Under the pieces are notes generated by a model, which was not told the DNA's origin, did not search any database, and was given only the letters and a program-made list of their open reading frames with translations. Shown piece after piece: positions 1 to 64,000 of a stretch of DNA of 64,000 nt. The DNA is taken from NCBI GenBank assembly GCA_963855995.1, contig OY979723.1, positions 10,173,013 through 10,237,012 on the forward strand. Direction: 5' to 3'. Origin of the DNA: Muricea muricata (lineage: Eukaryota > Cnidaria > Anthozoa > Malacalcyonacea > Plexauridae). Made by a program: the position numbers and the translations under genes. Each line of letters begins with the position of its first letter. The first letter of the stretch is position 1.

Positions 1-101
1 TTGAAACTTTCATGAGCCACCCATTAACCCCCCCCCCCCTCCCTCCTGATTCGGTACTCGTACCCTGTTGCTGCAAAGTTGAAAGGGTTATTTGATTTCA
101 G

Positions 102-1337
102 ATGACTCCATTGTTTCATTCGCCCCCACCTCGTCAACAGAAGCTTCTTCATTCTGATGCGTATCTCAGGTTAGTTCGAATTCTATTGTAGACTACTTAT
201 TCTCAAATCGGCCATTTCCCATTGAAAAATCACAAAGCATGTATTGATTGTTTGGAGCGACATCGCAAGGTGGAAGAAATTTTAATCTTTATTACTTTAA
301 CCTTTCAAACGAAATTTTGAAAAAATTCGAAACAGGCAAAAATATTACCACAACTTGAAAGAGCATCCTAAACTTAGTAAAATTGCAAAGTTTGGTTGTG
401 AAATGTTCTAAAACCCAGTTGATACCCTTGGGTATTCCAGTGAGTTATTCATTTCTCACGGATAATACAAAACTACAGAAAATTTGCCAACTTCGCAAGA
501 CTGTATTTTCTATAGTTTACAACATTTTACGACCAAACTTTGCAATTTTACTAAGTTTAAGATGCTCTTTTAAGCTGTGGCAATATTTTTCTATTTCGAT
601 TTTTTTCAAAATTTCGTCTAAAAGGTTAAAAGGTCCATTAAGAAGATATAAAAGATGCCACGTTATCTGTTAAGGAAAAACCTTAAAACTTGTCTGCACT
701 ATACATTCCATGTCTGATACGCACTGTCTCTTTAAATCCAGGCATTATCTGTGATCTCGATTGCGAAACAGCTAATGATATTCACCTGAGGTCGGTTGTA
801 TAAAAGTTGGATAGAGCTATCTACCGGATAGTGATTATGCCACACTTTCTGAACATGTTCACTTTACTTTTTATCTCTTGCGAGTTCAATGTCTCCGGTT
901 TCATTGCTTTTTATACCTTTTCCGCGGAAGTTGAAAAATATCACTATTCTGTCGATAGCGTTATCCACGACTCTAGAGTATAAACATGAAGACATTGATA
1001 AAGACGTTTGAAAAAGGCGCTATAATTTCAAGCAATCTCTTTTGAAGCATAGAGAATAGCACGAAAATTTCAATAAAACGTACGATGCTAAACGAACATA
1101 CATTTCCTTAGGTATATTGAAGGCCTGCGAGATGGTACACCCCATTTGAGTAACTGGAACCCAAATAAACCAGATGTGAACAAGCTAACTCCTCAACAAC
1201 AATCACAACTACCGGCACAGTGGCTTGGGTCGGCTTATAACCCGCACTCCTCGACCGTTGAAGCACTGTGGGCGCTCAGAGAACATATGCTCAATGATGC
1301 TTTGAAACTGGCCAAGTTTTCACACAACACTTTCTGA
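102..1337 (+). CDS. PBRM1: Polybromo-1 (BAF180), C-terminal two exons, 5' part outside window
   Basis: Two exons, 102..169 and 1112..1337, join across a GT-AG intron (phase 2) and end at TGA 1335-1337. The peptide starts MTPLFHSPPPRQQKLLHSDA, continues YLRYIEGLRDG, and later has LPAQWLGS, VEALWALREHML and a short tail. This matches the extreme C-terminus of metazoan polybromo-1, where the remembered vertebrate motif is PPRQQRFLHSEAYIKYIEGL followed by a WxLRDLMLRDTL-like helix. Polybromo-1 is the chromatin-targeting subunit of PBAF-type SWI/SNF remodelling complexes in the nucleus. The bromodomains, BAH domains and HMG box would lie upstream, beyond position 1. The intron of about 940 bp contains two foldback repeats. 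AATAAA lies about 80 bp after the stop. Confidence 0.88.
295..640. repeat. Foldback (MITE-like) element in PBRM1 intron
   Basis: The two arms are near reverse complements. The left arm holds ACCTTTCAAACGAAATTTTG followed by GAGCATCCTAAACTTAGTA. The right arm holds TACTAAGTTTAAGATGCTC and CAAAATTTCGTCTAAAAGG. A related copy sits at 26693-27098 in a CADPS intron. The 96-aa ORF across the right arm is a by-product of the repeat. Confidence 0.75.
795..970. repeat. Short inverted-repeat element, TATCCACCGGATAGTG family
   Basis: The element starts near GGATAGAGCTATCTACCGGA and ends near CTGTCGATAGCGTTATCCA, with an internal TTTTTATCTCTTGCGAGTTC. The same internal core and ends recur at 24050-24255 (CADPS intron 18), and a partial copy occurs at 56085-56190 (DUF229 gene intron). 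It is a small non-autonomous dispersed repeat with no coding capacity. Confidence 0.7.
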
Positions 1338-8732
<7,395 letters not shown>

Positions 8733-9018
8733 AGGCAGCGGTAACTACATACGTGGTAGAGGCGCTTAAGTTGCATGGACGGATTTTCATGTCTGGGGTA
8801 GTACCATAAATTTCAAGGGGGGAGGGGTGAGCTGGTACTTTGGTTTCTACTCTCTGGATTCCCTCTCACGCCCCACTTCTAGAATATAGGCGAAGTTAAG
8901 CTTTATTAGGCAGGGGTTTTTTCTTTAGAACGGGTCCTTGACGTTCCTTGCACGCAAAAGGGAACCACATAATATTGCACACACCCCTGTACGCCTCGTT
9001 CTGACTGCTTTTGTATCA

Positions 9019-9481
9019 ATCTCGTTCCCCGAGCCTGCGATCCCTTGGGAAGGAAACGGAGGCTCTGGGATAATCCGCATGCGCATGCGTTCCAAATAAA
9101 TAGATTCAATAGGCCGCAATAGGGAAGAAGCTGGTATATAAGTGACTTTCCATAACCAGTAGGCAAGATACAAATCGTGTCTTTCCGGTCGACAACAACA
9201 GCCTTTACCGCTTCGTATTGACACTCCTTCAATTTGAGATTCTTTTTACCCAGTCGCTCTAACGCTTCGTCCAACACAGAATGAAATAAATTGATATTTT
9301 CCACTGACATTACAAACAAAATAGTACAAATACTGTTCCAAAAAACCTAGAAAAATGTTTTTGTAGCTTATTTCCAACGTATGCGCAGTACGGGCGACAT
9401 ACAGTTTTTTGTATGTCGATCACGGATTATCCCAGAGCCTCCGTTTCCTTCCCAAGGGATCGCAGGCTCGGGGAACGAGAT
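9019..9481. repeat. 59-bp inverted repeats flanking a helicase fragment
   Basis: The segment 9019-9077 is the reverse complement of 9423-9481 with essentially no mismatch. The + strand of the right copy begins CGGATTATCCCAGAGCCTCC. The arms enclose about 345 bp including the RecQ-like fragment. Their near identity suggests recent origin. They could be transposon termini or two opposed insertions of the same short repeat. Confidence 0.8.
9100..9319 (-). pseudogene. RecQ-like DNA helicase N-terminal fragment
   Basis: Read on the minus strand, the ORF gives LKECQYEAVKAVVV and then DTICILPTGYGKSLIYQLLP. The pair of a Q-motif-like helix and a Walker A motif (LPTGYGKS) is typical of RecQ-family helicases (usual form LPTGxGKSxCYQLP). 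Homology stops shortly after the Walker A helix, where the frame runs into the left 59-bp inverted repeat and unrelated sequence. No DEAH box or helicase C domain follows. I therefore call it a truncated fragment, possibly mobilised by a repeat, not a working gene. The frame stays open in the minus direction to 8906 only by chance. Confidence 0.65.
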
Positions 9482-9675
9482 TGCTTTTGTATACCCAAGT
9501 AAAAACACACAAGTTGTTCTAGACCTGAAAACAAGTTGTAACAAGTCTGTTCACGAGCTGTTGGCCAACTGTTTTTAGCTATCCTTGTTTCAAAAGTCTG
9601 AAAGAAGCTGAAAACAACTTGAGGAAAACTTTGCAGGATTCCAACAAGACTGATACAGTCATGATATCATAATAT

Positions 9676-9945
9676 CCAGCTGATCTGACCGCGAGTAAAA
9701 GTCTGGAACTAGCTACCGAAAAAAAACCGTTTTGCTGTTTTTAATCACTTATATCTCTTATTGTCCTTTATGAAACTAGTTGAAACTTTGCAATCATGTT
9801 CAGTAAAGAAAACTATAAGTCCACCAGAAATTTGGAACCGAAGTAAATTATACTTAATGAGAAATTTGCTAGTTTGGCTCGAAAAATGGATTTCTATTTG
9901 ACAACTAGTGCCAGTACTTTTCCGTGGTTTCAAATCACCTAGATT
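9676..9945 (+). repeat. Dispersed repeat, CTAGCTACCGAA family, copy 2
   Basis: It begins with CAGCTGATCTGACCGCGAGT, then AACTAGCTACCGAA, and ends near TTCCGTGGTTTCAAATCACC. Internal blocks align in order with the copies at 8165, 27885 (reverse) and 63039. Confidence 0.85.
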
Positions 9946-10479
9946 GTTAGATAATGGCCTTCGTGATACGGCTTGTATGCTTTACTATTGAAGCAAGAAA
10001 GATTACTTTCGTGGACCGTTTTGTATTTATAAATTTTAACTAAAACGACATTACGACAACATGTTTAACGTGAATTCATAGGGTTCCAAGGTAAAGCGTA
10101 TCAAGCCAGTTGAATTAGTTTAGCCCATTGAACTAAATAAAAATAAAATTTAGTCTAGTATATATATATATATATAATAATGCTTTTTCACACTACTTGA
10201 AACATTATTCATTAAGTAGAATTCCAACGTCGCAATCTGTTCCATCGTTTCTGGTAGAGAAAAACATACTTTGATATACATTCGTGCTTCTAAACAAATG
10301 TAGCACTACTGTGATTATTTATTTAAAAATTGTAATGATTATTTATAGATTATTTAATTGAGAAAATATTAAAGTTATGGACCAGTGATAAAACGTGTTG
10401 TTAGATTTTAATAAACAAACATAAGGTTTTAATAAACAAACTATAAAGTCAGGACTAAAGCATGGTACAAATATTTTAG

Positions 10480-10624
10480 GTTGCTTTTGCAATGGTACCA
10501 GTAGAAGTCGTGCACGATTGTTACGACAAGAACGAACCATTAAAGCCAATAAAGGAAACTTTGTGCGGATACTTTAAAGTTGACGTCAAGTCAATTGTGC
10601 GCGTCGGTTCTGCTCAAAACAAAG
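10480..10624 (+). other. Unrecognised exon-like open segment
   Basis: It is bounded by a good acceptor (ATATTTTAG) and donor (AAAG then GTAAGA). The phase-0 reading is open and gives VAFAMVPVEVVHDCYD, then NEPLKPIKETLCGYFKVDV and ending IVRVGSAQNK. I do not recognise the family. No neighbouring exon was found that continues it in either direction before CADPS starts at 11119. It could be a stranded exon of a decayed gene, a piece of a transposon protein, or an alternative upstream exon. Confidence 0.3.
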
Positions 10625-11118
10625 GTAAGACCCACAGATATAAAAATTGCCTAAATTTTGTATCTTTTGAACTCTTTCTGAGTTGAAACTCTGTGTTACT
10701 TCAGTTATGACGTTAGCAAACCAGCTTTAGATATGCAGTTATTAGAATATGTTGGATATAAGTATAACGTATTTTACAAATAGTGGTGCATTGAAGTTTA
10801 AAATGTAAACCTCAATATAATGAAAGGGTTTGTTTACAGTACCAACTTTATAGGCTGAAATGGGTCAGTGATCATGCTGCACTGTTTGAATTTGGGTTTT
10901 CTCATCAAAAGATGTATAAACAGTGTTTTTTGCTTGCTCAAAACCCTCTGTTTCTGCAAATAATAAATCCCCGAAACTCATTAAACATGCATTATTTAAT
11001 TAATGAGCATTTAATAATCTGGGTGACCTGTTTCGAAAATAAAATAAAGAAAGTTTAAGTGGGCTTTAAACTGATCCGCATGAAATCTTTGTAGTTTTGC
11101 ACAAAATCAGCGCTAAGT

Positions 11119-14100
11119 ATGATCTCAAATTCTTCAGACGAGGATGAGAGCGATGATAATACCGTGCCTGAAGAAACAAGGCTTATTACGGAGAATTTGT
11201 CCGTCCCTGCACGGTTTGTCGACAGTCCAACTCCGTCGTTGAACAGTGAAGTTGAGGACACCGACGAAGTCGAACGCAAAGAGAAATTGATGTTATATGT
11301 GTTTGTTTTACGCTGTATCGCCTACCCTTTTAACGCTAAACAACAAACAGATATGACACGGAGGCAGAGTAAGATATCCAAGCAAGAGTTAGGTGTAATT
11401 AAGGCACGGTTCGAGCAGTTTCTGAGCGGACAAACGTCGATTGAAAGTGATAAAGCATTTCACGTCGCAGTGAAGTGCTATTATGACTCATTCTTAAGCA
11501 GCGAACGTGTTTTGAAAATGCTTGGATGCGGGAGTTGTACAGCTAGTGATTTCCGAGAGGTTTTTAAGAGCAGTATCGAGAAACGTGTACGAAATGTGCC
11601 CAATGGTTTGACGATAGAGACAATACTGAATTCGTGGATGGCAAAATTCGACACGATTTACCGAGGGGGCGACAAATCGTCTATGCGTTCCCCAGCTCGA
11701 ATGACCGGAACTACCTCTAGCAGTGAAATGATCTTATCCAAAGACCAATTGTATGAAATGTTTCAGACAATTTTGGGTATAAAAAAGTATGAGCATGCAA
11801 TCTTATATAATGCTTGTCAGGTAATAATATCGTGATTTATGCCCAGGGAAATATTATGCAGCATGTTGATCGAGTGTTTACAGTACTGTAATGTATCAAT
11901 TTATGGTAGTTAAAATTCCATCCTCGTTAGCGTTTATTTTTTTCGTCCGAATGCCCGACAGCTGTATCTTATCATTGCCTTGCATGATTTCTCGATTTCG
12001 TTTGTGCAATTTAATTCATACGAGGATTGTTTTCGATGCATGGTCTATATATATTGCATGTAATAATTATTTGTATGCAATGAATTATGAATCAGTTACT
12101 ACATTGTTAATACATGATGATCTATTCATCACCAGTGTCATCTTAAACTGTTCCCTAAACAGTACAATTATGGAAAAACTGGTCACTGTTTGTGCTTATT
12201 TGGGTCAAAGTTTCTGTTAGGCCTATAATCTAATCCCCCTAATCTGGATGCACACAGAGTTTATGTTAGGCCAGAGTTTATGTTAGGCCTATAATCTAAC
12301 CCCCTAATCAGGATGCACTCTTTGGATTAGGGAGGGGGGATGACAAAGCTGTAAATATCTTGTAACAGTTTTGTTATGTACAAGCTGATGTCAGGATGTG
12401 TTTGCATGACTTGTGGCAGCTTATTGTTGACAAATCTATTGCAAACTGTCAGCAGACTTGTTGCGAGTTGATTGTAAAAACGTGTTATCACATAACAGCA
12501 CACAGGCTCTTTCAAGTTGCAACAAGTTTGCAAATGATAATTTGACAGACAAGCTGGTAAAACTGATAAATTGCAACATTACATATGTGGTGTTTTTGGC
12601 TTAGTTTTTATATTGTGAACTTAAAATCAAAGAGATTGGGATGACAAATTACTACACCCCCCCCCCCCCCCCTTTAACTGTCCTGGGCATTTCTACAAAA
12701 ATACAGCCTTGCATAAATATCAAGGTATCTATCGCTCAATTTAGCTGGACAATGCAGATGAACAAGCGGCATGTATAAGACGAGAATTGCAAGCAAGACT
12801 AGATGTCCTGGCAAGAGGAAGTAAGGTAGTGTCTGTTAAGTGTGATGAATTTCATGTCATTTTTTTACCTTTGACTAAAGGGACATTCCAAAAAAGGCCC
12901 CATAGCCCACCAACCAGGAAATTTCAGCCATCTGGAGGAGAGTTATGGGAATCTACTTGAAGTTTACTTTTTTTCTGTTTGGAAAATACAGCTTCCTAGA
13001 CTGAACCAGGCAAAATCCTGTGAATTTTCAACTACAATAAGAATTAAGAAATTAATCTAATTGTTGAATGTTTTCACATGCAGGCTTTACCATCATTTGT
13101 TCACAAAAATATGAAAGCTATTTATGTTGACGAACAAAGGACACAGATTAATCAACTCAAAACCAACCTGGATAGCTTGCCTGTATCAAATGTGAAAACA
13201 AAACCACTAAAGTAAGTACATCCTCTACCCTTAATTATGGCTATCTATGATGAATTGGCACCTTAAATCACAACTACTGTATGAACAGACCAGGTCCGTT
13301 TTTTATCTACAAGTCTCTAAATGCCACCTTAAGTGGTGCCCAAAAGTCTCTAATCAGCCACCTTAATTTGGCCACTACCATAAGTACATCTCAGGTATTG
13401 TAAGCTCCACAAAGTGTACCTGGCAGCCACCTTAAGTGCACACAGGCCACTTTAAGTGACAATCATAATATTACACCAGCCACCTTAAGTGAAGGCCATA
13501 ATTTGATACCAGCCACTTTAAGTGACAATAATAGATGTCAACCAACCACCCTATTATTTGCACACCAGCCACCTTAAGTGGGTAAGAATGTGTATATAAT
13601 CTTCAACAAATGGATAATGACTTGAGGTTGCTACCAGAGGTTAATTTCATCAGAGAAAGTTAGCTCTGATGATTCATGCCATTGTCGCTTCCACTTAAAA
13701 CGTCAACTTTCACCTGATCATTTCTGGTAGTGAAAGAACCTAATACCTCTTGTGTACTATTAACTGCACCACCTACACTGACAACGTTAGTTCAGGATGT
13801 GATCTCCAACCATCTTCATTATTGACTTATACTTACAGTGCTACATGTTGTCACATTTAGAAGCACAGCTGTGTTGGTGTCAGATTTAACTGATGCTGAG
13901 AGAGTACTGTCTCCTTCAGATGTTGTGTTGTCCTTCACGATTGAGGTGTTGATCATGGAGGCGAGGGGAATAAAACTCCCTGCACAGAAAATTGTCTATT
14001 GTACTATGGAGGTTTGTGCTTGTTGTTTCTTTTAGTTTGCTTGGCAATCTTTTACCTCTCTGCAAGCCTTTCAAAATACGTCATTTTGCATTTATTCCTT

Positions 14101-17100
14101 TACAGGTTGAAGGTGGAGAAAAATTCCAAACAGATCAAGCAGAAGCTTCGAGGCCTAAGTAATGAATTAAAATATTCCAGATGAATGTTCCTCTAGTTGT
14201 AATGCGACAATGTAAATCCTTAAATCTTAATCCCTATCCACACTTAACTTTTCTCTATCCTCGAGAAATTTAGCATATGTTTGTGTACTTTTAATTCGCG
14301 AACTAATGTTTCGTTCAGGTGGGACACGCAAGGCGACTTCACGACAACACATCCTCTACCTGAAGTCAAAGTCAAATTATTATCAGAGAACACAGGAGTC
14401 CTGGCTTTTGATGACAAGGAACTGGCCAAGGTAGTTTGTCTTCCAACCTACAAGCTCATATTTTCGCCAACCAAATCTTCGCCTACCAAATTTTCGCCAA
14501 TCATTGACAACTTGCAACAGACTTGTTATTGCCAAGCAAATACTTGGATGCGTTCTCATCGCTTGCTCCGACTTGATGACAACAACAATAGGGCCATTTA
14601 TACGAGCGAAAATAGGCCGCGGCTTAAATAAGTCGAGAACGTCTGTATAAACGCGCAATTTCTTTGCGACTAAAATAAGCCGCGGCTAATTTTAGCCCAG
14701 GGTTCGGGCCTCGTCTTAAATTGGCCGCGGCCAATTTTAGGCGGGAAAACCTCGCAAAAACGCTTCGTTCGCGACCAAGGCAAGTCCACAGTAGTTTCGT
14801 GTAGCTTTTTTTCTAACGCGAGCCATTTTCCTTTTTTTGTCATGGTAATGGGTATTTAAAACTTCGGTGACCTCGTTATGGTCTATTTATACGAGTGTTA
14901 TCGTTTTGGGATATCGTAATAAATTTAGTAAAACTGGCGTATAAAAGGCTGTGTTCTCGACTTATTTAAGCCGCGGCCTATTTAAGCCGCGGCCTATTTT
15001 AGCCGCGGCTTATTTTCGCTCGTATAAATGGCCCCAATGTTCCAAAATTGTCAACCGGCTTGATGCAAGTTGTTTCTCAAGTCGTCTTATTCACAAGCTT
15101 GACGCATGTTGTTTTAACAGCTTACAGCAAGTCTGCAATTATCAAGTTGCCTCAAGTCTGATTTTCACAGACTTAATGCAACTTAATGATGAAGCCAACA
15201 GGCTTGAGGCAATTTGATGACAAACTTGCATTGAGCCGGTAAAATCCACAAGCATCAAGTCTACAGCATTTTCGGCTGTGGCAAACGTTAGTTTGACTGT
15301 AATGGTATTAAAGTATAATTTTTTTAGTCAAGCTCATAGTCGTTTTATGCCCTCTTTACTGCAGTTGAGCTGCCATCCATACCCAGGTTTTACTGAGGAT
15401 TCCAGGTGGTATGAAGCTACGCCCGTCAAAGGCTCTGCTAGTGAAAAAATTCAAATAAGAATGAGAGTTAAAATGGATAAACCTCTTAATCTTAAGAAGT
15501 GTGGGTGAGTTACAGAGTGCACGCGTCACGTGCCAGTCTCTGATAAACTTTCAAACGAATTGTAAAAAGGACTTACTGTGATAATGTCGCTCTGCTTTTG
15601 GAGTAATTTCTTGAAGAAAGCATTGATAATTTCGTCGTATACGTAGGCACATGTATTCCAAAGGTCTAAATGTTTGGAAGAGATGGAAAAAGAGATATTA
15701 CGTTCTGCTACAGGTGAGTATCCTTATTCGTTTGTTCTTTAGAAGTCCTTGTCGTTTTACCAAAACATTCAGTGGTGATTTTAGACCTTGCGTACCCCCC
15801 TAGACAAGTATGAAAAGCGATAGTTACATTAACATTGCCTTCTTGTTTAAAGTGTCTAAATACAAAGTCCTTGGACATTTTGTGAAGTTACAGGGTTGAA
15901 ATAAAACAAAGAATACCAGGCCGTATTAGGAATTTTAGCGCTTTAACCTAGTCTGTGCTTTGCTCCACAATTGTGCTTCGGAAAACTTTCATACTTCACT
16001 ATCCTTGAATGCTTCCACTTTAGTGATTAACACCGTCATTTGCAGGTGAGCCAGTACACATTTGCGTTGTGTAGTTACCACGAGAAAAGAGGCGAACCTC
16101 ATGAAATGATCCAGCTCGATGGCTACACTGTGGATTATTCTGAACCACCCTCAGGTATCTTTAGCGATTTTTGTGCAGAAGAGTTAATACAGCAGTTCAT
16201 CTTAAGCGATTTTTGTGCAGAAGAGTTAATACAGCAGTTCATCTTAAGCGATTTTTGTGCAGAAGAATTAATACAGCAGTTCATCTTAAGCGATTTTTGT
16301 GCAGAAGAATTAATACAGCAGTTCATCTTAAGCGATTTTTGTGCAGAAGAGTTAATACAGCAGTTCATCTTAAGCGATTTTTGTGCAGAAGAGTTAATAC
16401 AGCAGTTCATCTTAAGCGATTTTTGTTCAGAAGAATTAATACAGCAGTTCATCTTAAGCGATTTTTGTGCAGAAGAATTAATACAGCAGTTCATCTTAAG
16501 CGATTTTTGTGCAGAAGAGTTAATACAGCAGTTCATCTTAAGCGATTTTTGTGCAGAAGAATTAATACAGCAGTTCATCTTAAGCGATTTTTGTGCAGAA
16601 GAGATAATACAGCAGTTCATCTTAAGCGATTTTTGTGCAGAAGAGTTAATACAGCAGTTCATCTTAAGCGATTTTTGTGCAGAAGAGTTAATACAGCAGT
16701 TCATCTTAAGCGATTTTTGTGCAGAAGAATTAATGCAGCAGTTCATCTTAAGCGATTTTTGTGCAGAAGAGTTAATACAGCAGTTCATCTTAAGCGATTT
16801 TTGTGCAGAAGAATTAATGCAGCAGTTCATCTTAAGCGATTTTTGTGCAGAAGAGTTAATACAGCAGTTCATCTTAAGCGATTTTTGTGCAGAAGAATTA
16901 ATGCAGCAGTTCATCTTAAGCGATTTTTGTGCAGAAGAATTAATGCAGCAGTTCATCTTAAGCGATTTTTGTGCAGAAGAGTTAATACAGCAGTTCATCT
17001 TAAGCGATTTTTGTGCAGAAGAATTAATGCAGCAGTTCATCTTAAGCGATTTTTGTGCAGAAGAGTTAATACAGCAGTTCATCTTAAGCGATTTTTGTGC

Positions 17101-20100
17101 AGAAGAATTAATGCAGCAGTTCATCTTAAGCGATTTTTGTGCAGAAGAGTTAATACAGCAGTTCATCTTAAGCGATTTTTGTGCAGAAGAATTAATGCAG
17201 CAGTTCATCTTAAGCGATTTTTGTGCAGAAGAGTTAATACAGCAGTTCATCTTAAGCGATTTTTGTGCAGAAGAATTAATGCAGCAGTTCATCTTAAGCG
17301 ATTTTTCTGCAGAAGAGTTAATACAGCAGTTCATCTTAAGCGATTTTTGTGCAGAAGAATTAATGCAGCAGTTCATCTTAAGCGATTTTTGTGCAGAAGA
17401 GTTAATACAGCAGTTCATCTTAAGCGATTTTTGTGCAGAAGAGTTAATACAGCAGTTCATCTTAAGCGATTTTTGTGCAGAAGAGTTAATACAGCAGTTC
17501 ATCTTAAGCGATTTTTGTGCAGAAGAGTTAATACAGCAGTTCATCTTAAGCGATTTTTGTGCAGAAGAATTAATACAGCAGTTCATCTTAAGCGATTTTT
17601 GTGCAGAAGAGATAATACAGCAGTTCATCTTAAGCGATTTTTGTGCAGAAGAGTTAATACAGCAGTTCATCTTAAGCGATTTTTGTGCAGAAGAGTTAAT
17701 ACAGCAGTTCATCTTAAGCGATTTTTGTGCAGAAGAATTAATGCAGCAGTTCATCTTAAGCGATTTTTGTGCAGAAGAGTTAATACAGCAGTTCATCTTA
17801 AGCGATTTTTGTGCAGAAGAATTAATGCAGCAGTTCATCTTAAGCGATTTTTGTGCAGAAGAGTTAATACAGCAGTTCATCTTAAGCGATTTTTGTGCAG
17901 AAGAATTAATGCAGCAGTTCATCTTAAGCGATTTTTGTGCAGAAGAATTAATGCAGCAGTTCATCTTAAGCGATTTTTGTGCAGAAGAGTTAATACAGCA
18001 GTTCATCTTAAGCGATTTTTGTGCAGAAGAATTAATGCAGCAGTTCATCTTAAGCGATTTTTGTGCAGAAGAGTTAATACAGCAGTTCATCTTAAGCGAT
18101 TTTTGTGCAGAAGAATTAATGCAGCAGTTCATCTTAAGCGATTTTTGTGCAGAAGAGTTAATACAGCAGTTCATCTTAAGCGATTTTTGTGCAGAAGAAT
18201 TAATGCAGCAGTTCATCTTAAGCGATTTTTGTGCAGAAGAGTTAATACAGCAGTTCATCTTAAGCGATTTTTGTGCAGAAGAATTAATGCAGCAGTTCAT
18301 CTTAAGCGATTTTTCTGCAGAAGAGTTAATACAGCAGTTCATCTTAAGCGATTTTTGTGCAGAAGAATTAATGCAGCAGTTCATCTTAAGCGATTTTTGT
18401 GCAGAAGAGTTAATACAGCAGTTCATCTTAAGCGATTTTTGTGCAGAAGAGTTAATACAGCAGTTCATCTTAAGCGATTTTTGTGCAGAAGAGTTAATAC
18501 AGCAGTTCATCTTAAGCGATTTTTGTGCAGAAGAGTTAATACAGCAGTTCATCTTAAGCGATTTTTGTGCAGAAGAATTAATGCAGCAGTTCATCTTAAG
18601 CGATTTTTGTGCAGAAGAGTTAATACAGCAGTTCATCTTAAGCGATTTTTGTGCAGAAGAATTAATGCAGCAGTTCATCTTAAGCGATTTTTGTGCAGAA
18701 GAGTTAATACAGCAGTTCATCTTAAGCGATTTTTGTGCAGAAGAGTTAATACAGCAGTTCACCTTAAGCGATTTTTGTGCAGAAGAGTTAATACAGTAGG
18801 TCATTTTCAGCGGTTTTCGTGTAAGCGCTATTCATCATTATTCGTCCAAAGCAAGTGCCTAAGGTCTAAACAGAGCAGCTCCCTAGAAATGTACTGTTTC
18901 TTACTGTTTTCAGGGGGGAGGTGAATGCTTCTGTTTAGAACGCTTGCTGAGTGTCGAATCATGACGAATGTCACTGATAATGACCTTCTGTGTAAGCTGA
19001 AAAACATGTCTGGCCACGTTGGGACCTACGACCTTTAATATGCTAGCCCAATGTCCTAGTATGTTAGTCTCTACGTATAGCCTTTAATATAATCGTGTTT
19101 TGTGGAGCATTGGTCGTATTGCAAAGGTCGTGGGTTCGATTATCCGGCATAGTTTTGTGTTTCTGCTACAATTTTTTTTTCCATATTGACCGGATTTCAC
19201 ATGTTTGTGTTTTTTTTTGTTTCTGCAGATGACGAATACGAGGGCGGGAAATATTTTTTTTGCTGTGTGAAAGAGGGCAACAGCGTCATGTTCTCGACCG
19301 ATGACGAGATGGAGAGACAAATGTGGGTGCATAAGATCTCGCAGGCAACGGGACAGTCACACAGGCCTGTGGCACCAAAAACTTTGGAAATTGGAACACC
19401 GAAAACGAACTCGTTGACGAAACTGATGGGAGGTGAGAAAAGTAACCAGCTGTTTCTCGATGAGGATTACAGCAGTTTCGAACGTTGAACTATAAGTGAA
19501 CGGGAACGATGATGAGTCAGTTATATTGGACCATATATCAAATGAAAGCTATTAAAAAGTTGTATCCTTAAACTTTGCCATATTTTGCAGTTGTTTTCTA
19601 TTGTTTCGCAATATCTTTTTTGTCTAAAGTGTTGAATTTTTAATATTTAATATTTAACAATTATTCGCCAAAGGCGAATTGAATATTGGTAAATATTCAT
19701 CGAGACGACGTCGAGGTGAATATTTACCGTAATCACTGAGCCTGAGGCGAATAATTGTTTTAGTATAATTTCTTTAGTAAAATTTACGTGAATAAAGCGA
19801 CTCTCATTGGCGACCATTTTGATAAAATGCCAGCTAGTAAATAATGCCTCAAATTTGCTAGTCAGTCAACCAATCAAAATGCTTGAAAGCTATTATTTAC
19901 TAAAGAAATTATACTAAAACTTTTTAGTTGCTTCAATTTGATGTGTGGTCCGATCTTTAACGTTAATTCGACTCAAAACTCATAAAAACTAACTAAGCTT
20001 TACCAGTTAACTGAACTTTTGTATTGAGTTAGCGTTCCAGTTGTATTACAGTTCACTGTTTCGAGTGATACATGACCACCAACCACAATGCTTGAAGCAA

Positions 20101-23100
20101 TAGTTGTTTTTGACATTTGAGCGCCGTTGCTGGTTTAACTATAGGGCGTGATTTCTCCGCTTTTTGGTCAGATAATTGTTTAGTATGAAATATTTTCGCT
20201 CTGTTAATCCGACTTTGTCATCCGGCGTTTTCACTTATGGCGTTTCTGATGGTAAATTATCGACGGCGCTCGAATTTTAAAAACCAATGTTGATTGTGAT
20301 TGTTGTTTTGCATAGACACAGACCGGGCGAGAAAATTTGGCCTCGACGAAGCGATCCAAGCTGACCCTTGTGAAGTTGACCATCATGTGTTGTTCAAATT
20401 GCTACAGTTTCTCACCCTGGAACATCGTCTGAGTGACACGTATTCTTGCTTGGTAAATACCGCTGATATCGTTGTAGACAGGATAAACTAGCAAAACCGC
20501 GGTTGTAACTACTGATCATCTGATGCATGGCGCTGTGACGGCGCCCTGTCTGCTGCTTTCGACACATATTGTGTCAAAAAACAGGACATTATCAAGTTTG
20601 CAAGAGCTGATTTTCATCTGCAAAATCTTGTGGTCGTACCCGTAGCCATAGTCAAATCTAGAATAGTATCGAGAAAACTCCCATTCAAACTCGTCCCCCC
20701 CCCCCCGTCTATAACTAGTTTTCATACAAGCTCGCACTTCCATTGCTATTTTCCAGGGGTGGTTCTCGCCGGGACAATTGTTTGTTTTGGACGAGTACTG
20801 TGCCAGATACGGAGTGCGTGGATGTTATCGTCATCTGTATTATCTTCTTGATCTGCTTGACAAGGCAGAGTCCGGCATCTTGATAGATCCAACCTTACTA
20901 CATTACAGCTATGCATTTTGTGCTTCGCACGTTCATGGAAATAGGTGAGCTTATTGGTTCATTTCAGAAATGCCACAGACTTGATGCAAGTTGTGGATTT
21001 TACCCGCTTGATGCTAGTTTGTCATCAAATCACATCAAGCTTGTTGTTTTCATTAAGTCTGTAAAAATCAGACTCGATGCAACTTTATATTTTCAGACTT
21101 GCTGCAAGTTGTTGAAACAATTTATGGAACAAACAGCAGCACACATAAGTGTATATCAGCCACCTTAAGCTGTCAAACGGGCCGCCTTAAAAAGGATACT
21201 AAAAGCTAAACCAGCCATCTTAAGTGGCTACCGATCATTCTCGTTCGCTCTCACTATTCTTTCATCTCCATTCTTTAGACCTGATGGTATTGTCACAATC
21301 ACCACATATGAGAGAGAAACATTCGATGAGGTTAAGGAGAGATTGTGGAATTTGCTCACGAATCAGATCACAAACTTTAGGTACATGAGAAATGAATTAT
21401 TGTGAGCGTATTCGGCCTAACATGCCTTACACTTTGTTTTCTTTCGTTCCAGATATTCCTTTCCGTTTGGTCGACCTGAAGGAGCTCTTAAAGCTACATT
21501 ATCTTTGTTTGAAAGGGTGACTAGAAGATTTACTCCTTGCAATAATATCGGCCACTTTTTTTGTATTAAAATGAATTACACGGCATTAAACTAATTCAGT
21601 TTCGCATGACCAGCTCTACCCCCTCCCCCTGCTTCCCCCCCCCCCCCCCACACACACACATACTTGAAGATAATTAATTCACACTGATTCTTACACGCAG
21701 GTGATGATGAAGGATATTTCAACGCCAGTTCCCTCCGATGAATTCCAAGCGGAGATGAGAAAATGTTTAAAACAAGCGGCTCTCGTAAACTACACCAAAG
21801 TGTCAAGTTTTGTGAAAATTGAAGGTGAGTTGGGGAAAGGGGGAGGACTGGTAAATAATCGCGAGAGGAGCTTGGAAGCGGGCAAGTATTCCACATTCAA
21901 AATATTTGAGTATCGCTAGTATATTCTACGAAAAAGTGCAGTATTTATAATGAGATTAACACTGTTGAACTTGTTATACGGACTTCTGTCACAAGATTTC
22001 ATCAAAGCTGTTCACCAGCCACTTTTGAAGATGGCTAATGCACAAAACATAAAATTAGAGGACAGGACTGACTAGTGTTATATATTTTTGAAATGAAGAT
22101 TTTAGCACCCCGGAGACGAATCCAATAGATCGTCTTGATGTGATTTATCGACTGGCTGATTACTGTATCGACCTCCTGCAACAGAACGAAGAACACCACG
22201 GCGAGGTGAGCGCCTTGCCTGTCAAAATCTTCCACTCCAAGATATACACAGTTTATTCAACACAAAACTATAGGATATTTGCGGTCGATCTGAGCTAGCT
22301 TTTCACAGGAAGTTCGTTTGGAAGTTCGGAAGTTCGTTTCATTAGCCCCTAAACTAAAGAAGCCAATGAAATGCTTAGTTTACGAAACGGTTTGCAAATT
22401 CTGAAATGAACTTTGAACTTCGCAACGAAGCTCGGAATGCTACACTGAAAAGTTAGCTGAGATCGACTGTAACGACCTAAACGTTGGAAACAGAACTTCG
22501 ACATTTACGACCACTAACTTCCCGACGAATTTTTTTTTTGTACCTATAATTAAGGTTTGGAAAGAACCTATAGTTTTGTGTGTATTAATTACCCTGCATT
22601 GTACAGCTCAAAACGCCACAGACGTTTTGCTACAAGTTGTGGATTTATACAATTTTGTCATCAAGTTGCATCAAGCATGTTGGCTCCATCAAGTTGCATC
22701 AAGTCTGTGAAAGTCTGACTTTATACAGCTTGATGATTACAGACTTGTTAGAAGTTGTTGAAACAACTGGGTTGCAACAACAAAGTTGCTGTTTGTGGAT
22801 AAAATGTCTTGCATCAAGCTTTTTGTGAGCTGTTGTGTAAGATTTTTTATCATCAAGTGATGCGAACATATCCTGAGATTGGCTTGATGACTGCGAAGTA
22901 ATGGCAACGTACGATTTAGTTCATGTAAATCTAATTTTGTTATTCGCGCAGGCTTTGGAGTGGTTCTCGACACTGATGGTGGAGCACACCGAGCTATTTT
23001 GGTCGTTGTTCACGGTTGATGTAGACGCTGCATTAGACGTACAGCCTCCCGACACCTGGGATAGTTTCTCGTTGTTTCAACTGCTCAACGATTATTTCAA

Positions 23101-26100
23101 CAAAGAACGTGAGTATGATATTTGTGGTGTTGCTCTGATTACGTGGATATGGAAGGAACAGGACTCAGTTTCGAAATATCACATACTCGAACCGATCTGA
23201 CCTTGTAGCTAAGTTGGCAGAGCATTGGGCTAAGTTTACAGTCATAGGTTCGATTTCTAACGTGGTCAGACACATATTCAAGTTCTCCCGCTGTAGACAT
23301 CAACTCCGAGTAACAGTATACTTAAGACACAATGAATATCATGAAAACGTAAACATAGATCTTATCTAGTTCCAGTTCTTTCTGCTTGACTCGCGTTCAT
23401 CGTATTGTTTCTCTTTCAGCTTCCTTACGTAATGGACCAAGTCACATCTACTTTCAAAATAAGTTTGCACCGCTGGTCATCCGTTACGTCGATCTCATGG
23501 AGTCTTCTATTGCTCAGTCCGTGCACAATGGTTTTGAAAAGGAGACCTGGGCACCAGTTGGGTAAGACGTTGAAGTGGTACTGACTACTGAGTACTTGTA
23601 ACGGTTTTAAGGGGGTCCACTACGAAATGATTTCCAAATTTATCAATTTTCAAAATTTGCAGAAGATATTGTTCACAACCTTGTCGAAGCATTTGCAGAA
23701 TTTGAAACATAAAAAAAATTATAAACGGAGAAATTGAGCAAAATGTATATCTTGTTAGGGTAAAACCATGATTTTATCCTGAACAAAAGGGAGCCTTTGA
23801 TTGGCTTTCTTGAGCTTTTGTTGTTCTGTTTCATTGTTTTGTTTAAGTTTTAAATATATGCAAAAGAAACATTAAGCTATTTTCTCTGGCTGCTGGAAAG
23901 GCCAATTTTCCACATTTCAAACACAATAACTCGGCTGATACTCAATATTTAAATATGAAACTTTTTGATCATGTAGCAACATCCTTTCGCTAGAAGATAA
24001 ACATAAAATAATTATTCTTTTTGCTATTACTGATGTCCGTTGTACGAAAAGTAAATAGCGCTATCCAGAAGATAGTCAGTTTTAAAACTTTGTGAGCATG
24101 TTCAGTAACTGGTAGAACCCATATTAAAGTTCGGCATTTTCGCTTCAAAGTCCCTTTTTATCTCCTGCGAGTTCAATATCCCTGGTATCGTTGATTTTTG
24201 TGCCTCTTGTGGCAGTTTAAAAAATCACTATCCGGTGGATAAGCGCTATTCATCTTTTAGCCATAGTTTTCTGTCTTCTACCGTTAATTCGCTTGTTCAG
24301 AAACTCTCTGTCTCTGTTTGATTCCGCTTCAGTGAAGGATGCACTTCGTCTGAAGATATGTTTTATAAACTGAGTGCTTTAAAAGGATTCATTGATGATC
24401 TTCACTGGCCTGAACCAGAGCTTGCTGCTCATCTCAGCCAAAGAATTGAGCTCATGTCTTCCGATATGATAGAAGCTTGCGTCAAGAGGTAATCATATCA
24501 TGATTTGATCTACTTGCATGGATGCACACACAAATTAAGTAACAAGCGATCTATAATTCTTTGTTATTCGTGTTAGGGTTCGCGAGGCCTTTCTCAACTG
24601 GCTAAAACGTGGAAGATACACTACAGAGTATGTGATGCCTCAACAGATCTGTGTTATGTTTAATGTGATTGCGCAAGCCAAAAAACAAGTAAGATTTCGT
24701 TTATGGAACAAGCACTTCAGTATCGATATAAGTAAGCAGAAAGAATCACTGGGAGGCTAAACCCGACCCACCATACGGAAGAACATTCATCAGATTTGAA
24801 AACTTTAGTTTGTTTCTGATCTCTTCCATACTTGTCCACTTGTTCCACTACACTACACTGCACTGAAAAACAAGACAAACACTTCGACAAAAAGAAAGAT
24901 CCTTCTTCTAGGCTAGAAAGAAAGATAAGTTCCAAGCTCATGGCTTCTTGACTAATAACACCGAACTCTATGAGACTTTATTTTATTTACCCAAATGCTG
25001 CGTGAAGAATGGCTTCAAATTCAATGAATTGCATTGAATGCAAACATACCCAATTTTACAAATATCACTTTATAACACGTTAATACTGAAACTGGGCTTT
25101 TTGAATTGTTATGTAATTCTGAATCAGAAGTGGCTCTATTCTTCATAGGTGTGATTATTCAGGGGGGGCATTTTTAATCACATATAGTACGTTATATCAG
25201 GCAATGTACGTTTGAAGGTGAGCAGGCCAGAAGAAGTAAACTGTATTTAGATCGTTTCTGGTTTTTTTTTGTATAACAGGCAATGGATGTGGGTAAGTCA
25301 ACGATGGATTTGAGGTCGCAGAGAAATAAAAGCAGTCCCTCCGAGGTAAGTTGATCAAAATGTTCATCCATGGTTCTATCTTCTGTCTGATTAATTATTT
25401 TACCATAGAGGAAGTGTGTTTGAGTGTGTCTATGTCTCCACTGAAAACTCGCTAGACTAGAGCAGTAATGTTGCTCATTCTATATTTTGTGATGCGAGTC
25501 AATACGCTTTACTGTGGAACTTTGTAACTTAGGCCTTTTTTAAAGGTCATGGCTAAAGGGGATGGACGAGAGGTAGGTTTTCAAGATGGCGGCTGTTTTT
25601 CAAGATTCTTTTAAAAAACGAGAACGAATCAACAACCAGACATTGATAGCATTCCTAAAGCTTACCCTAACCCTAGCCCTAAACCTAACCACAATTTAGG
25701 AATGCTATAAATGTCTGGTTGTTGATTCTTTCTCGTTTTAAGAATCTTCAAAAACAGCCGCCATCTTGAAAACCTACCTCTCGTCCATCCCCTTTAGCCA
25801 TGACCCTGTTTTAAACGTCGAATTTTGCATACATCGAATGCAATTCAAACAATGGGTGATTAGATGACTAACCTCATTATGTATTGTTTGAACCGCATTC
25901 GTTGACGCTCCATTAATCACTTTTTTATACAACCAGCTCCAGGACTTTGTATTTACATATTTTAACAACAACCGCAATGTCAATGCATATTGCCTTTTAA
26001 TATACTCATTCCTTATAACAAAGCTAAGAAACTGACTAAATGTTTATGCTATCTTAAACCTACAGAATTAAAAGCGTTTGTTTAAAAAGTTTTGCCGACA

Positions 26101-29100
26101 TTCAATGGTGATTTTCTTTTTGCTTAAGAAAGTTTTACAAGTCAATAGTTGCACAAACATTGTTGTTCTTATGTAAAATATGTAAATACAAAGTCCTGGA
26201 ATACATTTGAGGCGAAATTAAAGGTTTGCAAGGTAAACGTATCAGGCCGTATCACGGAAGTCACTAGAGAGGTTTAGATTTGACTTCCTCTACCACTACC
26301 ACTACCTTTTCCCGATTTTTGAACAGTTTGATTGGTTAATCGGGTACAATCCTGGTCAAAAGTGTTGGGACACGTGAACATTTACAGGCGTTAACTTAAT
26401 TCCTAGCGCCCCCTCCCCACCCCCACCCTGTTCAATGTTGAAAATTGAGCAAAAAGTTGTCTGCATCATTCCACTTTCAACATTGATTGGGGGAGGGAAG
26501 GGGGGGGGGGGGGGTGATAACAAAATTTTGCATGAAATCAAGTCTGTTTCAAGTAAATGATAAAAAAAAATTATGAAAAAGTCGTGATCTCCCAAGGACT
26601 TTTGGCCAGGATTGTAAGTCCGACACATCTGATTGGCTGAAATATAGATTGAGGTGGCGGTAGAGGTATTGGAAGCCAAATCCGAACCTCTCTATGGACC
26701 GATTGCATTATGGGCAAAATTTTGAAAAAAGTTGAAATGGGAAAATTTATTACCACAGCATTGAAGAGCATCCTAAAATTAGTAAAATTGCTAAGCTTGG
26801 TTGCGAAACGTTGTAAAATGTGGAAAATGTAAGCCTGTGAAGATTGCAAATTTTGTATATTTTTGTATTACGCACGGAAAATTGATACCAACATGGAGAA
26901 AACGGTATCAATTGTCAGTGCGTAATACAAAAGAGTGCAAAATTCGCAAACTTTGCAGGGCTATATTTTCCTCATTTTACAACGTTTCGCAACAAAACTT
27001 TGCAATTTTACTAATTTTAGTATGCTCTTCAATGCTGTGGTAATGAATTTTCCCACTTCAACTTTTTTCAAAATTCTGTCCGTAATGCAATCGGTCCATT
27101 AGCGCTTTAGGGCTTGCATATGCCGACCATTACTTTGATTGTCTGCGGTTTATCTCATACAACAACGAATATATAAGAGGTTTATTATTTTGGTTTTAGC
27201 ATTTGTACCATCCTGACGTAAGAGAATATCTCGTGGAAACCGAAGGGTTCTTCATCACAGAACTAGTGGACAAAGTAAGCGAAGAGTTTACGTCCTACAC
27301 TAAACGTTCAACGTTCATTTACGAATAAGAATATTTTTTTAATTTTTTTTTTATTTAGTATAATCTCATTGCAGCTTTGTTAGGTAACCAGCTATATAAG
27401 TTTGCTAGGAAAAAAACTCGCAAATTTATCATGGCAAAGCTTTCGATTCGTAAGTTCGGATTGTTATCAGTGTTACAATCCATATAATAACAGTATGTCA
27501 TTAGCACCAATAAGATCGGAGCTTACGGATTTAAGGCTTTGCAAAAACAATTTTACGCGGTATTTCCAGAAAACTAAACCTTATCGTTTATTTAGATCGA
27601 TATCGTATTAGAGGGCCTTTTAAAAAAGTTATCAAGATACGATCAAGGAACAATAAAGTCTCATATTTTCTCGCTGTCGGTAAGTGGCTGTATATGTCCA
27701 TTCACCGTCGAAAGTTTGTGCCATGCTGTCTACTGCATCATGAATGTTTATTTTGAGTTCATTTCGCTCATTTATTTGAGCCCGGGGCGGTTGTTCAAAA
27801 GGGGTTAAAATAAAAAGGGGTCAAATGAAATTGCTGAGTAATCTGTTCATATACTTTTTTTTTCAGAAATTTCATCGAACAACTAGAAACACAGAAATGC
27901 ATTGCACTAGTTGTCAAATACAAATCAATTTTTCGATCCGAACTAAAAATGCCTCATGAAATATAACTTACTTTGGTTTGAAATTTCTAGTAGATTTGTA
28001 ATTTGCTTCACTGAACATGATTATTATTAAGTTTCAACAAGTTTCATCAGAGAAAATAAGCGATATAAGTGATGAAAAACAAGAAGATGCATTTCTGGTC
28101 GGTCACGTCTAGGCCTTTTACTCACGGACATAACCGAGAGAGAAGTTAGTGTTTTTAATTTGAATTCGTGATGATTTCTAGTCGCAAACAGATGAAGCCA
28201 GGATCAAGTTTCTTCAGTTTTGTCAAGCAAATCTTGGACAAATGCAGAACTCGATTGATGACAGTAAAATGCGCAAAAAATTATTGAAGGTAAGAACATT
28301 ATCGAAGATGTTAAAAAGTCTTTCTTGTTAATCACTCTCGAATCAATCAAATCTAACTTTGAAAATACGAGTAATAGCAGCGTTTGAAAATTGGCCATTT
28401 CCTGATCGTGACTACAAAGCATGCGTGGGTTATGTGAAGAGACTATGCGATGAAGAGCATCAGTTATGAGAAATGTAAAACGAATAGTGCAAACAACCTT
28501 CGAGTTTTCTCCTTGGAGATAACGAGGCACTTTCTATATTTTCTTTCTCTGATTTTAACTTTTTATAGTTTCCAGCCACTTTGCGTTGCCCCTCCAAACA
28601 GTCTATGGATGCTTTGCAGTTCGTGAGTGGGTTACTGGCCTTGTAAATTGTAAAAACGCGGCTTCACAAATGATGCATTTGTTTTTAGAGTTGGTACGGC
28701 CACTTGATGAAAATTTTAGTCACGTGGCTCACGGATAGGATCTCGTTAAAACTTCATCCATATCAATTGCATACTCTCTTTCCTTTGGTAAAGGTGGGTT
28801 ACGTGGCTAGTAACTTTGTACTAAACTAAACTACACTGGATGCCTTTGTCAGTTTTAAATTGTTCTTCCTGGAAGTCACCCTGTGATTGATCCTGTCCTA
28901 CTACCGAGGGAAACCTAAACTACGCTAACTTTTTTAATACTTGATAGCTTTATCAGTTTTAAGGCGTTCTTTCTGGACGTGCAGTTAGGATTATCTCCAA
29001 TTAGGATTGTTCCAATGTTACTACTGGAAAGAACCCAAGCTAAACTGAATTTATTCATACTGGATAGCTCCATTATTTCTGAGCTGTTCTTCGACATCCA

Positions 29101-29714
29101 GTAAGGATCGTCTGATCAGTGCTAAACTGTTCTTCCTAGAGGTCCAGTAAGGATCATCTCTTCAGTGAGATTCAGTGAAAGCTGTATGAATCTATAAGAG
29201 TTGCCCTTCATGGATCTCTAGGAGGAAAAATTTAGAACTGTTATTTATGTTATCCAGTATAAAAAATGTTAGCTGACTTTGTTCAATTTGGGTTTTCTTC
29301 TATAGTCATACCAGATCACTGAGAGATGATCTCTCTTGGAGCTCTGGTCGGGACAACAGTTTAGTATGTAATAAATAAAGCTAGTCCAGTTTACGTTCTA
29401 CCTGTAGTACCTTGTTACTACTGGAAGAACCTAAACTAATGTAGCTTTATTCATGCTAAGCAGCTCCATTTGTTTTCAAGTGATAAAACTGGAGTTCTTG
29501 TTTTTGTGTTCTGTAGGCCTTCCCAGAGGATTTTGCAGCGTACGGTCTGGAATCATCACGTATCCTACACAGTTCAAACTACAGACGTGTCAGCAGTCGA
29601 CTGCAAGTCGAAGAAACATTAGAGAGTGGCGAGGGATCTATATTGTTATCTAATGATAATCAGGGGCGTTACAGTGATAGTGACGAAGACACAGACTTCA
29701 GTGAAGAAGACTAG
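11119..29714 (+). CDS. CADPS: Calcium-dependent secretion activator (CAPS), complete, 26 exons
   Basis: CAPS primes dense-core vesicles for Ca2+-triggered exocytosis by acting on SNAREs and PI(4,5)P2. Exons: 11119-11820, 12745-12825, 13084-13211, 13861-14011, 14106-14158, 14319-14430, 15365-15504, 15647-15713, 16046-16154, 19229-19432, 20316-20452, 20757-20944, 21279-21380, 21453-21516, 21701-21824, 22099-22205, 22952-23108, 23420-23561, 24333-24488, 24577-24688, 25280-25345, 27200-27274, 27596-27679, 28182-28289, 28689-28787, 29517-29714. The total is 3666 nt, or 1221 aa, with every phase closing. Landmarks: acidic start [51 protein letters not shown]; a C2-like region ([19 protein letters not shown]); a PH domain ([14 protein letters not shown] through [13 protein letters not shown]); the Munc13-homology region ([37 protein letters not shown]); and an acidic C-terminus ending FSEED. 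It is slightly shorter than vertebrate CAPS (about 1350 aa), and the region around exon 21 is divergent. Intron 9 carries a large minisatellite. Confidence 0.96.
12335..12560. repeat. CAAGTTG-rich dispersed repeat fragment
   Basis: The segment is dense in short inverted CAAGTTGC, TTGTTGCGAGTTG and AACAAGTTTGC motifs, like the longer copies at 22612-22915 and 47936-48275. It is in CADPS intron 1 and has no coding content. Confidence 0.45.
13318..13582 (+). repeat. Degenerate tandem repeat with CAGCCACCTTAAGTG core
   Basis: The core (C)AGCCACCTTAAGTG or GCCACTTTAAGTGA appears about eight times with irregular 20-45-bp spacing. Three further looser copies occur at 21150-21230 in another CADPS intron (intron 12). 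It lies between exons 3 and 4 of CADPS. Confidence 0.75.
14497..15275. repeat. CAAGTTG-family repeat split by a CCGCGG-rich MITE
   Basis: The parts 14497-14590 and 15035-15275 read as one CAAGTTG-family element (GGATGCGTTCTCATCGCTTG on the left, CCGGCTTGATGCAAGTTG on the right) and align with the uninterrupted copy at 47936-48275. The interruption is the MITE at 14591-15034. It lies in CADPS intron 6. Confidence 0.7.
14591..15034. repeat. GGGCCATTTATACGAGCG MITE, copy 1
   Basis: The termini are GGGCCATTTATACGAGCGAA and its reverse complement ending at 15034. Inside are several palindromic CCGCGG sites within GCCGCGGCTTAAAT motifs, much more GC-rich than the surroundings. Copy 2 is at 51469-51879. 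No ORF of note. Target-site duplications are not clear. Confidence 0.88.
16163..18798 (+). repeat. 42-bp minisatellite, about 63 units, in CADPS intron 9
   Basis: The unit is 42 bp and begins AGCGATTTTTGTGCAGAAGA; it ends with CAGCAGTTCATCTTA. Units differ at few sites: GAGTTAATACAG versus GAATTAATGCAG versus GAGATAATACAG, plus rare TTTTCTGCAG and TTGTTCAG variants. The variant order repeats with a 1008-bp (24-unit) offset, for example GAGATAATAC at 16601 and 17609, and TTTCTGCAG at about 17305 and 18313, so a 24-unit block was duplicated. The array starts 8 nt after the exon 9 splice junction; a decayed partial unit trails to about 18827. Because 42 is a multiple of three, long ORFs exist in three frames. 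I do not treat them as genes. Confidence 0.98.
18985..19160 (-). repeat. tRNA-derived SINE-like fragments
   Basis: Around 19000-19050 the minus strand reads CATTGGGCTAGCATATTAAA, then AGGTCGTAGGTCCCAACGTG, which matches the tRNA-like unit at 23195-23290. A second piece at about 19105-19160 on the plus strand has GGAGCATTGGTCGTATTG and a B-box-like GGTTCGATTATCC. Both are in CADPS intron 9, downstream of the minisatellite. Confidence 0.5.
19640..19925. repeat. Foldback element with ACAATTATTCGCC end
   Basis: The left half has ACAATTATTCGCC and internal GGTAAATATTCATCGAGACG with its inverse CGTCGAGGTGAATATTTACC. The segments TTTTAGTATAATTTCTTTAG at 19759 and CTAAAGAAATTATACTAAAA at 19900-19919 are also inverse. 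Two inverted modules are therefore nested or adjacent in CADPS intron 10. Confidence 0.7.
20965..21130. repeat. CAAGTTG-family repeat copy
   Basis: The sequence reads GCCACAGACTTGATGCAAGT, then TTACCCGCTTGATGC, and CATCAAGCTTGTTG. It lies in CADPS intron 12, just after exon 12, next to CCACCTTAAG-type motifs. Confidence 0.6.
22612..22915. repeat. CAAGTTG-family repeat copy
   Basis: The segment runs from CGCCACAGACGTTTTGC through GTTGCATCAAGTCTGTG and GAAGTTGTTGAAACAAC to CCTGAGATTGGCTTGATGAC. It is dense in alternating CAAGTTG and CAACTT motifs able to pair. It is in CADPS intron 16. Confidence 0.65.
23195..23290 (+). repeat. tRNA-derived SINE or tRNA pseudogene
   Basis: An A-box-like TAGCTAAGTTGGCAGAGC and a B-box GGTTCGATTTC are at tRNA-like spacing. 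The flanks GACCTTG and CGTGGTC can pair as an acceptor stem with one mismatch. The anticodon arm does not fold well, so a functional tRNA is unlikely. A reverse copy is near 19000-19050, so this looks like a SINE head. It is in CADPS intron 17. Confidence 0.55.
24050..24255. repeat. TATCCACCGGATAGTG-family repeat, copy 2
   Basis: It starts AAATAGCGCTATCCAGAAG, includes TTTTTATCTCCTGCGAGTTC and ends CACTATCCGGTGGATAAGCG. It is related block by block to 795-970. It is in CADPS intron 18. Confidence 0.75.
25545..25805. repeat. Foldback element with about 110-bp arms and a CCCTAA-like loop
   Basis: The arms GGTCATGGCTAAAGGGGATG at 25545 and CATCCCCTTTAGCCATGACC ending at 25805 are perfect inverses. 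Pairing continues through CAAGATGGCGGCTG and TAGCATTCCTAAA. The central loop, about 25660-25696, reads TACCCTAACCCTAGCCCTAA. It lies in CADPS intron 21, so on transcription it could form a very long hairpin. Confidence 0.9.
25938..26200. repeat. Inverted pair of CCAGGACTTTGTATTTACAT
   Basis: The left arm CCAGGACTTTGTATTTACAT is matched by ATGTAAATACAAAGTCCTGG on the right. Related right-end sequence, AAATACAAAGTCCTTGGA, also occurs near 15860. It is a MITE-like element in CADPS intron 21, directly after the CCCTAA-loop foldback. Confidence 0.65.
26693..27098. repeat. Foldback MITE, second copy of the 295-640 family
   Basis: The ends TATGGACCGATTGCATTATG and TAATGCAATCGGTCCAT are inverse. Inside, GAGCATCCTAAAATTAGTAA pairs with TTACTAATTTTAGTATGCTC, plus TTACCACAGCATTGAAG and CTTCAATGCTGTGGTAA. 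It is in CADPS intron 21. Confidence 0.88.
27885..28130 (-). repeat. Dispersed repeat, CTAGCTACCGAA family, copy 3 (reverse)
   Basis: On the plus strand it reads GCACTAGTTGTCAAATACAA, TTTGAAATTTCTAGTAGATT and ends CTAGGCCTTTTACTCACGG, the reverse of the order at 9676-9945. It lies in CADPS intron 23. Confidence 0.8.
28800..29345 (+). repeat. Degenerate tandem repeat of about 100-140 bp
   Basis: The blocks ACTGGATAGCTCCATT, CAGTTTTAA, TTGTTCTTCCTGGAAGTC and AGTAAGGATCATCTC recur in order at least four times with drift, between CADPS exons 25 and 26. Unit borders are fuzzy. Confidence 0.55.
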
Positions 29715-29778
29715 GCATTAGAGTTAGGGTCGCACGTGCTGTCCGCTATCAATCGCCTGTTACAAAGAATGGAAAAGG

Positions 29779-30012
29779 CTATTCTTAGGTTTCACTAGGG
29801 CATTTTGGAGTAAATCTGAGTGGGGGTCAACCCAAAATATATTGATGATTATGCTGTACAGGAGTGAACAAATCTCACGAAATTACACACATTTGCTGAC
29901 AGACAAAAGGTCAACACATACAGTGAAAAATTGTTTCCTTCCAATGACTTGTGTATCGATTTGGAGTTGACCCCCAGTGAAATTTATGACGCCACGTGAA
30001 ACCCAAGAATAG
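29779..30012. repeat. Foldback element between CADPS and RPAP3
   Basis: The ends CTATTCTTAGGTTTCAC and GTGAAACCCAAGAATAG are inverse, with an inner GTGGGGGTCAAC and GTTGACCCCCAGTG pair. It occupies about half of the 518-bp CADPS-RPAP3 intergenic space. The rest, 30013-30232, is the likely RPAP3 5' UTR and promoter and contains a short open frame without recognisable homology. Confidence 0.8.
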
Positions 30013-30232
30013 GTATGTTTATATTTTTGTTTCGAATTCCTCCTTTTGGTAGATGTGAACAAGTTGACTATTAACGAAGGTTCAGCGTGTGCGATTCGTC
30101 ACGTGAATGTTTCTAACTTATTAACTCGTTCACATCCAGCAAAAAGAGAAATCGCACCAGAAATCGTAGATGCAAACAACGGTATTTATTCCAGACATAT
30201 ACGCAAGTCAGTTGCAGTTGTCGAAAGGCAAT

Positions 30233-33200
30233 ATGGCGGACGCAGTGAACTTGCAATATCAAGTTCGGCAAAATAATGAAGAATTACAGGACTTTTTAAA
30301 AGATCTGTACCAGTGGGAAGATGAAGTGCAGGCTAAAGACAAGTTGCTAGTTAATTCTAAAACTCCTGTAGATTCGGTACGCACAGAATTCTTGGTATAA
30401 ATGATGTTTAAATAATGACATTATGTATTTAATATGTACGTATTTTGGCGGTATTTTGTAATGATTTGTATACTTATACTGTACACATTATTCTTGTCTA
30501 AAATTTTGGAAACAAGTTAATTTTAATTCATGTTAGTAGTGAAGTGTTTATGCTAATTGCTCCGTGGAAAATTTCAGCACATATTTTATAAAGCAGGAGT
30601 ATCAGAAATTGTGCAAAGTCTGCACAAATCGCCATGGTGGCCCAAAAATCGGTTGTTTTTAACCTGAAATAAATCAATCTTGTACATAATATCCCTTTTA
30701 CAGCTGTCGGAAAATCGCAGCATTGTTTTTTCTTGTGTGATAGACGGTCTAGCGCGACGTTCGTTTAGTATTACTGGTTTAATATATATAAAATAATACA
30801 TTAAACCAATAATACTAAACGAACGTCACAGTATACAGGCAATGATGATTTTTGGTGATTATACCCACAAGCAAAGTACTTCATTAATTTTCTTCTAAAA
30901 GAATGACTAACAATGACCTATTGACACTGGTGCCGTATGAGAACCAGGCTTAAAGGTAATATTTGATTTGTTTTCTAGTCGCATCCTGTCAGAAATAAAC
31001 CTCGGAAAAAGAAACCAAGCTCCATATTGAGACAAACTTCCAAGACAAAGCCAAGACTAAAGGGCTCTGACTTTCAGGCGTGGGACAAATATGATGTGGT
31101 GAGTATAATATCAGATGGAACCAGGGTTCGTAATATATTAGAATTAATATAGGCACCCTAGTCACAGTAGCGAACGAACAATAGGGCTTCTCACACTATG
31201 TCTGTTGCACTTACACCTTACTGAAAAGGTTTGAAATTGAGCACAGGGGATTTAAAATTTTTTATAGAAAATATATATTACAACATTCAAATCTAGTACT
31301 TGCTGACTTGCTCCTTTCACATGCACCTTTGCCAACCATCTAATACTTGCCAACCGTCCACTATCATCCAACCTTGTTGCAGTGATGCTTGCCATCTGTA
31401 GCACAAGTTTGCAAAGTAATATTGGAAAATTATGTTTAAATATTATGTTGGGGTTTTTTTTACAATCAGGACAAGGCATTGCAAGAAATTGACGATGAAG
31501 AAGACCTGAAAACTCAGTCAACTTCTGACGAGGACGACAGTGAAGATGAGGAAGTTGTTGAGCAGAGGAGATTGCAACAAGCTTTGTTTGAGAAAGAAAA
31601 GGTTATTGCATTCATGATTTTACGCCGCTTCACTTGATATTGTAGAATTTCTTGAGGATAAACTAGGGTTCGTAAGCCCCCTAGAAATCCTGAAAAACCC
31701 AGAATTTTTATTTTTGCTCGGGAAAACCCTTGGAAACCCTGGAATTCTAAATTTATCCCCGGAAAACCAAGGAAAATTGAGAAACCAGGTTGTGTATAGA
31801 AAATACCTTGACTATTTAACATTGCTTCACAAAGAAAAGATTGCCATGAATAAAATGTTTTGCAGCGTATGCAGCGTTTCTTCGGGTATATCTTCTTACG
31901 TTATATTCAGTCACGATCAAGTTCAAATAGCCCTGGAAAACTCCTTGAAAGAGGATGAAAAAAGTCTTGGAAAACCCTGTATTTTCAAAGTTACAAAAGT
32001 GTATGAACCCTGATAAACATGTTTTAATCTCAAGTAGGTAGGAATCATTCGCATATCAACTAAAAAGCTAAAAAAGTTGATCAATTATACATATAGATCC
32101 TCAACATGTTTGTGATTCCCACTTGAGATTAAAACACATTTACCCCCTTGAAATTATTGCATTCATGGGTTGACACAACAGCATTAATGAGTATTAATGG
32201 TAAATTATTCTACAACCTGTGTTTCTGATAAGATTTTTTTGATGGTATGTTTACTTTTGGCAGGGAAATGATCTGTTCAAAGAGGGCAAATATGAGGCAG
32301 CGATTAACCGTTACACTACAGCTATTGGCCTTGATCCATATAATGCTATTTTACCAGCTAATAGAGCTATGGCTTTGATAAAAGTACAAAGGTAACAGCC
32401 CAGGATAATCCTCCCTTGGAAATATTTGTAATTTGTATATTTTTGGGGGGGGGGGGTACTGCTTATGTATGTAGTGCTAACACTGAAAAATCTCTTAAGA
32501 TAACATATTGTACTAACTCTTCTGTGGTAACAGGCTATTTCATTAAGAAATATAAAGAATTGAGGTTAACCTTGGGTCATGATACAAATTTGAGTGATCA
32601 ATAACTACCTTTGGATATATGGTTATATGAATAGTGTAACGTTTCTCTTTTAGATACGGCGCTGCAATACAAGACTGTGATAGTGCTTTAGAGTTGGACA
32701 ACACATATGTAAAAGCATATGCCAGAAGGGCAACAGCCAAACAGTCTCTAGGAAGGCTGAAGGAAGCCCTAGAAGATTATGAACAATTGTTGGTTCTTCA
32801 ACCTGGCAATAGACAAGCTTTAGAAGGCATTGAAAAAATGAAAAAGGTAATGCTAAAGCACAAACAGCAAACTTGTTTGATGCACTCTTTGATCATGCTC
32901 GGCAGATGTTAATTCTACTTTTTTAGATGATAGCTAAGCAGCAAAAGGTTGCTGCTGCTAATGAAATGGAGCGACAGACGGTTGAATTACCAAAAGTATG
33001 TCTAGCAATAATTATATTTTGTTTAGGTTTATTATTACAAGCCATTAACTCTGTATTACATGCTGTTAAAAAACACATTTGTGACAAAAACACAATTAAA
33101 TGAAATAAAAAAGATGACTTGGTGGTTAAAGTTAACAAATTATATTTGATGTTTCTTAGAAGCCGATGAAACGTTATCTGATTGAGGAGATTGGAACAGC

Positions 33201-35325
33201 CAGCAGTGAAGAAGAAGATGAATATTGTGTTGACAAAGGCAACCAAAATATTTCTTTAGAGGACAAAACTGACCTAATTCAAACATTAAATCATTTGAGT
33301 TTACCCAGCCAGGCACCCACGAATCACATGACTTCCATACCAGTGAAAACAATTGGTGAAAACACACAATATAGTAACACTGCCGAAGATCACAACCATT
33401 TGACAAAACCTGTAAGCACAGATGAACACAATGCTGATAAGCCTAGCCAACATGAAAGTGGTAACTCTTCAGAACATACACCAAAAGATGGTCCTTCAAC
33501 TACTGCGCATACCATCTCAAGTTCTGACAATATAACAGCTTGTGATCTAATACCTCCCTCGTCTTCAATTCAATTTCAATCTACTTGGAAACGTTTAGAA
33601 AAGAATCCAGAACTACTCTACAGTTACATGAAGGTATGTGGTTCTTAATGTCCAACAGTGATTATTCTTAGCTGAACATAGACATACCAGTCAAAAAAAA
33701 TTGGGGGGGCTGACACATTTTTTCCCGACGCATCCTAAAGTTGCCCGACGGGTCAAAAATGAATCAAAATATCGTTTAATCTATATTTAATCTATTAATA
33801 CACATCCAACAACTTTTTTGATAAATTAATATTGTATTATAAATTCGATTCAAAGTTGGTTTGCCTGAATGTGAAACAGGTTTCAACAGTTATTGTTTTG
33901 TCTGTAATCGCACTCTAGGCTATTTTTGTAATTGAGCCCGACCTAAATTGCCCGACTTTTCGAGCACAAATTGCCCAACTTTCCTTGATCGCGAAAAATT
34001 GGGGGTGCCAGCCCCCCCCCCCCCCGCCTTGTACGCCTATGTTGCTGAAGTTGCTACCACATATTTCTCAAACTGATAAATAATTCATGAAGCAAGTACA
34101 AAGCAAATCAACACCATGGAGAACGTTTGGAAATCGGCAGAAGAAATTACAAAGAATTAGGCCTGCTTTTTCCCTGATTTTCTTGCAAAATACTAGTTCA
34201 CTTTGAGACGTGTGTTCAAGCACTTATAAGGAGGACCTCCTGGCATTTCAAAACATCTTAATGTTTATTAAAAAAAACACTTGGTTTTGCCTTTTTACTA
34301 ACTTAATGCCAGTTTTAAATCAAGGTACATTAAGCCTGTTGTCATTATCAAGTTGTACTAGGTCTGTGAAAATCAGGCTTGATCCAACTTGATATTTGCA
34401 GAATTGTTGTACATAGGTTGTTGATTCAAACAGCTTGCATCAAGCTTGTGAATTTAAATTCTTGACGACTAATAACTTGCATCAAGCCAGTTGACAACTT
34501 GCAGCAAACATGTTCTTGTCAAGCCAGGCCAAGCAATGTGAACACATCCTGATATTAGATTGATGACTGCCAGGTAACAAGCCATGCATTTTTTGCTGTG
34601 TATGGCAAAATGTGTGACCCAAACTGCTGTACCTCCCTGCAAATGTTCCTTGCCTCTTCTAGCATTTTTACACAAATCCAGCCTTGTTGTCTGTCATCCA
34701 GGTATTGGTAATTTTTATAGATGTTATCGCCTGAACAGCTTCCAAAGGTTATGGGTGAATCAGTTGAGTCATCGTTTCTGGTGAAAATCTTCTCAATCCT
34801 TCGTGATTTTTATGTAAGGTATAAATTAATTAACTTGTGCACAATTCATGATTTCCTGAAATGAATCTGAAATTTTTTAAATGATGAGCTTAGCCCAGTC
34901 TCCCCTATTTGTCCGACAGTTTTACTTATCGATGGGGAAGCTCTGTAGCTTTTCATAACATATATGGTTCATTTTATTCACTTTAAGAGATGGTCAGCCT
35001 GTCTTTAATGAATTGAAGTACATTTCACAAGTAAAACGTTTTTCAATGGTATTGATGTTTTTGTCAGGAAAAGAAAAATCAGGTAAAAATCTTATGTTAT
35101 CCCATGCATATCATTTTTTTTTAATTTGTTAGTTCAATATTTGAGACTACATGTGTAGATAACATTGCTATTTTCTGCATAACTGTAAAACCTGTTAAAA
35201 AGTTTGATTTAATTTTTCAAGTGATAAATGACCTATTCAACTACATGAAGAAAATGCCAGAGAATGAAAAAACATTTACAGACAATGAACTCCAGGCTTT
35301 GAAGATAAAATATGGAGTTAGATAA
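30233..35325 (+). CDS. RPAP3: RNA polymerase II-associated protein 3, single-TPR form, 10 exons
   Basis: RPAP3 is the HSP90-recruiting scaffold of the R2TP co-chaperone, which assembles RNA polymerases, snoRNPs and PIKKs. Exons: 30233-30376, 30979-31098, 31470-31601, 32264-32391, 32654-32846, 32927-32995, 33160-33633, 34721-34818, 34988-35082, 35222-35325. They total 1557 nt, or 518 aa, with closed phases. Seen: the N-terminal family motif LQYQVRQNNEELQDFLKDLY; basic then acidic linker; one TPR domain at about residues 130-235 (GNDLFKEGKYEAAINRYTTA, then DPYNAILPANRAMAL and VKAYARRATAKQSLG); a Ser/Thr-rich linker; and the C-terminal RPAP3_C domain from about residue 400 (FQSTWKRLEKNPELLYSYMK, then RFSMVLMFLSGKEKS). 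Vertebrate RPAP3 has two TPR domains and about 665 aa; only one is encoded here, as I recall for the insect orthologue. The start was chosen at the ATG opening the conserved N-terminal motif. Confidence 0.93.
30756..30827. other. 72-nt near-perfect hairpin in RPAP3 intron 1
   Basis: The arms of 28 nt (GACGTTCGTTTAGTATTACT on the left) pair with one mismatch to the right arm ending AATACTAAACGAACGTC. The loop is 16 nt of AT-rich sequence. Size and near-perfect pairing resemble a cnidarian-type pre-miRNA, but it could equally be the remnant of a small palindromic transposon. Confidence 0.6.
31663..32014. repeat. Repeat with CTAGGGTTCGTAAGCCCCCT and GAACCCTG ends
   Basis: It is a GGAAAACCCTTGGAAACCCT-rich element ending in GTGTATGAACCCTG, inverse to its start. 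It lies in RPAP3 intron 3, immediately before another foldback. Confidence 0.6.
32020..32136. repeat. Small foldback element in RPAP3 intron 3
   Basis: TGTTTTAATCTCAAGT with TAGGAATCA on the left pairs with TGATTCCCACTTGAGATTAA on the right; an inner AACTTTTT-like core is present. The element is about 117 bp and has no coding content. Confidence 0.7.
33675..34044. repeat. Repeat with AACATAG and CTATGTT ends and G/C homopolymers
   Basis: It starts AACATAGACATACCAG followed by a poly-A and GGGGGGGCTGAC; it ends with a run of about 14 C, CCTTGTACGCCTATGTT. Internal motifs include GCCCGACGGGTC and TTGCCCGACTTTTCGAGC. It is in RPAP3 intron 7. Confidence 0.6.
34320..34600. repeat. CAAGTTG-family repeat copy
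   Basis: The motifs AAGCCTGTTGTCATTATCAA, GCTTGATCCAACTTGA, GCATCAAGCTTGTGAATT and ACTTGCAGCAAACATG match the order seen at 47936-48275. It is in RPAP3 intron 7. Confidence 0.6.
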
Positions 35326-35618
35326 CCTTGATTTTGACCGGTTGGGGTGAAGTGATTGCATGACCACAGGTGAACTAGATTGACGCTGACATTAATACAA
35401 TGTAATTCATTTTATTTATTAAATATTTACTTAATTTTTACAAACTACAACATAACACATTATTTGTTCTCAACAGCTATTTGACTATGAAATTACTACG
35501 TCATCAATATAGTTAGTTATGATAATCATTGCAATTGATTATGGTAATTATTGTTATTGATCATGCAGTCATGATTGATTGGTTGTCATGGTTATTGACT
35601 TCAATATTATTTACCAAT

Positions 35619-37079
35619 TTATCGCAAGAAGTATAACAAACCAGAGAAATGGTTGTATGTATGCATCTGTCTACTTCCCAGTCTGCTCCTTAAATCTTTG
35701 AAAAGAAACCTCACTGGACCACATGTGATCTCGTCTGTGTCCAAGTTGAGCCCTGTTGCCTGGGCAACTGACTGACAACCATACACACCCCTTGGCCCTA
35801 TCACAGTTGCCTGTATAGTATACCACACATTCTTGTGCACTTTAACTGGCTTGTTAAAGATCACATCATAAGCTAAACATTGACTGTAACAACTAAACGA
35901 CCCTTCACTTTGAAGTAACACTGTGTCATCTTCATCAGAGACATAGACTTGAAATGTGTATGAGTCATCATTATTGTCACTGCCATATAGACTGACTCCA
36001 CACAACAGAATGTTAGAGTTAGATGAGAATGTTAGAGCATTGGGCATTCGGCTTGTTTCGTCATCCCAGGTTTCGATATCAACAGTGTCGTAAACATGCT
36101 GCCAGAGGGAGCATCGGTAATAACCTCGTCTAGGCACTTGGGAAAATGGTAAGACTGTGTCATCCTCAAGAGTATCATTAAATTTGAGAAACATATTAAT
36201 AACATCCTCGTGACGCAGTAATCCTGACTTTACCACATGTTCTGCAAACTCACGTTGTGACATCAATGGATAACGAATTAGATTAACAACGTCACTGACA
36301 CCACGTAAAGAGGGTTCATCACTAGAGGGTTCATCACTAGATGGCTCCTGATCTCCTCCAGAGTTCTGTGCCTCGGCCCACTTTTTAACAGCCAAGAACA
36401 ACTCAATCTCTTTTGCATGAAGCGTATCCCTTGTTAAAAATTCACAGATTGCAGCTTTATCAATCTGGGAAAAATTCTCAGATTTGACAGCCTCAACTGT
36501 TTCACCGTCTAGGAATTCCCAACAAATTTTTTCAACAACCTCATCTTTGTACTGTCTGGCGTAGGAAAGAACCTTAAAAACATTGCTAGCGTCAACGCCT
36601 TCTTCTATGAACGTTCGGCACCTCTTTTCCAAAGCCGGAACAATGTATTTCTTTGCCAAATAACTCACGCCCATCACTATATCAACAGTTAACTCCGCTT
36701 CATCGCAGTACAAAAACCTCAGAAATTCTACGAAACTTTCATAATTACTGTCCGGAATTTCAACAGTGTCCTCGGTTTCTGCCAGACTGCCGTAAAACAT
36801 CGCATAAAACACCGGACTGCTGATTCCAAGAACATATTTATGCGCAGGGACAGTCTGTTTCCGCGTTTCGTCTGTTTCGTCGCTCATCCCGACCGAGAAA
36901 TGTATATCACTCATAAGGGAATTATTAAACATGTACCGATTTCTCTCGCGGATTGTCTCTCTATATGCTTGCCAGTGGTCTTCATTAACACCCACAGCAT
37001 TGCTGTCTCCCTTATCATCCACATTTGTGTCACTTTTGTTCACGTTCTTGTCCAAAACTTGAGCGTTGTCATCGGCCAT
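35619..37079 (-). CDS. BTB-BACK-PHR domain protein (BTBD1/2/3/6-like), intronless
   Basis: A single open frame of 486 aa. After a charged N-terminal tail, a BTB/POZ domain spans about residues 50-158 (FNNSLMSDIHFSVG, VPAHKYVLGISSPVFYAMFY, FVEFLRFLYCDEAELT), then a BACK domain to about 310 (CWEFLDGET, AICEFLTRDTLHAKEIELFL), and a PHR domain to the end (RRGYYRCSLWQ, LTFSSNSNILLCGVSLYGS, GPVRFLFKDL). Proteins of this architecture are substrate adaptors for cullin-3 ubiquitin ligases. The specific substrate cannot be read. A short in-frame repeat, SSDEPSSDEPS near residue 258, interrupts the BACK region. Vertebrate BTBD genes have introns, so the intronless form suggests an ancient retrocopy or a lineage expansion. 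It is convergent with RPAP3 and divergent from FSIP1. Confidence 0.93.
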   Translation of the reverse strand: MADDNAQVLDKNVNKSDTNVDDKGDSNAVGVNEDHWQAYRETIRERNRYMFNNSLMSDIHFSVGMSDETDETRKQTVPAHKYVLGISSPVFYAMFYGSLAETEDTVEIPDSNYESFVEFLRFLYCDEAELTVDIVMGVSYLAKKYIVPALEKRCRTFIEEGVDASNVFKVLSYARQYKDEVVEKICWEFLDGETVEAVKSENFSQIDKAAICEFLTRDTLHAKEIELFLAVKKWAEAQNSGGDQEPSSDEPSSDEPSLRGVSDVVNLIRYPLMSQREFAEHVVKSGLLRHEDVINMFLKFNDTLEDDTVLPFSQVPRRGYYRCSLWQHVYDTVDIETWDDETSRMPNALTFSSNSNILLCGVSLYGSDNNDDSYTFQVYVSDEDDTVLLQSEGSFSCYSQCLAYDVIFNKPVKVHKNVWYTIQATVIGPRGVYGCQSVAQATGLNLDTDEITCGPVRFLFKDLRSRLGSRQMHTYNHFSGLLYFLR

Positions 37080-37520
37080 AGTTGTTTATCTGCTAGTAAA
37101 ACCCTAAAACCCAACACCCGATACGAGTTTAAAGACATGCGGTCGCCCTTGTCGCCGTACTTTTAAAAGTCAGAGTTCTAGCAACGTGAGCGCCACAAAT
37201 AATCCTTTCAAATTACTGTATATTATTCTCTGGTACACCTTCTTTTGAAAAAGAAATCATTAGTTCATTACTCCCGGCCTCTATTAGCCGCGTACCTTGC
37301 CCTACCCCCTTTCAAACCGCAGAAAAGATGGGCCCCCTTCCCCCAAATGATATGAACAATTCTTGCAGTAAAGGACTTGGGTTTGCTGTGAAGTATCATT
37401 CCCAGACCTCGAAAACACGGTACCGCGAAAGCAAAACATTTTTAAAATCATGGCGACCTGGATGTCCTTGACAACACGAAGGGTGTAATGGTTTAGCATT
37501 TTATAGGCCAAGTAGTTGAC
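37080..37520. promoter_or_regulatory. Shared upstream region of the divergent BTB and FSIP1 genes
   Basis: The start codons of the minus-strand BTB gene (37079) and plus-strand FSIP1 (37521) are only 441 bp apart. This makes the interval a probable bidirectional promoter. I see no clear TATA boxes. Confidence 0.55.
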
Positions 37521-40500
37521 ATGGAAATAGTCTCAGAAGGAAGGTATATATGTAGAACGTTTCTGTGTGTCTTGCATTTGACATTATGCCCTAATTTGGT
37601 TTGAAATTCAATTGATATTTGGCCTGTTCAAATGGGCTTTAATTCTAAAGACAGAAATAACAAAATGTTTGAGAACTTTGTACGTTTCTGCCTAGCTTGG
37701 AGTCCATAAGTAGACCTGCTTCAACAAGCAAAAGATCCTGTAGTCGATCATCTATGGTAAGTGTCAGAAATTTCTCTTACACTACCACAGAATTGTACAT
37801 AACCAGAAAGTCACCTCCTATTTTCATGCATTTTCTGTCCAGAATTAGCATTTTTCTACGTGGCCACGCCCTTATGACCACGCCCATTTGTCGGAGAATC
37901 TCAAGTCTTGCCCCCCCCATCCCTGCCAAAAATTCCTAGTTATGCCACTGGTACACAACCAGAACGTTACTTCCTATTTTCATGCATTTTCTGTCCAGAA
38001 TTAGCATTTTCATAGTTCATAAAAAGGGCAAAGGCTGCTGCTAAAACTGTCTCCAATGGTTGCTAGGCAGAATTTCAGGTAATAATTCTGTGTTTTCAGT
38101 GTGCAAAATTAAATTTTAATCCAAGCCCTTAATCTAATCTAGTCTTCAATCCATCAAAGTTAAAACATGACAAATAAGACACTGGTTAGGATTAGGGTTT
38201 GGGTTAGGGCTTGGATTAGGGCTTGGATTAAGATTCATATGAGAACAACAAATTACTACCAAATTTCGGAAAGGAAACAGCGGGCACCATTTTCCAATTC
38301 TGCTGCCCCACAATGCCATTGTAGACAGTTTCGACACTAGTACTGGATGTACCTTTAAGTCCTCTGCTTGAAGAGGTAGACATGTAAGGATCTGGCAAGA
38401 CTGCAAATAAGCTTTCAACTAGTTATCTTCACACAGGTTCTTCACACACAGTCCACGCCAAGCAAACAGGCTCACGTTAATTGAAATCAGAAACAGGAAA
38501 AAATTTCTTTATTGTTCCTCCAGATTTTACAAAATTTTAAAATATTTTGTCTAACGTCTCGGTATCTTGCACAGAAACCATTTTCAAGTTGATGCAAGTT
38601 GAACATTAGCGATAAATTTTTAAGTCTTTGAAAATGGTTTCTGTAAAAGATACCGAAACGTTAGACAAAATATTTTAAGCTTTTGTAAAATCTTGAAGAA
38701 CAATGAAGAAATAAAATGAATGAAAATCTTTTAAGAGACTCAGAACAGCAGCGATGGTCAGACGTGAATCTAAGCAATGACCCCAATGAAATGTGGGCAA
38801 AATGGAAGAATATGTTAATTAATTGCACCGACAAGCATGGGCCACTCAGAACAAAAAAAGTTAGGAAAAAGAAATCTCCATGGATCACTAGCCAATTAAA
38901 ACAAAGTATGCGTAAGAGAGATTCCCTAAAAAAGAAAGCTAAACAGACTGGTGACCCATTAATTTGGCAACAATATAAAAGCTCACGAAATCGCACGAAT
39001 AATCAAATAAAAAGAGGAAAAAGTCAATATTTTACCGATAATCTCGAGGCTAATAAGAAAAACCCAAAGTCAACTTGGAAACTTATAAATGAATTAAATT
39101 CTCGTAATGCTTTTAATCACAAAACTATATCCAATATCAAAATGGGTGATGAAACTACAGATACACCAAAGGATATAGCCGAAACATTTAATTCTCACTT
39201 TGCCAGTGTGGGTGAAAATTTAGCATCTGAAATACCACCATCTTCCGTAGAGCCTGACGCATATTTTGTGCCAGCTAAAACCACATTTTCAGTGAAATTG
39301 CCTACCCTGAGTGCAGTTTATAAAAAACTAAAAGATATTAACGAAAGGAAAGCTGCAGGCCCTGCAAACTTTTAAAAATTGCAGCTGGAATAGTTGTTAA
39401 CGCTAACTCAAATATTTAATAAGATTATAAGCACAAGCATATTCCCAACAGATTGGAAGCTAGCGAAAGTTACTCCAATCTTTAAGAAAGCTGGTAAAAA
39501 ACCGGCTATCGGCCAATATCTGTTATCTCAGTAGTTGCAAAGATTTTTGAAAAGTTGATATTTGAGCAGATATATGAGCATCTGAACAACAACAATTTAA
39601 TATCTGCGTCCCCTCAATCTGGTTTTCGAACATTGCATAGTTCACTAACAGCACTAATCGAAGCCGTGGGCAATTGGTCAATCAATATAGATAATGGCCT
39701 TCTTAACGGAGTAATTTTTATCGATCTTAAAAAGGCATTTGATACTATTGATCACGCCATTCTTCTACGGAAGTTACAAATTTATGGTGTTGATCAAAAC
39801 GGTATTAAATTTTTTGAATCATACCTAAGCAATCGCAGCAAAAGATGTTGTGTTAATGATGAGTTATCAGAAGCTCTCTCGATAACCTGTGGGGTACCAC
39901 AAGGTAGTAACTTGGGACCTTTATTGTTTTTAATGATCTGCCCAATTGTCTCAACAGAGCTTCCCCAAGAATGTTTGCTGATGATACTAATATTAGCATC
40001 GCAGCAAATTCTGTTATGGAGCTTGAGCTATTAATTAACTCCGAACTGAAAAATCTCCATCACTGGCTAGTGACGAATAGGCCTAGTCTAAACATTGCTA
40101 AAACGGAACTTATGATAATCGGATCTCGTCAACGATTACTTGTGCACAGCAATGAGCATATAAACATAGAGATAGACGGAGTAGCTATAAAAAAAGTTAA
40201 CGACACAAAATTCTTAGGATTACAAATCGATGAGCATCTTACATAGGCACGACATGTCGAAAATATTTTTAAAAAGATAGCATCAGCTATTGGAGCTCTT
40301 AAACGGGTACGCCAATTTATAGATACAAATACTGCCCTAAAAAAATTACGGAGCATTAATTCAACCATATTTTGATTATTGTAGTTCAGTTTGGGACGGT
40401 TTAAATATCACATTAGATAACAAATTGCAAAATAGGGCAGCGAGGATCATCACTGAATCTCGATATCATGCTAATACGAGCGATCTTTTTAGTAGACTTG

Positions 40501-43500
40501 GCTGGGACAACTTTTCAATACGTGGGAAAAAGCTTAAAGCTATACTAATGTTTAAAACAATTAACGAATTAACTCCCACTTATCTGCATGATTTGTTTAA
40601 ATCCCGCAGCACCGGATACAATTTGAGAAACTCCGAACACAGTTTGTATGTGCCAAAACCTCGAACTAACTACGGCAAACGAAGTTTTAGTTACAGTGGC
40701 GCAATGTTGTGGAATGAGTTGCCTTAAAGTGTACGAGCAGTATGCTCTCTTAGTCAATTCAAAAGAGAAATTGACACACTATTTTCTGTATGAAACGGAC
40801 TCCTGCGGCAATCAGTATAGTCTTGTAAATGTAGCATACAGTATATTGTAAATGTACATTTTCTTTTTATATTCAGTCTTAAAGTATAAGTAGTTATATA
40901 TGTTAGTTAATTGTTATTGTAAATGTAATGTGGTATCATACTGAAGATTTACCGTGCTTAGATAAAGTTTTTGATTGATTGATTGATTGAAATTTGGTAA
41001 ATTGTACTTCTAAAATGCACTGGAATATAGCTGTTCAATAAAATTGTGTTTAAAAATTAAATCGTTTGAAACATGCAAATCAGGGTGATTCTGTATCAGT
41101 ATATAAAGCTATTAATTGAACCTGGTTTTCTTTTGAATTTTGCTCAATTGCTCGTCGATTTCTTTAAAATAAATTTTACAAAGCTATGGTTCCACAGACC
41201 CACCCTTATCGTTGTAACTCATATGTCCAGCCTATTCCAAAATTTGATTACACTTTCACATTATCTTGATTTAGACATCAGTTTCCAGTTCCGTTCAGCA
41301 CTCTTTGGATATTTTACCACCTGAAGGTAGGATTCTAAACTGTATTATATATGACATGAAATTTTTTCCTAGTTGGAAAGATCTCCTAAAACTGTAATCT
41401 TCTAATTTCATTCTAACTTGAGATACTCAGATGGCTTGTTCCACAAAAGATCCCCCAGAGGAAAATGATAAATACCTCTCCCAATCTCGTAACATCCTGT
41501 ACAAATTTAAGACAAGACACTCTTTACACGACCCCCCCCCCCCTCTCTCAACCACGGAAATGTCCTTTGTAGCTGACCTATCGATCATTTATGGAATGAC
41601 CCAAATTAATTTTCCACTAGCTTTGTCTGTGGTAGCTGTGTTCATTGTCCCCAGATTACATCAATATCTTGTAAAATTTTACACACATTGCTAAATCAAT
41701 TTGTCCAAGTTGAAATGTTGAAATCTTCGAACGATCACGATGTACTCTGACTTGCATTTAATCTCCATATTGTTGTGCTTTTATATACCAGCAATGACAA
41801 TATAGCATTAACCTCTCAATACTAATAACCTGTGTCGAATCACGTGATAGTTGATCGTTTCTAATTATGCTAATATATTCTAAGATATTTTAAGTGTTTC
41901 GCACAACCGGAGAAAGTACTTCATTGTAATCTACACCTTAAGTTCTCGAATATTCTCGTGTTCATTCATCATCTTTCTATATTGCATCAATATCATGTAA
42001 AATTTTACCCGCATCACCGAACCAGCTAGTCCTGATGGAAAAGCTAAGTTTGTGCCAGTGAACTTATACTTCAGAGAGTTTGCAAGTGTTGACGCTTGGT
42101 TTTAACTTTCTGGCACTTTGTTATCTCTGCCTGAATTTTTGAAAATTTGCAATGTTTGATGAAATCACTTAAAACTTTGCAAAAATGATTCAATCCGTCT
42201 TCTTATATGAAAAAACTTGGGTTGGAGGCTTCAGCACATACCATAGCGTCGCTCTAGAGTCTGCGTCATTTCACCCATATGCTCTCCACTGGCTTCTTCT
42301 GTGGTATCTGTTTTCACTCGTTATCTTTCCATATTGCATCAATTTTACCTGAATCTAGTGGCGAAGCTAGGTGAAAAACTAGGTCATGTCGGAGTTCTGG
42401 AAATGCATTATAGTTATGTTTCAGCTTGCCCATGATTTTACCCATTTGGCCTCCCAATGGCTCTTTTTATGTGCTACATGTCTTTATTCAGAACCTTTGC
42501 ATTTTGCATCGAAATCAGTTGAATTTTAGCACGCATCACTGTACCACTGGTGTCTTTGGTATAAACTAGTATTGAACTTGTCTTGTTATCTTTGGACAAG
42601 CTTATTAGGCGATACCTCTTGCTGGAACTTTTTTCTTCATTGTTAATTGTTCAAGAATTGTACCTGAAATTTCAAAAGTGTGCAATTTGTGACGGAATTC
42701 ATTGAAACTTGGTGAAAATGACCCAATGGCGCATTGTTTGTGAAAAAACTTAGTTCGGAGTTCTGGAAATGCATTATAGTTATGTTTCAGCTTCGCCATG
42801 ATTTTTGCCCATTGGCCTACCAATGGCTCTTTCTATGTGCTACATGTCTTGATTCAGAACCTTTTGCATCGAAATCAGTTGAATTTTTGCACGCATCGCT
42901 GTAGCACTTGTGTCTTTGGTATAAACTAACTTTGGACTTGTCTCGTTATGTTTGGAAAAGCTTATTAGGAGATACCTCTTGTTGTAACTTTTTTCTTCAT
43001 TGTTAATTGTTCAAGAATTGTACCTGAAATTTCAAAAGTGTGCAATTTGTGACGGAATTCATTGAAACTTGGTGAAAATGACCAAATGATGCATTGTTTT
43101 TGAAAAAACTTAGTTCGGAGTTCTGGAAATGCATTATAGTTGTGTTTCAACTTGCCCATTATTTTACCCATTTTCCTCCCAATGGCTCTTTCTATGTGCT
43201 ACATGTCTTGATTCAGAACCTTTGCATTTTGCATCGAAATCAGTTGAATTTTTCCACGCATCACTGTATCGCTGGTCTCTTTGGTATAAACTAACTTTGG
43301 GCTTGTCTTGTTGTTTTTGGAAAAGCTTATTGGGAGATACCTCTTACATCACTGTACCACTGGTCTCTTAAGTATAAACTAACTTTGGACTTGTCTCGTT
43401 ATATTTGGATAACCTTAGTGGAAGATACCTCTTGTTGTAACTTTTTTCCTTTTTGTTAATTGTTCCAGAATTGTACCTGAAATTTTGAAAAAGTGCAATT

Positions 43501-46500
43501 TGTGATGGAATTCATTGAGACTTGGTGGTAATGACCAGTTGACGCATTGTTTGTGAAAAAATATTTCTAGAGTACCTCATTTCACGCAAATGCTACGCAC
43601 TGGGCTCTTTGTGGTATCTGTTATCATCGATCATCTTTCCATTTTGCATCAATATCATGTAAAATTTTACCCGCATCACGGAAGAAGTTGGTCCTGATGG
43701 AAAAACTAAGTTTGTGCCAGTGGACATATACATCAAGGAGTTGCAACTGCTGACACCTTGTTTTAAGTTTGCGGCAGTTTGTTATATTTACCTGAATTTT
43801 TGAAAATTTGCAAAGTTTGATCAAATCACTTGAAACTTTGTGAAATGATTCTATGTGTCTTCTTGTATGAAAAGACTTAGTTTAGAGCCTTGAGCACATG
43901 CGATAGTGGGGTTCTTGAGTCTGCGTCATTTCACCCATATGCTATCCACCGCCTTCCTCTATGATATCTGTTTTCATTCATCATCTTTCCATATTGCATC
44001 AATATCATGTCAAATTTTACTCACATCACCAAACCAGCTACTCCTGATAAAAAAACTAAGTTTGTGCCAGTGAACTTATACTTCAGAGAGTTTGCAAGTG
44101 TATACACGTGGGCCTGTTGTTCAAAGCTGGGTTAGCACTAGTCCTGGGTTTAAGTTTAATTAAACTACTTTTTTAGTTTCTTTATTTCTACGCCTCCATT
44201 CCTTTCCAAACTTTAGGAAGCAAAACTACCATTGATCTAGACATGATTTCTTAAGAAATATTTTAAGCTTATGAACAATCTGCCAGAAAGTTTTGAAATA
44301 AATTCTACGTTAACCCAGGGTTAAGCTAACCGGCTTTTGAGCAACTGGCCCCTGGTTTTAACTTTCTGGTACTTTGTTATCTCTGCCTGGATTTTTGAAA
44401 ATTTGCAAAGATTGATGAAATCACTTGAAACTTTGCAAAAATGATTCTATATGTCTTATATAAAAAAACTTAGTTTGAAGCCTTGAGCACGTGTCATAGT
44501 GGCGTTCTAGAGTCTGCCTCATTTCACCCATATGCTATCCACTTGCTTCCTCTGTGGTATTTGTGTTTTGCTTCCTCTGTGGTATTTGTGTTTTGCTTCC
44601 TCTGTCGTATTTGTGTTCATTCATCATCTTTCCGTATTGCATCAACATCATGTAAAATTTTTTTCGCAACTCCGAATTAGTTAGTCCCAAAGGAAAAACT
44701 AAGTTTGTGCCAGTGAGCATATGCTTCCGAGTGTTTGCAAGTGCTCATTATGCATTGTGACATCACATTCTTTGGAATGTTTCAAACAAATTGAAATATT
44801 TCAGGTTTAAAAAAGTAGATGTAAAACTTGAGAGCAAGTTATCTTATCATACATTTTCTACCTAGGCTACAGAAGTTGTTGTGCCTTATACACTTTAAAT
44901 AGAAACAAATTGGTGTGTTTCTGCCGGGTTTGTGTGGAGTCTAGGCTCTACACTTGATAGATTTGCTGTGTAATATAATCAATAAAAATATAATTTATTT
45001 GACAAGATTTTATTGTATTTTATTTTTAGAGCCATCTTTAGGCTGGTCCACACGCTTTGAGGTTTGGTCCTTGTTACATGTGAAAAATATTTTTGTTTCT
45101 GCATATAGTTTTAAGAATGTTACTGCTTTTAATGGACTTTGATTTGCTCAACATTGTGTTAGGTTGAGGAAGATGTTGTTATAACGGATGTAACTGAAGA
45201 TGTAAGCTCCGACAAAGAAGATGTTTTGACAGATCAAGTGTGCTTGCATGCATTGGCTGAACATGTCGATAGTGATGTTAGCAACATTTCATCATTCTTT
45301 GATGAAGCATCTTACGCTAATGGGGCTACCACCTTTCCAGTTAACACGGAACAATCAAGTGGTAGGTCTTCGTGGTCTTAATTTGGTAAATTTGTTGACT
45401 AGAATATTTCACTCACTTTATTTGGGTTATGTTGGGGCTGATCTGATGTTGTACCACATGCTTTGCTCCTTATACTCCAACAAGGTGAAAATTGTGGAAT
45501 AAACGACATCATCACTCGAGTCTATATTGTTTCCTAGAGAAAATGTGAAACTGACAAAGTAGCATTTCAGGTTAACGGAAATACAGTTAAAAGCAATGAA
45601 TGTTGAAACAAAAAGTTGGCAGTGTCAGGCAGGCCTCTGTAAATGACAGTGATGCTTGCAATATTATATCCAGAATAATTGACTTCGAAAAAATCCTTAA
45701 GAATGGGTAGGGATTATATTTGAATTTCTGGTAGAGAGACATTTTTGGGACACACTTATTGTAAGTGTTCGGTAGTAGTGGCATCCAAATTTATACCGAC
45801 TCAGACTATTAAATAGAATTTAGCCCCACCTTATCTACTGAGCTAGTGAATTTTCTCAATAGGGATCTTGGTAGTTAATAATGAGGAGCCATGCAGCCTC
45901 TCCGATTTAAGCATCCAAGATGAAAATCCTGATCAAGGAGAAGGTGAATGCAGTTCAACAACGGGAAGTTGTGAGAGCGACGCTCACGATCCAAAAATAC
46001 GCAAAGGAATGGAGCGGATTAAGAAACTCGATAATATACTGAGTGAAAAAGTCAAGGTAATTTCAGTTTAAAACAGTTCGTAGCAATGAGGTAGCACTAT
46101 TCGGGTAAGATTTTCACATTTTAGCAATTTGTAAAACGTTATAAACTGATCGCTGCAAACTAATCTTGAATAATTCGGACCTAAACTTAGTATTGAAGAA
46201 GCAATAAATGCTTTGACACCGTGTTTTAGCGAGCGAAAAACCGCTTGGCTTTTCCACGCCAATAATTTACTTGGAATCGGTATTAAAGTGACCGGTAAAG
46301 AACTTATTGTGTTTGGCAAAAGACAAAGACTTTAAACAATGAATAGAAAGATATAATTACCTGGTATAAGTTTACAGAACTTAATGTATGATTTTTTACA
46401 AGCAAATTCCCAATTTTCTTTGTTAATACCACGATGCTTAGCACTTAGGCTGGGCCGTTGAGCTGAATTTTACAAAATATAAAGGATGTAGAATTCGAAC

Positions 46501-49500
46501 TTTCGCTATTTGTGTGTTGCATTTGTAGAGAGAGAAAGAAGTTAAACAACAACGGCTTGAGCAAGAACGTTTGTGGCGGGAAGAACTTGACTTGTTGGAA
46601 AAAAATCGCGATGCTGGTCTTGGCAAACCTGTCGACCTTGGCCCTGCGCATGTGCTGGCTCTAGGGGCACCCAATGAAACAGGTATGAAGATAGATTAAC
46701 AGAAGATGGTTTAGACAGTTATGGACTGATGTGTTTGACCATAGGCGGCCCAATTCAGTGTGTAGTTTCATGTAGAGATCAGTAGCGAGCGGTAGCGTAT
46801 TGTTTTACATATATAATATACATAAGGTTGGCATCTAAATTTAACCTGACGAACATATGACTTTTGTTAAACACAAAATACATCGCTCGTGGAATTATTT
46901 TCAAAACCATTCCGTTTATCATTTTAAGAAGGCAAAGAAGACTGTGTTTCAGAAGATTCTCCCCCTGTCACGCCGTTGTTTGCTACACAACCCTTGGTAG
47001 ATGAAAAAGAAGTACTACGAAGACAGAAACATCAGGAAGAAAGCTGCTTTGATACTCGTGGTGAGATTAAAGGTATGTCTTTTATTATTGCTTCGCCATT
47101 TAAAGTCTTTTAATACTTATGGTTGCCATTCTGTTGTTTCAATTTAACCTTCTGGACTAACCAGAGCGTGTTTTGTCCATTTTCGAGGCGATGATAACGG
47201 TATTTCGACTCGTGGGAACAAAAATAGAGCAAGTGGAAGCAAACATAAAACAGTTCATTCAGAGACTACTGAGGAAGAAATGAAGAAGAATAGCAAGAAG
47301 AATAAGAAAGAGAGGAAAGTGAAAAAGAAAGATTTTATCAAGAGAAATATTTTGGTATGTTAGCTTGTCTTGTTGCATTGGGAAGAATGATAGGAAATGG
47401 TAAAAAGGTGAAGGAAAAAAAAAGAAAGTAGTTAAGGCCTATCCACAGGATGCGATTTGTCGCATACAATTCTTACTTTGGTGAATAGAAACGAGCGCTG
47501 ATGTCAGATTTTTACTCGTTCGCTGATGGCGAAATTTGAAATCTGACGTTTTTTTACGCGTGTTTACTCGATCACATATTCAGTGGCGAAGCCAGCCCGA
47601 CATTCGGTCATGCAAATGCAAATTTTTCTGTGTTTATAGACTGTATAAGGAATCAATTTCTAAAGAAATGAAGAATAATAATGATTTAAATTTGCATAGC
47701 ATGACCAAATTGTCGGGCTGGCTTCACTACTGCACATATACCAAGTAAGAATCGTATGCGACAAATCGTATCGTGTAGATAGGCCTTTAGCGAAAAAATG
47801 AAGTGAAGGCTGGGGGAAGGGAAAAACAAAGGAAGAGAGGTGGAATGGTAGATCGAAAGAGAAAAAGAAAGTAAGAAAGAAGATAACAGGGATAAGAAAT
47901 GAAAAAGAAATAAAGGAATTGTACGCAGCCAAAAAGGGACAACTTGCAGCAAGTTTGCTACCGGCTTTTTACCTGGCAGTCATCAAATCGATATCTGGAT
48001 GCGTTCGCATTGCTTGCTCTGGCTTGATGATAACAAATCTGCTGCAAGTTGTTAACAAGCTTCATACAAGTTAATTGTCAAGACTTTTTTATCTACAAGC
48101 TTGATGCAAGTTGCTTTAGCAACTTGAGTAAAATATCAAGTCGTATCAAATCTGATTTTCACAGACTTGATGTAATTTGATGAAGCCAACATGCTTGATG
48201 CAACTTGATGATAAACTTGCGGTAAGCCGGTAAAATCCACAACTTACATCAAGTCTGTGGCGTTACTGGCTGTTTAGGGAGGATGGGAGGAGTGAAAGAG
48301 ATTGAAGGAATCATTGGAGTTGTGGAAAGTAAAAGTGAAGAAGATGGATAGGGAAATGAATGAATGAAACAAAGGGATTAAGCGAACAAAGAGATTAAGC
48401 GAACAAAGAGAGAAAAAGTGGGCAATATTTTCCTATTTCAGCTGGCAGCTGACGCAAGTAACGTGGTTGCCATGACAGAGGAAGAGAAAAAACGCTTAGA
48501 AGAAATCTTGTCAGATCTTGGAGATCTGATGGAGGAGGTGGGTTGTGTTGTGTGATGTGATGTGATGTGATGTGATGTGATGTGATGTGATGTGATGTGA
48601 TGTGATGTGATGTGATGTGATGTGATGTGATGTGATGTGATGTGATGTGATGTGATGTGATGTGATGTGATGTGATGTGATGTGATGTGATGTGATGTGA
48701 TGTGATGTGATGTGATGTGATGTGATGTGATGTGATGTGATGTGATGTGATGTGATGTGATGTTGTCAGTGTTGTGCTGTGTGGTGTAGTGCGGTGTTGT
48801 CAGTGTTGTGTTGTATTGTCAATGTTGTACTGTGGTATCGTGTTGTCAATTTCTTGGTGTGCTGTGTGTCCTGTTGTGTTGTCTGTTATGGTGTTGTTTT
48901 GTGTTGTCAATGTTGTGTTGTGCTCCGTGGTGTTGTAGTGTTGTGCTGTGTTGTATTGTATTGTATTGCAGCGTACTGTTGTGCTGTGCTGTGTTGAGTT
49001 GTGTTGTGTTGTGTTTTTGCGGTTCCCAAATCATACAATTTCTCTTTAGCCTGTTGATAAAGATTCTTTGGTCTTATACGGAAATGGTTTCGTACCAAGC
49101 CAGGACGAGGTCAAGCAGTTGGCGGACATTGACTTGTGAGTGAACGTTTTACTAAGTTTTAGTCAAAAGCGAACAGGAGTTAACGATGTGTATTTGTGAG
49201 TGTTCTGTCTCCTGAAACGAGAACAAAAGTCTGATGAGAGTTGATAAAAGTTCACAAGCGGGAGTTTGTATGAGACTTTTCTCAATCTTCTTGTAATGAG
49301 AGTTGACAAGTGAGAGTTTTTATGTCATGTCCCGGAAAACGAAAACAAGAGTTGCGAGAGTTTTTATGAGAGTCTTGTGTCCTAGTCAAGAGAGGTGCTG
49401 ACAGTTGATCACTTAATCTTCATGTTTCGGGCCAACCAGGACTAAAGCATGCAGTCCAATGAACAAGTGAATGAATTGTATGACAATTGACGAAGTGTAA

Positions 49501-51423
49501 CATTTTAATTGGAGTGGAAGTTTCACCTCTTAAACTCTTATAGTAATGTTGCTAAAGCAAGGTATATGTTGAATTTTTCATCATTTTACGTTGAAATCAG
49601 GCGTCTGCAGTCGTTAATGCCATATGATGAGTACGCAGCGTTATGTGAACAAACCGAACATGACCAACAATCCTTTCAGGTAAGGTTTGTCCTCCCCCAT
49701 GTCACCCTGATCTTAATCCCCATTTCTCACCTCGCCTGTTTTCCTTTTAGAGTGAGACTCCGAGAAGTGTGAATAGCAGTTTTGTTTCGGAAGAAGAAAC
49801 TCCAAGTAAGAAAGAGAGTGTAATTTTTGATGTAAATTAGTAATATTTGATTTGTTAACATAATGATGTTACAAAATAAAGTAGTAATATGGAATACACA
49901 ATCTTGCAACATAGCTTCTTGATTTAAATGTTTCTTAGTTAGGGCCTGTTCAAACGGATGCAACATTGTTGGACCAACAACACGCAACAATGTTGAAGCA
50001 CGTTAATAAAGCGCTTCCTTGGCGTATTGCTTGACATTCCAAGGCAATCTATTGTTGTTGAGAACTTTTACCTTAAAATAACTGAGATTGATATAGCACA
50101 AAGCACTATTTGAAAAGTGTTGGATGACGTTGGTCCAACAATGTTGCATCCGTTTGAACAGGCCCTTATAGTATAAGTTACGTAAATTGTGTCATGGCGA
50201 TAAAGTTAGCAATAATGCTATTTTGTGGAAAATTCCACCATAGCGTTGTCATAGCGTAGTTAATGAAAACACTATAATACAAAGGTAGGTTTATGCAAAA
50301 AAATATATGGGTCTTATTTCGTCTCCCATGACTGTATTGTATTTACTTCATGTATTTACTAGCGACATAAGCATAAGCAACTGCATGACAAATGTAAGTT
50401 TTCGTCGATCAGGTTTACCGAGAAAAACCAGAAAGAATTTAATTTTCTTTGAACTTCAACAATAGCTTGTACTCGTAGTATTGTGCTTGTGTTGATGTTT
50501 ATTACGCACACTTCAATGCATTTCTTGGTTGTGACTTTTGTTTGAGCTTTTCTTGTGCTTATTATATGTTGCTAGTGAGGACCTGACTATAATAGGCACA
50601 TACGTGCATTGTAATTTTTATGCTTACATTGTATTTCATCGCAATCATTCTTTTATATTTGCAGCATTTGGTGAGTTGGTTTTACAAGAGAAGAAAGATG
50701 TACGTGAGATGAAACGAAGGTTAATGGCGATCGAAGAACAGTTACAACATTTTCAAAGTGAAGACCATGATGAGGTAATTTAAAAAAACTAGTCCGGCAG
50801 GAACTGGAGAACAAAATCACTGAAAACGGACTCTATCGGGGAACAAGTCTAGCCATTTCGCCATTTTCGGGAACTGTCACTTCTTCCGACTACTCATGTC
50901 AATCAACGATCCAGTACAATTAAAGCGTGCAATCACATGTAATACTGATGATAGACCGTGTTTCGTATCAAGTTATTCCACTAGAGTACCATTAATTAGC
51001 AAGTGTTATTTAAAATTTGAATTTGAGTAAAAGGTTTAACGGCAAGAAAATCAACTACAAAATTCAACCAGTCATCTTGACCAGCGTTATTTAAACTTAA
51101 CCGGTCAAATCAAATATTTACATGTGGCCTCTCATTGACCGGCGTCCGGCCAATTTTTTTTAGCCCTGCTTTAACCTTAAATGCATCATGCTAAAAGTTT
51201 AGTGCCAATTCCTTTTTAAAGTCATTTCTGCTCATTTTTCCAGGGTATTCTCTCGGAATTCTTACTACGACAACTACTGAACGATAGTTCACGTACCACC
51301 TCACAAGCTACCACAATATTAGACAGCGTAACATCAAGCTCGTTGAACTGTGATACCGCATCCAGTTTTGATAAAAGTTCAGTGATCTCAAGCGTCTCAT
51401 CAACTCCGACTGCAGAACAATGA
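37521..51423 (+). CDS. FSIP1: Fibrous sheath-interacting protein 1, 13 exons
   Basis: Exons: 37521-37543, 37696-37756, 45163-45361, 45863-46056, 46529-46682, 46929-47072, about 47188-47354, 48442-48537, 49050-49135, 49601-49679, 49751-49805, 50665-50774, 51244-51423. They total 1548 nt, or about 515 aa. The first two tiny exons give MEIVSEGSLESISRPASTSK, resembling the family start MDIIKGNLDGISKPAS. Later family landmarks are RIKKLDNILSEKVK, a charged helix (QQRLEQERLWREELDLLEK), DFIKRNILLAADASNVVAMT and EEKKRLEEILSDLGDLMEE. A C-terminal helix, EMKRRLMAIEEQLQHF, and a Ser-rich tail follow. FSIP1 is a coiled-coil protein of the sperm flagellar fibrous sheath in mammals. Its role in an invertebrate is unknown but likely ciliary or flagellar. 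The exon 7 acceptor is uncertain (47167 also keeps frame). Intron 2 is 7.4 kb and full of repeats. Confidence 0.88.
37799..38012 (+). repeat. Direct repeat pair in FSIP1 intron 2
   Basis: A block of about 52 bp containing CCTATTTTCATGCATTTTCT and GTCCAGAATTAGCATTTT occurs at about 37799-37855 and again at 37957-38012. The spacer is unrelated. Confidence 0.75.
38184..38230 (+). repeat. Short degenerate TTAGGG-type run
   Basis: GGTTAGGATTAGGGTTTGGG is followed by TTAGGGCTTGGATTAGGGCT. It is an imperfect interstitial telomere-like tract about 47 bp long. Confidence 0.6.
38501..38713. repeat. Inverted repeat of about 85-bp arms adjoining the LINE
   Basis: The left arm holds TTTTGTCTAACGTCTCGGTA and CAGAAACCATTTTCAA; the right arm has TTGAAAATGGTTTCTG-like and GATACCGAAACGTTAGACAA sequence. 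The arms are separated by about 40 bp and end directly at the 5' limit of the LINE remnant. Confidence 0.8.
38714..40990 (+). mobile_element. Broken, 5'-truncated non-LTR retrotransposon (CR1/Jockey-like LINE)
   Basis: A reverse-transcriptase-bearing LINE lies in FSIP1 intron 2, in the same orientation as the gene. Open pieces are 38716-39375 (basic linker before the RT), 39555-40034 (RT fingers and palm, with FIDLKKAFDTIDHA and CGVPQGSNLGPLLF), 39971-40246 (palm with FADDTN, the catalytic Asp pair, in another frame) and 40425-40727 (thumb/C-terminal region with the typical GYNLRN motif). A stop after 39375, frame changes near 39500 and 39940, a stop at about 40244 and another break near 40345 show that it is dead. 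The endonuclease domain is missing at the 5' side. The 3' end carries a short (TTGA)n tail at about 40970-40990, as in CR1/L2-type elements. I leave the sequence in its broken state. Confidence 0.9.
41960..44730. repeat. Satellite-like tandem repeats, period about 360 bp, in FSIP1 intron 2
   Basis: Two related unit types alternate. Type A is marked by GGAGTTCTGGAAATGCATTA at about 42391, 42757 and 43117 (spacing 366 and 360 bp), with TGTGCTACATGTCTTGATTC and GAATTGTACCTGAAATTTC. Type B is marked by CATATTGCATCAATATCATG and CTAAGTTTGTGCCAGTG at about 41985, 43650, 44000 and 44635. Both share the end block TGAAAATTTGCAA or GACGGAATTCATTGAAACTT. One unit is split by a MITE at 44110-44351. Small ORFs in the array share peptides because of the repetition and are not genes. 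Confidence 0.85.
44110..44351. repeat. MITE with GGGCCTGTTGTTCAAAG termini inside the satellite
   Basis: The termini GGGCCTGTTGTTCAAAG and CTTTTGAGCAACTGGCCC are inverse, with inner CTGGGTTAGCACTAG and TTAACCCAGGGTTAAGC. The neighbouring satellite copy near 42092-42110 is uninterrupted (GCAAGTGTTGACGCTTGGTT), so it serves as an empty-site reference for the insertion. Confidence 0.82.
47435..47786. repeat. Harbinger-type MITE with TTA target duplication
   Basis: The arms AGGCCTATCCACAGGATGCG and CGTATCGTGTAGATAGGCCT are inverse, with an inner TTTGTCGCATACAATTCTTAC pair. TTA flanks both sides (47432-47434 and 47787-47789). It is in FSIP1 intron 7. Confidence 0.88.
47936..48275. repeat. CAAGTTG-family repeat, most complete copy
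   Basis: It runs from GGGACAACTTGCAGCAAG through GATATCTGGATGCGTTCGCA, CTTGATGCAAGTTGC and GAAGCCAACATGCTTGATGC to AAGTCTGTGGCGTTACTGGC. It serves as the reference for the split copy at 14497-15275. It is in FSIP1 intron 7. Confidence 0.75.
48551..48762 (+). repeat. Pentanucleotide array (TGTGA)n, about 42 copies, with decayed flank
   Basis: It is a pure TGTGA run of 212 bp starting 13 nt after the splice junction of FSIP1 exon 8 (ends 48537). From 48763 to about 49018 it degrades into irregular GTTGT and GTGTTGT sequence that gives spurious Cys/Val-rich ORFs. Confidence 0.97.
49160..49420. repeat. GAGAGTTGA-type tandem repeat in FSIP1 intron 9
   Basis: The blocks TGATGAGAGTTGATAAAAGT, GGGAGTTTGTATGAGAC, GAGAGTTGACAAGTGAGAGT and CCCGGAAAACGAAAACAAGA recur loosely. 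The reverse complement of the same vocabulary (CTCTCATCAACTCTC) fills 62880-63600. Confidence 0.65.
49942..50165. repeat. Harbinger-type MITE, GGGCCTGTTCAAACG family, TTA target duplication
   Basis: The arms GGGCCTGTTCAAACGGATGC and GCATCCGTTTGAACAGGCCC are perfect inverses; AACATTGTTGGACCAAC continues the pairing. TTA occurs on both flanks (49939-49941, 50166-50168). A cousin is at 56191-56384. It is in FSIP1 intron 11. Confidence 0.9.
50359..50575. repeat. CTAGCGACATAAGCATAAGC-type foldback element
   Basis: The left end CTAGCGACATAAGCATAAGC is inverse to the right end TGTGCTTATTATATGTTGCTAG. A related element at 53636-53849 shares both ends and internal TACACTCGTAG or TACTCGTAG blocks. It is in FSIP1 intron 11. 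Confidence 0.75.
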
Positions 51424-51468
51424 TGTACTGCAGTGCGCTGGTCACGTACGTTTATGCTTGAGACATTA

Positions 51469-51879
51469 GGGCCATTTATACGAGCGAAAATAAGCCGCGG
51501 CTTAAATAGGCCGCGGCTTAAATAAGTCGCAAACGTCTGTATAAACGTACAATTTCTTTGCGACTAAAATAAGCCCCGGCTAATCTTAGCCCAGAGTTCG
51601 GGCCTCGTCTTAAATTGGCCGCGGCCAATTTTAGGCGGGAAAACCTCGTATAAACGCTTCGTTCGCGACCAAGGCAAGTCCAAAGTAAAATTAGCCTGAA
51701 CATAGACCTACGTTTCGCCGCCTGTCAATTCGAAACGTAGGTCTGTGTTCAGGCTACGTTATAGTCTATTTATACGAGTGTTTTGGGCTATTTTAATAAA
51801 TTTAGTGAAAATGGCGTATAAAAGGCTGTGTTCTCGACTTATTTAAGCTGCGGCTTATTTTCGCTCGTATAAATGGCCC
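51469..51879. repeat. GGGCCATTTATACGAGCG MITE, copy 2, with an inner hairpin insertion
   Basis: It has the same ends and CCGCGG-bearing body as 14591-15034. At 51692-51755 it carries a 64-nt palindrome (AGCCTGAACATAGACCTACG paired with CGTAGGTCTGTGTTCAGGCT) that copy 1 lacks. It lies about 45 bp after the FSIP1 stop. Confidence 0.88.
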
Positions 51880-52972
51880 TATTATGAACCATAATGCATT
51901 GCCAACAATATTTTACGTTCTGCAGTTCCTTTCACAATAACTGTCGTCCTTTTCGAAGCCACAAAAATTACTTCTGGCTGACAACTTAAACTAGAGCTGG
52001 TGGATTATCTGAACAAATAAGCCATATCGTCATTAAGCCTAGTTTCCATTTGGGCGTAAGTGTCGTAGCAAAGTCACTCTCGACGATGTGATAAAGTTTA
52101 GATCTTTGTTTTCTTTTGTGGGCTGTATTCAAATTAGTCATAATTATGTGTAGATGGGCGTGCGTATTCTATCACATCAGTCACTTTTGATGTATAGACA
52201 AATTTGGCTAACGTTTGTTTATACCCAATCCACATTATAAGATCACTCACATGCCTACTTACTATTATATTAGCTTGCGGCAGCGTAACGGAGAACAAAA
52301 GTAACTGCGCATTTAAAAGTATGGGTATGAGTGAATAACTCGTATTCATCACTCATATGCCTGGTTACTTTTGTCCTAACGTACTCTTCCGCAAACGAGA
52401 ACAATGGTATCCAACCATGTGAATAATCCAAAGTTGGGATATGGATGGCAACGGAAAAACATTGTTAGCCAAGTTTGTCTATTCACGACATTCACGACTT
52501 AAATGGAAACAAAGGTTTTAGTGTCGTCAAGAACACAAAAGGCAAGAACATGCAGGTGACCTGCCAACCACGACAAACCAACGCACCATTGCAGTGTGGT
52601 TGATAATGCCTACTTAATATACGCGAACGCAAACTGAGGCGCGAGATGGGTGCTTCTGTTTTGCATGAGCCCAAAAACAAACTGGTCAGTGCGTGCTCAC
52701 GTAAGAATAAAGGAAAATTACGGAAACGTTCTGGAGCTTCTGCGTAGGCGCTACACGAAGCACTCGAAATGAAATCGTTACTGATAGAAGCACTTCCGTA
52801 GATGGTAGTCTTGGAAACAATGCCCATACATGTATCAAAGAATCTTTTGACGCCTTCTTGACATCATTTCCGCCACTTAGGCTTACAAAAACAACATTGC
52901 AACATCAGAAATTTATAATGCATCTGGTACACAATACAAAACCATAACACGAAATCCCGTTTACCATTCGAA
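51880..52972. other. Intergenic region upstream of the penta-EF-hand gene
   Basis: About 1.1 kb without a recognisable coding segment. It should include the 5' UTR and promoter of the gene starting at 52973. Weak inverted motifs (CACTCATATGCCTGGTTACT and AAGTAACTGCGC) suggest an old repeat near 52250-52380. Confidence 0.4.
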
Positions 52973-53581
52973 ATGTCGTACAATTACTCCGATTTAAAAA
53001 TCATCCCCGAGTGCCAACGCCGACGTAGTTACAGAGTACGTGTCGAGAACAAAGACCAAATAATTCTTCAAATTTTTGAGAAAGTCGCTGGCGATGACGG
53101 GGTCATTGACGCTTTTGAGCTGCAGAACTTACTCCAGACATGTTTCCGTCGCGAACTAGGAGAGTACAAGTTTAATTTGGAGACCTGTCGAAGTTTACTG
53201 CTGTTGTATGATACAGACGGTAGTTTTTGCGTGGAATTTGAAGAGTTTTATAAACTTTGGAAAGACTTGAAGGTTTGGTATGGTATATTTAAGAAATATG
53301 ACGCGGACAAAAGTTTTGACATGAATGTGAAGGAACTGAACATGGCATTGAGACAGGTACCTGATTTTAACATCTCTCAGAAAACGATCGATATCTACAT
53401 TCGAAGATTTGCGAACAAGAATGGGAACGTGGACTTGGATGATTTTCTACAAATCATAGCACGGACAAAATGTTTGGTAAGGTCATTTGAAAGGCAAATC
53501 ACGAAGAGCACGAGTCTCGGTAAAAACCCCCAAGTGAGGTTCGGCCTAGAGGCGTACCTACAAGCAGTTCTTGTAAGTTAA
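52973..53581 (+). CDS. Penta-EF-hand (calpain-type) calcium-binding protein, intronless
   Basis: A 202-aa open frame equivalent to the penta-EF-hand domain of calpains or the calpain small subunit. EF1 is at about residues 39-50 (AGDDGVIDAFEL, the unusual calpain-type first hand, compare AGEDAEISAFEL). EF2 has the canonical loop DTDGSFCVEFEE (80-91), EF3 has DADKSFDMNVKE (110-121), and EF4 has the degenerate NKNGNVDLDDF (147 on). The fifth hand region ends FGLEAYLQAVLVS. The segment LETCRSLLLLYDTDGS parallels the calpain IETCKIMVDMLDSDGS region. No protease core or C2L domain lies upstream in the window, so this looks like a free-standing PEF protein, perhaps a retrocopy. The final codons CTT GTA AGT TAA resemble a splice donor, so an extra 3' exon cannot be excluded. 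Ca2+ binding is likely through EF2 and EF3. Confidence 0.82.
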   Translation: MSYNYSDLKIIPECQRRRSYRVRVENKDQIILQIFEKVAGDDGVIDAFELQNLLQTCFRRELGEYKFNLETCRSLLLLYDTDGSFCVEFEEFYKLWKDLKVWYGIFKKYDADKSFDMNVKELNMALRQVPDFNISQKTIDIYIRRFANKNGNVDLDDFLQIIARTKCLVRSFERQITKSTSLGKNPQVRFGLEAYLQAVLVS

Positions 53582-53635
53582 TTAGGTCATGTCAAAACTC
53601 GATTTAGAAGGAGACCCAAATTTTACTTGTAAAGC

Positions 53636-53849
53636 CTCGCTAGCGACGTGAGCAAAAAGCACCATAAATAAGGGTACGTTTTTCTCAGAGATTTGCGAAG
53701 ACAAAGCATTCACAATTCATATCGAATTTGTTTTTGTTCTACCGTAGCTTACACTCGTAGTTTCTGCTTGTGCTTATATGGCACACTTTACTGTATTTCT
53801 TGGTTTCGTCCTATATTTTGGCTTGGGCTTGTTCTTATGTCGCTAGTGC
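53636..53849. repeat. CTAGCGAC-type foldback element, second copy
   Basis: The left end CTCGCTAGCGACGTGAGCAA and right end GCTTGTTCTTATGTCGCTAG are inverse. Internal AGCTTACACTCGTAGTTTCT matches the copy at 50359-50575. It lies 55 bp after the PEF stop. Confidence 0.7.
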
Positions 53850-54333
53850 GATCAGCAACAGGAAAACTAGAACATTACTTGAAATGTAAAAAAAAAAGGT
53901 TACACGAATTTAATCACTCTCCTCTTAAAAAATTACTCGACAACTATTCAGTCCGCTGTTTTATAATTGTTAACAAAAATACAAATTTTCATAATGCGGA
54001 TATTCATTGCAATTGAATAAAAATGAATGATTTTGCGTCAATTCTGATGTATGAACTACCGTAATTTAAATGTAATCAACATAATTTAAATACTCTTCAA
54101 TTTACATATATTATCAGGGTTTTTTAAGGGAATTTTTAGCATTGTAAAATGACCCCTAAAACTTAATCTTCATTTGAGTTTTGAGACTCAATCTTACATC
54201 AAAGAGCTCAGCGCAGTTGAAATTAAGTTGAAATAACAACTACGCATCATAGTGATAATTGTATACAATGACCAGTACTTTCTCTTTTATTTCAAATAAT
54301 ATCCGTGTCTCAACTATGTTTGGGAGGCAGCCA

Positions 54334-54638
54334 CTTCAGACCATTGATATAGATAGTATGACTGGATGGTGCATCCTAATACAAAAGCCAAATAGATTGA
54401 AGCCGGAAACACGTCATATTTTGAGATCGGCGGTCATGTTGAATGGCCCCACACAAGGAGTGAATCAACTTAGTTTCTTTTAGAAAACTGACTTTTCGGA
54501 AGCTTTTGCCTTCAAATGTAAAACTTTTGTTTTAAAACGAAATCTATACATCCATGTTCAAGTGGAGCCATCCAACATGGCCGCAAGTCTAAAAATGTGA
54601 CGTACTTCCGGCTTCAATACATGTCAATGGTTCAGACC
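54334..54638. repeat. Foldback element with TTCAGACCATTGATAT and ATGTCAATGGTTCAGA ends
   Basis: The outer ends are inverse. An inner pair is GATTGAAGCCGGAAACACG with CGTACTTCCGGCTTCAAT, and GTCATGTTGAATGGC with CCATCCAACATGGC. It is in the convergent gap between the PEF and DUF229 genes. The rest of 53850-54734 shows no gene. Confidence 0.78.
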
Positions 54639-54734
54639 CGTTGACGTTCACCAAATACTTAATCTTCTCGGCAAAAAACGGAGCCAAGGGAAACCCTGAT
54701 AGAAAGCCTGATTAATTACTTCGTTTCAAGTTTA

Positions 54735-57700
54735 CTACGAAGGACTCGCCTTGTGACAAAAACAAATCTCTCTTAGTAATGGATGTGTCGTCCTGATACA
54801 ATCTGACTGATCGTTGTACGCGTTCACTCTGCTCAACTGCTGGTTCACCTTCGGAATACCGCTGATCAATTGCACTGTAGATTCATAGAGTCCGTTATTC
54901 GGCGATGTCTCCAACTGAAGCTGATACATGCATCCACCTAGGCGGCAGAAAATAATGAACAAATGACGCCCAAGTATACAGTGTGTCACAGAAAAAATGT
55001 CAGAAAAAAATCGAATATTATTATGTTGTCTAGCATTGCTGTTAATTTGAAAAACCTTCATCAACGCATTACAGAAATATTGTCTTTTGATTTAACGCAT
55101 GAACTTCTCAATTACCAATCAAAATGCCAGGGTTGGAAAAAATATTTTCCTTTCTGGGACCATAGATCCGATATAAAAATATTTCTGCAAACTGAAATTG
55201 CTTGTGCAAAAAAAACAACAATCAGTTTTAGCCGCTATTTAGCCAAATAAAATTAATTTTTGATAATCATTCGAAAATGTTTTATGCAGTTATATTAGCT
55301 CTCGATCTCTCATGATCAAGCTGTCTAATTATATAAGAGATGTTCAGATGATTTTGTTTGATGTTTCCAATTCAGAATTTCATCATGTAAATTTTCTCCT
55401 TACATTGCACTAGCAGAAACTTTCTGCTTTCAACTGATGCAGAGACTAGTACAGTACAATGTAGAATATTGTCAGGAAACTTGTGTACAAATCCATTTTT
55501 TATCAAAATTTGTTTCGCCTAAAATGTTTTATAAATGTGAACTTGAAACATTTTCTGGGAACCCCAAAATTTTCTGAGACCAATGGTCCCGTGGTCCGAT
55601 ACATTTTCCACCCCTGCAAAATTCAGCAGCCAACCTGTGATTGCGGCCAAATGAAAATCAATGTTTAATCCTCATTCGACACCTGCACCATTCTCAGTAG
55701 TGAATTGAGCACAAGCCATGTTGGTACAAAAAGAAATAGCTGCATTTTAAGGGTAACTTTTTCCAAAATGGAATTCTTGATCTGCAGAGTTTATGGTGGG
55801 ATCCTTCGATCAATATTTACCTTTCAAAACCTTAGTCATAACATAACTTCTGTCCTCATAAAGGCCTTCCTCTTCGTCACCTTTAGACGTTATCAGAAGC
55901 GCCGACACAACTCGCTTTAGCTGTAGTTTGGCACATTTCGCATCGACGCCATTCTCAGTCAGTCTCTCGTTCATCATTTCCACAACAGCTTGTGCACTAT
56001 TTTGGACGTCTTCGTTATCCACCTGCAAGTAAAAAAAATACGGGATCACACTATAAAAGTTTCTGAGCGCAAGTCAGAAGCCGGTGACAGCACTATTCAC
56101 CTGACTGCCACAGAAAAGTGAAGTTTAATATGGGTTTTACCAGTTACTGGACATGTTTGAGAAAATCACTACCGGTGGATAGCGCTATTAAGGCCTGTTC
56201 AAACGAAGCCAACATGTTGGTCCAACATCACCCATCATTGTTGGATGCAACATGTTGGTCTCGTTTGAACACCACGTTGGAAGATGTAGCCTTAATTTTA
56301 AGCTTGGTTAAAATTTCGTCCGACATCATGCAACATTGTTGGGCCAACAATGTTGCATAATGTTGGCTTCGTTTGAACAGGCCTTTATTTAACCTTTCGT
56401 GCAACCAGTAAAGCTGTGCAACAAGTTTTCCAGGTAAATTTAAATCGCCGATTTAGTTGCCTAAAAGATTTCTCAGAAATCCTTCAAAACGTTGAATTTA
56501 CTCGGTTTTACGCAACATTCCTACAACAGAAACTTTGCTACCTTAACCTCGCTCCAGTCGACACACGGGCAGAAGTGAAAGGGTATCCCAGCCTGAGCGC
56601 AGGTTCTCCATCCTATGTCAGTGAACATGCTTCTTCCGTAAGGCAGACCTTCGGGTTTCTTGGGATACGATAACAGATGTTGAAAAGTCGCGTGAAGGTC
56701 GAACGGAGTCGTCAAAACCTCGGTGTTCCTTTTCAAATTCTGGTATAGTTCCGGATACGTTTTCTCAAACCATGGTGGAAACGTCATGGATAGGAATGGC
56801 AGTCTTTCTTCCATGCGACCCAATATGGTCTCGCGGACAAAACCATAGCGGAGACCGTGATCGCCGAACAGTACCAAAATGGTGTCGTTGAAAAATCCCC
56901 GTTCCTTGAAATACTTTAGGAAACTTAACAATTCGTCTTCGACTAATGATATAAAATTAAAATCTTCGTGATGACAAAAGTCGGAATTCATATGAAAACC
57001 GAATTTTAACTGTTTAGGGTATGCGTTCAAGAAACTCTTAATGCTCTTTAGGCTAACATTGTATATCGCCTCAGTACCCAGACAATGGCCTTTGATGTAG
57101 CTAACACCGCTGATCATTTTTTGGTACATCGACGTGAGTTTTTCCAATGCTGCGTACCAGATTGGTAGTATGTAATGGTCTATTGGTGGTTTACAGAAGC
57201 CTTCAAGGCGGGTAGTGATCGCTCCGTTGAACACTTCGTCCTCGTTGTAATATGTCGCGTAGCCATGAGCCCCCATGTCCTTGAATATCCATGGCCAGCG
57301 GTCTAGACATTGCGCAGAAAACCTCCTATATTAAGTAAATAGAGGATGAAGAGGGATATCAAGGAATGCTGAGCGTAATTTGAAATTGCATTGCTGAAGG
57401 CGCGAGTCATCGAGAGGGTTCCGAGGGATGGACCCCAGGAAATTTTGAAAGCTGCAATGTTGGAAATAGGATTTCCTGTGATTTGGACACCGAATTTGAC
57501 AAATATGGAATCGTCTAGTTAAAATCTGGAATCCAGTGGTAGGACTCCAGAATCAACCAGTTAAAATCCGGAATTCAGTGGTATGAATCAAGAGTCAACT
57601 AGTTAAAATCCGGAATTCAATGACATAAATCCAGAATCCACGAGGGAAAATCTGGAATTCATTGGTAAGAATTGAGAATCCAGCAGTAAAAATCTGGAAT

Positions 57701-60419
57701 GATCCTAGATCCCTTTACATAAGGTCAATTTCTAGTGAGAACTACAACAGACGAATTTACAAAGAATTCCCCACCCTTTCCTTCCTTCAGGCAAGTCGTC
57801 AAAATGCCTTCCAACTAACATTCCAATGAGCGCAACGGTTGTACCATCACCAAGGATTGAATAACCATTGAATATACGAGATTTCAACTCCTCTTTAAGG
57901 TACTTGTATATGGGTCCCAATTTCCGCTGGAAGTGAGCATGCGATGTGGAATCTAGGCCCACCATCATAACATTCAGTGGTATGCCTGGTTTCATTTGAG
58001 GTACTCTGTGTAATACTTCTTCTTTAGGAATAATTTCCATGTGAAATTCTTTCTGAACATCATCATTACTTTTATGGATCTCAACATAGACCATGTCTTC
58101 ATTAAGGGCGACACTGGGTTTGGAAGGAGTTAGGGTGCCAGTTGTGTAAACGTCATAACCCTGGCCAGAATTACTTAACCTCCGAATCACCTGATAGTCC
58201 ACTTTCTTCACTTTTGATTTTGCTTCTACAACAGAAAGTAGTGCCTTTCATTCACAGTTTCTGGATATCAAAGCAGCTATAATTCAAGGGTTAGAATGGG
58301 TTTCACAAGAGATGCAAACTGCCCATGGAGGAAATTGAAATGCCTCCCTGCCTGCCCCTCTTTAAACATCCCACAGAAGTTTTAAGCTTTCTTAAGATAT
58401 TTCCCTCTCTCCCTTCCCCCTCTCTGGATAATAGAAATTTTGTCTGTAGATGGGGTACGGGATTCAAAATTCTGGAACAATCCAAGTATTACCTGGTGTT
58501 ATCATGAGCTTTCCCTTGTGATAAAAAGTCAAATTTTTTTCTCCCTTACAAACCAGTTGTGGAACCTTCTGGATCATATTCATAACTGTTTGATCAAATG
58601 GATCAATCACAGGAATGTTGCATATCTCATTTGTTACGTTGCTGTTGTGTTTCTGCTTGGTTTTCTGTAAGGAATTTTGCTGTACATTAGTTTTGAGAGT
58701 GTCACACTCACCATAACCATCACCACGCTATCAATCTTACACAATACCCATTTAAAATTGTAATCAAAACTGCATGATAACAACAGCTCAGAAAACCTTT
58801 GCACAAGGGTGATGCCTTCCAAATTTTAACTTAACATACACTTTAGTATTATCATATCTTTTATGAATGAAGTAGTTTGTGGTGTATTTTTGTCACATGT
58901 GAATCAAAATGATGCAGCTAAAAATCAAAATGTTTATAGTTACTGACTTCTTTTGTGTTAACCATGTTTAAAATGGTTGTACTGTGAAAATTATGAAAAT
59001 GCACTGTAATGGAACTTATTTTAATTCCTGTGACAGTTTTAGACAAAGTTCAAGTAAGATGACACCCTCTTGCCTTCGTATTATATTCTCTCACCATCTG
59101 AACTAAACCTGACACAATACACGAACATTTACCCCACTCTTTCTCTAGTCACATATTAATCTCACCATTACTGGAGTGCAATCCTCTGATTCTTTCAACT
59201 TCAAAAAGTCCTTAAACTGGTCTTTATAAACTGTTGTAATCCCAAGAGCAAATTTTGGTTTTCCACTGGTGCCTTGTTTAAATGTTGCAGTTCTAGGTCC
59301 AATGTTATAGGTGAATCCATTACATCTGTCACCCATGTTGTAGCAGATTGCCAATATATTGCCACTTCGCATTTCCAAAGTACATGAGTCATTTGTGATA
59401 GAACTTTTGCAATAAAAATCTGCACCGATAATATCTAAGTTATCAATCTTGTAAATAAATAAAAAACATTAACTTTACCACCAATTGACAAGTAATGAGA
59501 AGTTATAATGCCAGACTATGCAAAGCTTTGGCCAGGTGTGGCCCTGAGCTATGAGGCATAGTATTTTGACCAGCTAACAAATCCAACATTGGTCACACTT
59601 AGCATATTTTGACATTTCCATGTAAAGCATGTTATACCCAGGATATGTCAACCAGAAATGGTTAGGCCTTAACTACTTTACCTCCTGTTAAACTTTCTCT
59701 ACCTCCCCTACGGTTTGATTTGCACATCATGTCAAACTCATGTACATTACATCATAATTTTTGCAGCATTGCCACAATTGAGTAGATTTTGTGTGATTGC
59801 ACTAATTAGTCTTGTAAGAGTAAGTGGCATTGCCAGTTCGACTTGTTCGGCTGTGACAATTAATTTCCTCAGAAATCATATCAATTTCCTAATAAATTAA
59901 TTGTGCAGAACATGCATACATGAGCTGTTTTGTAATGACCTTGTGTATGAAGTTTGATATGATCAAGCACAAAAAGCTACTAATCCTTGCTTAACGCCCT
60001 GCTAGCCCCTTGGCCTGCCAAGGTGCATTCCATGTAAACTCCACGCCAGTATTTGCTATATTTACTGTTGTAATTTGCTAAATTCACCCCGGAAATATAC
60101 AAGAGTAAGTTACAACTGAAAAATTACGACTGCCATATAGTATTTTTATAAAACACAAGATAATTCATACTAAGTATTTTTTCTTATAATTTCTATCCAC
60201 GAAAGGCTGTCAGCATTCACGACCTGCTTGTTGTCTAAAAATATTGATGTAAAGTATCAAACGCACCTTGACATAAAATCTTTCGAAATTTTGGTAGTAT
60301 ATTACTCCATGTTTGAGACCTTTTAGTAAACTATAAACAACTAGAGCTCCTATGACCGCCCTTATAGTAAGTTGTTGAAAAACATAACGGTAACATAAAT
60401 TTTTCAACCTTCTAAACAT
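54735..60419 (-). CDS. DUF229 (PF02995-type) membrane-anchored sulfatase-fold protein, 7 exons
   Basis: Exons in transcript order: 60267-60419, 59166-59447, 58493-58664, 57775-58225, 56542-57325 (or ending at 56548), 55821-56022, 54735-54937. They sum to 2247 nt, or 748 aa, and all phases close. Exon 1 gives a short cytosolic start (MFRRLKNLCYR) and a hydrophobic stretch, AVIGALVVYSLLKGL, so a type II signal anchor is likely. Family landmarks follow: CNIPVIDPFDQTVMN; VMMVGLDSTSHAHFQR, where the alkaline-phosphatase-fold Asp and Ser/Thr sit; RWPWIFKDMGAHGYATYYNE; LVLFGDHGLRYG, the metal-binding Asp-His of the fold; and C-terminal cysteines (CAQAGIPFHFCPC, CFCHKASPS). The biochemical role of DUF229 proteins is not known to me. 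A second, nearly identical first exon lies upstream at 60658-60810. Intron 4 holds a 44-bp minisatellite and intron 5 a Harbinger-type MITE. Confidence 0.9.
56085..56190. repeat. Partial TATCCACCGGATAGTG-family repeat
   Basis: It ends ATCACTACCGGTGGATAGCG and is preceded by TTTTACCAGTTACTGGACAT, similar to 24050-24255. It is abutted on the right by a MITE insertion. Confidence 0.55.
56191..56384. repeat. Harbinger-type MITE, AGGCCTGTTCAAACG family, TTA target duplication
   Basis: AGGCCTGTTCAAACGAAGCC and GGCTTCGTTTGAACAGGCCT are perfect inverses; inner AACATGTTGGTCCAACA motifs continue. TTA lies on both sides (56188-56190 and 56385-56387). It is in DUF229-gene intron 5, inserted at the end of the partial repeat at 56085-56190. 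Confidence 0.9.
57505..57703. repeat. Degenerate minisatellite, unit about 44 bp
   Basis: The blocks AGTTAAAATCCGGAATTCA and GTGGTATGAATCAAGAGTCA recur about five times between 57505 and 57703, in DUF229-gene intron 4. Confidence 0.8.
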
Positions 60420-60657
60420 GATTGTAGTTGTCTGTTGTCTGTTGTCTGTTGTCCTCGCGACAGGTGCGTACATATTATAAAGTCAGCATGAGCTCCTCAT
60501 TGGAATTTACTACACCTGTTAAACGCCTCTGAATTTACTAATATAATAAATTCGCGACAAGCCTAACCTAATTAATTAATCCTGAGCCTAATCCTGTAAC
60601 CAGTCCCACTTCCGCCCCCGAGCGCCCACAAATGTTGATGTAAAGTATCAAACCCAC

Positions 60658-60810
60658 CTTGACATAAAATCTTTCGAAATTTTGGTAGTATATCACTCCA
60701 TGTTTGAGACCTTTCAGTAAACTATAAACAACTAGAGCTCCTATAACCGCCCTTAGAGTAAGATGTTGAAAAACAAAACGGTAACATAGATTTTTTAACC
60801 GTCTAAACAT
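60658..60810 (-). CDS. Duplicate first coding exon of the DUF229 gene (alternative exon 1)
   Basis: It is 153 bp, exactly the length of exon 1 at 60267-60419, and encodes the same 51-residue N-terminus with three conservative changes (Tyr/Phe, Gln/His and Ile/Leu near residues 12-18). It has its own ATG (60808-60810 on the plus strand) and its own donor (AAG then GTGGGT). The conserved coding content and intact donor argue for a usable alternative first exon and not a dead copy. Flanking sequence is also related, so a segment of about 390 bp was tandemly duplicated. Confidence 0.8.
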
Positions 60811-62475
60811 GACTGTTGTTAGTCGGTTGTCCTCGCGACAGGTATGTACATATAGTTTAGTATAGACCAGTTTTACATATCAGTATCACGTTTAAGACTC
60901 TGGGTACGAGGTTTAAAACTCCTCCACGTTTAAAACTCTGGGTACAAGGTTGATAAATCACCCGAACGCTTCAATTTTTGCACTCCCTTCTAAGTATACT
61001 TGAGATTTATACTTCCTTTGAAAAGTTGCGAAAGGAAGTTGATAGTTTTACACTTTGCGTATACGCATTGCAACAGTAATGACCGCGCTCGTGCCAGGCC
61101 CACATTGAAAAATATTTTTTATTATGGGTTGTTATAGGGGTTGTTTACAAAATACATGCCGCTCCCCTCCCCCATTTTTATACCCCATACCATAGCTTAG
61201 GAGGTTTAGTGTCACCCCCAGACGACCCCCCCCCCCCATATTCCTCTGCTGTTATCCATGACCCGAAATTCGAATCTATTTACTAAACGTAACAGTCTTT
61301 GCTATTTTTACAGTAATATCTGTTTTATACTTGTCTACTTAGAAAGTTTTAGACTTAGTTAAATTCGAGTCTCATGTTCTAGTAATGTACGAGGAGGAAT
61401 GTGAAATCCTATAATGTCCACAGACTCCTCCATATCATTCTAAATCCTCTGTTTAGTTATATGTAGAAATGCACGATGAATATCAAAACATCACGTGAAA
61501 GTCGCCAACCTCGTTCACAGGTTTTTACCCGGAAAGTCGCCGGTTGAACTTCCCCTCAATGTGACAATATGTGTCGCATCTTCAATGAACTCCCTTCCCC
61601 CTCAAGCGTCATATATTTTGTGAACGACCCCAGATCTTCATCTTTTTGAGGTTCTGTGACTGTTGGTACACAAATATATCTTTGAAATGCTCTGCCACTA
61701 AGCTACGGGGGTTGTTGACAAGAGCAAGCGTCATTCTTGTGCACTTAAGGTCAATAGCCACAACATCATTAAATTAATGTCTTCAAGTGTTCCAATACAA
61801 TAAAAAATATTTACAATTTTAATAAAACCAAAGTTATATTCCAAAGTTATATTCCAAAAGTTTTCCCCTGCATCATTTTATCGTATGTACATATTTCTCT
61901 TTTCAATGCTTTCGATTTGATCTTGAAGAGGCCTTTGAAAAAAAATACAACGCATTAAAGGTCATTAAGCATTAGTTTTCCTAAGGTAAGTATTTACCTA
62001 ACATGAACACGTTCTGCGATTGACTTTCTATTAATGATCAGTGTTTAGTATATGGTTCTTCAGAAATATAATTTCTGTATATAGTGTTTTTGTCCTAATT
62101 CAGCCAGTCACATCGCTTGTTCTGATCCCCTTGGTTTTATCTTGCGACGGAGAGCAGTATATGAGTGTAAAGGTCAATAATAGTCCATATGGCTGGATGT
62201 ACCATGTAAACTTGAGGGTGTCCCCAAACAATGTTCAACTTCTGAGTTGATTGCGACATGACAACGTGACCATACAAAGTGACTGTTTGTTTTATTTGCC
62301 TTTCGAACGATATATCCCTTGTCTACTCCATTCAAGAATCCAAGAAAAGTTAAATGAAAAAGCTTTTCAACGAGAATAAACAATAGTTTCACAGCGTAAT
62401 ACTCTTATAATACTCTTTTTTTCAGACACCTTGTTGAGTACTGTCTGGTGACCTAATGTTGAACAGGTTTCACTC
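60811..62475. other. Region between the DUF229 gene and the HBP1-like gene
   Basis: About 1.7 kb with no recognised coding exon. Low-complexity C and T runs occur near 61160-61240. The part near 60811 should include the upstream promoter of the DUF229 gene. The part near 62476 is the presumed 3' UTR of the HBP1-like gene. Confidence 0.45.
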
Positions 62476-63828
62476 CTAAATTAAGCATATGCATAATTTG
62501 ATCACACTTAGGTAGTGCATGTTCTTGAATGTGGTTTGCCTTGAGCTAAACTTGGTTGACTTGGTTAGATCATAAGAGGTAGTAAAACTTCTGAATAAGG
62601 TTAAATTCAGTTGCTGATTTATATATTCTTCCTTTACCTGTGTTGTGCGTTTTCGTTTCCAACAGTCTGGATATATTCTCTTATGTTCTTCAGCGAGAGA
62701 CTTTGCTTCTAGGATGTACACTTTCCGTTCTTCTGAACTCAATGATTTCCACTCGTCTCCTAGTATGACGCTGATTGCCCTGGTGAAATGAGTGCACTGC
62801 TTATGGTATTGTTCTACGTCATAGTAAGTAAAACTCTCGTACAATCTTTCGCTTGTCAACTCACATGCATCTCTTGTTCTCATTTGACCAAGATTTGAGA
62901 AAACTCTCATACAAACTCTCTCTTGTCAACTCTCTTATCAACTCTTATGCTATTCTTCTTGTTTGACCAAGACATAAGATTTTAGAAAATTGTGAAACAA
63001 ACACTTACTAGTCAACTCTCATCAACTCCCATACACCAGCTGATCTGGCCGTGAGTAAAAGGCCTGTAACTAGCTACCAAATAAAAATCCATGTTGCCGT
63101 TTTTAATCACTTATATCTTTTATTTTGCTTTATGAAACTTGTTCAAACTTTGTAATCACGTTCAGTAAAGAAAAGTAAAAGTCCACCAGAAATTTAGAAC
63201 CGAAGTAAATTATATTTAATGAGAAATTTGCTAGTTTCGCTCGAAAAATGGATTTCTATTCGACAACTAGTGCCAGTACTTTTCCGTGTTTTCAGATCAC
63301 CTAGCAAGCTGTCGCCTGTCATCTCTCATCAACTTTTGTTCTCGTTTGCCGGCATATTGAGAGTTGGGAAAACTTTCATTCAATCTTTGTCCATATTAAC
63401 ACTCATCAACTCTCATGCAAATCTTGCTCTCGTTTGATGAGGACAAGAGAGATGAGAAAACTCTAATACGAACTCTCTCGCCTGTCAACTCTCATCAACT
63501 TTCATGCATTTTTTCTCGTTTGACCAGAACACGAGAGTTGAGAAAGATGTCATGATAACTCTCTTTTGTCGACTCTTATCCCGTCTGGCGTGCAGTTTGT
63601 TGTGAAAAGAGATTAGTCCTGTAGTTCCACTCCGTACCTGTTATCTTTGCCTGGATGTTTCCTCGTGATCTCCAGTCTGTATCGTTTCGCGAACAACATA
63701 AACGCGTTCATGGGCCTTCGAGCGCACGAGTTTGCGTTCTTTCTCTTCTTCATTCGTGTTCCTTTGCGCTTCACTATCTGTAACGTTGATTCCAATTTCT
63801 TTTGGTATTCAACATGCTCCTCCTTTCT
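62476..63828 (-). CDS. HBP1: HBP1-like HMG-box transcription factor, 3' part; 5' part beyond right edge
   Basis: Exon 63639-63828 gives CARRPMNAFMLFAKRYRLEI followed by TRKHPGKDNR. It joins (phase 2) to an exon from 62779, giving AISVILGDEWKSLSSEERKV, then YILEAKSLAEEHKRIYPDCW and KRKRTTQ. This HMG box is characteristic of HBP1, where I recall RRPMNAFMLFAKKYR, PGKDNRAISVILGDRWKK and LNPDCWKRKR. HBP1 is a nuclear repressor of cell-cycle and Wnt targets. A basic segment (KGTRMKKRKN) precedes the box. After TTQ there is a donor-like GTAAAG (exon end 62638). If it is not used, the frame stays open for about 53 more residues to a stop at 62476. The AXH domain of HBP1 would lie upstream, outside the window. 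Confidence 0.85.
62880..63600. repeat. CTCTCATCAACTCTC-type tandem repeat in the HBP1-like intron
   Basis: Units of roughly 90-100 bp with AAAACTCTCATACAAACTCT, CTTGTCAACTCTCATCAACT and TCTCGTTTGACCAAGAC recur at least five times. A CTAGCTACC-family repeat (63039-63305) interrupts the array. It is the same vocabulary as 49160-49420, in reverse orientation. Confidence 0.75.
63039..63305 (+). repeat. Dispersed repeat, CTAGCTACCGAA family, copy 4
   Basis: It begins CAGCTGATCTGGCCGTGAGT, continues AACTAGCTACCAAATAAAAA and ends TTCCGTGTTTTCAGATCACC. It is inserted in the CTCTCATCAACTCTC tandem array. Confidence 0.85.
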
Positions 63829-64000
63829 CTGAAAATAATCAATAGTTGGCATCAAATGAATCAATAGTTCATCAGGGAAAATTAACTGAAATAAAATAAA
63901 AACGTTTCAAATTTCTCCTCATACGTTAGCGCCTTTAGTTTTGGTTACTAAGTGCTTTGGTTACTCTTAAACGTGGCTATTTTTGAGTGTTGTATGTAAT
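63829..64000. other. HBP1-like intron to the right edge
   Basis: Intronic sequence upstream (in gene sense) of the 63639-63828 exon. I see nothing coding in it. Confidence 0.4.

Follow-up and report, generated by a model that had tools for sequence, protein, structure and literature searches.

The analysed window is a stretch of 64,000 nucleotides from the octocoral Muricea muricata. Joined exons of a gene in this window matched the CAPS1 chains 7vs3 (E 3.5e-44) and 1wi1 (E 8.6e-43), which identifies the gene as animal CADPS/CAPS and bears out the first-pass annotation, which had placed a minisatellite in a CADPS intron. The host intron interrupts the PH-domain coding region, and at the junction 16154/19229 the encoded protein is two residues longer than human CAPS1. 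The features of the locus are, in window positions:

16046..16154, + strand: CADPS exon, PH domain, ending CCACCCTCAG, phase 1
16155..19228, + strand: CADPS intron, GT...AG, 3,074 bp, of which the array occupies 2,665 bp (86.7%)
16155..16162, + strand: 5' splice site CAG|GTATCTTT, from +3 on part of the first, truncated unit
16157..18821, + strand: 42-bp minisatellite (TRF: period 42, 63.5 copies, 96% matches)
16157..16175, + strand: truncated left unit, 19 bp, in the register of the element, abutting the splice donor
16478..17574, + strand: exact match at offset 1008, first copy (24-unit block plus overlap)
17486..18582, + strand: exact match at offset 1008, second copy
16703..17374, + strand: zone of 84-bp dimers (plain / G27A+A33G, mostly alternating), repeated 1008 bp further on
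18780..18998, + strand: resident MITE-like element directly 3' of the array, from alignment to the family probe
18780..18877, + strand: left arm of the resident element, from the same alignment
18780..18821, + strand: left terminus of the resident element, which is also the last array unit
18797..18805, + strand: in-frame TAG (18797-18799) with the donor-like site TAG|GTCATT (score 5.88), in the last unit
18917..18998, inverted: right arm of the resident element, aligned to the probe with a gap
19229..19377, + strand: next CADPS exon, its 3' limit being simply where the homology stops

A search of the whole window for non-coding RNA at gathering thresholds returned only a marginal tRNA match (23199-23268, 29.6 bits against 29). 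In the open-access literature, no paper joining CADPS with minisatellites was found.

The array consists of head-to-tail copies of a unit within the 10-100 bp range of minisatellites, and the TRF result agrees with the 42-bp period and the approximately 63 units described before. The earlier limits, 16163..18798, were not upheld, as the TRF edges lie at 16157 and 18821. Read in register from 16157, the array comprises 63 units of eight types; the consensus sequence is present in 31 of them and the combination G27A+A33G in 20. Six variants occur in units 1-62 (A6T, G17C, G19T, G27A, T28A and A33G), and the mean difference between units is 2.7%. With up to three mismatches allowed, the core AGCGATTTTTGTGCAGAAGA matches the window at 63 places, every one inside the array, compared with 0.02 expected from shuffles. 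Decayed units were sought in 18836-19000, in 18900-19228 and in the upstream exon, and none of the three gave a signal above its 500 shuffles. The RNA fold of the array piece 16199-16450 (252 nt) was no better than that of shuffled sequences (z +1.49; 188 of 200 at least as stable). A 19-mer of the unit was present in four bacterial contigs of the prokaryote collections, with about two expected by chance (hand estimate), and in no contig of the viral collections.

Shifted by 1008 bp, or 24 units, the array matches itself over 1,097 bp with no difference, and the other 43 whole-unit offsets tested gave exact matches of at most 319 bp. At lag 24, 25 consecutive units agree; shuffles of the unit order (n=2,000) reached no more than 14. 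Markov simulations of order 1, 2 and 3 attained a 25-unit run in 0, 5 and 12 per 1000 each, orders 2 and 3 being a hard control since they nearly memorise the unit order. The rare variants T28A (16601 and 17609, units 11 and 35) and G17C (about 17304 and 18312, units 28 and 52) each recur 1008 bp apart, as the first-pass annotation had pointed out. Its proposal that a 24-unit block was copied is supported by the exact match and the lag-24 run, and unit order and the offset-1008 match likewise support amplification on at least two levels, unit growth followed by block copying. Two further levels had been missed, namely the 84-bp dimers and a five-unit duplication (BoBoB) within the dimer zone, which is identical over 245 bp at offset 210. 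With 0 differences in 1,097 bp at lag 24 against 2.7% between units, the array is organised as a higher-order repeat, albeit one with only two block copies. Of the recent or ongoing homogenisation suggested earlier, the recent part fits the block duplication with its lack of differences, whereas a unit divergence of 2.7% alone does not show an ongoing process.

The element directly 3' of the array belongs to a dispersed family. Its right arm aligned to the family probe with a score of 99, compared with at most 46 in 300 shuffles; a simple inverted-repeat finder returned 0 pairs in the resident copy, the arms of which are visible only via the probe alignment. The right flank (18800-19400) as genome query gave one full match and 57 matches in the best 40 of 98 candidates scored, 29 of these 57 falling in bases 1-196 of the query with 70-84% identity. 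The full-length element yielded at least 71 matches (best 40 of 219 candidates scored) and recovered the host locus at window 18780-18968 (E 8.5e-16). The family occupies at least 28 other genomic places (28 distinct among 35 loci read), the many copies typical of a MITE, and most copies are about 70-82% identical to the query. Inverted arms were present in two other copies, L017 (55 nt at 84%) and L014 (76 nt at 84%), which thus display a short non-coding element with inverted terminal repeats; the length of L017 is about 240 bp, counted by eye. The label MITE is incomplete, because the flanks of the copies, compared by eye, revealed no consistent target-site duplication.

The array unit and the terminal-repeat probe are identical at 37 of 42 positions in a gap-free alignment (score 64, at most 30.5 in 2,000 shuffles). 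The unit is therefore homologous to part of a dispersed element and the array is a transposon-derived tandem repeat. The last unit, which is the resident element's own terminus, retains the family bases C6, C16 and G40 that were lost from inner units. A C at unit position 9 is common to the array units and the resident terminus, while 40 of 41 other termini have T at this position and one has A. Judged by these matches, the unit, whose source was overlooked in the first-pass annotation, comes from the end of a MITE-like transposon still present beside the array. Of its 42 bases, 6 differ from the resident terminus and 5 from the family probe, suggesting that the founder terminus had diverged or came partly from another copy. 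Single termini with CTTAAG exist at window 32486-32524 and at the loci L042 and L079. A genome query with tandem termini gave 38 matches in the 11 candidates, all of which were scored; the longest 28, at 125-126 bp, all fall within CADPS, and each of the remaining 10 spans no more than 61 query bases. No second array was present among these 11 candidate places, a result that leaves genome-wide absence unproven, as the searches score the best candidates. Small terminal duplications were detected at L048 (43 bp x 2.0, 88%; one of 28 distinct places by TRF) and at L083 (21 bp).

The best explanation, which we consider very probable, is the duplication of a transposon terminus and its subsequent amplification by out-of-register exchange or repair copying. 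A palindromic MITE-like element resides in the CADPS intron, and the terminal 42 bp of its left inverted repeat, starting two bases inside CACAG, would have been tandemly duplicated beside the intact end. Out-of-register exchange, slippage or repair copying may then have raised the number of copies. Single units and dimers would have spread first, the five-unit block next, and the 24-unit block last, in one step. As the array starts mid-unit at the donor, an added deletion or other event would be needed at the left edge. A minisatellite of ordinary origin, unconnected with any transposon, would account for the tandem structure and nothing more; the 37 of 42 identical bases, the adjoining element and the common C9 refute it at the sequence level, and it hardly deserves credence. 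The 24-unit duplication, in turn, might be a product of read mis-joining within an array that is real but shorter. Tandem repeats are a known cause of assembly errors (PMC6868369), and two copies identical over 1,097 bp at an offset of whole units are what an overlap error would give. However, the 453-Mb assembly consists of 74 contigs and contains a single full-length match to the right flank, which suggests that long reads, the presumed read type, spanned the 2.7 kb, and an artefact is improbable.

Transposon sequence makes up part of the 5' splice site, since the first array base is intron base +3. The donor at 16155 scored 5.05, exceeding 6 of the 18 other donors of the gene. A post hoc hand estimate, not to be taken as proof, puts the chance of an array lying this near the donor at about 3 in 410 non-array intron positions. 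The element may even have supplied the present donor, its GT being the GT of the terminal AAGGTCATC, so that a transposon end took over or created the exon-intron border. By eye, CTCAG|GTATCTTTAGCG is alignable with the terminus AGAAG|GTCATCTTCAGCG with one base missing (the automatic alignment was gapped otherwise), and both the unit sequence from +3 onwards and the two residues by which the protein exceeds human CAPS1 would fit. The left-edge alignment is short, however, a chance AG|GT or deletion microhomology would look alike, and two extra junction residues are ordinary among distant animals; we regard such an origin of the donor as unlikely. An introner creates an intron at a new position, with both splice sites derived from the element, whereas the acceptor at 19228 lies 230 bp past the recognisable end at 18998.

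Going by motif scores, the array may affect splicing, since nearly every unit bears a mid-strength acceptor-like site. These 63 alternative acceptors, combined with the one donor-like site in the last unit, could define a poison exon, invariably terminated by TAG, that reduces the amount of CADPS protein. The unit acceptor TTTTTGTGCAG|AA scored 5.85, more than 10 of 16 leave-one-out acceptor scores (the intron's own among the 16), and sites scoring about 5.85 or higher have a density of 20.5 per kb in the intron, compared with 2.0 per kb across 33 kb of control sequence. From all 63 array acceptor positions the frame runs to the TAG at 18797-18799, and with 5.88 the donor-like site at 18800 ranks above the true donor (5.05). 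An excess of a minisatellite near multiple alternative splicing has been described in worms (PMC4039745). Yet a score this high is reached by about 7% of shuffled units or random 42-bp windows, comparable pseudo-exon pairs occur at 1.3 per kb in controls, and the intron's own acceptor is the strongest of the 16 scored (11.25). The matrices, moreover, were built from no more than 15-18 sites placed by hand, and the one at 22106 (-6.39) may be misplaced. The best GT of a plain unit (1.97) is weaker than every one of the 18 scored donors, but an equally low value occurs in 32% of shuffled units, and it was not taken as a sign that selection purges donors from the units. Given a plain unit devoid of usable donors and a very strong true acceptor, the spliceosome probably passes over the array, and a poison exon is very unlikely. 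A splicing rheostat is a still longer shot: a transposon terminus would have taken over the donor, the decoy in-frame acceptors of its 63-fold expansion would all lead to one stop, and array length, in 24-unit steps, would tune CADPS output. Read-through of the array would add about 63 peptide copies to the protein, and the frame of the upstream exon is indeed open from 16031 to 18799. But another forward and a reverse frame are open too (three of six, unremarkable for a 42-bp unit), the exon resumes properly at 19229 into the PH domain, and only G27A is silent among the six variants of units 1-62, so a coding array is almost certainly wrong. Pfam matches of the read-through (MASE12, Galaxin_repeat) were taken as repeat noise, 0 stretches passing alone. 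The array is probably mostly neutral.

The terminal origin of the array allows its growth to be followed at one locus, where seed and product lie side by side, from transposon end to unit, dimer, five-unit and 24-unit levels, and where the relative ages of these levels can be read from divergence. A potentially fast-changing array here directly contacts the splice donor of a conserved neurosecretion gene, and this contact makes effects of array length on splicing testable with ordinary RNA data.

Arrays born of transposon ends are a known class; unusual here is the location two bases inside an intron. In the foldback transposon Tetris of Drosophila virilis, the TIR-220 repeats are thought to stem from a duplicated piece of the inverted repeat; their arrays reach 66 copies, and two alleles differ by a one-repeat duplication (PMC4079207). 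Both systems derive tandem repeats from a piece of a DNA transposon's inverted repeat. The TIR-220 repeats, however, measure 220 bp, lie inside the inverted repeat and form many genomic arrays (PMC4079207), unlike the CADPS array, of which one was found, with a unit of 42 bp from the very end of the element, in an intron at a splice donor. MITE sequence also supplies the monomer of Xstir (Xenopus, from the inverted repeat) and miDNA4, and TIRs have been named a prevalent source of tandem repeats (PMC9659126); those are genomic satellites, whereas the CADPS array is a minisatellite found at one locus. The human 30-bp VNTR of CACNA1C (TRACT) is likewise a long intronic minisatellite in a calcium-signalling gene, spans 3-30+ kb and has demonstrated length variation; the available part of that report mentions neither a transposon source nor splice-site contact (PMC13131567). 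Human border tandem repeats also touch exon-intron borders, with reported effects on splicing, but they average four units of 30 bp and occur in recent paralogs, while the CADPS array has about 63 units and is wholly intronic (PMC2812944). Introners, finally, are intron-forming elements with TIRs in 72 of 177 judgeable families (PMC9860276); unlike in these, only the donor side of the CADPS intron touches transposon sequence.

The exons flanking the array, when joined, matched human CAPS1 across the PH domain (chains 7vs3, E 3.5e-44, and 1wi1, E 8.6e-43) as well as the Pfam family PH, in agreement with the CADPS intron proposed in the first-pass annotation. At the exon junction the predicted protein is two residues longer than human CAPS1. 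Within this 453-Mb assembly of 74 contigs, the intron occupies window positions 16155-19228 (3,074 bp), and 86.7% of it is the array, which starts at intron base +3. The 42-bp minisatellite placed earlier at 16163..18798 is real; its edges needed correction, as the true span is slightly longer, 16157-18821 (TRF, period 42 bp, 63.5 copies). The former estimate of about 63 units equals the 63 counted in register.

The right flank of the array (18800-19400) was searched against the coral's own genome. The best 40 of 98 candidates yielded one full match and 56 others, 29 of them in the first 196 bases of the query and several on both strands at one place. These 29 belong to a palindromic element ~240 bp long, whose inverted arms measure 55 nt at 84% and 76 nt at 84% in two genomic copies, L017 and L014, respectively. 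A fuller copy used as query gave 71 matches in the best 40 of 219 candidates, among them the CADPS locus (18780-18968, E 8.5e-16, 72% identity). When the window copy was scanned directly for inverted repeats, no pair emerged; its arms were placed by alignment:

18780-18877, left arm of the resident element
18917-18998, right arm of the resident element (score 99; 300 shuffles did not exceed 46)

Directly after the element, at 18994-19058 (bases 189-259 of the flank query), lies a second dispersed repeat. It accounts for 27 of the 57 right-flank matches in the best 40 of 98 candidates, at ~77-84% identity, partly in rows ~250 bp apart (e.g. C1:76253192-76254000 and C1:52102781-52103737).

Written from CAGAAGAG, the array unit is identical to the element arm at 37 of 42 positions without gaps, the matched stretch beginning two bases inward from CACAG (alignment score 64; at most 30.5 in 2,000 shuffles). 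The last array unit doubles as the terminus of the element (18780-18821), retaining the family bases C6, C16 and G40, where inner units have A, T and T, and sharing with them C9, a position occupied by T in 40 and by A in one of 41 other termini. Since the last and the inner unit differ at 6 of 42 bases, both would have changed after parting. A lone terminus on the minus strand (32486-32524) carries CTTAAG like the inner units, instead of the commoner CTTCAG.

A genome query of three tandem termini, for which all 11 candidates were scored, produced 38 matches, 28 of them (125-126 bp each) in CADPS; the 10 outside covered at most 61 query bases, and no second long array of termini was present among these 11 places. 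The element searches scored the best candidates, and further arrays could exist beyond those. Small terminal duplications recur among element copies: one of 28 distinct places, L048, carries 43 bp x 2.0 at 88% (1461-1545, TRF), and in another copy, L083, the element end is repeated after 21 bp (211-245). These are perhaps stalled seeds of the same array-forming process.

The 63 units fall into eight types, with 31 plain units and 20 carrying G27A and A33G, in the order 1oaaootaoadooBoBoBBoBoBoBoBcBooooadooBoBoBBoBoBoBoBcBooooBoBooz. The block oadooBoBoBBoBoBoBoBcBooo stands twice, back to back. The 24-unit duplication reported previously was thus recovered, with 1,097 bp identical at offset 1008 and at most 319 bp at 43 other whole-unit offsets. 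At lag 24 the longest matching run is 25 units; 2,000 random unit orders gave at most 14, and under Markov models of order 1, 2 and 3 a run of 25 arose in 0, 5 and 12 of 1000 simulations each. As the block itself contains an 84-bp dimer rhythm and a five-unit repeat (BoBoB), copying proceeded on at least three levels (dimer, five-unit, 24-unit), where at least two had been suggested.

The resident copy is 72% identical to the fullest query copy and therefore probably old. Array units differ from the terminus consensus at 5 of 42 bases and from one another by 2.7% on average, and the two blocks show 0 differences across 1,097 bp. From this gradient of divergence we infer that the element was present before any array, that units were then amplified from its terminus, and that copying of the 24-unit block would be the most recent event. 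Any one of three processes, out-of-register exchange, slippage or repair copying, would produce the observed pattern. At MSY1, a haploid human minisatellite, length changes in mutants amount to 1-3 units (PMC2599865); a 24-unit step would be large in comparison. That the block copy is an assembly error rather than the youngest step seems quite improbable.

A truncated first unit makes up the intron from base +3 on. The donor AG/GT can be aligned by eye with AAGGTCATC of the element, one base missing; an origin of the donor from the element is nevertheless unlikely, and a deletion with its breakpoints in matching letters may have brought a pre-existing donor up against the array. A role of the array's acceptor- and donor-like sites in CADPS splicing, predicted from score tables of 15 to 18 hand-placed sites, is more doubtful still and very improbable. 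In its favour, the plain unit's site TTTTTGTGCAG/AA outranks 10 of the gene's 16 leave-one-out acceptor scores, comparable sites occur at 20.5 per kb in the intron versus 2.0 per kb in 33 kb of control stretches, and all 63 array positions would run in frame into one TAG (18797-18799), beside which a donor-like site scores 5.88 versus 5.05 for the true donor. Against it, an equally good acceptor turns up in ~7% of windows taken at random or of units after shuffling, similar pseudo-exon pairs occur elsewhere at 1.3 per kb, and the acceptor that belongs to this intron outscores all others among the 16. Given these points and the small score tables, the array is taken as spliced out and mostly neutral.

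The window holds a second array adjoining a splice donor. In an FSIP1-like gene, whose exons when joined hit Pfam FSIP1 at E 3.5e-11, most of a 512-bp intron (48538-49049) is filled by a perfect (TGTGA)42 run that starts at intron base +14 and by decayed repeats related to it, which reach ~49015. Another 42-bp tandem repeat (57517-57700, 4.4 copies), its unit unlike that in CADPS, lies between two exon-like frames of a minus-strand DUF229 gene, and a repeat of period 360 bp (2.6 copies, 90%, TRF) spans 42389-43345. Open frames at 38707-40727 resemble by eye a broken non-LTR reverse transcriptase; Pfam returned 0 families for the piece 38707-39372.

Precedents exist for tandem repeats that touch exon borders (PMC2812944), for an association between a minisatellite and alternative splicing in worms (PMC4039745) and for VNTRs of great length inside introns, CACNA1C being one case (PMC13131567). 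Tetris TIR-220 (PMC4079207) and several MITE-derived satellites (PMC9659126) are likewise known cases of tandem repeats that grew out of transposon ends. What makes the CADPS array a good example, though not a new kind, is that a single array still has its source in residence, was copied in nested steps and touches a splice donor.
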